IMG/VR virus record: IMGVR_UViG_3300043786_000470
Span: 1-40,658 of that record
Reading direction: 5' to 3' (one strand)
DNA: 40,658 nucleotides
From: a virus
Within the stretch, counting starts at the first letter, position 1; every line of letters begins with the position of its first letter. Shown here piece after piece: positions 1 to 40,658 of the stretch. The translations under genes and the position numbers were made by a program. A model generated the notes under the pieces. That model worked only from the letters and a program-made list of their open reading frames with translations. It did not search any database and was not told where the DNA came from.

Positions 1-127
1 CTTTGATTCTTTTGCTTCATTAGTTAAATCTAAAATTTCACAAAGATAATGGCATTCAATCCAACCGCCCAGAATGAGAATGGCTTTTTACAATCCAACA
101 CTTACGTTGGAAAAAATAGCCTTAATC
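1..127. repeat. terminal direct repeat, left copy
   Basis: Bases 1-127 are identical to 40532-40658. The repeat covers the last codons of the protease-scaffold gene and the first codons of the next gene, so the reading frames continue across the joint. The length is a typical assembly k-mer, which fits overlap from a circular-mapping genome better than a biological terminal repeat. Confidence 0.95.
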
Positions 128-522
128 GAACAAACCCCTATGCAAATGTTGACGGCTTAAACGCTGAGCAACTTTACGGGGTTGATACCTATGAAGACCG
201 TATTCCAGTATCGTTTAGTTGGCATATTGCTTCAGCTGGTGACAGAACTACGGTTACACCAATTTACGGTGTTACATCTGCTTCCGATTATTTAAAGTTC
301 AACTTGATTGACGAAAGTGGTAATGAGGCTTACGGACGCTGGATATCTTCAGCACCTTCAGCAGCCTTTGACATTACAACCACCGCGTTAAACACGGCGA
401 ACGATTGGAAGGCATTCTTTGCTACCTCTAAGGCTGGGGCAAAGACAGAATTTTCATTTAAAATTGAATCAGCAGCAGTTTTAACAAACACAACTGCGAC
501 GATTACTTACGCAAACCTTTAA
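49..522 (+). CDS. putative head decoration or minor virion protein
   Basis: 157 aa, soluble, rich in Thr, Ala, Ser and Asn, with predicted beta character and no membrane segment or signal peptide. I do not recognise a family. It sits between the protease-scaffold gene (ends 40580, equivalent to 49 on the circle) and the capsid gene at 535, a place where many phages encode a decoration or head-stabilising protein. Its start overlaps the protease stop as TAATG, so it is probably translated by coupling. The structural role is inferred from position and composition only. Confidence 0.45.
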   Translation: MAFNPTAQNENGFLQSNTYVGKNSLNRTNPYANVDGLNAEQLYGVDTYEDRIPVSFSWHIASAGDRTTVTPIYGVTSASDYLKFNLIDESGNEAYGRWISSAPSAAFDITTTALNTANDWKAFFATSKAGAKTEFSFKIESAAVLTNTTATITYANL

Positions 523-534
523 AATTAAAAACAA

Positions 535-1518
535 ATGGCATTAGTTGAAATAAGCCAACTTGACGTATCCTTTAGAGGTACAGAGGCAAACAACATATTT
601 TTAGAGCCTGTCTTTTTTGACGATGATTTACGCGGACAATTCCGTGTTCTTGGAAACGTCGCAAATAAAAAGAAAATGGTATTTGTCCAAGACCTTGAGA
701 ATATTGTAAGAAAATATTCTGGTTGCGGATTTAACCCAGTTGGCTCGGTTGACATTTATCAGCGTACAATCGACGTTGAAAAAATGAAGGTTGACCTTGA
801 AATGTGCTGGGACGAATTTGAAGACACCGTCTTCGAGGAGTTATTGAAAACAGGAACAAGGCTTCCAGACGTATCGGGAACATTAATTGAAAATATCTTA
901 TTGACCCGTACACAACAGGCGATAAGAAATGACATTACCCGTCTTTCTTACTTTGGTTCACAGGCATCAAACAATCCTAATTATGATTCATTAGATGGAT
1001 TTTGGACAGTTTATTACCCGCAGTTAGTTGCCGATGATTTGATTCCAAGAACAAACACGGGCTCAGGTGCAGACCTTGCGGCTGGTGATGGCTTTGCGAT
1101 CCTTCGTGCAATCTACGACCAAGCACCTTTACAGTTAAAAGGTTTACCCGCTAACCAAAAGGTGTTTAATGTAACTGGTTCTGTATATTCTCAACTTCGT
1201 GAAGACATCGAAGAAGGCGGCGGCGGTGATTACGGTTTACTCCAGTTGATTAACGGGGTTGAGCAATTTACCTTCCGTGGTGTGCCTGTTGTTGCTCAAT
1301 GGAGATGGGATGACATCGCAACATCTTTGGGAACAACCAAGCCTCATTATGTGGAATACACAACCCCACAAAATAAGGTTATTGCAACCGACGTATTAAG
1401 CCCTGAGACGGCTTTGGAACTTTGGTATGACCAGAAGGACGAAAAGGTGTATATTAAGGCTCGTTTCAAGATGGGTGTTAATTATATCCACCATTCATTA
1501 ATCAGCGTAGGCTACTAA
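535..1518 (+). CDS. major capsid protein (probable HK97 fold)
   Basis: 327 aa, the usual size for an HK97-like capsid protein without an attached scaffold. It directly follows the protease-scaffold gene and one small protein, the canonical protease, decoration, capsid order. The centre (about 100-145) is helical and rich in Ile, Leu and Arg, as in a spine helix; a Gly-rich stretch near residues 220-230 (EEGGGGDYG) would be a loop. The C-terminal third is beta-rich and charged. No motif proves the family, so the call rests on size, position and overall composition. It begins 12 bases after the preceding stop behind an A-rich leader and has no Shine-Dalgarno sequence. Confidence 0.75.
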   Translation: MALVEISQLDVSFRGTEANNIFLEPVFFDDDLRGQFRVLGNVANKKKMVFVQDLENIVRKYSGCGFNPVGSVDIYQRTIDVEKMKVDLEMCWDEFEDTVFEELLKTGTRLPDVSGTLIENILLTRTQQAIRNDITRLSYFGSQASNNPNYDSLDGFWTVYYPQLVADDLIPRTNTGSGADLAAGDGFAILRAIYDQAPLQLKGLPANQKVFNVTGSVYSQLREDIEEGGGGDYGLLQLINGVEQFTFRGVPVVAQWRWDDIATSLGTTKPHYVEYTTPQNKVIATDVLSPETALELWYDQKDEKVYIKARFKMGVNYIHHSLISVGY

Positions 1519-1529
1519 TATAAGAATCA

Positions 1530-2078
1530 ATGAGTAGTATAACAAGCGGATGGCTTAACCAATGTGTCGATGGAACTTGCGCTGGTGGTATCGGTAAACT
1601 TTATATCGCCAATGCAAATCAAGTTACTGGTTTTACCGCCAATGCCACGGCAGCGGTTACAGCGATTACAATGTCATCAACTGCCTCAGTATTTTACGAG
1701 GTGGAATTTCGGGACAATTCGGGAGCATTTACCGAAACCGTAACACAAGACCCAGACACTTTGTCTGTTGCAGTTGAGCAAAGCTTGGTAGGTATTATAA
1801 ACTGCCGTGACCAAGAGTTAAGAAACTTAATTCAAGACATGGCGGGACAGGCTTGCGGATTGGTTTGTGTACACGTGGAAAATACGGGTAATTATTGGAT
1901 TTGGGGTGCGGAAACCATTGGCGCAAAGAAAAGACCAGCAAGGCTAACAAGCGCTGAAGGTTTATCTGGTGCTTTGTTTACGGATTCAAATCAGGAAACA
2001 TTGACGATAACTTGCCGTACCACGAACAAAGCAAGATTCATAGTTGACGGTGCAACCGTAATGGGAGCGCTTGATTAA
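1530..2078 (+). CDS. putative tail tube or minor virion protein
   Basis: 182 aa, predicted mostly beta, rich in Thr, Ala and Gly, with several cysteines in the first third (residues 12, 17) and around 91-115. It has no signal peptide or membrane helix. It lies between the capsid and portal genes. Beta-rich proteins of this size made with the capsid can be tail tube subunits, and no better tube candidate is seen in the tail module at 28-38 kb. This is inference from elimination; a second decoration protein is equally possible. Confidence 0.35.
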   Translation: MSSITSGWLNQCVDGTCAGGIGKLYIANANQVTGFTANATAAVTAITMSSTASVFYEVEFRDNSGAFTETVTQDPDTLSVAVEQSLVGIINCRDQELRNLIQDMAGQACGLVCVHVENTGNYWIWGAETIGAKKRPARLTSAEGLSGALFTDSNQETLTITCRTTNKARFIVDGATVMGALD

Positions 2079-2088
2079 AACATGAAAT

Positions 2089-2313
2089 ATGATAGTCAGG
2101 GAAAAAAGTAAGTTGATGATTTACGTCGGGGCTGACCCAACGGGAAAGGCGGGAATACTAAAGAAGGCTATCGGAAATTTTACACAGGCAGAATTAAGGG
2201 GTTGGTACAGTACCAACCCCACATCTGTTAGCCAACACGTTATTTTTACTCCCGAGAAAAAAACCTATGAGCCAAATAAAGAAGACGATTCAAGCAGTAC
2301 CGAACAGGGCTAA
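2089..2313 (+). CDS. hypothetical small protein
   Basis: 74 aa. The first 60 residues look folded (basic N-terminus, then GADPTGKAG and a short amphipathic helix); the last 15 are acidic and Ser-rich and probably disordered. It overlaps the portal start by 47 bases. A perfect 11-bp inverted repeat (2198-2220) lies inside its coding sequence, at the codons for RGWYSTNPTS. No family is recognised. Confidence 0.6.
   Translation: MIVREKSKLMIYVGADPTGKAGILKKAIGNFTQAELRGWYSTNPTSVSQHVIFTPEKKTYEPNKEDDSSSTEQG
2198..2220 (+). other. perfect inverted repeat inside coding sequence
   Basis: GGGGTTGGTAC, one central A, then GTACCAACCCC form a perfect 11-bp inverted repeat. As RNA it would fold into about nine pairs with a 5-nt loop. 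No U tract follows, so simple intrinsic termination is unlikely. It lies about 45 bases upstream of the portal start. Confidence 0.85.
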
Positions 2314-3694
2314 CAGAAATTTAAAAAGAAACAATAGCCCTTTATTGGCTTCCGTTACTTTGGATACCTCAAACACTATGTTAGTGCAAGAGGATATTTT
2401 CAATGAACCTTCCAGAGAAAGGCTTGATTTTACAGGGGCTAAATGGGTTAGATTCTTTACCCAAAAAGATGACTTTTTAAAGAGTCTTATTGCCATTGTG
2501 AACAATTCCCCAACGCTTCGGCGTATCATTGAGGACAAGGTTAACATGGTTGTCGGTGATGGATTTATCCCAATGAAAGGAAAGTCTAATACCTTACTTA
2601 CAACCTCGATGAAGGGAGAGGTAATTACGGATGATTCTTTAAATGAGATTGAGGAAGTTATTGGACAAGTTAACTTGCACGCACAAAACTTGCAAGAAGT
2701 GCTTGGCTCATTGGCTTTTGATTACGATGCTTTTGGAAATTGCTTTGCAGAAATTGTAAGGGGAAAGGTTGGTTCTCAGCCTTTCACCTACATTTACCAT
2801 GTCCCAGTTTATAACATTGGCATCAGGAAAGCCGAGGCGGATCAGATTATAAGGTCGGTTGGCATTTACGACAACTGGGAAGAAGTGCCACTTACAACCG
2901 AGGGGACATATTACGAAAGGGAAGGGTTTAGAGAAATACCAATTTACCCAGAGTTCAAGAAATTAGAAGACGGAACGGAGCGTTCAATTATCCACGTCAA
3001 ACAATATGCGGCTGGTTATTTCTACTTTGGTTTACCTGAGTGGATTGGGGCGAAGATGTGGGCAGAGATTGAATACAGAATCCAGCGTTTTAATACCAGT
3101 AAGTTTGAAAACGGCTTCATGCCTTCTGGAATATTACAATTCTTTGGTTCAATGACATCGGTTGAGGCAAAGAGCCTTGTTGAAGGTATTGAATCAAAGT
3201 TTACAGGAATGGGAAATAATCACAAGTTATTTGTTCAGGTTTTAAGGGACGAAAAATTAAAAGCTAATTGGATACCAACATCAAAGGAAAATGAAGGGGA
3301 ATTTTTAAACCTTCAAAACCTTGCAGCTTCAGCGATTGTTGTGGCTAACCGTTGGTCAAAGTCTTTAGCAGGCTTTGCAACATCGGGACAACTTGGAACA
3401 AACCAACAGATACGGCAAGAAATGGAATACTTGCAAAATACGGTTATTAAACCACGCCAAAACCTTATGTTATCAAAGATTATTAACCCTTTCTTAAAAG
3501 AAATTGGACTTTATAATCCAGCATTCACCGACGTGACGTTTGGTATTTCCAACACTTTACCCGTGTCTTTCATGGGTGATTTAAAGGTAGATGAAAATCT
3601 TTCATTAAACGAGAAAAGAGAAATATTAGGGTATGCACCCGTAGAAATAGAACAAACAACCCCAACGAATGAGCCAATTAATACAACCGAGTGA
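2267..3694 (+). CDS. portal protein
   Basis: 475 aa, matching the 450-550 aa of siphovirus portal proteins. It carries the expected features: an N-terminal alpha/beta region with NSPTLRRIIEDKVNMVVGDGF (about 79-99), a beta-rich clip region, and near residue 360 an Ala/Ser-rich helix followed by the SGQLGTN loop and a long helix of the stem/crown. In the virion it forms the dodecameric ring at the capsid vertex that terminase docks to. The N-terminal 40 residues are basic and probably disordered. It sits downstream of the capsid rather than next to terminase, which is about 17 kb away on the circle. Confidence 0.8.
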   Translation: MSQIKKTIQAVPNRANRNLKRNNSPLLASVTLDTSNTMLVQEDIFNEPSRERLDFTGAKWVRFFTQKDDFLKSLIAIVNNSPTLRRIIEDKVNMVVGDGFIPMKGKSNTLLTTSMKGEVITDDSLNEIEEVIGQVNLHAQNLQEVLGSLAFDYDAFGNCFAEIVRGKVGSQPFTYIYHVPVYNIGIRKAEADQIIRSVGIYDNWEEVPLTTEGTYYEREGFREIPIYPEFKKLEDGTERSIIHVKQYAAGYFYFGLPEWIGAKMWAEIEYRIQRFNTSKFENGFMPSGILQFFGSMTSVEAKSLVEGIESKFTGMGNNHKLFVQVLRDEKLKANWIPTSKENEGEFLNLQNLAASAIVVANRWSKSLAGFATSGQLGTNQQIRQEMEYLQNTVIKPRQNLMLSKIINPFLKEIGLYNPAFTDVTFGISNTLPVSFMGDLKVDENLSLNEKREILGYAPVEIEQTTPTNEPINTTE

Positions 3695-4211
3695 AGTAAT
3701 AGCTGGAGGGGTTGCACGTCCAACACCAGCAGATATAAGACTTGATAAGTCGCTTATTAGCCCACATATTCAAGACGCTGAGTTCCGTTGGATTGTTCCC
3801 GCCATTGGCTTAACTTTATATGATTCAATGGTTACAGACAAGGGAAGTTCAACCGCGTTTACATCAACTTCTTATCAGGATATTTGGGACAAGCAATTAA
3901 AATCTTTTTGCGCCAATGCTGTCTTATATGAAGCTTCGCCTTATATGGTCATGCAACTTGGCTCAAATGGTTTATATACCCTTGATAATGAATACGGACA
4001 AAACGTCGGGGTTGATGGTTTAAAGTTTTATCAAGATACCTTGTTACAAAGGTTGGACGTAAAGAAAAAAAGGATTAAAGATTTGCTTTGCAATTATTCA
4101 ACACCTTTGACCGCGTTTATACCCAGCGCCATTGGTTGCCCTGAGTCAACTTGCGATGAACACGAAGAAGAAATTACAGACATTTACAACACTTTAGGCA
4201 TTGTGCTATGA
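3669..4211 (+). CDS. head-tail connector, DUF6712-like
   Basis: 180 aa. It resembles the DUF6712 family found after portal genes in Bacteroidota phages: an N-terminal region with a conserved polar start (MSQLIQPSEV), helices around residues 60-100 (WDKQLKSFCANAVLYEA) and a C-terminal acidic tail with two cysteines. Proteins of this type are thought to be adaptors that bind under the portal ring. It overlaps the portal gene by 26 bases, and its stop overlaps the next start as ATGA, so the three are probably translated together. Assignment rests on position and recalled family resemblance, not a search. Confidence 0.6.
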   Translation: MSQLIQPSEVIAGGVARPTPADIRLDKSLISPHIQDAEFRWIVPAIGLTLYDSMVTDKGSSTAFTSTSYQDIWDKQLKSFCANAVLYEASPYMVMQLGSNGLYTLDNEYGQNVGVDGLKFYQDTLLQRLDVKKKRIKDLLCNYSTPLTAFIPSAIGCPESTCDEHEEEITDIYNTLGIVL

Positions 4212-6685
4212 TAGAGAAACCAAAAAAAGAAAGGCGATTCCTCAAGGCATTGGGGCGCGTCGGTGAGATATTAATTGAACAGGTTTTAATCAAAGTCGGG
4301 AGTAGTTTAATTAAAAGGATTGGAGGCAAAAAAACATTGCCTTCGATTCTTTTTTTATTCCTTTCGATTTCCCTTTTTGCCCAGTTTCCAAACACGGGCA
4401 ATAAACAAAGATTAGGTTTCCAGACCACGGCTGACGGGTTGGTTTGGCGCGGTTCAATTTCTGATACAGCAAGCATTCAACCCGTATCAAATCAAAACGC
4501 ATGGGTTATTCTTGACACGGTTAACCTTAAAATATATTCCTTTGATTTTACTTCCAATGTTTGGAATCAAGTTGGTACGGGTGGCGGTTCTGCATTCACC
4601 CAGCCTATTGACTCATTGTTTTTTAAAACAAGCGTATCCCCTAACAATGTGGACACGGCAAAAATGCGATGGGATTCCGAGTTAGGTACAGTGGTTTTGG
4701 GAATGTACGATGCCGTGCCCAATGAATTAGGATTTAAAAACTTTTGGTTAGTTAAGAATCAAACAGGATCAACTATTACAAAAAATAGCCTTGTTTACGC
4801 ATCGGGAACAGTTGGCGCAAGTGGAAGGATATTGGTATCAAAATTTATAGCCAACGGAACAATAGATGCAAAGTATTTATTAGGAATAACTGCTCATGAT
4901 TTAAGTAATGGCGAAGATGGCTACGTTATTTCTTTTGGCAAGATAAGGCAAGTTAATACTGATACCTTTGCGGCTGGAGCAATCCTTTACCCTTCGCCAA
5001 CTACGGCTGGTGTTTGGACGGATGTTGAACCAGTTGCTCCTAACATTGATTTGCCTATTGGCTTTTGCATAAATTCATCTTCAAACAATGGTACAATTTC
5101 AATTCGTGTAGCATCGGGTTATAGTTTAAACGAATTGCACAACGTGGCAATTACCTCACCAGTTGAAAAATCAAGTTTATTTTATTCTGATGGATTATGG
5201 CGCGATACAACTGCCGCACTTTTGGTAAGCGACACGGCTTCGATGCTTACGCCTTATTTTAAAAAATCAGATACCACATCGTTAAACCTAACCTCAAGGT
5301 TTGCCGCAAAGCTAAATATTTCCGATACCTCTTCCATGCTTACAAATTACCTTAGGTCAGGGGTTGCAGCTTCCACATATCTGCCATTGACAGGGGGAAC
5401 ATTAACGGGGGCGTTAAATGTAAATGGAACATCAACGTTAAATTTTACAAATGTATATGGTAAAAATACCTATGTTCCTTTTAATGTTGGAACAGGTGAA
5501 CAATCTATTTTTAATGTGGGCGCATATTTAAGAGGTGGAACAGTTATGATATTTCCAGATTCTTCTTTAGCTGGAAGTTCTGGTAATTTATTTTTTGCAA
5601 ATTCAAATATTTTAGGTGTTGAATTTTCTGCAAGAGGTAGCGGGATTAGAAATTATATAAAACAAGGAGGAGATAATAATAGAAATTCTTTAGCCTTATA
5701 TACAAGTGATATAGGTCAGCAAAATACTAATAGATTATATATTAACTATAATGGAGATATTGGAATTAATGATGATACACCTATTTATAAACTTGACGTT
5801 AACGGAACACTCGGTGTAACTGGTGCAACTACGTTATCAAGTACATTAAGTGGTACAACAGGAACATTTAAAGCATTGACAATAAATAATAATGTTAGTA
5901 GTGGAGAAGGTGTATTATCTATTCTTAGCAATACTTTTAATGATGCTAATAAAATACAATTTGGGGATGTTTCTGGAATAAGAAGAGAAATATTATTACC
6001 CACAGGTGTGAGTAGTTTACAATTTAGAACATACGCACTTGGAGGCACTGAAGGAGGTTATTCTTTTTATACAAGACGGAATCCAAATGCCGAACAATTA
6101 GCATTTAACATAGATTTTGATGGTAATTCTAATTTTTACGGCACACTCGGTGTAACAGGCGCAACGACATTAACAGGCGCACTCACCGTAAACAATGCCA
6201 CGGTATTAAATGAAGGCTCAGGTGACTTTGACACGCGCATTGAAAGTGACGGGAACGCCAACATGGTTTTCGTGGATGCTTCAACCGACCGCGTAGGCAT
6301 TGGCACGGGTTCACCTTCAAAGACCCTTGATGTTAATGGTGAGGTTAAAATTGCAACGGTGACAACAACTCCAACGGCTTTACTTGGCAAAGATGCAAGT
6401 AATGTGGTTGGAGAGGTTACCACGGTGGCACAAACAGGATTAATGACAAGGGGTTCAACAACAGCAACAACTGGAACGCCTTCAGCTGTTTTTAACGTCA
6501 CTCATGGGCTTGGTTCAAACCCTACTGCGGTTATAGTGACAAGTGCTGGTATTGCTGGTGCAGAAAAAATAATATTTGAGGTTTATGCCAAAAATTCAAC
6601 TACTTTCAGTGTTCAAGCTTGGAATTATGATGGCACGGAGGCGGCATCAACATCGGTAACAATCTATTGGTTAGCAATAAAATAA
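4208..6685 (+). CDS. tail fibre protein with repeat modules and lectin-like tip
   Basis: 825 aa. Residues 1-42 are basic and helical. A strongly hydrophobic segment follows (about 43-58, TLPSILFLFLSISLFAQ), which looks like a Bacteroidota signal peptide in the wrong place. The middle contains Thr/Ser/Gly/Ala-rich beta modules, including TLGVTGATTL twice (about 534 and 645) and two IG..P..LDVNG motifs (YKLDVNG and KTLDVNG), typical of trimeric fibre shafts. The last 70 residues (HGLGSNPTAV ... YWLAIK) resemble the H-type lectin-like tips of receptor-binding fibres. It probably contacts host surface glycans. Bases about 5440-6130 are AT-richer than the flanks, which suggests cassette exchange. 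Confidence 0.7.
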   Translation: MIEKPKKERRFLKALGRVGEILIEQVLIKVGSSLIKRIGGKKTLPSILFLFLSISLFAQFPNTGNKQRLGFQTTADGLVWRGSISDTASIQPVSNQNAWVILDTVNLKIYSFDFTSNVWNQVGTGGGSAFTQPIDSLFFKTSVSPNNVDTAKMRWDSELGTVVLGMYDAVPNELGFKNFWLVKNQTGSTITKNSLVYASGTVGASGRILVSKFIANGTIDAKYLLGITAHDLSNGEDGYVISFGKIRQVNTDTFAAGAILYPSPTTAGVWTDVEPVAPNIDLPIGFCINSSSNNGTISIRVASGYSLNELHNVAITSPVEKSSLFYSDGLWRDTTAALLVSDTASMLTPYFKKSDTTSLNLTSRFAAKLNISDTSSMLTNYLRSGVAASTYLPLTGGTLTGALNVNGTSTLNFTNVYGKNTYVPFNVGTGEQSIFNVGAYLRGGTVMIFPDSSLAGSSGNLFFANSNILGVEFSARGSGIRNYIKQGGDNNRNSLALYTSDIGQQNTNRLYINYNGDIGINDDTPIYKLDVNGTLGVTGATTLSSTLSGTTGTFKALTINNNVSSGEGVLSILSNTFNDANKIQFGDVSGIRREILLPTGVSSLQFRTYALGGTEGGYSFYTRRNPNAEQLAFNIDFDGNSNFYGTLGVTGATTLTGALTVNNATVLNEGSGDFDTRIESDGNANMVFVDASTDRVGIGTGSPSKTLDVNGEVKIATVTTTPTALLGKDASNVVGEVTTVAQTGLMTRGSTTATTGTPSAVFNVTHGLGSNPTAVIVTSAGIAGAEKIIFEVYAKNSTTFSVQAWNYDGTEAASTSVTIYWLAIK

Positions 6686-6692
6686 ACACAAA

Positions 6693-7286
6693 ATGAAAAA
6701 AATATTATTCTTTTTATTCTTTCTTCCTTCTTTTGCCATTGCACAGGATACGGTTATCATTTCCAAAATCTTTGCAGATGATACCCTTTGGAGCGTAAAA
6801 AAGGTGTACGCTAATCAGGATGTTCAAATAAAATTGTTTGAAGATTCATCTGCCATTTATTACTACATTTTAAACGATGTTGTGGATGAGGCACGGAAGA
6901 TGACCGATGCTTTTAATATTTACGAAAACCGTAACAAGTTTTTAAACGCCTTGCATAAACTTGACAAAAGCATGGTTAATGGGAAAGTGGAAAGTGCTTT
7001 TGATTACCTTTCTAATTTATACGCCTCTTTCTGGTTAGGAAATTACAATGCCATTGCTAATGGGACAAAGGTTCTTGCTGGGGCTGAGATATTTGTAAAT
7101 AAGAATAGCGAATTAAGGATTAAGATTGGCGAAAGCATTAACAAGCCTTTCATTGCCATTGCCGACACTTATGGCATCATTGTAAATTATCCAAACACGG
7201 GGGACAGATTTGTTATTTACAAAACAAATGAAAAGTCGTTCAAGGATTTAGATAACAAATTAATCCTCAGAAAGCAAAAGAAATGA
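6693..7286 (+). CDS. secreted or periplasmic hypothetical protein
   Basis: 197 aa with a clear signal peptide at 1-17 (MKKILFFLFFLPSFAIAQ, cleavage probably after A17). The mature part is mixed alpha/beta with no known motif and ends in a basic KLILRKQKK tail. It lies between the tail fibre and the holin, overlapping the holin start as ATGA, so it belongs to the lysis cassette. A role in lysis (for example a spanin-like or inhibitor function) or in superinfection exclusion is possible but not shown. No lipobox cysteine is present. Confidence 0.6.
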   Translation: MKKILFFLFFLPSFAIAQDTVIISKIFADDTLWSVKKVYANQDVQIKLFEDSSAIYYYILNDVVDEARKMTDAFNIYENRNKFLNALHKLDKSMVNGKVESAFDYLSNLYASFWLGNYNAIANGTKVLAGAEIFVNKNSELRIKIGESINKPFIAIADTYGIIVNYPNTGDRFVIYKTNEKSFKDLDNKLILRKQKK

Positions 7287-7687
7287 AATCAGTTATAATA
7301 AATATTTTAAAACTTGGCTACGACGGCATTGTTTATTCCATTTGTTGCGGAGTGCTTTTCTCGTTTTTCCTTCCCATCAAGGATTTTTTGATTTTTACAA
7401 TATTTGTAGTTTTTGCAGACACGGTGACGGGTATCATGGCGGCAAAGAAAAGAAATGAGCCAATAACAAGCAAAGGTTTATATCGGACTTCTCAAAAGGT
7501 GGTTGTTTACTTTGTCGGTATCATGATTTTTCACGGAGCAAGTGTTACTTTTGGTTTACCTTCACAAATAGTTTACTCAGTTAGTTTCTTGATATCATTT
7601 ACAGAACTTTACAGTATTTCAGAAAACATAAAGTCTATAACTGGAGTAAACATTGGAACATTAGTATTAAAATTTTTCAGACGTTAA
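7283..7687 (+). CDS. holin, phage holin family 4-like
   Basis: 134 aa with three or four hydrophobic segments (about 12-28, 33-53, 74-94, 97-115). The pattern DTVTGIMAAKKR (about 46-57), then a polar loop with SKGLYRTSQK leading into the next helix, matches the toxin-secretion/phage lysis holin family common in Bacteroidota and Firmicutes phages. It would form the inner-membrane lesion that releases the amidase encoded at 8073. It overlaps the preceding gene by ATGA. Confidence 0.85.
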   Translation: MKSVIINILKLGYDGIVYSICCGVLFSFFLPIKDFLIFTIFVVFADTVTGIMAAKKRNEPITSKGLYRTSQKVVVYFVGIMIFHGASVTFGLPSQIVYSVSFLISFTELYSISENIKSITGVNIGTLVLKFFRR

Positions 7688-7699
7688 AATAATTATAAA

Positions 7700-7996
7700 A
7701 TGATTGAAACAAGTTTAAAAGGAGCATTAAAAGACTCCGATACAATTAAATCTCCCATTGGTGAGATTGCCTGTTATTCCCTTAACTTTGCCGAACTTGC
7801 TGGTGAAATTAATGTTTTCATGGATGGTTCAAAAGTGAAATTTACATGGCGAGAATATGTTAAACTTGCACAAATTATTTGGGACAAAATCAAGGAGACA
7901 AGCCGTGAATGTGCTGGGAAGGAGATTTCGGTTACTTTACCGCCCAAATTTTCTTTGATTTCCGCAGCTTTTTCGCTCATCGGGTTTAAATTATAG
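7700..7996 (+). CDS. hypothetical lysis-cassette protein
   Basis: 98 aa, soluble, with a helical centre (FTWREYVKLAQIIWDKIKE, about 52-70) and a hydrophobic C-terminus (SLISAAFSLIGFKL) that could associate with membrane but is short for a true spanning helix. It lies 12 bases after the holin and 76 bases before the endolysin. The family is not recognised; position suggests a lysis accessory role. Confidence 0.5.
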   Translation: MIETSLKGALKDSDTIKSPIGEIACYSLNFAELAGEINVFMDGSKVKFTWREYVKLAQIIWDKIKETSRECAGKEISVTLPPKFSLISAAFSLIGFKL

Positions 7997-8072
7997 GCGC
8001 AGACAGATTCGCTACCTTATGCACCTGAGAAGGGGGTTTATTGATTTAGACTCCCTTTAAAAATATATAAAT

Positions 8073-8735
8073 ATGAAAGCAAATCAATTTTGTGTTTTCC
8101 TTGATGCTGGACATGGCGGAGTTGACCCAAAGAAAAAGTTACCTTTTAATTATACGACTTACCCTTCAAAGTGCTTCCAGCATAACAACTCAATCTTCCA
8201 CGGTTACGGCTGGTTCTTTGAAGGCGTGTTCAACAGGGAAGTGGCGGCAAAGATTGAGCAATATTTAAAAGATTGGGGAATGTCGGTTATCAATGTTTAC
8301 GACCCTGTTATTGATGTAAGCCTAAACAAACGTGTATTAAAGGCAAACATGAACGCCCAGAACTATGAAGCTTCGTTGTTCCTGAGTATACATGGCAACG
8401 CAGCAGGATCAACAACGGCAAGAGGCTTTGAAGTGTTCACATCAATCGGGCAAACAAAGGCTGATATTTACGCCACCTTCCTATTCAATGAGGTAAAAGA
8501 GGCTTTTCCAAAATGGTTGTTTCGAAGCGATAAAATTGACAATGACCCAGACAAGGAGGCTAATTTCTTTGTACTGAGCCAAACCAGTATGCCAGCCGTG
8601 TTATCTGAAAACGGATTCTTTACCAATTACAAAGATGCCGTCATGATGTTCGACCCAGCCTTCCAAGATACATTGGCGCTTTGTCATGCACGGGCGGTGG
8701 TTGATTACGCAAAGACGCAAGGGGTAATGTTTTAA
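8073..8735 (+). CDS. N-acetylmuramoyl-L-alanine amidase (endolysin), Amidase_3
   Basis: 220 aa, a single catalytic domain with no signal peptide or cell-wall-binding domain. The zinc site of the Amidase_3 family is visible: H14 in DAGHGG, E56 in GVFNRE and H107 in LSIHGN, with the catalytic glutamate E179 in VLSENGFF. It cleaves the bond between MurNAc and L-Ala of peptidoglycan. The lack of a signal peptide fits export through the holin encoded at 7283. An aromatic insertion (about 25-50) sits between the first His and the Glu. It is the last gene of the plus-strand unit and is followed by a hairpin at 8743-8766. Confidence 0.93.
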   Translation: MKANQFCVFLDAGHGGVDPKKKLPFNYTTYPSKCFQHNNSIFHGYGWFFEGVFNREVAAKIEQYLKDWGMSVINVYDPVIDVSLNKRVLKANMNAQNYEASLFLSIHGNAAGSTTARGFEVFTSIGQTKADIYATFLFNEVKEAFPKWLFRSDKIDNDPDKEANFFVLSQTSMPAVLSENGFFTNYKDAVMMFDPAFQDTLALCHARAVVDYAKTQGVMF

Positions 8736-8742
8736 AATGGAA

Positions 8743-8766
8743 AGGGTTGACGCAACTGCCAACCCT
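8743..8766 (+). terminator. hairpin after the endolysin gene
   Basis: AGGGTTG and CAACCCT form a 7-bp stem with a 10-nt loop eight bases after the amidase stop. The downstream sequence is only weakly T-rich (CTAATTC). It lies where the two long transcription units converge, so termination is the likely job, though a strong U tract is absent. Confidence 0.5.
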
Positions 8767-8816
8767 CTAATTCACCACTCCTAAACTAATTAACATAAAC
8801 AAACGTAATCAATTTC

Positions 8817-9104
8817 TTAATTTATAATTTGATTTATAATTTTCAAAGATAAATTTGTGACCGTGTCACCGTCCGTGCTTTTATACAACCGATAAGCAAT
8901 AGTTAACATTCGTCCTTTGTCCATTGACTCAATAGGCGGCTTCCCGTTTGGAAGTAATGGCTCAAGATAAAACTTTAATAATGCAATTTTGCTATTTAAA
9001 CCGTCGGAAAATCTGATCGGCTTCGGGTAAGTTTTAGCAATCCTTTCAATTTCCTTCCAAGTGCTTATCTCAATTCCGTCGATTAATTCACTATTTCTTT
9101 TCAT
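8817..9104 (-). CDS. hypothetical protein, last gene of the minus unit
   Basis: 95 aa from ATG at 9104 (MKRNSELIDG). The reading frame extends to a TTG at 9134, but the ATG is preferred because it reduces the overlap with the resolvase gene to 14 bases. Mostly helical, with a middle part FSDGLNSKIALLKFYLEPLL. No family is recognised. It follows a RuvC-like gene and is the distal gene of the minus unit. Confidence 0.55.
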   Translation of the reverse strand: MKRNSELIDGIEISTWKEIERIAKTYPKPIRFSDGLNSKIALLKFYLEPLLPNGKPPIESMDKGRMLTIAYRLYKSTDGDTVTNLSLKIINQIIN

Positions 9105-9579
9105 GTTTTTGGTAATTTTTAGCCTGTAAAGCAAGAGTAAAACAATCGATTTCGTCCTGACTTATTTTGGCAGTTTTAAAATTTGGTTCAAACTTGTAAC
9201 CTTCGCTTTGGAAGATTTTTAAAAATATTTCTTTTCCCCATTTCTTCCCCTTTTGCTCAGGGCTTATGTTGTAACCCTCGTAACCATTTTCCTTAATCCA
9301 TTCATAGGCAATACGACTTGCACCTTGATTCATGCCCACGTTTCGGGACATACGGGAAAGGATAGCGCGATTAATAGATGAATTAAAGGTTACGTTTTGA
9401 AGGCTGGAATCTTCCACCATTACAACGGGGTTTTCATATTGCGCCCACTTTGGAACATCAAGGATAAAATCCACGAACCTTTTATATTTCGTGAATTTTA
9501 CCTCTTTGTTTGATTGAATAATGCAAGCCGCCATTCCGTTTATCCTTATTGCTGGGTCAACCCCGATGTATGTCCTCAA
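9091..9579 (-). CDS. RuvC-like Holliday junction resolvase
   Basis: 162 aa. The acidic residues of the RuvC/RNase H fold are in place: D8 in IGVDPA, E56 in VVMVEDSS, and D142/D145 in SQDEIDCFTLA, with spacing close to RuvC (D7, E66, D138, D141). Such phage enzymes resolve branched replication and recombination intermediates before packaging. The start is unusual: the frame begins with TTG, which overlaps the stop of the upstream gene as TTGA, and the conserved first strand (TYIGVD) begins three codons later, so no later start is possible. Translation is probably coupled to the membrane protein gene upstream. Confidence 0.82.
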   Translation of the reverse strand: MRTYIGVDPAIRINGMAACIIQSNKEVKFTKYKRFVDFILDVPKWAQYENPVVMVEDSSLQNVTFNSSINRAILSRMSRNVGMNQGASRIAYEWIKENGYEGYNISPEQKGKKWGKEIFLKIFQSEGYKFEPNFKTAKISQDEIDCFTLALQAKNYQKHEKK

Positions 9580-10112
9580 AGTGTTATCGTTTGAAACGAA
9601 GTTACATATCCTTTACTTTCTTTTGGTGCATCTTCCGTGACTTTTTTTACAACGACCCTTCTTTTGCGTCTTTTGATTACTTTTGGCTCAACTAAACCGT
9701 ATGCCTCAACCCCTTTGTTAACAAAGTTTATTTCTAAAAGGTATCCAAAGCAGACGATTGTTCCCACAAAAAAGAACATTGTAATAAATTCCGCTCCAGA
9801 ATACTTTTCCATTAACCCGAAGAAAACTTCGATTAAGGCTATTACCGTTGCGCCTAAGGCTATTTTAGGCGGGAAAGGGCTTCTTCCCTTAGTAGGGTTT
9901 AAAAAGTCCATAAAAACGACTGCAAAGCGTCCAAGTTGTAAAATGGTTGAAGCGGTGATTGCAACCCAAAAGTTAATCGGTAAAAAGATGGCGGTTAAAT
10001 AGGCATTAATGCCGTAGGTAAGGACGATTGTCAAAAGCATGATTGTAGGAATGTTGTCGCTGATGCTTTCAAAAGTCCATTTAAACTGGGTGTTGGTGAA
10101 ATTCTTTTCCAT
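9576..10112 (-). CDS. integral membrane protein, four predicted helices
   Basis: 178 aa. Hydrophobic segments lie at about 24-42, 46-69, 84-102 and 110-128; the C-terminus (about 148-160, KRRKRRVVVKK) is strongly basic and presumably cytoplasmic. No transporter or holin motif is seen. It sits in the early/replication unit, not the lysis cassette, so a role in superinfection exclusion or membrane anchoring of replication is possible, but this is speculation. Its leader shares an 18-bp sequence with the leader of the gene at 10367. Confidence 0.6.
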   Translation of the reverse strand: MEKNFTNTQFKWTFESISDNIPTIMLLTIVLTYGINAYLTAIFLPINFWVAITASTILQLGRFAVVFMDFLNPTKGRSPFPPKIALGATVIALIEVFFGLMEKYSGAEFITMFFFVGTIVCFGYLLEINFVNKGVEAYGLVEPKVIKRRKRRVVVKKVTEDAPKESKGYVTSFQTITL

Positions 10113-10119
10113 TTGTTTT

Positions 10120-10137
10120 GTTTTTTAAGTGGTGAAA
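10120..10137 (-). repeat. 18-bp leader direct repeat, copy 1
   Basis: The plus-strand sequence GTTTTTTAAGTGGTGAAA is identical to 10374-10391. Each copy lies directly upstream of a minus-strand start codon (10112 and 10367), so both mRNAs share the leader TTTCACCACTTAAAAAAC. Confidence 0.9.
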
Positions 10138-10164
10138 AAAGTAGGGCAGCTGGGGGACTGCCCT
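10134..10164 (-). terminator. intrinsic terminator between 10173 and 10112 genes
   Basis: On the minus strand AGGGCAG, an 8-nt loop and CTGCCCT form a 7-bp GC-rich stem, followed three bases later by a run of six Ts. It would end transcripts from the 10173-10367 gene before the membrane protein gene, or attenuate read-through into it. Confidence 0.75.
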
Positions 10165-10172
10165 GTGAAATA

Positions 10173-10367
10173 TTATAAACTATTACATAATTCAATAAAC
10201 TCAGATTCTGGTAAACGTTCCATCAATATATTTAAAACAATATCCTGAACTATGTTTGCAGCTGATGTAAAATCATTCATTAATTTTTTTAATTCAACTA
10301 TCAAATCGTTAGTTGGTAAAGCGTTTAATCTTGAAGTTGCGATTGATGTAAATTCTGAAGCTGTCAT
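10173..10367 (-). CDS. hypothetical small protein
   Basis: 64 aa, acidic and helical (LNALPTNDLIVELKKLMNDF; a C-terminal helix ending FIELCNSL). It has its own copy of the conserved promoter element (10410-10456) upstream and a terminator downstream, so it may be a one-gene transcription unit. No family is recognised. A short regulatory or host-takeover protein would fit its size and isolated promoter, but there is no direct evidence. Confidence 0.5.
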   Translation of the reverse strand: MTASEFTSIATSRLNALPTNDLIVELKKLMNDFTSAANIVQDIVLNILMERLPESEFIELCNSL

Positions 10368-10373
10368 TTTGTT

Positions 10374-10391
10374 GTTTTTTAAGTGGTGAAA
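10374..10391 (-). repeat. 18-bp leader direct repeat, copy 2
   Basis: Identical to 10120-10137 and placed 6 bases upstream of the start codon at 10367. Confidence 0.9.
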
Positions 10392-10409
10392 TATCGTTTG
10401 TTTGTTTCG

Positions 10410-10456
10410 ATATGTAAATATATAAATAAATATTTAAACAAAAAAATATTTACACA
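10410..10456 (-). promoter_or_regulatory. conserved promoter/operator, copy A
   Basis: On the minus strand TGTAAATATTTTTTTG is followed by a -7-like box TATATTTA (10422-10415) and the shared ATTTACATAT. Outer parts TGTAAATA and TATTTACA form an inverted repeat. A TTTG about 16 bases before the -7 box can serve as the -33 element. It lies about 45 bases upstream of the 10367 gene. Confidence 0.65.
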
Positions 10457-10472
10457 AATAAATAAAAAAAAG

Positions 10473-11318
10473 TTAAAAAACATTGTAATCTTTCTTCAAA
10501 GGGAAGTTATCCCGTTTGATTTGCCAGTATTCCGCCATTAATGAGGCACGAAACTTGTAATCCCTGTCGGTATGGTAGCCCGATTTGTAAACACATTTAC
10601 AAATAGATTCGTATAACTTAATCCCTTTGATTTTGTAATTTGCCTTTTTACAGGCGGCGTATCTTCCAGAGTTAAGAACACCAGCCCAAAGGTTCATACC
10701 TTCTTCCGTGCTGGATGCTTTCATAAACTTTGCCTTAATGTACTTATCTTTTCCCCTGATGACCTCACGGGTCTTGTAGGTTACCGATTGTTTTCCTTTC
10801 AAAGCCTTAACCCCTCCAGCGTTTGCGTGCTTGCGCCAAAGTTCTGTTTCAACTCCTTGACTGGTTGCCTCGATGATGAAAAAGGAATAAATCATTGATA
10901 CAGGGAAATCAGTTAAAACGTGGACGTTCATTAACATACTTTCATAACAATAAGCAAGGTATATGCGACGAAGCTTTGCCCGGTCAACTTTTGCAAGGTT
11001 TCGAAAACCGCGACCTTCCAATGTTTGCCTTAATTGTAGCCCTGATAACTTTCTAACCTCCCAGCCGTACGAACGAGATCCGTAGGCGCTTTCATCAACT
11101 TCCTTTTTTTCCTCTTTGCCCTGGATAGTAAGCGATGTTATTTTGTGAACATACACCGTATCACGCTGAATGATGGGAACAAAAGAAGTATAATTGTAAT
11201 TTGTGTTTATCGGGGAATAAATCAACCCGATGACAAAAGCAATGCCAATGCCAGCGGCTACCTGATACGGCAGCCGCGTATTTTGTGGAACGTAAGTTTC
11301 TATTATTGGCTCTTTCAT
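10473..11318 (-). CDS. membrane-anchored glucosaminidase-type peptidoglycan hydrolase
   Basis: 281 aa. A single hydrophobic segment (about 17-35) after a short N-terminus anchors the protein, which then carries a linker (60-100) and a glucosaminidase domain (about 110-250). The probable catalytic glutamate is E150 in SFFIIEATSQG, aligned with the ...LESGWG... site of the family; STEEGMNLWAGVLNSGRY (about 202-219) matches the later conserved part. It would cut glycan strands between GlcNAc and MurNAc. It is encoded in the early unit, far from the holin/amidase cassette, so it may act in host-wall remodelling or late lysis. Start ATG at 11318, 2 bases after the upstream stop. Confidence 0.7.
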   Translation of the reverse strand: MKEPIIETYVPQNTRLPYQVAAGIGIAFVIGLIYSPINTNYNYTSFVPIIQRDTVYVHKITSLTIQGKEEKKEVDESAYGSRSYGWEVRKLSGLQLRQTLEGRGFRNLAKVDRAKLRRIYLAYCYESMLMNVHVLTDFPVSMIYSFFIIEATSQGVETELWRKHANAGGVKALKGKQSVTYKTREVIRGKDKYIKAKFMKASSTEEGMNLWAGVLNSGRYAACKKANYKIKGIKLYESICKCVYKSGYHTDRDYKFRASLMAEYWQIKRDNFPLKKDYNVF

Positions 11319-11320
11319 GA

Positions 11321-11584
11321 TTATTGCATTACTGGTTCAGCGTAAAAGTGTCCGCCATCGTATTCAATCGTTTCGTCATTGGCATCTGCAATCACGTTTC
11401 CGTCGCAATCCCTTACAAGTCCACCCCATGAAAACTCATCCTCAGGGAAATAATTTTCATTAAGCATCTTTTCGTAAACCTTTTCAACTGCGTTGCGCTT
11501 AGAATAGGCAGCTACTTCTTCGCATAAATCTTGATACCTTTTGGCGTTGCCAAAGTACATAACTGAATAAATTTGCTTTTCCAT
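11321..11584 (-). CDS. hypothetical protein
   Basis: 87 aa, acidic, with an N-terminal strand (QIYSVMYFG), a helix with AVEKVYEKML and a C-terminus rich in Asp and Glu. No family is recognised. Preceded by the shared leader AAAAACAACCAAAATG with no Shine-Dalgarno sequence. It lies 2 bases before the glucosaminidase gene, so the two are probably cotranscribed. Confidence 0.55.
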   Translation of the reverse strand: MEKQIYSVMYFGNAKRYQDLCEEVAAYSKRNAVEKVYEKMLNENYFPEDEFSWGGLVRDCDGNVIADANDETIEYDGGHFYAEPVMQ

Positions 11585-11595
11585 TTTGGTTGTTT

Positions 11596-11817
11596 TTAGT
11601 TGTTAAAAGAAATTTCAAATTCTACTAACCCTGATTTAGATAACATATTTTCAATATCAAGACAAATGTCTTCCATGTCTTCCTCAAACGTGGTAAAAGT
11701 CCAGCAATTTGATGCAACTTGTTCTTCTTGAATATCAAAAATACAAGCAATGTTAAGGTCTCTAATTATATCTTGAGCCTTTAGTGTTTCTCTTAGTGAA
11801 GTGGTTAATGTAATCAT
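11596..11817 (-). CDS. hypothetical small protein
   Basis: 73 aa from ATG at 11817 (MITLTTSLRE). The frame is open to a TTG at 11841, but those codons are the leader AAAACAACCAAAATG that recurs before other genes, so the ATG is preferred. A beta-alpha-beta pattern with an acidic centre (FEEDMEDICLDIENML). It is the first gene after promoter copy B. No family is recognised. Confidence 0.55.
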   Translation of the reverse strand: MITLTTSLRETLKAQDIIRDLNIACIFDIQEEQVASNCWTFTTFEEDMEDICLDIENMLSKSGLVEFEISFNN

Positions 11818-11840
11818 TTTGGTTGTTTTTGTTATTTTCA

Positions 11841-11888
11841 ATATGTAAATATATAAATAAATAATTAAATAAAAAAATATTTACAACA
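11841..11888 (-). promoter_or_regulatory. conserved promoter/operator, copy B
   Basis: On the minus strand TTGTAAATATTTTTTTA precedes a -7-like TATATTTA (11853-11846) and ATTTACATATTG. It shares its upstream 15-mer TGTAAATATTTTTTT with copies A and C. It lies immediately downstream of the terminator at 11895-11928, forming a terminator-promoter junction. Confidence 0.65.
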
Positions 11889-11894
11889 TTATTT

Positions 11895-11928
11895 ATAAAA
11901 AAAATCCCGTACCAATGAGATACGGGAC
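11895..11928 (-). terminator. intrinsic terminator upstream of promoter copy B
   Basis: On the minus strand TCCCGTA, a 9-nt loop and TACGGGA form a 7-bp stem directly followed by a run of eight Ts. It closes the segment ending with the 44-aa gene at 11933. Confidence 0.88.
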
Positions 11929-11932
11929 AAAA

Positions 11933-12067
11933 TCAACCAAATAATGCAATACTTATTTCTTTATCTTCAACCTCAATACCCAGTTCTTTAAACTTTTTTA
12001 TCGCATCTTCAACCGTTTCTGCGTCGGTAATAATTCTCCCGCTCTTCCATTTGATTTCGTATTTCAT
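11933..12067 (-). CDS. small hypothetical protein, 44 aa
   Basis: Encodes MKYEIKWKSGRIITDAETVE and so on, 44 aa, ending EISIALFG. A beta-beta-alpha pattern with an acidic second half. Its start overlaps the stop of the upstream small gene as ATGA, and it is followed within 5 bases by a strong terminator, both of which support a real gene. No family is recognised. Confidence 0.6.
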   Translation of the reverse strand: MKYEIKWKSGRIITDAETVEDAIKKFKELGIEVEDKEISIALFG

Positions 12068-12195
12068 TCGTACCATTTTTTTACAAGGTCAACAATGAAG
12101 TAAATGGCAAAAGCAAGGGTTAGGATACCTCCAGCCGCAACAAAGATACTGGCGGCGTCCCTGATTAATTTTTCTCTTTCTCGTTCTGTAAGCAT
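12064..12195 (-). CDS. small single-pass membrane protein, 43 aa
   Basis: Encodes MLTEREREKLIRDAASIF and so on. A charged N-terminal helix (1-12) leads into one hydrophobic segment (about 17-36, FVAAGGILTLAFAIYFIVDL) and a basic KKWYE end. It overlaps both neighbours (31 bases with the upstream basic protein, ATGA with the 44-aa gene), which is typical of a real operon gene. It may be a small membrane effector; function unknown. Confidence 0.6.
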   Translation of the reverse strand: MLTEREREKLIRDAASIFVAAGGILTLAFAIYFIVDLVKKWYE

Positions 12196-12437
12196 TTTTT
12201 TTCTTTTTGTTTTTGACGATACGCCTTCGCGTATGCCTTAATTTTATCAATGTTTTTTAAATAATGCTCGCGGTTAGCCTCTTTTCGTTTTGCCTTTTCT
12301 TCGGGCGTCTTATCGTGGTACTTTTTTTTCTTTTGTTCCAGATTTTTAATTCGTCGTTTTTCCTTTTGGTATCGGGAAAGGTTCTTGTAATAATTTCTCA
12401 TGTATTCGTTTCGCTTTGCTCTTTGTTCGTCGGTCAT
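12165..12437 (-). CDS. Lys/Arg/Tyr-rich basic coiled protein
   Basis: 90 aa, almost wholly charged helix, with the spaced pattern KRNEYMRNYYKN, YHDKTPEEKAKRKEANREHY, KAYAKAYRQKQKEKK. It resembles the 60-aa protein at 20714 in composition and in the (S/T)PE(E/K)KA motif. Such repeats are known from basic proteins of phages and are sometimes found with HNH endonucleases; they probably bind nucleic acid. No catalytic residues are seen. Confidence 0.6.
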   Translation of the reverse strand: MTDEQRAKRNEYMRNYYKNLSRYQKEKRRIKNLEQKKKKYHDKTPEEKAKRKEANREHYLKNIDKIKAYAKAYRQKQKEKKCLQNEKEKN

Positions 12438-12443
12438 GGCTGG

Positions 12444-13049
12444 TTAATTAAATGAGTGTAAAAAACTTTTATAATTCTCGCTTATCTCTTTGCACGTTTG
12501 TTCAATCAGGACAATGGCTTTCAAAAGTTCTTCCATTTCAAAAGTGTGGTTCAATTCATGGCTTTCGCCCGTGAAAGATAAGCCGTCTTTTGATCTCTTT
12601 GTCCCTAACCAGTTGATTTGACTTTCGGGAATTGATTCACCGTTGACAAACATTGCCAGCGCGTACACCTTCATTTGAAGGCTATCTTTTAATGTGTCCA
12701 TTGTCCACGGCTTACCTGAGGTTTTAAAATCAATAACCCTGTTATTTTCAACATCCCAAACGTCAATAAATCCTTTGACTTGAATGTCATTAATTGATAG
12801 ACTAATTTCCTTTTCAGCCTCGCAACCTTTGAAGCTTTGTATTTTGTCAATGTAAAAATCGGGAAAGGTTTCCATTATGATTCCATCTTTGATATACGCC
12901 TCGGTATCTTCGGCAAATTGCTTGCCAAAGTTCATGTAAATGGAAGGTTCTTCTGGAAGGTTAAGGAAATATCGGTCAATGTATTTTTTTCGGTCGGAGT
13001 ACCAAAGATTAATTTGGCTGACTGATATATATGGCTTTGGAAGTAGCAT
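12444..13049 (-). CDS. PD-(D/E)XK nuclease (Cas4/RecB-like)
   Basis: 201 aa. The nuclease signature is visible: E80 in EAEKE, D96 in VKGFIDVWD, D107 and K109 in VIDFKTS, and Q125..Y129 in LQMKVYALA, the QxxxY motif of the RecB/Cas4 superfamily. The N-terminal PYISVSQINLWYSDRKKY matches the start of PDDEXK_1 proteins. It probably works as an exonuclease in phage recombination, replication or host DNA breakdown. No iron-sulfur cysteines of Cas4 type are present. It lies near a possible OB-fold protein (13418), which could be its ssDNA-binding partner. Confidence 0.82.
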   Translation of the reverse strand: MLLPKPYISVSQINLWYSDRKKYIDRYFLNLPEEPSIYMNFGKQFAEDTEAYIKDGIIMETFPDFYIDKIQSFKGCEAEKEISLSINDIQVKGFIDVWDVENNRVIDFKTSGKPWTMDTLKDSLQMKVYALAMFVNGESIPESQINWLGTKRSKDGLSFTGESHELNHTFEMEELLKAIVLIEQTCKEISENYKSFLHSFN

Positions 13050-13051
13050 GG

Positions 13052-13348
13052 TTATTTTAATTTAATACTTTGAAATAAATCAATAATTTTTGTGACTGTA
13101 TCGTATGAATCAATTTTAAAACCATTTAATTCATAATCATTATCCCAACCAAAGTCAACATACCAATTATCATTTATAACATCCTCCATAGGATTAGATA
13201 CAAAATACATATGAACGTCATTTTTTATATGTAAACGATACCAATAATAAATATTATTTTTATCTATTAGTTCTTCGTTAATTTCATCACAATTTTCATC
13301 GATGTAAACCCTTTTGAATCCTAAGTCTATAAGTTGATTTTCTGTCAT
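13052..13348 (-). CDS. hypothetical acidic protein
   Basis: 98 aa, very acidic and Asn/Asp/Tyr-rich (YIDENCDEINEELIDKNN). The DNA is more AT-rich than its neighbours, which suggests later acquisition. It ends 2 bases before the nuclease start and is preceded by a nested hairpin at 13363-13411. No family is recognised. Small acidic early proteins may mimic DNA, but this is only a possibility. Confidence 0.55.
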   Translation of the reverse strand: MTENQLIDLGFKRVYIDENCDEINEELIDKNNIYYWYRLHIKNDVHMYFVSNPMEDVINDNWYVDFGWDNDYELNGFKIDSYDTVTKIIDLFQSIKLK

Positions 13349-13362
13349 GATTTTTGTTTTTG

Positions 13363-13411
13363 TATTGGTAAATCCCCAGCCATATTGCAGGCTGGGGCAA
13401 ACATACCAATA
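13363..13411 (-). other. nested two-stem hairpin in mRNA leader
   Basis: Outer arms TATTGGTA and TACCAATA (8 bp) enclose inner arms CCCCAGCC and GGCTGGGG (8 bp) with an 8-nt loop. There is no U tract on the minus strand (ATTTACC follows). It lies between the genes starting at 13876 and 13348. It may be a processing site or a block to read-through. Confidence 0.75.
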
Positions 13412-13417
13412 ATGAGA

Positions 13418-13876
13418 TTAAAATAATTTTCCTATCTGAATAAATATCGTGGCGGCTGCTGGTTGCGCTTGCGCTGGTTCAAGTCCTGAGGCTTGCAACT
13501 GGTGAAATATGTCGGCATAAATGCCCGTCATAAAAGTAGCCTTTTCGCTTATTTCTTCAGCGGTCAATTTACCGTTCGTTTTAGGGGCTACATTTGCCGC
13601 CTGTTGCACGTTCGTTTGTTCCGTGGGTGTTTGTACCTTTTCGGGTAATTCGTTGGCGGTAACCATATCAAAAGCAACCTTGTAACTTTTGCCGTCGTGT
13701 ATAATGGTCACGGCATCATCTTTTTGCAATGCCTTCAATTTTTCGTCATCTGGTTTCCCGTACACGCGAATGTCCGTTCCGTTTTCCAATGTGATTGCGG
13801 CGTTGATGGAAGGTCCGTATTGTCCTTCGAAAACTTTGCCCGCCGTGTATTTAACCCTGCCTTTTAGAATATTCAT
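13418..13876 (-). CDS. putative OB-fold ssDNA-binding protein
   Basis: 152 aa from ATG at 13876 (MNILKGRVKYTAGKV). The frame is open further upstream to 13933, but that would overlap the previous gene by 83 bases and would place 19 extra residues before the first strand. The N-terminal 70 residues look like a beta barrel (GRVKYTAGKV, AAITLENGTDIRVYGKP, DAVTIIHDGKSYKV); the middle (about 85-115) is Pro/Thr/Gln-rich linker; the C-terminus is a helical domain. This layout resembles phage single-strand binding or annealing accessory proteins. A second SSB, of classic type, is at 20329. Confidence 0.45.
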   Translation of the reverse strand: MNILKGRVKYTAGKVFEGQYGPSINAAITLENGTDIRVYGKPDDEKLKALQKDDAVTIIHDGKSYKVAFDMVTANELPEKVQTPTEQTNVQQAANVAPKTNGKLTAEEISEKATFMTGIYADIFHQLQASGLEPAQAQPAAATIFIQIGKLF

Positions 13877-14108
13877 TGCCCATTTGAATTTGAAAGTTTT
13901 GTGAATCGTACCATAAACTTTTTTTATGGTCACTTATTGCGTTCCAGTCGATTTCCTCGTTATAATGTATAGCATTTCCAGATACAAAGTATTTTTCAAG
14001 TTCACCAACCCCGCGCTGCCTCCACCATTTTTTTAGGTGAAGGGGCTCAACAATATGGGAGGGGCAAACGGTCGTAGTTACGTTTATTACAAATTCTTGA
14101 ATATTCAT
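13851..14108 (-). CDS. hypothetical protein
   Basis: 85 aa from ATG at 14108 (MNIQEFVINV), chosen because it overlaps the upstream stop as ATGA. It is Trp/His-rich (LHLKKWWRQRGVGELEKYF, IDWNAISDHKKSLWYD). Family unknown. Confidence 0.55.
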   Translation of the reverse strand: MNIQEFVINVTTTVCPSHIVEPLHLKKWWRQRGVGELEKYFVSGNAIHYNEEIDWNAISDHKKSLWYDSQNFQIQMGNEYSKRQG

Positions 14109-14455
14109 TTGCTTTCTCTTATTGTATCGCATTTAATAATAGCTTCATTGCATCTGGTGATAACCTCAAGTCTTAATCGGTTTATTGCGGTATCCAACGC
14201 CTTTTCATCGTGGGCTTCTAAATTCTTCAAGATTGTTTTAATCATATCCAAATAATGCTCATGGTTAGCATCTTTATGAAACATAACATAAACCTCAATA
14301 ATTCTTTGTGCGTAAATCCAAAAGTCCAAAGTAATCAGGTAATCGGCGCGCGCCTCATTCCTTAATCTTTCTTGTTCCCCTTCAAGGTACTTAACGCGAA
14401 GTTCATAATACCTTATTAAGGCGTTGTCTGTAAGTGTGTTTGCTAAAGCTTCCAT
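14105..14455 (-). CDS. hypothetical helical protein
   Basis: 116 aa, predicted almost all helix (EALANTLTDNALIRYYELRVKYLEGEQERLRNEA), probably a coiled-coil pair. Preceded by the shared leader TAAAAACAACCAAGATG and coupled to the next gene by ATGA. No family is recognised. Confidence 0.55.
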   Translation of the reverse strand: MEALANTLTDNALIRYYELRVKYLEGEQERLRNEARADYLITLDFWIYAQRIIEVYVMFHKDANHEHYLDMIKTILKNLEAHDEKALDTAINRLRLEVITRCNEAIIKCDTIRESK

Positions 14456-14479
14456 CTTGGTTGTTTTTAAAAATGTTAA

Positions 14480-14734
14480 TTAATTCTTTATGATTACCCA
14501 GTCCATTTCGTTCTCATCCACAAGGGGCATAAGATTACGGTCATTAATAACTGGATATAATGATAAGTCAATGTCATGCGGCTCAAATGTATAGCCGTGG
14601 ATTTCAATATTATCGTCCTCGTGATGAGGTTTATTTCCTCCGTATAACCCGAAGCCGCTGGAAAAAATAACGTGGACAAAGTGACCCAGCTTTTTATCAA
14701 GGCAACATTTGACCGTATATTTTGTAATACTCAT
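14480..14734 (-). CDS. hypothetical protein
   Basis: 84 aa from ATG at 14734 (MSITKYTVKC), which overlaps the upstream stop as ATGA; an in-frame ATG two codons earlier is less likely. Beta-rich and acidic, His/Asp-rich in the middle (KPHHEDDNIEIHGYTFEPHD), which could bind metal. Family unknown. Confidence 0.55.
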   Translation of the reverse strand: MSITKYTVKCCLDKKLGHFVHVIFSSGFGLYGGNKPHHEDDNIEIHGYTFEPHDIDLSLYPVINDRNLMPLVDENEMDWVIIKN

Positions 14735-14943
14735 ATCCAAAAGGTTTTGTCGATTAAAAATTTTGCTTCTTTCCTCATGTGCTTTTTCTTTGCCTCAAGG
14801 TATGTTGACGCAACAACGATTAAGCCGTTTGGGGCTTCAATGATTCTGGATTCAAACCTATAACAGGATTTATCTTTCAATATATCCTTGACGGTGTTTG
14901 CATCCTTCCAACTTTTGTACTTGCCTACTTCAATGGTTTTCAT
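14731..14943 (-). CDS. hypothetical small protein
   Basis: 70 aa, basic, with KYKSWKDANTVKDILKDK, a central strand (NGLIVVASTYLEA) and a Lys-rich helix. Preceded by the common leader TAAAAACAACCAATCATG. Family unknown. Confidence 0.55.
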   Translation of the reverse strand: MKTIEVGKYKSWKDANTVKDILKDKSCYRFESRIIEAPNGLIVVASTYLEAKKKHMRKEAKFLIDKTFWI

Positions 14944-14955
14944 GATTGGTTGTTT

Positions 14956-15231
14956 TTAAAGTCTTCTAAATTTTTTGTTTGTAAAATCAATTTTACCTAA
15001 TGCTTTGGTAAAGCCAAAAGGCGTTTTGTATTCTTTTTTATTTATTATAATGGTTGTTTTGTAATCATTATAAATTCTATTTAAAACAACTTCAATATTA
15101 TCAATGTCAACAATAGCCATATTATCATTGTGCCAGCCGTTTATTTCAGTATATCCATAATAGAAATGAACTAAAAAACGTCCTGATAATGCTTTACGAA
15201 ATTGAAACATATCTGTTAATTGCTTTTTCAT
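14956..15231 (-). CDS. hypothetical protein
   Basis: 91 aa, basic and mixed alpha/beta, with FGFTKALGKIDFTNKKF near the C-terminus. AT-rich coding DNA. It is the first gene after promoter copy C, with leader AACAAAAACAACCAATCATG nearly identical to that of the 11817 gene. Family unknown. Confidence 0.55.
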   Translation of the reverse strand: MKKQLTDMFQFRKALSGRFLVHFYYGYTEINGWHNDNMAIVDIDNIEVVLNRIYNDYKTTIIINKKEYKTPFGFTKALGKIDFTNKKFRRL

Positions 15232-15255
15232 GATTGGTTGTTTTTGTTATTTTCA

Positions 15256-15304
15256 ATATGTAAATTTAATTTAAATTATTTACATAAAAAAATATTTACA
15301 ACAT
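15256..15304 (-). promoter_or_regulatory. conserved promoter/operator, copy C
   Basis: On the minus strand TTGTAAATATTTTTTTATG is followed by TAAATTTA (15268-15261) and ATTTACATATTG. It is placed just after the terminator at 15311-15342 and drives the genes from 15231 downward. Confidence 0.65.
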
Positions 15305-15310
15305 TATTTT

Positions 15311-15342
15311 AAAAAAAAAGTGGGAAATAAAATACCTCCCAC
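15311..15342 (-). terminator. intrinsic terminator upstream of promoter copy C
   Basis: On the minus strand GTGGGA, an 11-nt loop and TCCCAC form a 6-bp stem followed by nine Ts. It ends the segment that carries the replication initiator. Confidence 0.85.
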
Positions 15343-15375
15343 CATGAAAACCAGATTGCATGAAAATTATGTCTT

Positions 15376-15621
15376 TTACTTAATTTTTAAGTATTCTTTT
15401 ACTAATTCTAAAAGGTATCTTCTTTTATCAATCAATGCCATTTTTTTAGTATAATTAAAATAATCCTTACCTCTTATTAACTTCCAGTCATGAACGGTTA
15501 ATTTTACTGAAAGTTTAAAAAGTTGTTTTTCAATTTTAGTTAGTAAATCGTTATGTTCTTTAATTTGTGAATTAAAAGCATTTAAAACTTTATCATAATG
15601 ATATAATTCTGATTCTTTCAT
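15376..15621 (-). CDS. hypothetical small helical protein
   Basis: 81 aa, basic, mainly helix (EHNDLLTKIEKQLFKL and KKMALIDKRRYLLELVKEYLKIK). AT-rich. It lies 7 bases after the 15629 gene and before a terminator. Family unknown; a small DNA- or protein-binding role is possible. Confidence 0.5.
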   Translation of the reverse strand: MKESELYHYDKVLNAFNSQIKEHNDLLTKIEKQLFKLSVKLTVHDWKLIRGKDYFNYTKKMALIDKRRYLLELVKEYLKIK

Positions 15622-15628
15622 GGTTTTG

Positions 15629-16363
15629 TTATTTTTTGTTTAAAACGATTCTCCAGACCGCCAACTTTTGCGCAATGATAATTGCTTTCTTTTTTCCTTC
15701 TTCTTCCACCCGATGCAACTGGGTTTTAAAATCAATGTAACTGTCAGCTTGTATCTTTTGTTTACTTGCAATGTCCTGAGCCTCTTCCCAAATGGCTCGT
15801 TTTTCCCCTTCGGCGTAACCAATTAACCCAGCCTCCATCGCTGCATCGTACCAATAGACGGGCACGTCTTCGTAGCTTTCACCCTTAAACCCTGAAAGCA
15901 TTTCGGGAAATTCTGCGTAAAACTTGCGCTTTGCTTCAACCTGTCTTTGTTCTTCTTCCATCTTTGCCCGTTTCTTTTCATCTTCCATATCAACGGTAAA
16001 ATAAACCTTTTGCCGCCAGTTGATATACGCGGTAAGGATTCGCCCAATAGCAGCCAAATCAACTTTGCCGTAAAGTTTATGATCATCAATGTTCAACTCT
16101 TGCCGTGCAAACTTTTCGAATGCCAGTTTAATTTCATCAACGGCAATTAATTTGTAAGTGGTAATAAACTGGGTCACCTCAACCAAATGTTCTGGACTTG
16201 CATCAATGCCGTACAGGGGAAGTATGTTTTTAACAACCTCGTTAATTTTGGGCAGGCTTTCAACGATACCCGTTTTAAAAAGTCTTTTTTCTCGATTGTC
16301 GATAACAAGTTGAATATCCTGTATCTTTTCCTCGATGTTCATTGCAATAGCTGGTAAATTCAT
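15629..16363 (-). CDS. hypothetical protein next to the replication initiator
   Basis: 244 aa. The N-terminal half is helical and ends in GKVDLAAIGRILTAYINWRQK (about 99-119); a charged coiled segment follows (about 127-150, EDEKKRAKMEEEQRQVEAKR), then a C-terminal helical part. It starts 13 bases after the initiator gene, so both are likely made from one mRNA. Position suggests a replication partner such as a helicase loader, but no Walker motifs are seen, so an ATPase role is excluded. Confidence 0.5.
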   Translation of the reverse strand: MNLPAIAMNIEEKIQDIQLVIDNREKRLFKTGIVESLPKINEVVKNILPLYGIDASPEHLVEVTQFITTYKLIAVDEIKLAFEKFARQELNIDDHKLYGKVDLAAIGRILTAYINWRQKVYFTVDMEDEKKRAKMEEEQRQVEAKRKFYAEFPEMLSGFKGESYEDVPVYWYDAAMEAGLIGYAEGEKRAIWEEAQDIASKQKIQADSYIDFKTQLHRVEEEGKKKAIIIAQKLAVWRIVLNKK

Positions 16364-16375
16364 ATACGTTGGTTT

Positions 16376-17359
16376 TTATTGTGTTTGATATTTCTTCATC
16401 GCCTCAGCCAAAAGCCTGTCAACTTCATCGTCATACGCCTTTTTCTTTGCAGCTGGTGAAGACGTTTGGTAAGCCGTGTATATTTTTCCCGCCTGTCCGT
16501 ATAAAATGGCTGGGGTGAAATTGGCTTTTAACCATTTGTCAGGCAAAGACCAGGCGGCTTGTAAAAATACTTTTAATGCTTCGGTTGTATCGTTATTCCT
16601 GTCAACTTTTTCAATCCAACGTAAAAGGTACACCATACCTCCAGCATCTTTGGGACTCATTATGTAATGACCCTTTTGATCCGTTGGATACGCCGCGCCT
16701 GATAACTGTTCAAAGGTTTGGCAGAACACGGTGAAAGCTTCGTATGTCGGATTGGGCTTGCGCTCGGCTTTGGGCTCGTCGGCTTTCTCTTTTTTCGGGC
16801 AATTTTTTTCTCTTTCTAAATGTGAGACTATACTAAAGGGATTAACCTTTTTATCACTTGTTTCACTTGTAACTTTTGTAAAATGAGAAAATTCATTTTT
16901 TTCTTCATCGGCTATAAATACTTTAGTATTTATATCTATACTATTATCTATTGTATTATTATTCTTAGTACTATTATATGTCGGATTTATTTCCGCTTTA
17001 AGTCGGATTTTTTTCCGAGTTGATTCGGATTTATTTCCGAGGTCTGTTTTTGAGCTATTCCAATTCTTACCTTTTTCTGTTATTAAGATACAATCTTTTT
17101 CCCCGAATTTTTGCCAATCAATAATTCCTTTAGATTGTAAAGACTTGTAAAGCCTATAAATAGTATCTGCCTTATCTGTTATTATTGGCATTTCATCAAT
17201 GGCTTTATTCCTACTTGCAAAAAACCAAGTTTGCCCGTTGACGTGTATTTGTTCCGCCCATGATGGAAGGGAGTAAATAAAACTAAACAAAGCGGCTTCG
17301 CTTAGGCTTAAATTCCATTCAATGCTATGAGTTTGGTCTATTGATATTGTGTATCTCAT
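16376..17359 (-). CDS. winged-helix replication initiator (DnaD/replisome organiser-like)
   Basis: 327 aa. Residues 1-95 look like a winged-helix DNA-binding domain (SEAALFSFIYSLP, then NKAIDEMPIITDKADTIYRL as recognition region, then SKGIIDWQKFGEKDCILITEKG as wing). Residues 100-190 are a low-complexity linker whose DNA contains three iterons and an AT-rich tract. Residues 200-327 form a helical C-terminal domain (TYEAFTVFCQTFEQL to EVDRLLAEAMKKY). This plan, binding domain plus origin inside the linker plus partner-binding domain, matches lambda O and Gram-positive phage replisome organisers. It would bind the iterons and recruit the host helicase. Confidence 0.7.
   Translation of the reverse strand: MRYTISIDQTHSIEWNLSLSEAALFSFIYSLPSWAEQIHVNGQTWFFASRNKAIDEMPIITDKADTIYRLYKSLQSKGIIDWQKFGEKDCILITEKGKNWNSSKTDLGNKSESTRKKIRLKAEINPTYNSTKNNNTIDNSIDINTKVFIADEEKNEFSHFTKVTSETSDKKVNPFSIVSHLEREKNCPKKEKADEPKAERKPNPTYEAFTVFCQTFEQLSGAAYPTDQKGHYIMSPKDAGGMVYLLRWIEKVDRNNDTTEALKVFLQAAWSLPDKWLKANFTPAILYGQAGKIYTAYQTSSPAAKKKAYDDEVDRLLAEAMKKYQTQ
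16908..16980. other. AT-rich tract beside the iterons, candidate unwinding element
   Basis: About 70 bases made almost wholly of A and T, with repeats such as TACTATTAT, lie directly beside the iterons and encode the Asn/Ile/Thr/Asp-rich linker of the initiator. Together with the iterons this looks like an origin with a DNA unwinding element. Confidence 0.6.
16981..17040. other. three iterons, candidate replication origin
   Basis: TCGGATTTATTTCCG at 16981, TCGGATTTTTTTCCG at 17003 and TCGGATTTATTTCCG at 17025 are spaced exactly 22 bp apart (about two helical turns). Each has arms CGGA and TCCG around a 6-bp centre. They lie within the initiator gene, over codons for about residues 107-127. 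Spacing that is not a multiple of 3 means the copies fall in different reading frames, so they are conserved as DNA, not as protein repeats. Confidence 0.8.
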
Positions 17360-17360
17360 T

Positions 17361-17843
17361 TTAGTCTATTTTATTAAGGTTTGCAAATTCTCCATGATAT
17401 TTTATAGCAGCCTCGTTATAAATTTTAGCAGCATCAATAGCATTATTAAAAGAACCAAGATGATAAGAAATATTATTGCTTCTTATTCTTGATTCAAATA
17501 CTTTATTATTTTTATGCCATGAAACACCCCTAAATCCTGTTTTATTACTAATAGATAATTTTTGATTTTTAATATTATCAGCATGAGTGCAATTTCTTAA
17601 ATTAACCTTTCTGTTATCTAATGTTAATCCATTAATATGGTCAACAACTAATCCTTTTATTGAATTCATTATTACGCGATGCATCAATAAACATCCAGCA
17701 TATTTTTTATTAATTCTTTCGTTTCTTACAGCGTAAAATTTACCATTTAAATTATTTGCATACCACTTCCATTGGTTCAAATAATCAAACATATCATCGT
17801 CAACGATGGCAACTTTTCCTTGTGTTAATTTAATTTCTTTCAT
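17361..17843 (-). CDS. HNH homing endonuclease with AP2 DNA-binding domain
   Basis: 160 aa. The HNH part has H55 (LLMHRVIM), D68-H69-x-N71 (VVDHINGLTLDN), then N83..N90 (NLRNCTHADNIKNQ). The AP2 domain follows (about 102-155): GFRGVSWHKN, then SYHLGSFNNAIDAAKIYNEAA. This is the usual layout of free-standing phage homing endonucleases. It starts as ATGA overlapping the upstream stop and ends 1 base before the initiator start, so it is inserted cleanly into the operon. Its DNA is AT-richer than the neighbours, a sign of mobile origin. It could cut initiator-region DNA of competing phages. Confidence 0.9.
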   Translation of the reverse strand: MKEIKLTQGKVAIVDDDMFDYLNQWKWYANNLNGKFYAVRNERINKKYAGCLLMHRVIMNSIKGLVVDHINGLTLDNRKVNLRNCTHADNIKNQKLSISNKTGFRGVSWHKNNKVFESRIRSNNISYHLGSFNNAIDAAKIYNEAAIKYHGEFANLNKID

Positions 17844-18130
17844 AATCCAAATAAGTTTGGAGCACTAATTTTCCATTGCTCAAGTTCTTCTTTAGTTGTT
17901 TTCATTGCATCTATAATACTGCCATTGCATTCTGGGTAATCTCGGCACATAAGCCAAATATCGCCCTTGACGGATTCATTGACTTGTATTTCTTTGTATT
18001 CATAAAATTCCATACAATGAATGCAAACGCAAGTATCAGATTGTTTTGGAATAGGATAAAAAGGAAAATTTTCTCTAAATAATTTAGTTCTTTCTTTCCC
18101 TTTGTAAGTGATGTAATTTTTGGGCATCAT
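17840..18130 (-). CDS. zinc-ribbon-like small protein, first gene of minus unit
   Basis: 96 aa from ATG at 18130 (MMPKNYITYKGKERT). An open frame reaches 18229, but that sequence is the promoter leader with two hairpins and a terminator, so the internal ATG is preferred. Cysteines are paired as CVCIHC (about 36-41) and CRDYPEC (about 63-69), a likely zinc ribbon. The last 25 residues form an acidic helix. As first gene after the control region it may be an early transcription regulator; no family is recognised. Confidence 0.6.
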   Translation of the reverse strand: MMPKNYITYKGKERTKLFRENFPFYPIPKQSDTCVCIHCMEFYEYKEIQVNESVKGDIWLMCRDYPECNGSIIDAMKTTKEELEQWKISAPNLFGL

Positions 18131-18134
18131 GATA

Positions 18135-18172
18135 AAATAAAAAATGCCCCAACAAGTGCAGTCGCTGGGGCA
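18135..18172 (-). terminator. leader terminator (second hairpin of kissing pair)
   Basis: On the minus strand TGCCCCA, a 14-nt loop and TGGGGCA form a 7-bp stem followed by TTTTTTATTTT, five bases before the first gene. This placement inside a leader is that of an attenuator. Its loop contains CTGCACT, the complement of a sequence in the loop of the hairpin at 18204-18232. Confidence 0.85.
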
Positions 18173-18232
18173 AGGTTGAAACAATGTAGGATTTGTTCCA
18201 TTTCCTTTGAAGGGCTGCACTCCGTTCAAAGG
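18135..18232 (-). ncRNA. candidate structured leader RNA with complementary loops
   Basis: The transcript from promoter copy D would begin near 18232 and run to the terminator: about 98 nt. Hairpin 1 (18204-18232) has an 8-bp perfect stem CCTTTGAA/TTCAAAGG and a 13-nt loop with AGTGCAG. Hairpin 2 is the terminator, with CTGCACT in its loop. The 7-nt complementarity allows a kissing interaction or an alternative fold. It could be an attenuator or a small RNA. No known riboswitch family is recognised. Confidence 0.6.
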
Positions 18233-18271
18233 ATATGTAAATATACAAAAAATTATTTACATTTTTACAAC
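18233..18271 (-). promoter_or_regulatory. conserved promoter/operator, copy D
   Basis: On the minus strand TTGTAAAAATGTAAATAATTTTTTG is followed by a -7-like TATATTTA (18245-18238) and ATTTACATAT. The TTG lies 22 bases before the -7 box, within the range known for Bacteroidota promoters. It is the first promoter of the minus unit. Confidence 0.7.
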
Positions 18272-18305
18272 CTTTTTCCTGAAATCAGGAACATGGTTAA
18301 AAATT

Positions 18306-18446
18306 GTGCAAGGGCTGGATTCGAACCAGCATAAACCCTTTGGTTGGTGTGATTTATTTATCTTCTTAAACAAGGTGTTCAGCCACTAACCAACATTGCC
18401 AAATCCTCTATTTTAAGTCGAGCGTCTACCATTTCGCCACCTTGCG
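18306..18446 (-). tRNA. tRNA-Leu(UAA)-like gene with expanded variable region
   Basis: On the minus strand: acceptor CGCAAGG pairs with CCTTGCA except for a C1-A72 mismatch; T8 and G9 follow; D arm GCG-AAATGGTAGA-CGC; anticodon loop CTTAAAA (anticodon UAA, Leu) with stem CTCGA/TAGAG, one mismatch; T arm GCTGG-TTCGAAT-CCAGC is perfect. The leucine-type D arm (GGTGGCGAAATGGTAGACGC) supports identity. The variable region is about 75 nt instead of 10-24, and folds into its own hairpin (GTTGGT/ACCAAC, GTG/CAC, TTGTTTA/TAAATAA). CCA is not encoded. Mismatches and a missing base 26 may mean decay or a tRNA-like element with another role. Confidence 0.45.
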
Positions 18447-18449
18447 CCA

Positions 18450-18457
18450 CAAAGATA
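18450..18457 (-). promoter_or_regulatory. TAnnTTTG -7 box for the tRNA-like gene
   Basis: TATCTTTG on the minus strand ends 3 bases before the acceptor stem, a perfect match to the Bacteroidota -7 consensus. No clear TTG lies at -33 (TTA only). Transcription would start at or just inside the tRNA 5' end. Confidence 0.55.
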
Positions 18458-18505
18458 AAAATAATTTTGTTAAAAATAATATTTAATTTATAAAATAAAA
18501 AAGTT

Positions 18506-18513
18506 TATATTTG
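18506..18513 (+). promoter_or_regulatory. TAnnTTTG -7 box of the plus-strand unit
   Basis: TATATTTG, a perfect -7 consensus, ends 4 bases before the ATG at 18518. The upstream 50 bases are nearly all A and T, with no good -33 TTG at usual distance. The start point should fall at or within a few bases of the ATG, implying a leaderless or near-leaderless mRNA. Confidence 0.65.
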
Positions 18514-18517
18514 CCCT

Positions 18518-19219
18518 ATGAACTACTTGATTATAACCTCAATTACTGGAAACAAAGACGTACTGGTTGACCCTAATACGACCTTTGATAATTGTACCTA
18601 TGTTGCTTTTGTCGATGAAGTTAACCATGACCTAAATGTTTGGAATCAAGTACAGAATCATCAGTTTAGCATGATTGACCCATTGAAGCATAGACGTAAT
18701 GCGAAGGCTGAAAAAATACTTTGCATTCCACAGGCTTTAAAGATTGACTTTGATTATATCATTTGGCATGACGGGACGCATCAACTGGCAATTCACCCCG
18801 AAGATATTATTAAGGAATACGGCGACGCTGATTTGTATGTTTTCCGTCACGCTCAAAGACGTTGTTTATACCAAGAAATAGCCGCCGTGCTTGAGGGAAA
18901 GTTAGACAATGAAGACCTTGTAAAAAGTCAAATGGAATTTTACCAGCGCGTTGGAATGCCGCCTTATTTTGGGCTATATGAAATGGGGTGCTATATCAGA
19001 AAGGTGAATCAAATTACGATTGATTTTGGTTTGGCTTGGTTTGAACAAGTATGCAAGTTTTCCAGCCGTGATCAGATTTCTTTTCCTTTTGTTCTTTGGA
19101 ACTACGAAGAAAAAATAAAGGTTGCAATCTTAAAAGGCAACTGTTCAAAATATATCGGGACGCCGTTTGAAAACGAGGGCAATAAATATTTTATAAACCA
19201 TGCAAACCACATCAAATAA
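18518..19219 (+). CDS. TOD1/MUCI70 (DUF616)-like glycosyltransferase
   Basis: 233 aa. It resembles the DUF616/TOD1 family: an N-terminal Rossmann-like strand (MNYLIITSITGNKD), LKHRRNAKAEKILCIPQAL (about 56-74), the acceptor motif YIIWHDGTHQL (about 80-90), FRHAQRRCLYQEIAAVLEGK (about 109-128) and GLYEMGCYIRK. D85 in the WHDGT motif could bind metal/sugar nucleotide. It is the first gene of the plus unit and its stop directly abuts the aminotransferase start (TAAATG). It likely transfers a sugar onto a phage or host glycan. Confidence 0.65.
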   Translation: MNYLIITSITGNKDVLVDPNTTFDNCTYVAFVDEVNHDLNVWNQVQNHQFSMIDPLKHRRNAKAEKILCIPQALKIDFDYIIWHDGTHQLAIHPEDIIKEYGDADLYVFRHAQRRCLYQEIAAVLEGKLDNEDLVKSQMEFYQRVGMPPYFGLYEMGCYIRKVNQITIDFGLAWFEQVCKFSSRDQISFPFVLWNYEEKIKVAILKGNCSKYIGTPFENEGNKYFINHANHIK

Positions 19220-20329
19220 ATGATACCATTATTTAAAGTAGCAATGAATCCAGAGGCATCAAAAGCCGTGGAAAAAGTTTTATTTTCGGGCTTTATCGGT
19301 CAAGGGGAAGTGGTGGAGGAATTTGAACGCCAATTAAAACAAAGCTTCAATAATCCTTACCTTGTTACCGTTAACTCTGGAACATCAGCCTTAATATTGG
19401 CATTGAGGCTTATTAAGGATAAACACCCCGAAAAGAAATACATTATATCAACTCCGTTGACTTGCACGGCGACCAACTGGGCAATACTTGCGGCTGGGTT
19501 TGAAATCATTTGGGCAGATATTGACCCGAACACTTTAAATATTTGTCCCTTATCGGTGGCAAAATCTGTTACTCCTTTGGTTGCCGCGGTTATGGTTGTT
19601 CATTGGGGAGGTGCAGCAGCAGACGTAAAGAAAATAAAGTCATTAACGGGACTTGATATTATCGAAGATTGTGCGCACGCCTTCGGTTCATACTATGAAC
19701 TCCCAGCCACTAAAGATGAAAGTACGTTGGTCGGCAACTCAGGAAATTACTGCTGCTTTTCCTTTCAAGCGATAAAGCACCTTACCACGGGTGACGGTGG
19801 ATTGTTGATTTTACCAAATGAAGAAGAATATAAAAAGGCAAAGTTACTTCGTTGGTATGGCATTGACCGTGAAGGTGACAGAAAGGATTTTAGATGCGAA
19901 GCACCGATAAACGATTGGGGTTATAAGTTTCATATGAACGACATAAACGCCGCCATCGGGATTGAGAATTTTAAAATATTTGGGGATAACGTCAGAAGAC
20001 ACCAAAATAATGCTGGGTTTTATGACTGGTGGTTAAATGAAAATAGTAGGTTTATAACCCCTTTATATTTTGACGAAGGCTCATCATATTGGATATATTC
20101 CATTCTGGTTGAGGACAGGGATAATTTTCAAAGGGCAATGAAAGACCGTGGCGTAATGACTTCTCAGGTACATGAGCGGAACGATTTACACCCGTGCGTA
20201 AAGCAATTTAAAACAGAACTACCAAACATTGAACAAGTGATTGGCAATTTGTCGAGCCTTCCAGTTGGTTGGTGGGTGACGGACGAGGACAGGGAATATA
20301 TTGTTAAACAGATAAAAAAGGGTTGGTGA
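19220..20329 (+). CDS. DegT/DnrJ/EryC1/StrS sugar aminotransferase
   Basis: 369 aa, full length for the family. The PLP-binding lysine is K186 in CFSFQAIKHLTTGDGG; D150 and H153 in IIEDCAHAFGS contact the cofactor; NSGTSALILALRL (about 52-64) is the phosphate-binding part. It makes aminosugars from a keto-sugar nucleotide (UDP- or dTDP-linked), with glutamate as usual donor. No partner dehydratase is seen in the phage, so the substrate would come from the host. Its stop TGA overlaps the SSB start as TGATG. Flanked by glycosyltransferase-like genes, it belongs to a glycan-modifying set. Confidence 0.92.
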   Translation: MIPLFKVAMNPEASKAVEKVLFSGFIGQGEVVEEFERQLKQSFNNPYLVTVNSGTSALILALRLIKDKHPEKKYIISTPLTCTATNWAILAAGFEIIWADIDPNTLNICPLSVAKSVTPLVAAVMVVHWGGAAADVKKIKSLTGLDIIEDCAHAFGSYYELPATKDESTLVGNSGNYCCFSFQAIKHLTTGDGGLLILPNEEEYKKAKLLRWYGIDREGDRKDFRCEAPINDWGYKFHMNDINAAIGIENFKIFGDNVRRHQNNAGFYDWWLNENSRFITPLYFDEGSSYWIYSILVEDRDNFQRAMKDRGVMTSQVHERNDLHPCVKQFKTELPNIEQVIGNLSSLPVGWWVTDEDREYIVKQIKKGW

Positions 20330-20712
20330 TGATTAAATTAATTGTAAGTGGTCGCGTCGGTCAGGACGCTGAGGTAAAAAATGTAGGCGATAATACCGTT
20401 TGTTCTTTTTCCGTAGCACACACGGAAAAGATTTACGGTGCAACTCCATCGGAAAAGACTATTTGGGTTACTTGCTCAATTTGGGGTGAACGTGGTGTCA
20501 AACTTGCGCCTCATATTGTAAAAGGTACATTCGTGGTCGTGGAAGGAACAGGCGGGGTGAATGGATACCTAAACAAGAATACTGGAGCAGCCGAAGCTGT
20601 TATTAGGTGTATGGTAAATTCCCTTGAATTTGGAGGCAAGCCAACAACTGGGGAAAATCCAAAGGTAACAGAATCAACGACATTTAAATCAGAATCAGAA
20701 TTTCCTTTTTAA
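20329..20712 (+). CDS. ssb: single-stranded DNA-binding protein
   Basis: 127 aa from ATG at 20329; an earlier TTG at 20323 is in frame, but the ATG overlaps the previous stop and matches the family's start (MIKLIVSGRVGQDAEV). It has the bacterial OB fold: VCSFSVAHTEK, TIWVTCSIWGERGVKLAPHIVKG and GTFVVVEGTGGVNGYLNK. The C-terminus is Ser/Thr-rich and ends SEFPF, close to the acidic tip (DDIPF) that recruits host repair and replication proteins. It is embedded in the sugar gene set, away from the replication unit. Confidence 0.9.
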   Translation: MIKLIVSGRVGQDAEVKNVGDNTVCSFSVAHTEKIYGATPSEKTIWVTCSIWGERGVKLAPHIVKGTFVVVEGTGGVNGYLNKNTGAAEAVIRCMVNSLEFGGKPTTGENPKVTESTTFKSESEFPF

Positions 20713-20713
20713 T

Positions 20714-20896
20714 ATGAATGCTGAAAGAAAAAAAGAATACAGGTTAACCATAAGCGATTATCAAAGAAAAAAGCATTTGGAATATCTCAGAAATAAATAC
20801 AATGCTTTATCACCAGAGAAAAAGGCTGAATTGCTTGCTAAAAGAAAAGCAAATTATCAAGCAAACAAACAAAAAAAGATTAATGGCATATTTTAA
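20714..20896 (+). CDS. Lys/Arg-rich small basic protein
   Basis: 60 aa, largely charged helix: ERKKEYRLTISDYQRKKHLE, then LSPEKKAELLAKRKANYQAN. It resembles the 90-aa protein at 12165 (shared Tyr/Lys spacing and an SPEKKA/TPEEKA motif). Probably binds nucleic acid. Starts 1 base after the SSB stop and overlaps the next gene by 14 bases. Confidence 0.6.
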   Translation: MNAERKKEYRLTISDYQRKKHLEYLRNKYNALSPEKKAELLAKRKANYQANKQKKINGIF

Positions 20897-21422
20897 CTAC
20901 GATATACCATCAAGTTATTATAAAAATAACATCGGTAAGACGTTATATAACACGGTGCTTACAATGAAGCCCAATATTATCATTGAGTTTGGAACATTGC
21001 ACGGTTATTCAGCCGTTGCAATGGCTCAAGCGTTAAGGGAATTAGACAGTGATGGTAAAATAATTTGTTACGATTTATGGAAAAAATACCCTTACAAAAA
21101 TGCTTCAATGGAAAGCACTAAGTCAACTATATATTCCTTAGGGTTGATGAAATACGTTGAATTAATTGAAATGGACTTTTACAACTGGATTCCACAACCT
21201 TTTGACTTGATGCACTTTGATATAAGTAACCATGCGGGGCATTTAAAGTATTTAAAAAACTTAATGGACGGATGGATGCACAAAGGGACAGTCTTGTTTG
21301 AAGGTGGTAGTAAAGAAAGGGACAAGGTCGAATGGATGAAAGATTTTCAACCTATCAATTCATCGGGTATTAACTTTATTACCATTAACGAGGACTTTCC
21401 TTCTTTATCCTTAATGCTATGA
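20883..21422 (+). CDS. class I SAM-dependent methyltransferase (Methyltransf_24-like)
   Basis: 179 aa from ATG at 20883 (MAYFNYDIPSS); an open frame reaches back to 20802 inside the basic-protein gene, but the later start fits the fold and spacing. Motif I is IIEFGTLHGYSAVAMA (about 32-47), with an acidic end of strand 2 in GKIICYDLW (about 58-66) and FDLMHFDIS (about 107-115). Such enzymes are often found beside glycosyltransferases and O-methylate sugars. The substrate cannot be read from sequence. It overlaps the next gene by ATGA. Confidence 0.72.
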   Translation: MAYFNYDIPSSYYKNNIGKTLYNTVLTMKPNIIIEFGTLHGYSAVAMAQALRELDSDGKIICYDLWKKYPYKNASMESTKSTIYSLGLMKYVELIEMDFYNWIPQPFDLMHFDISNHAGHLKYLKNLMDGWMHKGTVLFEGGSKERDKVEWMKDFQPINSSGINFITINEDFPSLSLML

Positions 21423-22123
21423 GGTTAGCCGTTGTCGCCTCAGGTTGGCACTTTCCTTTAGATTTTTATGAATCAGTTGCACGGCAAATCGTTGTCAAAG
21501 ATTGGGAGTACGATTTATTTTGCATCTCACACCGTGACCCAAAGTATTCAAAGGAGGAAAAAAAGGGATTGGCATTAAAGGAATTGGATACTATTCTTTA
21601 TAAAGAAATTGCAACCATTGAGCAGATTAAACAACTGGGCTGGAATTACAAAGAATACCCGAACACGGTTGGCGATTGGGGTTGTTCAAATCAATGGCTG
21701 GAGGAACACAATTTTACGGAATACGATTTGCTTCTTTTTACGCATGATGACAATTTTATTCATAACTACAAATGGTTTGGGAACATCATTCACTTTATGG
21801 ACGGCGATTGGGAAATCCTTTCCAATTCCTGTGGCGATCCTGTTGGTTGGCTTCGGGGAAGTTGCGAGTTCTTTAAGCCTTCTTTACTACAAAAGATTGG
21901 CGGCAAGTTTGATTTATCATTGGTGACCTTAAACAGGGAAGAAGAAGTTTATTCACCAGATAAATGGGTTGATATTTTTGATTGGAATAATACAGTACAC
22001 CCGTTGATGAAGTTTATATCGGAAAACAAAATAGTAGTTGGGCATCTGTCAAACACGTACAGGCATTCAATGTTTGTGTCCGAGGGTGAACGTGGATTTA
22101 TTTCCCCAATTTTAAAAAAATAA
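21419..22123 (+). CDS. putative glycosyltransferase (GT-A-like)
   Basis: 234 aa. An N-terminal strand-helix unit (MRLAVVASGWHFPLDFYESV) precedes DLLLFTHDDNFIHN (about 104-117), where HDDN is a candidate DxD-type metal motif. LRGSCEFFKPSLLQKIGGKFD is typical of the acceptor half of GT-A enzymes. Later parts are Trp/Asp-rich. It overlaps the methyltransferase by ATGA. Probably adds a sugar to the same glycan as its neighbours. Confidence 0.6.
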   Translation: MRLAVVASGWHFPLDFYESVARQIVVKDWEYDLFCISHRDPKYSKEEKKGLALKELDTILYKEIATIEQIKQLGWNYKEYPNTVGDWGCSNQWLEEHNFTEYDLLLFTHDDNFIHNYKWFGNIIHFMDGDWEILSNSCGDPVGWLRGSCEFFKPSLLQKIGGKFDLSLVTLNREEEVYSPDKWVDIFDWNNTVHPLMKFISENKIVVGHLSNTYRHSMFVSEGERGFISPILKK

Positions 22124-22126
22124 TAT

Positions 22127-22134
22127 TATATTTG
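22127..22134 (+). promoter_or_regulatory. TAnnTTTG -7 box, internal promoter
   Basis: TATATTTG, a perfect -7 consensus, lies in a gap of 29 bases between genes, 18 bases before the ATG at 22153. It is followed by an A-rich leader. It could give separate expression of the small gene and those after it. Confidence 0.6.
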
Positions 22135-22152
22135 TATAATAATTTAAAAAAA

Positions 22153-22323
22153 ATGAACACAACAAAACCTCAAGAAATGTACGGGGTAACCTTTCGAAAC
22201 AAGGTTATAAGAGAAAGGCTGCTGGATATTCAATTTGATTTATGGAAGGCAACAGGGAAAAAGCACTCAATGGAAGCAGTCCTTGAAGTCTTATTGAATA
22301 CCTACAAAAGTATAAATAAATGA
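22153..22323 (+). CDS. small ribbon-helix-helix-like protein
   Basis: 56 aa from ATG at 22153 (MNTTKPQEMYGVTF); a frame beginning at 22132 lies within the promoter and is less likely. A strand (MYGVTFRN) then helix-turn-helix-like parts (IRERLLDIQFDLWKATGKKH, SMEAVLEVLLNTY) fit a short ribbon-helix-helix regulator. Having its own promoter supports a regulatory role, possibly at the conserved operators. It overlaps the next gene by ATGA. Confidence 0.45.
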   Translation: MNTTKPQEMYGVTFRNKVIRERLLDIQFDLWKATGKKHSMEAVLEVLLNTYKSINK

Positions 22324-23324
22324 GGATTGGCATAGTTTGTAATTTAAGCAGCCCAACCACCGACTACTATCGCACGGTGAACCCATTTATTAGGCTTCGC
22401 GATATTTTCCCTCAGTATGCCATTAAAATGATTAACCCCGATACCGTTAAGTGGTATGATTTTTATGACGTCGATGTTGTTATCTTCCAGCGTGCCAATG
22501 GTAACGATTTACTTGGAATGATTAACGAGGTCAAGCGAATGGGTAAAAAGATTATCTTAGACCATGACGACCTATTACACGAGGTTAGTGCAGCCAACCC
22601 AGCAAGTCAACATTTTAACAAGCCTCAGGTAAAAGAATCAGTCGAAAAGGCTTTCAAATACGCTGATTGGGTTATGACCTCAACACCGTACCTAAAAGAA
22701 TTTTACTCCCAGTTTTTTGACAAAGATAAAATTACCGTTGTTCCCAACGCCATTGACTTTACCGTTACACCGATGCAGCCTGTAAAACGGGATAAGTTGA
22801 TGGACGCAAAAAAACGAGTTATGTGGCGCGGATCTCAAACGCACCTTGAAGACCTTGCAACGGTTAAAAACTTTTGGATTGAGTTACAAAAAAACGACAA
22901 GGTTGAATTAGGAATGGTTGGTTTAGCTGATTGGCTGGGGAAAACATTGTACCCTAAAGCAATTATTGTGCCGTGGAATAATTCATTGTTCCAATACTTT
23001 GAAATGGTTAAACACTCAGCGCCACACTATGGCGTATTCCCTTTAACGATTGACAATTTTAATCAAGCGAAGTCAAATAATTTTGCGATGGAAATGTTAG
23101 TTGCTGGTTGCATTTCTTACGCGCCTGAGGAAATCAAGGAGTTTAATATTCCAGGGGTGCGGACATATAAAAACGAATTAGATTTAATCCACAAATTTAC
23201 TAAGGCTTTAGACAAAGATGATGCGTACTTTGTTGACTTAGAGGCTGGACGCAAATGGCTAAAGGAAGAAAGGGACTTGGTTAAAGTGAATGAATTAAGG
23301 ATTAACGTATTAAACGCTATATGA
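22320..23324 (+). CDS. glycosyltransferase, GT-B/GT4-like
   Basis: 334 aa. N-terminal Rossmann unit MRIGIVCNLSSPTTDYYRTV; ILDHDDLLHEV (about 79-89) and NAIDFTVTP (about 138-146, following ITVVPN) are the linker and start of the second domain, as in group-1 glycosyltransferases. KKRVMWRGSQTHLEDL resembles the G.....K.l..L part; the conserved EMLVAGC with preceding NFAMEM (about 255-265) is the sugar-nucleotide-binding E..E/A.A region. It would transfer a sugar from a nucleotide donor. It overlaps both neighbours by ATGA. Confidence 0.75.
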   Translation: MRIGIVCNLSSPTTDYYRTVNPFIRLRDIFPQYAIKMINPDTVKWYDFYDVDVVIFQRANGNDLLGMINEVKRMGKKIILDHDDLLHEVSAANPASQHFNKPQVKESVEKAFKYADWVMTSTPYLKEFYSQFFDKDKITVVPNAIDFTVTPMQPVKRDKLMDAKKRVMWRGSQTHLEDLATVKNFWIELQKNDKVELGMVGLADWLGKTLYPKAIIVPWNNSLFQYFEMVKHSAPHYGVFPLTIDNFNQAKSNNFAMEMLVAGCISYAPEEIKEFNIPGVRTYKNELDLIHKFTKALDKDDAYFVDLEAGRKWLKEERDLVKVNELRINVLNAI

Positions 23325-24433
23325 AATTAAAGGATATAAAACCAAACCCAAACAACCCACGGGTTCTCAGAGATGACAAGTTTCAAAAGCTAAAGCAAAG
23401 TATCAAGGAGTTTCCAAAGATGCTTTCCCTTCGCCCAATGGTCATTGATGAAAACAACGTGGTTCTTGGTGGTAACATGAGACTCAGGGCTTTACAAGAA
23501 CTTGGATTTAATGACATTGACGAGGCATGGGTAAAACGAAGCAGCGATTTAACCGAGGAGGAAAAGAAGCGGTTTATCATTGCTGACAATGTGGCTTTTG
23601 GTGAATGGGACTGGGACACACTTGCGAACGATTGGGACGTGGTTGACTTGGAGGCATGGGGTTTGGAGATACCGCAGTTTGACACGGTGGAGGAACAAGA
23701 GGCAAGTGAGGACGATTACGAAGTACCTGAGGGAGGCATTGAAACGGACATTGTCATTGGTGACTTGTTTGAAATTGGGGAGCATCGTTTACTTTGTGGA
23801 GATAGCACGGACTCGGACGCGGTGGCACGGTTGATGAACGGGGAAAAGGCGGACATGGTATTTACAGACCCGCCGTATGGAATTGATTGGAATACGGATT
23901 ATACGCGTTTTACGGGCGGATTAATACCAAGTGAAAATAAATATAATAAAATACATGATGACGAAAAAGCATTTGACCCTTCGTTCCTTTTAGCCACTCA
24001 TGAAAATTGTTTATTTTTTGGGGCTAACTGTTTTAGCGATAAGTTACCAAAAGGAAATTGGATTGTATGGGACAAAAGATTTGAAAACGGCAAAGCCTTT
24101 TTGGCTGATGCAGAAGTCGCTTGGTATAACGGAAGCGGAGCGGTTTATATAATTGCTGAAACGCACCAAGGATTTGTAAGTAGCGATAAAAAAAGGTTTC
24201 ACCCAACACAAAAGCCTATTAAAGTTTTGGAAAAGATATTTGAAAAGATAAACGCTCCTAATTTATTATTAGACCCTTATCTCGGCAGCGGTTCAACAAT
24301 GGTTGCCGCGCACCAACTTAAACGCCGTTGTTTTGGTTTGGAGTTAGAACCAAAGTATTGCGCCGTTATCATTGACAGGATGCGTAAACTTGATTCATTA
24401 TTGATTATCAAGCGTAATGGCAAACAGATATAA
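23321..24433 (+). CDS. ParB-domain fused N4/N6 DNA methyltransferase
   Basis: 370 aa. Residues 1-110 are a ParB-like domain with DIKPNPNNPR and VLGGNMRLRAL (about 48-58). Residues 140-370 are a DNA methyltransferase: DPPYG (183-187), HPTQKP (294-299) and DPYLGSGST (318-326), in the order catalytic then SAM-binding, the beta class. This layout is common in phages and modifies adenine or cytosine in a fixed site. No cognate restriction enzyme is nearby, so it is an orphan, probably protecting phage DNA. It overlaps the upstream glycosyltransferase by ATGA. Confidence 0.9.
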   Translation: MKLKDIKPNPNNPRVLRDDKFQKLKQSIKEFPKMLSLRPMVIDENNVVLGGNMRLRALQELGFNDIDEAWVKRSSDLTEEEKKRFIIADNVAFGEWDWDTLANDWDVVDLEAWGLEIPQFDTVEEQEASEDDYEVPEGGIETDIVIGDLFEIGEHRLLCGDSTDSDAVARLMNGEKADMVFTDPPYGIDWNTDYTRFTGGLIPSENKYNKIHDDEKAFDPSFLLATHENCLFFGANCFSDKLPKGNWIVWDKRFENGKAFLADAEVAWYNGSGAVYIIAETHQGFVSSDKKRFHPTQKPIKVLEKIFEKINAPNLLLDPYLGSGSTMVAAHQLKRRCFGLELEPKYCAVIIDRMRKLDSLLIIKRNGKQI

Positions 24434-24454
24434 TTCTCGTTAAAAACTCGTTTC

Positions 24455-24763
24455 ATGAGGGAAGGTAAAAATAAAGGTAAATTGAAATCAGGTAACACGG
24501 TTAACGTTGGACGCCCCAAAAAACTCCCAGCCCTTGATTTGATAATGGCAAATGTCATGGGGCAAGAAAAGGACGGTATTACCGCAGCCGAAGCGATTAT
24601 CATGAAGCTAAGGGAACAGGCGGCAAAGGGTGATATCAAGGCGGCTCAGTTACTCCTTGACCGTGCCTACGGTAAAAGCAAGCAGAACATTGACATAACG
24701 ACGCAAGGGGAAAAGGTCACCGTGCCAACGATAATTTTTACAAAGGACAAGGCAAATGAGTAG
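24455..24763 (+). CDS. putative small terminase subunit
   Basis: 102 aa. The basic N-terminus has an AT-hook-like VGRPKK (about 18-23). A helical centre follows (TAAEAIIMKLREQAAKGDIKAAQLLLDRAYG), resembling DUF5681-type proteins found before large terminase genes. It lies two genes before TerL. It would recognise the packaging site on phage DNA. Position is the main support. Confidence 0.55.
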   Translation: MREGKNKGKLKSGNTVNVGRPKKLPALDLIMANVMGQEKDGITAAEAIIMKLREQAAKGDIKAAQLLLDRAYGKSKQNIDITTQGEKVTVPTIIFTKDKANE

Positions 24764-24965
24764 TTTTATAAAGGTTTTAAGATTTTTAAAAATCATGGAA
24801 AGAAGATTGGTAACAAGGGATTATGAACAATTCCCTTTTTACCAACGTCGATTCAATAAATATAATCCTTTGTCTTACATTGCGATACCAATGTTATATT
24901 TAATTTCATGGGAAATGCCTAATTGGAATATGGTAAAAAGCGGATATTTTTTTAAATGGAAATAA
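24756..24965 (+). CDS. hypothetical small protein between terminase genes
   Basis: 69 aa, Tyr/Phe-rich, basic N-terminus (IMERRLVTRDYEQFPFYQRR), then a moderately hydrophobic stretch (YIAIPMLYLISW, about 41-52). It overlaps the small subunit by 8 bases and TerL by 10. AT-rich compared with both neighbours. Family unknown. Confidence 0.5.
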   Translation: MSSFIKVLRFLKIMERRLVTRDYEQFPFYQRRFNKYNPLSYIAIPMLYLISWEMPNWNMVKSGYFFKWK

Positions 24966-26185
24966 AGGTTAGTGAAAAGTACGAAGCCCTTTGGCAACCG
25001 AAAACCCGTTACTTCCTTATAACTGGGGGACGTGGTTCGGCGAAGTCATTTACCGTTGGGCTTTGGGCTTGTAATATGCTACTTGCAAACAAAGGCTGGA
25101 AGGTACTTTTCACACGTTATACGTTATCAAGTGCAAACATTTCCGTGATACCTGAGTTCAGGGAAAAGATTGACTTGCTCGGCGTCGGTGATGAATTTCA
25201 AATGACGAACGCGCAAATAAGCCACAAGGTAACGGGGAGTGAAATAATATTCTCAGGCATCAAGACAAGTTCTGGAAACCAAACGGCAAAGTTAAAATCA
25301 ATACCAGCGTTGAACGTGTTCATCGTTGATGAGGCTGAAGAATTTGTAAGCGAAAAGGATTTTGATACCATTGACGAATCAATCAGAATGCCTGACACCC
25401 CAAACATTGTAATACTGGTCATGAACCCTCAGGACGTAGAACATTGGATTTGGAAGCGGTGGTTTGAAAAATCGCATCGCATGGAAATCATTGATGGGCA
25501 AATGATACCGATAAGCACACATCCCGATATAACGCACATACATACGACGTACTTTGATAATTACCACAATCTAAGCAAAGATTACTTAAATAAGATTGAA
25601 CAAATAAAAAGCCAATACCCTGAGGCATACGCGCATAGGTTCTTAGGTAAATGGCTGGATAAGAAACAAGGGGTGATATTTGACAACTGGGTCGAGGGGG
25701 AGTTCGATGTCAGTCTGCCTTTTGGTTACGGCTTAGATTTCGGCTTCTACCCCGATCCGTTGGCATTGGTAAAAGTGGCGGTTGACAAAGGGGCAAAGAA
25801 AATATACGTGGAGGAAGTGATTTATAAACAATCGCTTTCTTATGAGCAAGTCATTGAGCAAATGAACCATTTCGTTAGCCCCAACGCTATGATAATTGCG
25901 GATACCAGCGAACCACGTTTGATTGAAGCTTTGCAGCAAAGAGGATTGAATGTGCAAAAGGCAGAGAAAGGGGCTGGGTCAATCGTGGAAGGAATAAAGA
26001 AAATGCTGGATTATCAAATCATTGTGACACCAGAGTCGTATAACTTGAAGCATGAGTTAAGGAATTACATTTGGAACGACCGCAAATCTTCCACGCCCTT
26101 AGACGCCGATAACCATGGAATTGACAGTCTTAGGTACTCAGCGATGCGTTTATTACAAGGCAGCGATTTACTTGCATTTAATTAA
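24956..26185 (+). CDS. terL: large terminase subunit (PBSX/Terminase_3 type)
   Basis: 409 aa. ATPase: Walker A GGRGSAKS (24-31), Walker B VFIVDEAEE (121-129), coupling motif near VILVMNP (152-158). Nuclease: D261 in GYGLDFGFYPDP, D316 in MIIADTSEP and D390 in NHGIDSLRY form the RNase H-like triad. It pumps DNA into the prohead through the portal and cuts the concatemer. Both domains are complete. Its separation from portal and capsid genes by the whole tail module is unusual. Confidence 0.93.
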   Translation: MEIKVSEKYEALWQPKTRYFLITGGRGSAKSFTVGLWACNMLLANKGWKVLFTRYTLSSANISVIPEFREKIDLLGVGDEFQMTNAQISHKVTGSEIIFSGIKTSSGNQTAKLKSIPALNVFIVDEAEEFVSEKDFDTIDESIRMPDTPNIVILVMNPQDVEHWIWKRWFEKSHRMEIIDGQMIPISTHPDITHIHTTYFDNYHNLSKDYLNKIEQIKSQYPEAYAHRFLGKWLDKKQGVIFDNWVEGEFDVSLPFGYGLDFGFYPDPLALVKVAVDKGAKKIYVEEVIYKQSLSYEQVIEQMNHFVSPNAMIIADTSEPRLIEALQQRGLNVQKAEKGAGSIVEGIKKMLDYQIIVTPESYNLKHELRNYIWNDRKSSTPLDADNHGIDSLRYSAMRLLQGSDLLAFN

Positions 26186-26192
26186 AAAGAAT

Positions 26193-26471
26193 ATGACACC
26201 AGAAGAAAAAGCAAAGGAATTGTTTGATAAGTTTAGTAGACACATTATGCACTTTGATGAATTTGAAGGATGGAAGGAGTACATTGATTCATCTGAAGCA
26301 AAGCAATGTGCTTTGATTGCAGTTGATGAAATAATAAACTCAACTCCATTAGACCCAAACTTTGCTGATTGGGATGATTGTGGTGGAGAACATCGATATT
26401 GGTACGATGCTCAAAAAACTCAAGCATTTCATTATTGGCAAGAAGTTAAAAAAGAAATTGAAAACTTATGA
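26193..26471 (+). CDS. hypothetical protein, paralogue of the next gene
   Basis: 92 aa from ATG at 26193 (MTPEEKAKELFDKF); an open frame beginning at 26115 lies inside TerL and is rejected. It matches the next protein at start (TPEEKAKELF), centre (AKQCAL) and end (HYWQEVKKEIENL), so the two arose by tandem duplication. This copy has an extra acidic insert (about 55-75). Helical, unknown role; ATGA overlap with the next gene. Confidence 0.65.
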   Translation: MTPEEKAKELFDKFSRHIMHFDEFEGWKEYIDSSEAKQCALIAVDEIINSTPLDPNFADWDDCGGEHRYWYDAQKTQAFHYWQEVKKEIENL

Positions 26472-26692
26472 AACAAACACCTAAGGAAAAGGCAGATGAA
26501 TTGTTTAACCATTACCACAACCTTATTCAAAGTATTGGCGGTGAACTGGGGCAAGAAATTCTTGTATCCATATTGGCAAAGCAATGCGCCTTGTTTTTAG
26601 CAAGGGAAACAATGCAAGATAAATGGAACACAGAGGATTTTGACCAATATCATTATTGGGAAGAAGTTGAACATGAAATAGAAAACTTATGA
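26468..26692 (+). CDS. hypothetical protein, paralogue of the previous gene
   Basis: 74 aa: MKQTPKEKADELFNHY, then ILAKQCALFLARE, and YHYWEEVEHEIENL at the end. It shares these three blocks with the 92-aa protein at 26193. It is coupled by ATGA on both sides. The family resembles short helical proteins of Bacteroidota phages, with no assigned function. Confidence 0.65.
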   Translation: MKQTPKEKADELFNHYHNLIQSIGGELGQEILVSILAKQCALFLARETMQDKWNTEDFDQYHYWEEVEHEIENL

Positions 26693-26985
26693 CAGATAAA
26701 GAAAAGGCGTTACTTATCATTGACTTAATTGCAAAGATTACTCAGGAAATCATTGACAAGCCAATGCAACGCAAAAGATTATTACAAATGCGTGGACACC
26801 TTGAAAAAGCCGTGAAGCTAACAGGGAACGGAATCAAAAGGGAATGGTCACGCCCTCCGTCGCTTCCATTGGTTAGCCACGCGAAAGCAGAACCAGTTCC
26901 TTTCGTGCCTACAACAACCGAAACCAATGGCGATTTATTGGCTGATAATATTCCCGTGATAACCAAAAAAGCAAGGAAAAGATAA
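26689..26985 (+). CDS. hypothetical protein upstream of the tail chaperone
   Basis: 98 aa. N-terminal helix (EKALLIIDLIAKITQEIID), a basic centre (MQRKRLLQMRGHLEKAVKL), and a Pro-rich, probably disordered C-terminal half ending TKKARKR. Its stop overlaps the chaperone start as TAATG. Family unknown; a virion-assembly accessory role is possible. Confidence 0.5.
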   Translation: MTDKEKALLIIDLIAKITQEIIDKPMQRKRLLQMRGHLEKAVKLTGNGIKREWSRPPSLPLVSHAKAEPVPFVPTTTETNGDLLADNIPVITKKARKR

Positions 26986-27866
26986 TGGTAGTATTTAACA
27001 TCGGAAACAAACAAATCAAGTACAATTACCCCGAAACGGCGGCGGATATTACATTGGAGCAATACATTTACTTTGCCAAGTTCCTTTTGCCTGAGCACCC
27101 CAAAGTTGAATTGGAAGCGATTCAATACATGAACGAAAGGGACGCGGTGTATCAAAAGATTTTACCGTATGCAAAGAAGTTAAAAGTTAATACAAAAAAC
27201 GCTGAGCAAATCGACGTTGTTTATGACTTAGGCAAAATATTACAAGAACAGGAAGTTAAGGATAATGTTAGACGTTTCCTTCCTTCTTTAATTGACCAAT
27301 GGAATACACTTGATAAAGAACTTACAACACGGTTGGAAATCATGGACGAGGTCTGGGAGGCAAAAGAAAGATACCCGTACATGGCAAAGGTGGTAAACTA
27401 CTTTACAGGCATTCCCCTTGATGCTTGCTTTGGTAAGGTTGCTGATAGCTTAGAATTAAAATACCTTGTATTTATTTACAGTAAGATAATGAACGCTATC
27501 AATACGCCAGCCGAAACAAAGTATAAGCAACTGTACGATTTTAACGGTAAGGTTTACACCCTTCCAGAAAGGTTAATGGAAAAATCCACGCTCCTTGAGT
27601 TTACAATGGCGGCTCAGTATGACAAGGCAATGAATCAAGTGAAAAACGGAGATCCTGCGGGGTTGCTTAACATCATGGCGGTATTATTAAAACCATTGGG
27701 CGAAGATTATTCAGACGAACTCTTTGAGCAAAACAGGGTAGACTTTTTACAAATGTCCTTGCAGACATCCTATGAGGTTGCTTTTTTTTTGACGAAGTTA
27801 AGCGAGAGATATACCTTAGATTTGCAGACCTCTATGTTGCAAAGGGCGATGGAAAATCTCAATTAG
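26985..27866 (+). CDS. tail assembly chaperone, zero-frame product
   Basis: 293 aa, mainly helical after an N-terminal beta start (MVVFNIGNKQIKYNYPETAA). The gene sits after the terminase and ahead of the tape measure, the place of lambda G. Near its 3' end is a slippery T TTT TTG (27785-27791); the zero frame then ends 25 codons later, while the -1 frame stays open for 90 codons. Such gene pairs make a major short and a minor long chaperone that coat the tape measure during tail assembly. The family is not confirmed by motif; the frameshift layout is the evidence. Confidence 0.7.
   Translation: MVVFNIGNKQIKYNYPETAADITLEQYIYFAKFLLPEHPKVELEAIQYMNERDAVYQKILPYAKKLKVNTKNAEQIDVVYDLGKILQEQEVKDNVRRFLPSLIDQWNTLDKELTTRLEIMDEVWEAKERYPYMAKVVNYFTGIPLDACFGKVADSLELKYLVFIYSKIMNAINTPAETKYKQLYDFNGKVYTLPERLMEKSTLLEFTMAAQYDKAMNQVKNGDPAGLLNIMAVLLKPLGEDYSDELFEQNRVDFLQMSLQTSYEVAFFLTKLSERYTLDLQTSMLQRAMENLN
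27785..27791 (+). other. -1 frameshift slippery heptamer T TTT TTG
   Basis: In the zero frame the codons are GCT TTT TTT TTG ACG, so T TTT TTG fits the X XXY YYZ rule. It is part of a run of nine Ts (27782-27790). Confidence 0.75.
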
Positions 27867-28063
27867 CAAGTGAAAGGCTTAATGAAAAATACGGTTGGTA
27901 CTTAACAATTAAGAAAGTGGCAGAATCTGGATTGTTTAATTTAAGCGGTTATACACCTATGGAATCAGCAGAAAAAGCAAAATTGTATCAAGTCTTTCAA
28001 TACCTTGCGAGCAAAGCAGCCGAGGAAAAGGTTATTGAAGACCTATCAAAGCAAAAGAAATAA
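27791..28063 (+). CDS. -1 frame extension of the tail assembly chaperone (GT-like)
   Basis: After slippage the -1 frame encodes 90 residues beginning DEVKREIYLRFADLYVAKGD and ending EDLSKQKK, giving a fusion of about 359 aa (1-269 of the short form plus 90). The sequence is helical, charged and protein-like, with no start codon of its own near the 5' end. Its stop TAA at 28061 overlaps the next gene's ATG at 28063 as TAATG, the same coupling used across this operon, which strongly supports translation of this frame. Equivalent to lambda GT. The alternative, an assembly error in the T run, would make one continuous gene. Confidence 0.75.
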   Translation, partial: DEVKREIYLRFADLYVAKGDGKSQLASERLNEKYGWYLTIKKVAESGLFNLSGYTPMESAEKAKLYQVFQYLASKAAEEKVIEDLSKQKK

Positions 28064-30087
28064 TGAATATACGCGAGATAAGTGACGTTTTCAAAGATAC
28101 GGCAAACCAAATCACCGCTATAAAAAGCTATAATTTTGGTTGGGCTTCTGACAGAACACGTTCAAGTAACACGGAGGATTACCAGGAGTTAAACGAATTT
28201 CCAAGGGTTTTCTTTTCCGTGCCAACGATTATCGGCTCAGACCAAACACGGAAACAGGACACCTATCAAGTGACTTTGTTCTTTGATGACTTACTGGGTT
28301 ACGATAACAATGGCGATGCCGACCTTACCTTGCAATTAGACAAGTGGGCAACCTTGCAAGTTTATGCCACGGCTTTTATTCAGCGGTTGAATTTGATTAA
28401 ACAAAGCATTTTACCAAACTACATTTTTATTCCCGATGCTCCAGCAATGACCTTTGATTCCTTTACGGGTTTACAAAGATTAGTCACGGTGCAAGTAACT
28501 TTTAATTTGGTTGTTCCTACGAATTGTGAAGTACAGGTAAGTAAATTAATAACTGTTGTTGGAAACATTATTGCTTCTGCTTCTGTTATTGCAGAACTTA
28601 CCAATACAAATAATCAAAAATTAATTGACGCTTATGCCGAGGCGGTTGCAAATACGGATTCAAGGGCACAAATTAGCCGTAAAATAAATGCCTTAGGTAC
28701 TGCCATTGCAACATCTTCGGCTGAGGCTGGGTTAAATATGACCTTTGTTTCTTCCGTTTTGGCAACTGCCTTCACCGATGCCAATGCGTTTTTAATAAAC
28801 ATCTTAAACGCCGAAGCCCTTGCAGAAGCGCAAAGTAATGCAAGTGCAATGGCATCAATAGGTGTTAATGCCTCAACTATCGCCACGGCAACGTCAACGG
28901 CTTTAGCGGGATTAAATATTACCTTTGTCAGTAACATTGTAGCAACGGCAATAACCACGGCAGATGCCGACATTGTTTTACCAGCCAACACGGTTGAGGC
29001 AAATGTAACAGGCACGGCAGATGACACAGGGGCAATCCTTCGCCTTCCAAAGTGGGACAAGGCAAACTACGACACAGCGGACATTGATGACACATTGGCA
29101 TTTGTTGATTCGTATGACGCGGTGCAGACAAATGTTGCAAGTACGTTTGGGAGTGTTGCTGGAAATTTTAAGTATTATGGTGGCGTATTAGCACCTAATG
29201 GTAAAATTTATGGAATACCTCAATCTATAACTTCTATTTTAGAAATAGACCCTTCAAATAATACAACATCTACTTTTGGTAGTATTACTGGAAGTAGTAA
29301 ATTTTGGGGCGGTGTTTTAGCAGCTAATGGTAAAATTTATGGAATACCATATAATGCAACATTTATTTTAGAAATAGACCCTTCAAATAATACTACATCA
29401 ACTTTTGGGAGTTTAACTGGGGGTGGTAAATGGGTTGGTGGTGTTTTAGCACCAAACGATAAAATTTATGCCATACCTTTTAGTTCAACATCTATTTTAG
29501 TAATAGACCCTTCAAATAATACAACATCTACTTTTGGAAGTTTTGAAGGAAGTAGTAAATGGGCTGGAGGTGTATTAGCACCTAATGGTAAGATTTATGC
29601 AATACCCGAAGATAGAACATCTATTTTAGTAATAGACCCATCTAATAATACTACTTCAACTTTTGGAAGTTTTACAGGAAGTACGAAATGGCATGGAGGT
29701 GTATTAGCACCTAATGGTAAGATTTATGCAATGCCCGAAGATAGAACATCTATTTTACAAATAGACCCTTCAAATAATACAACATCTACTTTTGGAAGTT
29801 TTACAGGAAGTACTAAATGGCGAGGCGGTGTTTTAGCACCAAACGGTAAAATTTATGGAATACCATTTAGTGCAACATTTATTTTAGAAATAGACCCTTC
29901 AAATAATACAACATCTACTTTTGGAAGTTTATCATCAGCAATATCAAATAAATGGGTTGGCGGTGTATTAGCGCCTAATGGAAAGATTTATGGAATACCT
30001 TATAACATAATATCTATTCTCCAAATCCTTGACTCAGTCACAATAAATGAAAACTTCCCTCTCTCACGTCTTTATAATAAATTATAA
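28063..30087 (+). CDS. tail protein fused to a seven-bladed beta-propeller
   Basis: 674 aa in three parts. Residues 1-155 resemble small tail terminator or completion proteins (NEFPRVFFSVPTI, then the helix LQVYATAFIQRLNLIKQ). Residues 160-310 are Ala/Asn-rich repeats with two near copies of AGLN(M/I)TFVS..(L/V)ATA. Residues 360-660 hold seven repeats of 43 aa, GGVLAPNGKIYGIP, SILxIDPSNNTTSTFGS, predicted to close into a seven-bladed propeller. The propeller is probably exposed and may bind host glycans. Starts by TAATG overlap with the frameshift product. Confidence 0.6.
   Translation: MNIREISDVFKDTANQITAIKSYNFGWASDRTRSSNTEDYQELNEFPRVFFSVPTIIGSDQTRKQDTYQVTLFFDDLLGYDNNGDADLTLQLDKWATLQVYATAFIQRLNLIKQSILPNYIFIPDAPAMTFDSFTGLQRLVTVQVTFNLVVPTNCEVQVSKLITVVGNIIASASVIAELTNTNNQKLIDAYAEAVANTDSRAQISRKINALGTAIATSSAEAGLNMTFVSSVLATAFTDANAFLINILNAEALAEAQSNASAMASIGVNASTIATATSTALAGLNITFVSNIVATAITTADADIVLPANTVEANVTGTADDTGAILRLPKWDKANYDTADIDDTLAFVDSYDAVQTNVASTFGSVAGNFKYYGGVLAPNGKIYGIPQSITSILEIDPSNNTTSTFGSITGSSKFWGGVLAANGKIYGIPYNATFILEIDPSNNTTSTFGSLTGGGKWVGGVLAPNDKIYAIPFSSTSILVIDPSNNTTSTFGSFEGSSKWAGGVLAPNGKIYAIPEDRTSILVIDPSNNTTSTFGSFTGSTKWHGGVLAPNGKIYAMPEDRTSILQIDPSNNTTSTFGSFTGSTKWRGGVLAPNGKIYGIPFSATFILEIDPSNNTTSTFGSLSSAISNKWVGGVLAPNGKIYGIPYNIISILQILDSVTINENFPLSRLYNKL
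29140..30042 (+). repeat. seven tandem 129-bp propeller-blade repeats
   Basis: Units start at 29140, 29269, 29398, 29527, 29656, 29785 and 29914, each 129 bp (the last slightly longer). They share long identical stretches such as AATAGACCCTTCAAATAATA. The variation lies mainly after GIP/AIP (for example QSIT, YNAT, FSST, EDRT, FSAT), a loop position between strands. High DNA identity implies recent duplication or gene conversion. Confidence 0.95.
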
Positions 30088-30932
30088 TGTACAAAAGCGA
30101 AAAAATAAACGAAATTATATCCTATATCAAGGACAAAAAGAAGGCAACCCAAGCCGCCTTGAAGCCTTACCTTGTCATTGCTCAGCCTCGACGTGATGCA
30201 AAGGAACAGGCAGCGCAAAGTTTTGTCGGAGACAAGTCAGCGATAACGACATGGTGCAGCTACAAGTATATAAATATTAGTGGACAACTTGTTGACGTGG
30301 CTCGTAATGCTTTGGCAGAAAAAGCCATTCAACTTGAGGCAAAGTATTTGTTATTAGTTGGTGAAGATACGGTCATGCCTTATTACGGCTTTGAGGAGTT
30401 ACACAGGACTTGCGAAGAAAACCCAAACACGGTAGCAAGTGGCGTGTATTATTTCAAGGAAGCTGGGGCAATGGTTTTAATTACGGATAAAGACGGTTAC
30501 AGATGCACGGCAAATGTTGACCCAGACCAAATGATTCTTAATCCAATGCTCATCGGCATGGATGCTATGTTAATTCCTGTAAGCATATTAAAGGAATTAA
30601 AGGAAAAAGAACCAGACTGCCCTTTCTTTTGCGTGGTTTCTGAAACGGAAAACACGCCATTTGTTGGCGAAGATGAATGGTTTTTACACTTGCTTTACAA
30701 AAACGGTTATAATTGCATTGTTAATACCAATGTTCAATGTTTGCACATGGATTTGGCAACGGGAAATTATAATGCTCATCCAGATGTTAACCTTGATGAT
30801 TACGTTTGTGAGATAAAACCAAATAGGCGTTTAACTTGCGCAGATAGACATTACTTGCATAAAAGGTGGAACGACAGAGTTCCAAAACCAGAATTATTGA
30901 CAGAAAAAAACATTACAAAACAAAATAAATAA
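30087..30932 (+). CDS. GT-A-like glycosyltransferase in the tail module
   Basis: 281 aa. VDVARNALAEKAIQLEAKYLLLVGEDTVMP (about 68-97, here broken by key points: R72, GED at 91-93) is the pattern of GT-A enzymes that read a nucleotide sugar. ASGVYYFKEAGAM and the final HMDLATGN add to this. A related set of phage GT-like proteins lies near tail fibre genes and may modify virion or host glycans. Begins with TAATG overlap with the propeller gene and ends 2 bases before the next gene. Confidence 0.6.
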   Translation: MYKSEKINEIISYIKDKKKATQAALKPYLVIAQPRRDAKEQAAQSFVGDKSAITTWCSYKYINISGQLVDVARNALAEKAIQLEAKYLLLVGEDTVMPYYGFEELHRTCEENPNTVASGVYYFKEAGAMVLITDKDGYRCTANVDPDQMILNPMLIGMDAMLIPVSILKELKEKEPDCPFFCVVSETENTPFVGEDEWFLHLLYKNGYNCIVNTNVQCLHMDLATGNYNAHPDVNLDDYVCEIKPNRRLTCADRHYLHKRWNDRVPKPELLTEKNITKQNK

Positions 30933-30934
30933 AC

Positions 30935-31327
30935 ATGGGAGCTTTTAGTAATTATTTAGAAAACGAGATACTTGACTGGGTAAACGGCGGGGCATTTCCT
31001 TCGCAGCCTTCAGCAACTTGGGTTCAACTTTTTAATGGTTCACCAGACGAAACAGGTTCAGGAGGCACGGGCTTATACACCCGTGTAGCGGTTGCAGCTG
31101 GTGGATGGACAACAACCACAGGGGCAACGGCAACGATTACAAATACAAATGCAATCGTTATGAATGCCTCTGCCGCAACTACGGCTTTTGCTGATAACTT
31201 TGGCGTATTTGACAATTCGACATCGGGTAATCTTTTGTTCTACGGTGCTTTAGCCGTGGCGAAAACGGTTTCGGTTGGCGATGAAATTCGTTTCAATGCT
31301 TCTTCATTGACCATTAGAGTAGATTAA
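30935..31327 (+). CDS. small tail fibre-like protein (Gp80-type)
   Basis: 130 aa. The start MGAFSNYLENEILDWV and TWVQLFNGSPDETGSGG..YTRVAV match the small 'tail fibre' family seen in many phages (SNYLEN..LDH, WVALFT..P..). The remainder is Thr/Ala-rich beta. Function in the virion is unproven. A UUCG hairpin follows its stop. Confidence 0.65.
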   Translation: MGAFSNYLENEILDWVNGGAFPSQPSATWVQLFNGSPDETGSGGTGLYTRVAVAAGGWTTTTGATATITNTNAIVMNASAATTAFADNFGVFDNSTSGNLLFYGALAVAKTVSVGDEIRFNASSLTIRVD

Positions 31328-31331
31328 TCAC

Positions 31332-31351
31332 GGTAGCCCTTCGGGGTTACC
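31332..31351 (+). other. UUCG-tetraloop hairpin between tail genes
   Basis: GGTAGCCC-TTCG-GGGTTACC gives an 8-bp stem (one G-U) with the very stable UUCG loop. It lies 5 bases after one stop and 12 before the next ATG. The following sequence TTACCTTTTATC has a short T-rich part, so partial termination or RNA processing is possible. Confidence 0.85.
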
Positions 31352-31363
31352 TTACCTTTTATC

Positions 31364-31894
31364 ATGGAAGCATCTTTACAAAAGTTAGCGGATGAAATAA
31401 GTGTGTTAGCCATTTCCGTGGTTGCCAATGAATGGCGATTACAGGGGCATGAGTTAACAGGCTCAGCCGTGAAACAAATGGAAACAATGGTAAGGATGGA
31501 AATTAATACTTTAATCATTGAGGGCTTTATTCCTGATTACATGGCGATAAATAATCAAGGCGTACCTTCAAACAAGATACCTTATTACCCTGGGAGCGGA
31601 AGAAAAACAAGCAAGTATATTGACGGCTTGATGAAATATGTTCAGCAGAGAATGGGTAAAAGTGAAAAGGAATCTAAAGGCATTGCATTCGCCATCGCAA
31701 GTAAGCATAAAAAGGAGGGAATGCCAACGAAAAATAGCGTCATTAAGCATTCCAAAACAGGTAAACGAACGGGGTTCATAGAAATAGCATTGGACAAGAA
31801 TAGTCAAAAGTTTGTTGAGTTAATTGAGGTAAGCGTTGCCGCAACCGTTGAAGTGTTAGTTGAAAGTTATTACAAATCAATATTGAACAGATGA
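31364..31894 (+). CDS. putative tail completion protein
   Basis: 176 aa, basic. The centre (GSGRKTSKYIDGLMKYVQQRMG, IAFAIASKHKKEGMPT) resembles gp10/neck-type proteins that sit between head and tail. The C-terminal helix (VELIEVSVAATVEVLVESY) would form the ring interior. Assignment is weak and rests on composition and place. Its stop overlaps the next start as ATGA. Confidence 0.4.
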   Translation: MEASLQKLADEISVLAISVVANEWRLQGHELTGSAVKQMETMVRMEINTLIIEGFIPDYMAINNQGVPSNKIPYYPGSGRKTSKYIDGLMKYVQQRMGKSEKESKGIAFAIASKHKKEGMPTKNSVIKHSKTGKRTGFIEIALDKNSQKFVELIEVSVAATVEVLVESYYKSILNR

Positions 31895-33093
31895 GTTACA
31901 CGATAAATCCAGACACGTTATCAAGCCTTCTTTATCCTGTATCTTATCGCAGCCTTGAGCCTTCGGCGGTGGTTCAGCAGCAAATAGATGTTTACGTTGG
32001 TGGCAGCCTTGCGGGGTCATTCTTAGCAGCCCAGACGGGAACAAGTGGAAGCAGCGCGGTCTTTGATACCAATGTTCAAAGTTTCCTTTATTCCGACGTT
32101 GCACCCGTTACGGGGCTTAAAACAAGTTTCTTTGGAACGCTTAACGATTATTCCTTAACAACGAATACGGATGTAATAAAGTCCGTTTACACGGTGGCAA
32201 AGAACCAAACGGTATCAAGTGCTGGATTCCTTATAACCTCAACCGCAAGCCAAACAAGTTCAACGGCTTATGTTATTCCTTCCCAGTTTTATGAAAATGA
32301 ATTTGACTTAAACGACTTTTATTCACCGTCGGCAAATCCCTTTAAATTCCTTACCACTAACAACCAAGACAGGCGATGCAATGATGACGGGAATATATTT
32401 CTTTCATTTGTTGGCAAAGGGGTTAACGCGGCTCAGTTTGAATTTTGGACAAAGTCAGGAAGTTCAGCCGTGACGATTGTAGATTTTGTAAACTCAACAG
32501 CAAACAATGACTTATATTCTCTTTCTGTTGGTGTTGCTAATATATTTGGGAGCAGTGCTATTTTTCATGGCGGCAACTTCCCCGATAATTCCAGCGCTTA
32601 TTCGTTTTACGAAGTTAGCGTTGGTTCTTATTCAGGTTCGTATACACGACTTTCTGAAAAGATTCAAGTAAACATTGAGCCAAATTGTTCTGATAACATT
32701 GACTTACATTGGTTTGGAAAATATGGCGGTGCAGAAAGTTACCAGTTCCGTGGCTTAATTGTTGACTTACAAAACGCCAATGCTGATATAATCAATATTT
32801 CGCAGCCGTGGAACGTGGCGGCAAGTCCACGGGCAAACAGTTTTGACAAAACAATCATCAAGACAAATCAAAGGGTAAACAAACGAAAGCAAGTAAAATG
32901 TAATATTCCACACGAAGACGCGGTTTACGTTGCCTCAATGTTTTATTCCCCTGAGGTGTACATCATCGAGAATGGGAAGTATGTTAATGTTACTATTTCC
33001 AACGCTGAAACATTGACGGACAACAACAGAACAACGGACATTGAGTTATCTTTTGAAATTACCTATCCAAATAAACCAACCGCCCAGTTATGA
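31891..33093 (+). CDS. putative tail/baseplate protein
   Basis: 400 aa, all-beta by composition, rich in Ser, Asn, Thr and Val, with no signal peptide. It precedes a large baseplate-like protein and the tape measure, so it may be a distal tail or baseplate component. The C-terminal quarter (PHEDAVYVASMFYSPEVYII, IELSFEITYPNKP) looks like an immunoglobulin-like or tail-hub fold. No family is confirmed. ATGA overlap on both sides. Confidence 0.5.
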   Translation: MSYTINPDTLSSLLYPVSYRSLEPSAVVQQQIDVYVGGSLAGSFLAAQTGTSGSSAVFDTNVQSFLYSDVAPVTGLKTSFFGTLNDYSLTTNTDVIKSVYTVAKNQTVSSAGFLITSTASQTSSTAYVIPSQFYENEFDLNDFYSPSANPFKFLTTNNQDRRCNDDGNIFLSFVGKGVNAAQFEFWTKSGSSAVTIVDFVNSTANNDLYSLSVGVANIFGSSAIFHGGNFPDNSSAYSFYEVSVGSYSGSYTRLSEKIQVNIEPNCSDNIDLHWFGKYGGAESYQFRGLIVDLQNANADIINISQPWNVAASPRANSFDKTIIKTNQRVNKRKQVKCNIPHEDAVYVASMFYSPEVYIIENGKYVNVTISNAETLTDNNRTTDIELSFEITYPNKPTAQL

Positions 33094-35513
33094 TAAAATT
33101 ATTTATAGGCGGGCAAGAAGTAGATTTAAATCAAAATGAAGTCAACGTAACGATTGATTATTCGATTGAAAACATTGAACTCGGAAACATATCGGGTGCG
33201 CATTCCAAAAGGAACGTCACCCTTCCAGCAACAAAAACAAACGTAAATATATTTCAAAACATCACAGACGCTGGTGCGATTGTAACCAATGCTTATAAAT
33301 TATTATCGGCAAGACTTGAAGCCGACGGCGTGCCAATTCTTACAGGAAAAGCAAGGTTGGAGGGTGCAGATTTACAAGCGATTAATTCGGGGTTTGTAGC
33401 ATCTAATTTTAAGGTCTCCTTGATTGGAAACAATGCCGATTGGTTTTCCGACGTGGGTAACACATTGGTAAGAGATTTAGGTTGGGACGATATAGAAATA
33501 AATACAACAAATGTAAAAACCAATTACGACCCGTTGACGTCGGAACATTGCTTTATCCTCATGAAATGGAAAGCGTGGGAAAATGAAACATTCATTGTAA
33601 ACAATGAAATGACCCCAGCCATTTTTGTCTGGCAAGTATTGGAAAAGGCATTTTTAAATAGAGGTTATCAGTTAAACAGTATTTTTAAGACCGACCCGTT
33701 TAACCGCCTTATTATTCCAATGGGCTTAGAACTTGGCGCGGACTACTTAAATGACTTTGTAAACCTCAGGGCTTCATCTCCGAGTCCCTCATTATTAAGC
33801 AATTCAAATCCTTCGCCCGTCCTTATAACCTTTACAGACGAAACAACATCGCCAAACTTTGACACGGGTGGAAATTATGTAAGCGGGGTTTATACCGTGC
33901 CAATAACAGCAACCTATACGTTAAAGGCTGAATTAAATATTGCCAATACTATTCTTGTGCCTACTTCAACAGATGAAATATTAGTCGGTTGGGAAATAAA
34001 CGGAGTATTTGAAGAAGGCGAAGACCTTGGACAAGAACCAAGTTTTGACGATTCGGTAATCATTGAATTTATAACTGATTTGGTTGAAGGCGACTTAGTT
34101 CGATTTGTCGTAAAACATAATAACCCTGGTTTCCTTATGGGACTAAACGGCTCAATCGAAATCATAGGAAGTAAAGCTATCTTTGAGGCTGGCAGAACAT
34201 TTGACTTACAATATGTTATTCCTATTACATGGTATGTCCGTGATGTTATTGCAGACCTTACAACCATTTTCAACCTTGCATGGGAAACCAACGTACAAAG
34301 CAAACAAGTTTACGCCTATCCAAAGGATGATTATACGATAAGGTATAGGGCTGATGCTACGGGAGCAATAAGCCTTACAAGTTTCGACGGGTTCTTTAAA
34401 GGAACAGATAAATACGATTTAAATACCCGTGACCTTGATGGCTCGGAGTTCCAAATCTTAGACGGTTACAAATCAAGTCAGGTGCTGGCATACGCCACGG
34501 ACGACGATACGACGAATAAGGAAGAAGAAAGACGAGGGGTAAACATTTATTCTGGTGGTTACAATTTCCCGACTGATAGATTTGATAACGGGGTTGAATT
34601 TATTTATACAAAGTTCTTTGCCAAAACGATCCACATAAGCGATGTTGAAATAACATCGGGAGGAATTTACGGAGCACAAATGCCGCTTGTCTTTGGCGAT
34701 GATTACAACACGGTAACAGATGCTGAACCAAACTACAATCTTGCACCTCGTTTGCTTTATTACGCTGGAAGGCGCAACGGCTTAGATGGTTATATAAGAT
34801 TGTACGATGAAACATCAAGTGCCTCAAGTGCTTTTGATTTTCCAGCGGCGTTTATGGTAAATTACAATGACCCAAGCGGTGGGGATTTTAACCTTTCCTT
34901 TTCCGATGAGGTCACCAATTTCACAAACGTAATGCAAGGTATTTTTAAAACCTTCCATTTGCAGACCTACAAGCGCATTGAACTTGGTAAGGTTTACACG
35001 ACCTTTGCAAAGTTGAAGCCAAAGGATATAACGCAACTATCCTTTAGACGCAAGGGAATCATTGGTTCATCTAACTTTATAATTCAGAGTATAGAATACA
35101 ACCCGAAGTCAAACAGTCCAGCCAAAACGGTTTTACTTTACGATGAAAAGCCAAATGTAAATGATTTAACAAAAGTTGTCAACACGATAACATTGGCTGG
35201 GGCTTCGCCTCAATCGGGAACGGTAACAGGATCGGGCAGCGGCTTAGTGGGTGCAAATGGAGCGACGGTGAACATTCAATTATCTTACACGCCGTTTATT
35301 AACTCAATGACCAATGTACTTGTTCTTCCTGTTAACTCAGGTATCACCCAGGTATCAAACACGAATGCAAATGTACTTGTATTCATGAACGGGCAAAAGT
35401 TGATACCAACCATTCAATATATAATTAGTGGTTCAACCATTGGCATTAATATAGATACCCATTATGACGGGGCAAATTATGAAGTAGTTGTAAATGGCGT
35501 AACAAAAGGATAA
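33090..35513 (+). CDS. putative tail tip/baseplate hub protein
   Basis: 807 aa. N-terminal beta domain (LFIGGQEVDLNQNEVNVTID) with a conserved SGAHSKRNVTLPATK (about 35-49), as in baseplate proteins of Bacteroidota phages. The middle is all-beta with repeated aromatic residues; the C-terminal 120 aa (FINSMTNVLVLPVNSG, MNGQKLIPTIQYIISGSTI) resemble short fibre repeats. It would sit at the tail tip. No lysozyme or protease motif is seen. Confidence 0.5.
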   Translation: MIKLFIGGQEVDLNQNEVNVTIDYSIENIELGNISGAHSKRNVTLPATKTNVNIFQNITDAGAIVTNAYKLLSARLEADGVPILTGKARLEGADLQAINSGFVASNFKVSLIGNNADWFSDVGNTLVRDLGWDDIEINTTNVKTNYDPLTSEHCFILMKWKAWENETFIVNNEMTPAIFVWQVLEKAFLNRGYQLNSIFKTDPFNRLIIPMGLELGADYLNDFVNLRASSPSPSLLSNSNPSPVLITFTDETTSPNFDTGGNYVSGVYTVPITATYTLKAELNIANTILVPTSTDEILVGWEINGVFEEGEDLGQEPSFDDSVIIEFITDLVEGDLVRFVVKHNNPGFLMGLNGSIEIIGSKAIFEAGRTFDLQYVIPITWYVRDVIADLTTIFNLAWETNVQSKQVYAYPKDDYTIRYRADATGAISLTSFDGFFKGTDKYDLNTRDLDGSEFQILDGYKSSQVLAYATDDDTTNKEEERRGVNIYSGGYNFPTDRFDNGVEFIYTKFFAKTIHISDVEITSGGIYGAQMPLVFGDDYNTVTDAEPNYNLAPRLLYYAGRRNGLDGYIRLYDETSSASSAFDFPAAFMVNYNDPSGGDFNLSFSDEVTNFTNVMQGIFKTFHLQTYKRIELGKVYTTFAKLKPKDITQLSFRRKGIIGSSNFIIQSIEYNPKSNSPAKTVLLYDEKPNVNDLTKVVNTITLAGASPQSGTVTGSGSGLVGANGATVNIQLSYTPFINSMTNVLVLPVNSGITQVSNTNANVLVFMNGQKLIPTIQYIISGSTIGINIDTHYDGANYEVVVNGVTKG

Positions 35514-35515
35514 TC

Positions 35516-38500
35516 ATGGCAGAAAAGGTAATAGGTTTTAAAATCCAGATTGAAGGTTTAGCGGGAACGATTGAAACGGCAACGCAATTAAAAAGGCAAA
35601 TCGCCGATATAAATTCCGAGTTAAAAAAGACGGCGGACGTTGACGAAATCAAGAAACTTGAAAAGAAGTTAGTCGATTTAAAGGCGGCTCAGTCACTTGT
35701 TAACGATGTCACACGGGAACAAGTTAAATTAAGGAAGGAAGAAATTGCGGGGATTGACAAAAGCGAAGGGGCATATCGTCGTTTATCAAAGGAATTAAAC
35801 GACCAACGGAAAAGATATAAGGATTTAGCAGCCGCCGAACAGGCATCAAGTCAGGAGGCAAGAGATTTAATTGTATCCATTGGTGCATTAGATAAGAAGT
35901 TAAAAGGCATTGACGCAAATGTTGGACAATTTCAAAGGAATGTCGGTGGATATACTGAAGCCTTATCAAACTTTTTCCCTAAACTTAGCGGAACATTAGG
36001 TCAGGTAACAGGGGCGATTGGTGGAATACAAAACGGTTTTGCAAATTTAAGCAAGTCCTCAGGCGCTTTGACAACGGGACTTGGTGGTATCGGTATTGCA
36101 TTAACCGCTTTTCAAGCTATTAGTGAAATTGTTGGAAGCCTTATCGAAGCCGCAAGGGCAACAAAAGAGTTATCGGCTCAGGTTACAAACTTTACACAAA
36201 TTACAGGCGATGAACTTGAAGCCGTTGTCGCAACAAGTCAAGCTATTGCGGTCACTTACGGTAAGAATGTCGATGAAATTGTTGTAGCAGCTAATAGCGC
36301 AAGTAAGGCATTGGGTATTTCTTTTGCTCAGGCTTTGGACGTGGTTGAAATTGGATTCAGAAAAGGTGCGGATGCTCAGGGACAATTCCTTGACGGCTTG
36401 AAAGAATATTCTGTTCAATTTAGAGATGCTGGATTAAGTGCTGAAGATTTTTTAAGGGTATCCATTGCCTCGGCAAATGAAGGTATATTTTCAGACAAAG
36501 GACTTGACGCGGTTAAGGAATTTGGGTTAAGAATACAAGAACAAACAAAGGGTTCAAAGGATGCTTTAACCAATGCTTTTGGCGAAGAATTTACAAGTCA
36601 ATTATTTGAGAATATAAATAACGGCTCAGTAACATCGGGTCAGGCTTTTGGATTAGTTACCGATAAAATAACAGAAACAGGGATAGCAGGCTCGCAGCTT
36701 CAAACGGTTATTGCCAATGTTTTTGGCGCACCTGGGGAAGACATTGGAAAGGATTTTATTATAACCTTAGGCGATGTTTTACAAAGTACGGACGATGTCA
36801 CTTTATCAACCAACCTTTACCAAAAGCAACAAGAAGAATTATTTAAAGTAAATGAGCAATTAAAAATAAGTGAGGTCGCTTATAATACAACCCTTGCAAC
36901 AACAGGCGTTGAATTTGAGATTGCAACGGCAAAGGGTAAGATATTTTTAAATAGTGTTTTGTCTGGAATACTTGGATACTTTGAACAAGTTCCAAACCGT
37001 TTAAATGCTTATAAAAAAGCCTTCGCAGAATTTACAAAGCCTGAGGGTTCAATCCTTTCCTTCTTTAAAGTTTTTAATCAGCAGATAAAAGATGGAAACA
37101 AGGAAATAAATTTAATAAACAAAGAAGCGTTAATTGAACAAGAAAAAAATGCAAAAGCACAGGCAGCAGCAGCATTAAATACTCAGGCTGGTTTAGAACA
37201 AAAGTTATCTGATTTAAGAAAACAAAGAAAAGTTGTATTATTTGGCAGCCCTGAATTTAAAAAGTTAGACGTTGAAATTGCCAAAGTTGATGAACAATTA
37301 AGGAAATTTAAACCCGAGGTTATTGTAACTAAAGCAGGAACAAAAGCTGGTGAAACAATAGCTAAGTCATTTGTCGATGGCTCAATCGCCGCACTTGAAA
37401 ATGAACGAGGAAAATTACAACAGGCTTTTTCAAATGCAGTTGCTGGTTCTGGAACTCAAAAAGAATTAGCGGTAAAATTAAATGCAATTAATATTCAAAT
37501 CAAAGATGCAGTTGAACAACAAAATCAAATATTAGCGGATGCGTCAAGGGGTAACTTGCTTAAAAACTTGCAACAAGCACAACAATTAGCAACTTTACCT
37601 TTGACAATTAAACCTTTAAAAAGTATAAAGCAAAGTGATTTAGATAAAAAAGAAGCCGAGGAAATAAAAAAGGTTCAGCAAGATGTTATTAAGTCATCAG
37701 ATGAGGCTAATAAAATAAGAATTGATAAAGAAAATAAAGCACAACAGGAGTTATACGAAAACAGACAAAAAAATATTGCTTTAGCTGGTGAAGGTGCTAT
37801 GGCATTGACAAATTTATTTTCAACAATTCAATCAGCAAAATTTAAAAAGGATGCTGAAATACTAAACGAAGAAATACGTAAAACAGAAGAAAGTATTGCA
37901 ACACTTGAAGCCAAAGCAGAAAAAGCAAGTGGATTAAAAAAGAAGAGATTAGAAAAAGAAATTATTCAAGAAAAAGCATTACTTGAGGAAAAAAATAAAG
38001 CAGCCGAAGCATTACAATTAAAGGCAGCAAAGGATGAAAAAAAGATAGCTATTATTCAATCAATTATCCAAGGCGCTTTGGCTGTTCAGCGTGCTTTATC
38101 TTTTCCTCCTGGTCCTCCAGTAACGATTGGGTCTGCCATTGCTACTGGAGTTTTATCTGCAATACAAACCGCAACAATAGCCGCTCAACCCCTTGCGGAA
38201 GGTGGCGTCGTGACTGGTGAAAGAATTAACCGTAAACAAAACATTCCCACACGTTCAAACGGTGACAATGTACTTGCGTATGTAAAACGAGGTGAGGTTG
38301 TATTGAACCAACGGCAACAAAGTTTATTAGGCGGTTCACCAACCTTTAGGCGTATAGGGATAAAAGGATTTGCCGAGGGTGGTTTAGTGCCTCCAATTTC
38401 TGCACCAATACAAGCCTTATCAGGAAACAATGATTTAAGCAACTTTTTACAAGTGATTGAGGCAAAGACCGACGCAATTAATAATCGAATTGACAGGCTT

Positions 38501-38578
38501 CAAGCTTACGTCGTTTCGGATGACATTGCAAGGGATCTCGCTGAAGGGAATAAACTTAAAGTAAAAGCAACTTTATAA
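35516..38578 (+). CDS. tail tape measure protein
   Basis: 1020 aa, the longest gene. N-terminal coiled coil with LKRQIADINSELKKTADVDE (about 24-43) and further heptads; a Gly/Ala-rich hydrophobic segment around 180-210 (GLGGIGIALTAFQAISEIVG); helical middle (360-560) and a second coiled coil (700-820). The C-terminal region has Gly-rich AEGGVVTGERI and FAEGGLVPP repeats plus NGDNVLAYVKRGEVVLN, typical of tape measure ends. Length would predict a tail of about 150 nm at the usual 0.15 nm per residue. Confidence 0.9.
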   Translation: MAEKVIGFKIQIEGLAGTIETATQLKRQIADINSELKKTADVDEIKKLEKKLVDLKAAQSLVNDVTREQVKLRKEEIAGIDKSEGAYRRLSKELNDQRKRYKDLAAAEQASSQEARDLIVSIGALDKKLKGIDANVGQFQRNVGGYTEALSNFFPKLSGTLGQVTGAIGGIQNGFANLSKSSGALTTGLGGIGIALTAFQAISEIVGSLIEAARATKELSAQVTNFTQITGDELEAVVATSQAIAVTYGKNVDEIVVAANSASKALGISFAQALDVVEIGFRKGADAQGQFLDGLKEYSVQFRDAGLSAEDFLRVSIASANEGIFSDKGLDAVKEFGLRIQEQTKGSKDALTNAFGEEFTSQLFENINNGSVTSGQAFGLVTDKITETGIAGSQLQTVIANVFGAPGEDIGKDFIITLGDVLQSTDDVTLSTNLYQKQQEELFKVNEQLKISEVAYNTTLATTGVEFEIATAKGKIFLNSVLSGILGYFEQVPNRLNAYKKAFAEFTKPEGSILSFFKVFNQQIKDGNKEINLINKEALIEQEKNAKAQAAAALNTQAGLEQKLSDLRKQRKVVLFGSPEFKKLDVEIAKVDEQLRKFKPEVIVTKAGTKAGETIAKSFVDGSIAALENERGKLQQAFSNAVAGSGTQKELAVKLNAINIQIKDAVEQQNQILADASRGNLLKNLQQAQQLATLPLTIKPLKSIKQSDLDKKEAEEIKKVQQDVIKSSDEANKIRIDKENKAQQELYENRQKNIALAGEGAMALTNLFSTIQSAKFKKDAEILNEEIRKTEESIATLEAKAEKASGLKKKRLEKEIIQEKALLEEKNKAAEALQLKAAKDEKKIAIIQSIIQGALAVQRALSFPPGPPVTIGSAIATGVLSAIQTATIAAQPLAEGGVVTGERINRKQNIPTRSNGDNVLAYVKRGEVVLNQRQQSLLGGSPTFRRIGIKGFAEGGLVPPISAPIQALSGNNDLSNFLQVIEAKTDAINNRIDRLQAYVVSDDIARDLAEGNKLKVKATL

Positions 38579-38845
38579 ATGTGTAATTGTATGAAAGGAA
38601 ATAGTATTTGGGGTGAACTTGCAAGCCGCATACCCGATGAATATAAGACGCAAGTCATGGCAACGGTTGACAGGACTTACCGTGTTTTGTCGATTGACCC
38701 GTCGGATATGGATTATTTATTTCAGATTTATAACAATTTTGTTAACCATTACGAGCCTGAGAGAAGAAATTGCCCAGCGTGTCGGACAAAGGTAGTGGGT
38801 AAAATGAGGCAAATAGTACAATTTTGGAGAGATGGAAACCAATAA
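38579..38845 (+). CDS. hypothetical cysteine-containing small protein
   Basis: 88 aa. Cysteines C2, C4 and C70, C73 (NCPACRTKV) could bind zinc as two pairs. Helical, with MDYLFQIYNNFVNHY in the centre. It starts directly after the tape measure stop and overlaps the next gene by 14 bases. Family not recognised. Confidence 0.55.
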   Translation: MCNCMKGNSIWGELASRIPDEYKTQVMATVDRTYRVLSIDPSDMDYLFQIYNNFVNHYEPERRNCPACRTKVVGKMRQIVQFWRDGNQ

Positions 38846-39185
38846 AAGGGAGATAGACAAGCATTTATTAACCGAGTTTACAGATAGTGTTTTGCATCGT
38901 TATAAAACATTATGCGAAAAGGAAGGAATAACGCCAGACTTTTATACCCTTATTGATTTTTTATTCCAAACCAACATTATAAAAGATTTGACGATAGCTA
39001 AATTCATGGTCATGGAATTATATCCAGCCGCCTTGTTTGAAAATGAAAGTAAGATGAATGCCATTTTAGATATTAGCATTCAAACGGGGCTTAGTGAAAA
39101 AACCGTTTATAACATGATACAACACCCTGAGTCGTTTGGCTATGGAATCAGCAAAAAAAGGAATAAGAAAAATAATAATAAATAA
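38832..39185 (+). CDS. hypothetical protein with helix-turn-helix-like segment
   Basis: 117 aa. All-helical; residues 77-98 (MNAILDISIQTGLSEKTVYNM) have the spacing of a helix-turn-helix. The basic C-terminus (SKKRNKKNNNK) fits DNA binding. It lies between the tape measure and protease genes, an unusual place for a regulator, so it may be a late gene regulator or simply an assembly protein. Start overlaps the previous gene by 14 bases. Confidence 0.5.
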   Translation: METNKREIDKHLLTEFTDSVLHRYKTLCEKEGITPDFYTLIDFLFQTNIIKDLTIAKFMVMELYPAALFENESKMNAILDISIQTGLSEKTVYNMIQHPESFGYGISKKRNKKNNNK

Positions 39186-39194
39186 ATTTACTGC

Positions 39195-40580
39195 ATGACA
39201 TACGCGGACTATCCAGACACGGCAAAAAATAACGCAAGGCGCGCACTTGACCATAAGAAAAATGGTTCGAATTGTGGAACGCGTGTCGGCTGGTTAAGGG
39301 CAAACCAAATCGCAAACGGCGAAGGCTTGTCGGAAGATACCGTCCAAAGAACTTACAGTTTTCTTTCCCGTGCGGAAACGTATGACCAAGGAAAATACTT
39401 TGATGAAGATGGAAATGAAATTTGTGGTTCAATAATGTACGACGCATGGGGTGGTTCTGCGATGAGGGATTGGGCTGAAGCAAAGTTTAAAAAGATTGAA
39501 AGAGAAAAGGAAAGTAAAGCGATGGCAAAATTTAATATTGATATTTTAGGGGAAATTTCTGAATCTGTTAATTCGTACAATGCAGTACAAAGGGAAATTA
39601 ACAACGCGAAGGGCAAAGAAATTAATTTAGTTATATCTTCTGGAGGTGGCTCAGTTACCGAAGGAATGGCGATAGCTGATTTAATTGCTAATTACCCTGA
39701 GGAAACCACGGCAACAGGAATCGGACTCGTAGCGAGTATTGCAACGGTTGTACTGTTGTCTGCGGATAATGTTAAAATGACTGAGAACGCCTTCATGATG
39801 ATTCACCGACCTTGGAGTTATACGATGGGTAACGCCGACGAACTTGAGGCAACGGCTGAATTGTTAGACAAGATGGAGGCAAAGTTATTGGACATTTATA
39901 CCGCCTCCGTTTATAAGCGCAAAGGGAGACAGAAAGACCTTGAAAACAAGATTACACAAATGATGGCAGCCGAAACATGGTTGACCGCACAGGAAGCATT
40001 AGAGTTTGGTTTCATTGATGAAATTGTAAAAGTTGGCGAAAAAAATATTGATTTATTACCGTTGCAAAATAGCCTAAACAAATTTCTAAATGTACCAGCT
40101 GCATTATTAACCAACAATAAAAAAAATGATGACATGGGTAATTCCATTTTAGAAAAAATCAAATCGCTTTTAAATAATATGGACGATAAAGAAAATATCG
40201 AAAATGTTATGCAAGAAGAAGAGGAGATGAAAAAAGACGAACCAAAGAACGACGAGGTTGGCGATGCCATCCAAATGTTAAAAGACAATGGCTACTTTGT
40301 AATGTCTCCCGAAGAAATGGAGGCAATTCATTCAAAGCAAAAAGAGGAAATGGAATCGATGTACAAGAAGACCGATGAACAAAAGAACTCGATTAATGAA
40401 ATTGAAACAGTTCTGGAAACATTGGGCAAAGAATTAGTAGCCCTTAGGGCACAAGTTAAAAAAGGCGTTGGGCTTCCTTCGGGCGGGACAACGGCTGAAA
40501 AGATTATTGAAACAAAAGCAAAATTGAGTCCCTTTGATTCTTTTGCTTCATTAGTTAAATCTAAAATTTCACAAAGATAA
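39195..40580 (+). CDS. prohead protease (ClpP-type) fused to scaffold
   Basis: 461 aa in three parts. Residues 1-105 are a domain with YPDTAKNNARRALDHKKNGS, GTRVGWLRANQIANGE and YDAWGGSAMRDWA, known from phage head-protease fusions. Residues 112-285 are a ClpP-like serine protease: SSGGGSVTEG oxyanion loop, nucleophile Ser in LVASIATVVL (about residue 181), His in MMIHRPW (about 199), then QEALEFGFIDEIV. Residues 300-461 are acidic coiled coil with a basic end, a scaffold. It would form the prohead core and clear it before packaging. Its final codons form the terminal repeat. Confidence 0.88.
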   Translation: MTYADYPDTAKNNARRALDHKKNGSNCGTRVGWLRANQIANGEGLSEDTVQRTYSFLSRAETYDQGKYFDEDGNEICGSIMYDAWGGSAMRDWAEAKFKKIEREKESKAMAKFNIDILGEISESVNSYNAVQREINNAKGKEINLVISSGGGSVTEGMAIADLIANYPEETTATGIGLVASIATVVLLSADNVKMTENAFMMIHRPWSYTMGNADELEATAELLDKMEAKLLDIYTASVYKRKGRQKDLENKITQMMAAETWLTAQEALEFGFIDEIVKVGEKNIDLLPLQNSLNKFLNVPAALLTNNKKNDDMGNSILEKIKSLLNNMDDKENIENVMQEEEEMKKDEPKNDEVGDAIQMLKDNGYFVMSPEEMEAIHSKQKEEMESMYKKTDEQKNSINEIETVLETLGKELVALRAQVKKGVGLPSGGTTAEKIIETKAKLSPFDSFASLVKSKISQR

Positions 40581-40658
40581 TGGCATTCAATCCAACCGCC
40601 CAGAATGAGAATGGCTTTTTACAATCCAACACTTACGTTGGAAAAAATAGCCTTAATC
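40532..40658. repeat. terminal direct repeat, right copy
   Basis: This is the second copy of the 127-base repeat at 1-127. The gene that starts at 49 also starts at 40580 here and is cut off by the end of the window, so it should be counted once. Confidence 0.95.

Follow-up and report, generated by a model that had tools for sequence, protein, structure and literature searches.

The window analysed here is the whole 40,658-nt stretch of viral DNA held in IMG/VR record IMGVR_UViG_3300043786_000470. On its minus strand lies a gene for a putative replication initiator of three parts, set between a gene for a helical protein and a free-standing endonuclease gene (Table 1). AlphaFold models residues 1–102 of the initiator as a confident winged-helix domain (wHTH), with pLDDT of about 80–92 over most of its length, and residues 103–202 as a disordered linker. 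The N-terminal part is matched by PHROG 11527/25527. The best PDB fold matches to the wHTH found by Foldseek are 4pql (E = 7.8e-4) and 4pt7 (E = 2.2e-3), with probability 1.00 and TM-scores of only 0.44–0.49 by target length; both are DNA-binding/initiator N-domains, which we take to be those of the RepA_N family. Within the putative recognition helix of this wHTH type, termed module A, residues D65, T66, Y68, and R69 are invariant. A PDB sequence search with the C-terminal domain returned no match; this domain is presumed to contact the host replisome or a helicase loader. In RepA_N initiators, the C-domain contacts DnaG.

The protein encoded by the next gene is a candidate helicase loader by its P-like position; sequence and fold searches with it gave nothing significant, and its structure model is poor. 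An HNH/AP2 gene such as the one directly upstream of the initiator is also found at −4/−5 nt in many relatives.

According to the preliminary description, the phage has no polymerase, primase, or helicase gene of its own and belongs to a Bacteroidota host. PHROG and Pfam scans of the main ORFs of the window bear out the former, since among replication proteins of this kind they recognised only an SSB. The latter is likely, to judge from similarity to phages of this phylum: the best terminase relatives are those of Riemerella phages (47%), and, among cultured phages whose host is known to belong to the Bacteroidota, the nearest wHTH is that of Flavobacterium phage FCL-2, at about 45% identity. 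A search of genome contigs with the initiator C-terminal domain found no relative; for this reason, no bacterial host is named. Elsewhere in the window, glycosyltransferase-like genes, an aminotransferase gene, the SSB gene, and a ParB/methyltransferase gene lie between the early and late regions (18518–24433), and positions 9091–9579 encode a 162-aa protein that starts with MRTYIGVDPAIRINGMA and is possibly a RuvC-like resolvase, with no match in Pfam or PHROG.

Table 1. Positions of the features discussed; coordinates refer to the window except for the chimera loci
Feature	Position	Strand	Remarks
Initiator gene, 327 aa	16376..17359	-	From N- to C-terminus: wHTH, disordered linker, helical domain
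wHTH (module A), residues 1–102	17054..17359	-	Putative origin-binding domain; from sequence and AlphaFold
C-terminal domain, residues 203–327	16376..16753	-	Conserved in relatives irrespective of their wHTH type
Iteron 1 (gene order)	17025..17040		TCGGAAATAAATCCGA on the minus strand
Iteron 2	17003..17018		TCGGAAAAAAATCCGA on the minus strand
Iteron 3	16981..16996		Minus-strand sequence GCGGAAATAAATCCGA, with one mismatch in an arm
AT-rich tract	16908..16980		Presumed DNA-unwinding element; 81% A+T
Perfect inverted repeat	16913..16934		TATAAATACT-TT-AGTATTTATA; 10-bp arms, 2-nt loop; inside the AT-rich tract
Exchangeable cassette (wHTH, iterons, AT-rich tract)	16899..17359		DNA homology to relatives of other modules ends at the start codon and returns at about nt 461 of the gene or later
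Next gene, 244 aa, helical	15629..16363	-	Follows the initiator gene in relatives
Free-standing HNH/AP2 endonuclease gene	17361..17843	-	Directly upstream of the initiator gene
wHTH-A::HNH chimera loci	L108, L146–L192 (e.g., L152:2213-2797)		L197–L199 in named Pseudomonas

Repeats inside the initiator gene

Exactly three copies of CGGATTTNTTTCCG occur in the record, at 16982–16995, 17004–17017, and 17026–17039, with a start-to-start spacing of 22 nt; there are none elsewhere. Two of the iterons have the full 16-bp palindrome TCGGA-N6-TCCGA, and the third has it with one mismatch in an arm. The array occupies nt 320–379 of the 984-nt initiator gene and encodes approximately residues 107–127, which the AlphaFold domain limits place in the linker. 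As 22 does not divide evenly by 3, the copies fall in three different reading frames and encode different peptides (LGNKSE, TRKKIR, and AEINPT). Moreover, the order of frames varies among phages (120, 010, 0120, 0010), which indicates that the DNA, and not the peptide, is what is conserved.

Synonymous recoding of the linker peptide with the phage's own codon use produced three CGGA-N6-TCCG sites in 0 of 200,000 sequences and two sites in 25. When the window is compared with its two closest full-length relatives (L004 and L127), 24 of 24 columns in the iteron arms and 41 of 42 in the cores are invariant, as are all 14 third codon positions within the cores; the corresponding figures are 44% for the spacers and 55% for third positions of the wHTH. 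Thus, the changes of frame, the recoding result, and the invariance of the arms relative to the spacers show that the iterons are selected as DNA. It could be argued that the linker is a repetitive protein segment of which the DNA repeats are a by-product, given that some of its peptides, NPT and NKSE among them, turn up repeatedly in the family. However, the copies stand in different frames, the frame order differs between phages, and the synonymous sites are invariant; the recoding and column tests refute this explanation, which we consider practically untenable.

Beside the iterons lies the AT-rich tract, the A+T content of which, against 62% for the genome, falls within the top 1.3% of equal windows, although it is not the richest stretch. 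In most relatives with a module-A wHTH, an AT-rich tract is likewise placed after the last iteron. The inverted repeat inside the tract is partly retained in L004 and absent in L127. The preliminary description had reported three CGGA/TCCG iterons at regular 22-bp spacing within the linker of a winged-helix protein and next to an AT-rich tract, and had proposed that they are selected as DNA; these observations are all upheld by the present analysis.

Exchange of the wHTH together with its repeats

The module-A wHTH recurs with unrelated C-termini in phages of Flavobacterium, Pseudomonas, Mannheimia, Psychrobacter, and Pseudoalteromonas. Mannheimia phage 587AP2 has its module-A gene in the place of lambda O, the order being cI, HTH genes, module-A gene, P-like helicase loader, NinB, RusA, and Q. 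In Psychrobacter pOW20-A, the gene directly after the module-A gene encodes a DnaB helicase. The Pseudomonas-phage genes are annotated as replication or primosomal proteins, and several homologues match PHROGs for "replication initiation O-like" proteins. As judged by gene order, the module-A gene has the position of the lambda O gene in the Mannheimia and Psychrobacter relatives.

TCGGA-N6-TCCGA is found right after the wHTH in 3–7 copies in seven of the eight cases examined; the eighth, human-gut L037, has two degenerate copies. The wider census covers 112 loci with 53 distinct module-A wHTHs, many of which are close Pseudomonas relatives and therefore do not amount to 53 independent events; 49 of the 53 have at least three sites within 200 nt after the domain. 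The density of sites is 21.2 per kb in the linker vs. 0.028 per kb elsewhere, an enrichment of about 750-fold. The association of wHTH and iterons holds in separate branches of Flavobacterium, Pasteurellaceae, Psychrobacter, and Pseudoalteromonas phages. The scans of the collection were run with closer subsets of the divergent N-domains, and one that started from the N-domain of human-gut L037 yielded no relative. Across this census, the sequences show that the iterons track the wHTH and not the C-terminus.

Palindromic sites and a wHTH would also suit a repressor, and many of the Foldseek matches are to MarR- or Fur-type regulators; the sites might accordingly be operators, at which a transcription factor binds inside its own gene and regulates the early operon. 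In our opinion, this is improbable, because the sites lie about 320 nt into the coding region, the gene of relatives occupies the place of O, ahead of a helicase loader or DnaB, and 3–7 phased copies beside an AT-rich tract suit an origin better. The weaker fold matches include the centromere-binding proteins TubR, AspA, and that of pNOB8, as might be expected if the array served partition and not replication. No partner ParA or TubZ gene was recognised in the PHROG and Pfam scans, however; the ParB-like match at 23321–24433 belongs to the methyltransferase gene, and the homologues are located in replication operons. A centromere therefore appears very improbable.

Evidence of a complementary kind comes from proteins that share the other half of the initiator. 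For most of its relatives in IMG/VR, the match to the window protein is confined to the C-terminal half. Close relatives having the C-terminus and next gene of the window carry at least five other types of wHTH (B to F), and arrays of different sequence are found at the same place: GCGAAATCAACGAAAC with period 23 in type B, TACCAAACGGGCAAATGG with period 22 in type D, CCGACACGGTAAAAAT with period 16 in type E, and TTTAACGAAAACGTGAAA with period 23 in type F. The module C relatives (L009, L016, and L026) have no clear tandem array. DNA homology across differing types ends at the start codon and returns past the repeats, at about nt 414–546 of the gene. The wHTH is 88% identical within modules and 25% between them; for the C-terminal domain, the values are 87 and 84%, and for the next gene 79 and 76%, i.e., independent of the module. 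The binding of wHTH identity to type, its absence in the C-terminal domain and next gene, and the sharp edges together indicate that the wHTH and the iterons move as a single unit. Thus, the alignments show the wHTH and the putative origin being swapped between phages as one cassette, a point missed by the preliminary description.

The upstream HNH/AP2 endonuclease is a possible homing driver of this exchange. Its gene is not counted as a part of the cassette: co-inheritance is weak (66 vs. 58% identity, p = 0.03), and there are clear exceptions to its tracking of the cassette type (e.g., L012/L029 at 86%). Among the module-A loci, it should also be noted that L132, L137, and L140 have genes, related to the Mannheimia-phage type, that are truncated inside the linker with their iterons intact, and that L145:1501-1833 encodes a wHTH-A of 110 aa that stands alone and has no iterons; the ORF after it has a start resembling a lambda-O-type N-domain. 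The stand-alone protein could act as an origin blocker.

The comparison across relatives lends strong support to the earlier proposal that an origin lies within the initiator gene, and we regard it as highly probable that the segment delimited in Table 1 is an intragenic replication-origin cassette. We infer that the wHTH, probably dimeric, would bind each of the palindromic iterons, and that the bound units would be on the same face of the DNA, 22 bp being about two helical turns. Assembly of the initiator would then melt the adjacent AT-rich tract, and the C-terminal domain, probably together with the protein from the next gene, would bring in the host helicase and primase; this last step is proposed because the phage itself yielded no helicase, primase, or polymerase. 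GC skew tracks gene direction in the window, and third-codon-position skew has no consistent switch at 17 kb; because skew follows the direction of transcription, it neither supports nor refutes an origin there.

Outside lambda-like phages and some plasmids, few origins have, to our knowledge, been identified in phages known from metagenomes alone. A single wHTH family appears to predict the origin motif, TCGGA-N6-TCCGA with a period of about 22 bp, in both Bacteroidota and gammaproteobacterial phages, so that such origins may be readable from sequence. The putative origin and the domain predicted to recognise it travel together as a cassette, while the presumed host-facing half stays.

Chimeras of the wHTH with an HNH nuclease

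L108, a wHTH-A match that lacks iterons, is a fusion with an HNH nuclease (PF01844, E = 9.5e-11). A scan with the HNH half found 51 loci, 46 of which encode a wHTH-A::HNH chimera in Pseudomonas phages or prophages; relatives of the HNH half are present in the genomes of Pseudomonas mediterranea, P. fluorescens, and P. botevensis. Nearly all of the chimeras adjoin an initiator that has the Pseudomonas C-domain and a different wHTH, and the neighbouring initiators that were inspected have their own GGTGCA-N5-TGCACC-like repeats. The chimera is under purifying selection in both halves (dN/dS of 0.10 in the wHTH and 0.075 in the HNH), and the recognition-helix residues are kept in 45 of 46 chimeras.

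The module-A array is present in none of the 22 chimera records searched, which may be fragments (one of them has a lone site), vs. 21 of 21 records of module-A wHTH initiators, which have 3–5 exact sites each. In part, this contrast is to be expected, as every phage seems to have a single initiator. Together with the analogy to Odn of phage ICP1, it suggests that the chimera is an origin-directed nuclease acting against module-A competitors. We lean, with some reserve, towards a broader view in which the cassettes are contested between phages: Pseudomonas phages that have switched to another origin module would retain their former origin-binding domain, now fused to an HNH nuclease that cuts the origins of competitors bearing module A, and these nucleases would form a family independent of Odn. 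If this is true, the cassette of the window belongs to the wHTH/iteron family read by such nucleases, and the swapping of cassettes would be an escape route.

Comparison with known initiator systems

In lambda O/ori-lambda and in O of Stx phages, iterons and an AT tract likewise lie midway along the initiator gene (PMC7466680). The iterons of lambda have almost the same place within the gene, at nt 349–433 of the 900-nt O gene, as compared with nt 320–379 of 984 in the window. Further points of likeness are the N-terminal binding domain (putative in the window), the linker encoded by the origin, and the operon place before a P-like loader, which is held by the relative in 587AP2. The window differs in its iteron, TCGGA-N6-TCCGA with a 22-bp period, and in having a C-terminal domain and a next gene that are not of known type. 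At E values up to 1, Pfam reports neither PF04492 nor PF06970 in the window initiator, and PF04492 is also absent from its module-A relatives, whereas lambda O itself, used as a control, matches PF04492 at 5.7e-36. Between the N-domain profile and lambda O, hhalign gave no significant match. The label "lambda-O type" given earlier is thus apt for the plan (iterons and AT tract in the gene) but not for family membership (no PF04492). In the part of the account of Pseudomonas phage MD8 considered here, repeats are described inside the O-like gp56 of a phage without polymerase or primase genes; nothing is said there of a cassette, a census of iterons, or a chimera with a nuclease (PMC8508860).

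The RepA_N plasmid initiators, such as that of pSK41, have a wHTH N-domain, an origin (rep boxes) in the linker within rep, and a genus- or host-specific C-domain; the chimeric pPR9 is a natural swap of the N-domain plus origin in which the C-domain was kept (PMC5703833). The family of the window also has the origin-in-gene plan and a swappable N-domain with its array, but its initiator is without PF06970 and belongs to a phage, not a plasmid. By sequence, the window initiator follows a known plan, that of staphylococcal RepA_N and of lambda O, yet is a member of neither PF06970 nor PF04492.

In the RepA/ori modules of PLEs, the origin-binding domain and the origin co-vary and are swapped, and the C-terminus is conserved; in Odn, the weapon of their rival ICP1, an origin-binding domain is fused to a nuclease (PMC8263062). 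The PLE origin is intergenic, whereas the putative origin of the window is intragenic. In the literature covered, which is incomplete, origin-directed nucleases are named only for Vibrio cholerae/ICP1 phages. Odn joins a nuclease derived from a homing endonuclease to a RepA_N-type domain, while the Pseudomonas fusion joins wHTH-A to an HNH nuclease of PF01844. If the HNH chimeras do cut module-A origins, they would constitute a second instance, independent of the first, in which a phage has turned the origin-binding domain of a rival into a weapon.

Follow-up and report, generated by a model that had tools for sequence, protein, structure and literature searches.

A probable −1 frameshift at a conserved T run in a tail-module gene of phages of Bacteroidota-type hosts

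The sequence analyzed here, referred to below as the window, is the whole of an IMG/VR virus record (IMGVR_UViG_3300043786_000470; 40,658 nucleotides) and belongs to a tailed phage. Its recognizable genes include those for the portal (positions 2267-3694), the terminase large subunit (24956-26185, plus strand; PHROGs E 3.5e-44), the tape-measure protein (35516-38578, plus strand; Pfam PhageMin_Tail E 3.9e-9, with relatives that carry the tape measure annotation) and the head protease (39195-40580). The host is probably a member of the Bacteroidota, because the most similar terminase in bacterial genomes (88% identity) is encoded on a 4,186-base contig, L104, binned as a Bacteroidia MAG, and the closest phage terminases are those of Riemerella and Nonlabens phages (45-47%). 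Genes resembling glycosyltransferases, aminotransferases and methyltransferases are found at 18518-23324 and 30087-30932; one glycosyltransferase-like gene is located within the structural module.

The gene examined in this study begins on the plus strand with an ATG at 26985 and continues in the zero frame to a TAG at 27864-27866 (ORF 26985-27866), thus encoding a product of 293 aa, the shorter, G-like form. Near its end, the codons GCT TTT TTT TTG (27780-27791) contain an uninterrupted run of nine T residues (27782-27790, plus strand), followed by G27791. Two in-frame heptamers overlap inside this stretch, T_TTT_TTT at 27782-27788 and T_TTT_TTG at 27785-27791, both on the plus strand. A TGA closes the −1 frame just before 27776, from which position it stays open to the TAA at 28061-28063; it contains a T-like extension of 90 codons (27791-28060) plus the stop codon (27791-28063, plus strand); joined to the upstream part, it would form a fusion of 359 aa. 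Over 25 codons (27792-27866, plus strand) the DNA can be read in both frames. The extension carries the motif KYGWYLTIKKVAESGLF in near relatives, and a motif of the KWGWY type recurs across the family. The TAA overlaps the start codon of the next gene at 28063 as TAATG (28061-28065, plus strand), and in 55 of the 78 representatives of the family an ATG starts within −1 to +2 of this stop. Rereading of the sequence bore out the initial annotation as to the position of T_TTT_TTG in the zero frame, the zero-frame end, the open −1 frame with its TAATG overlap and the lengths of both extension and fusion; the overlapping T_TTT_TTT was not mentioned in that annotation. Among the T runs (at least 6) and A runs (at least 7) listed for the window, the sole other run of nine is located at 15311-15319, between the minus-strand ORFs 14956-15231 and 15376-15621.

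The following gene (28063-30087, plus strand) encodes 674 aa and contains DUF6923 repeats in its C-terminal part (Pfam E 1.4e-9). Its counterpart in four distant relatives comprises just 152-220 aa, and the gene of the window may represent a fusion confined to phages of this group.

Near relatives were collected as 35 related IMG/VR loci, 29 of which reach the junction (in the remaining six the contig ends before the site), and all 29 contain T9. A pattern with fixed flanks that allowed T7 to T15 matched 29 contigs, largely the same ones, and each match was 34 bases long, corresponding to T9. In the most divergent near relative, L033, the fusion is 59% identical to that of the window; a Ser codon replaces the Ala codon before the run, and T9 is retained. 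In another locus, L055 (3174 onward), approximately the first 20 residues do not agree with its nearest relative, L096, which gives the impression of a rearranged or misread start region.

The coding signal of the two frames was assessed in a set of 25 full-length sequences, all distinct. Past the zero-frame stop, third positions of the −1 frame have a diversity of 0.245, compared to values of 0.029 and 0.038 for the remaining codon positions. In the overlap, third-position diversity of the −1 frame falls to 0.090 (permutation p = 0.0009), and synonymous differences amount to 0.087 (−1 frame) and 0.068 (zero frame), versus 0.218 and 0.230 in the stretches read in a single frame. As judged from these comparisons, the −1 frame encodes protein and, in the overlap, both frames are under constraint; the low level of synonymous differences in both suggests that both products are probably maintained by selection. 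A purely RNA-level constraint may also account for the overlap signal. When codon identity with L033 alone was considered, the overlap showed no significant rise (8/14 versus 92/186 elsewhere, p = 0.39). Comparison of the −1 frame among relatives had been proposed as a check on the initial annotation, and the frame proved to be conserved as well as coding; together with the constraint on both frames, this conservation argues for a programmed −1 shift that joins the two frames, as originally suggested. The locus thus appears to be one gene that gives two products with a common N-terminus, the shift occurring close to where the upstream ORF ends.

Database searches with the window's own sequences returned little. 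The zero-frame ORF by itself gave no significant family match, and the window protein gave none in Pfam, PDB sequences or, using profile A1, genome contigs; profile A1 also yielded weak matches in 6 of 395 genomes. A tblastn search against phages with this protein returned nothing, another search produced just Pectobacterium matches at E 1, and nothing in NCBIfam came near a cut-off. Profile A8 matched two PDB entries at E 0.21 and 0.87 and profile A9 none, while a further IMG/VR scan with profile A11 confirmed no relative.

More distant members were reached by way of the terminase. In two genomes obtained in this manner, the profile of the window's family gave weak matches (E 0.0075 and 0.083), and both loci were organized like that of the window: the zero-frame ORF has two Phe residues close to where it ends, and a long T run, a −1 extension bearing a WG-type motif and the next gene follow in this order. 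Terminase-bearing loci were then scanned for homopolymers near ORF ends (at least six T or A, or at least five G or C, being required, after which matches with the WG-type motif were taken). Among many matches, six loci besides L033 contained such an extension, all with T9: L072 (which is Nonlabens phage P12024L), L107, L109, L110, L116 and L161. Profile comparison across the junction between the window's family and five of the distant T9 loci gave an hhalign probability of 97 and an E-value of 4.4e-11, and the two are therefore considered homologous.

In P12024L, gp40 and gp41 (L072 11206-11900; JQ823123.1) are annotated as separate hypothetical genes, with T9 at their junction as in the window. 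The two halves of the corresponding fusion match phrog_32199 (E 2.7e-106) and phrog_38404 (E 4.8e-43), both of unknown function, and from their sequence gp40 and gp41 look like two frames of one frameshifted gene. Across the family, 25 of 28 zero-frame members scanned match phrog_32199 and 6 of 26 extensions match phrog_38404; the window protein itself reaches E 0.13 with the latter, below significance.

The collection was enlarged by two broad scans of IMG/VR, for which peptide patterns located before the junction were used. In one of them, 594 of the 600 stretches examined, among the matches listed, encode a relative, so that there are at least 594 such stretches. Of the confirmed stretches, the best 80 of 594 were taken from one scan and the best 80 of 585 from the other, the two scans overlapping in contigs; together with the earlier loci they provide 196 parsed records, corresponding to 170 distinct sequences at 99.9% and 78 clusters at 70% identity. 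Whichever T run was longest in the final part of the zero frame was taken to be the junction run, with the fusion then built in the −1 frame. Under this parsing the motif was absent in 6 of 79 cases, five with a variant motif and one (L314) cut off, and L317, in which a stop lies inside the zero frame, was left out of the 196 records, with T9 visible there too. The run is T9 in 171 records, T10 in 24 and T12 in one, and is never shorter; its codon phase is 2 in 148 records, 3 in 36 and 1 in 12. Of 75 records inspected for the extension motif, all 71 that have it carry it in the −1 frame (the remaining 4 were without the motif). T_TTT_TTT occurs in frame in all 196 records. All counts refer to one homologous family, in which the window's "group" and the "more distant set" are descriptive labels and not clades.

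The more distant set derives largely from a search of 399 genomes of one bacterial family with a zero-frame profile, which matched 37 genomes, mostly at E 0.0003 to 0.01. Thirty-two loci were read, comprising 30 parsed loci (28 of them from this search, five of whose matches gave no locus) and two in-frame fusions. L390 was parsed and has no motif, and in L388 the zero frame is broken upstream (60 aa). The junction was found in 29 of the 30 loci, as T7 in 20 (L254 being one locus with T7), T8 in four and T9 in five, always in phase 3 with T_TTT_TTT in frame; at 70% clustering, this translates to 13 T7 and 3 T9 clusters. Three further genome loci, L363-L365, contain T9. Homology of the more distant set to the window's group is suggested by modest E-values, a shared layout and a likeness of the extensions judged by eye. 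Unshifted homologues were also observed. In L253 (269 aa), the extension is read in one continuous frame, with an hhalign E-value of 4.4e-7 to the five-member profile, and in L368 and L369 both parts are in one frame, the C-terminal part being judged by eye.

The explanation that we favor, with moderate confidence, is a programmed −1 ribosomal frameshift at the T run that would give rise to the 293-aa and 359-aa products, a chaperone pair by analogy. Most translation would terminate at the TAG ending at 27866, thereby producing the 293-aa protein, and a fraction of ribosomes would slip at the T run into the −1 frame and read on to the TAA ending at 28063, whereby the protein would gain some 90 residues as a C-terminal domain. 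In the proposed slip, two tRNA-Phe on the TTT TTT of T_TTT_TTT (27782-27788) would re-pair one base back; a slip one codon later, at T_TTT_TTG, is a possible alternative. The initial annotation had taken T_TTT_TTG as the slippery heptamer. Its position stands, but it does not hold as a family element: the heptamer common to the parsed members with a shift (196/196 records of the window's group, 29/30 of the more distant loci and also L363-L365) is T_TTT_TTT, three bases earlier, and the run is followed by A, G or C, depending on the relative. A slippery sequence at the junction is hence conserved among relatives, and in the same 196 records and 29 loci it takes the form of an in-frame X_XXY_YYZ heptamer. 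The ribosome is favored as the slipping agent because this heptamer is shared by the shifted members and because T7 is phase-locked in the more distant set, which, as far as its sequences indicate, keeps the in-frame heptamer and not the run length, as would be expected of ribosomes. Both the agent and the ratio of the two products are inferred.

Examination of the RNA around the site failed to reveal a downstream stimulatory structure. Among 45 representatives the mean z score was +0.16 (60 nt) and +0.14 (90 nt), with −0.46 for an upstream control, and a consensus fold of 17 sequences showed two-sided change in 1 of 26 pairs, away from the slip site. A candidate hairpin around the slip site, GAGGTTGC/GCAGACCTC, was discarded as unsupported, since its columns hardly vary; L033 breaks two of its pairs. 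The missing downstream structure is no obstacle to ribosomal frameshifting, since phage P2 shifts at T6G with, in the part of the source available, no hairpin found at its −1 site (PMC3091744), and some tailed phages seem, according to excerpts of another account, to manage without a stimulator (PMC5009743).

Slippage of RNA polymerase is the main rival, and we regard it as a serious possibility, though one with less than an even chance. According to this scenario, the polymerase would stutter on T9, some mRNAs would carry U10, and ordinary translation of these would yield the 359-aa fusion; the window's group would then have moved from the ribosomal heptamer, or added to it. The length of the run is in keeping with such a process. 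The window and all 196 records of its group (170 distinct sequences, 78 clusters) possess an uninterrupted run of at least nine, in all three phases, whereas T7 in phase 3 or T8 in phase 2 would suffice for the heptamer. Even the phase-3 records, most of which come from the family of the window itself (5 clusters at 70%), show T9 in 36 of 36. Where Leu follows the run, its codon is TTR and not CTN in 10 of 10 phase-2 and phase-3 representatives (background 0.589, p = 0.005; these are 70% clusters and partly dependent); an eleventh Leu case is in phase 1, where T9 is the minimum, and uses CTN. Long runs are also scarce in 397 other genes of the loci of the 78 representatives, as compared with 60 synonymous shuffles: T runs of at least nine number 0, versus 5.0 expected (range 1-11), and A runs of at least nine number 3, versus 27.7 expected (19-36), approximately nine times rarer. 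The failure to find RNA structure near the site is likewise compatible with slippage of the polymerase. In the portions of the literature available to us, bacterial RNA polymerase is described as slipping efficiently in vivo at nine A or T (PMC5009743), "Tn, n > 8" is cited for programmed transcriptional realignment (PMC3711429), and selection against runs appears at nine nucleotides in many genomes (PMC1088944).

Several observations weigh against slippage of the polymerase. In the more distant set, T7 occurs in a single phase in 20 of 29 loci, and the run is shorter than nine in 24 of 29. Among the 78 representatives there are 60, with T9 in phase 2, whose run may be a by-product, since the heptamer in the protein context V/L/I-F-F-Y/W/S can yield it; this account applies less readily where Leu comes after the run. 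The scarcity of runs in other genes may reflect replication errors. A historical version, whereby recoding by the ribosome, as in the distant loci with their phase-locked T7, gave way to recoding by RNA polymerase in the window's group, where the run is T9 or longer and in any phase, is put forward only tentatively and seems to us rather doubtful; if true, this would be a transcriptionally recoded tail chaperone. The available excerpts of the open-licence literature on tail chaperones, phage tails or Bacteroidetes that treats transcriptional slippage or realignment describe no polymerase-slipped tail chaperone.

Three further explanations are improbable to increasing degrees. The extension could be translated independently, as a gene that starts internally, which the separate gp41 annotated in Nonlabens phage P12024L would imply; the GTG at 27917 would yield 48 aa. 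This, however, is the earliest ATG, GTG or TTG in the open −1 frame, whereas conservation begins at the junction, and the existence of the in-frame fusions (L253 and, by eye, L368 and L369) also renders a separate gene quite unlikely. Long homopolymers are mutable, and the T run might therefore serve as a phase-variable switch through replication slippage; but contigs of the window's own family contain only T9 (29 contigs, under the pattern that allowed T7-T15), and we consider such a switch very unlikely. Homopolymers are also error-prone, and an assembly or sequencing error, or a mutation of a single phage, in a true T10 sequence with one long ORF is the least credible of all. The initial annotation had named ten Ts, as a simple assembly error, among the findings that would overturn its claim. 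Such an origin is contradicted by the presence of T9 in each of the 29 distinct contigs, by the constraint on both frames and by other members that keep the −1 relation with T7, T8, T10 or T12. Since many related phages keep the arrangement, comparison of their sequences indicates that it is a programmed feature and not a sequencing error.

By analogy, a tail assembly chaperone role of the G/GT type is likely for this gene, and under the favored ribosomal frameshift its two products would probably act as a chaperone pair, in the manner of lambda G/GT and P2 E/E+E'. The initial annotation had drawn the parallel with lambda, and the resemblance in arrangement is upheld. Similarity to lambda gpG or P2 gpE and adjacency to the tape-measure gene did not materialize, and the function thus continues to be argued by analogy. 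Profile comparison with gpG and gpE yielded nothing, and the gene is situated between the terminase and the tape measure (35516-38578), several genes upstream of the latter. For these two reasons we do not file the gene as a member of the G/GT type, although it would appear to work like a G/GT pair. Known tail chaperones share little sequence, according to the part of the source available (PMC5009743). Among 28 members scanned, one reached E 0.058 with Phage_TAC_7 and two matched phrog_166 (tail protein), the better at E 0.0043. Two AlphaFold models each had a mean pLDDT of 57; a BFVD match to A0A1B1IQJ1 (E 8e-4; TM scores of 0.21 and 0.27) was set aside. Chaperone-like genes that precede the tape measure in Elizabethkingia and Bacteroides phages showed no relation to the gene of the window.

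The gene differs from each of the known systems that it resembles. In lambda, the −1 frameshift occurs at GGGAAAG rather than at a T run, gpG comprises 140 aa as opposed to the 293 aa of the zero-frame product, with no detectable similarity between the two, and G/T adjoins the tape-measure gene, unlike the gene of the window. The P2 site, TTTTTTG, is closer, as the window also contains T_TTT_TTG and no downstream structure was found in either; P2, however, has T6 compared to at least T9 in the window's group, its gpE shows no detectable similarity, and its E+E' directly precedes the tape-measure gene, again unlike the gene of the window. Genes known for transcriptional slippage (Thermus dnaX, Shigella spa13, IS elements and Citrobacter tssM) likewise have a long uninterrupted A/T run and two products per gene, with nine in Thermus dnaX and 11 A in Citrobacter tssM, according to excerpts of the sources (PMC5009743, PMC1088944, PMC4256274). 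They differ in that they are not phage tail genes, and the more distant relatives of the window gene have T7.

The present findings add, for phages of Bacteroidota-type hosts, a large and functionally uncharacterized family of frameshifted tail-module genes, and gene calls such as gp40 and gp41 of P12024L would be corrected accordingly. The family also offers a natural contrast, between T7 in one phase and T9 or longer in any phase, in which one may ask when one mode of recoding, ribosomal or transcriptional, gives way to the other.
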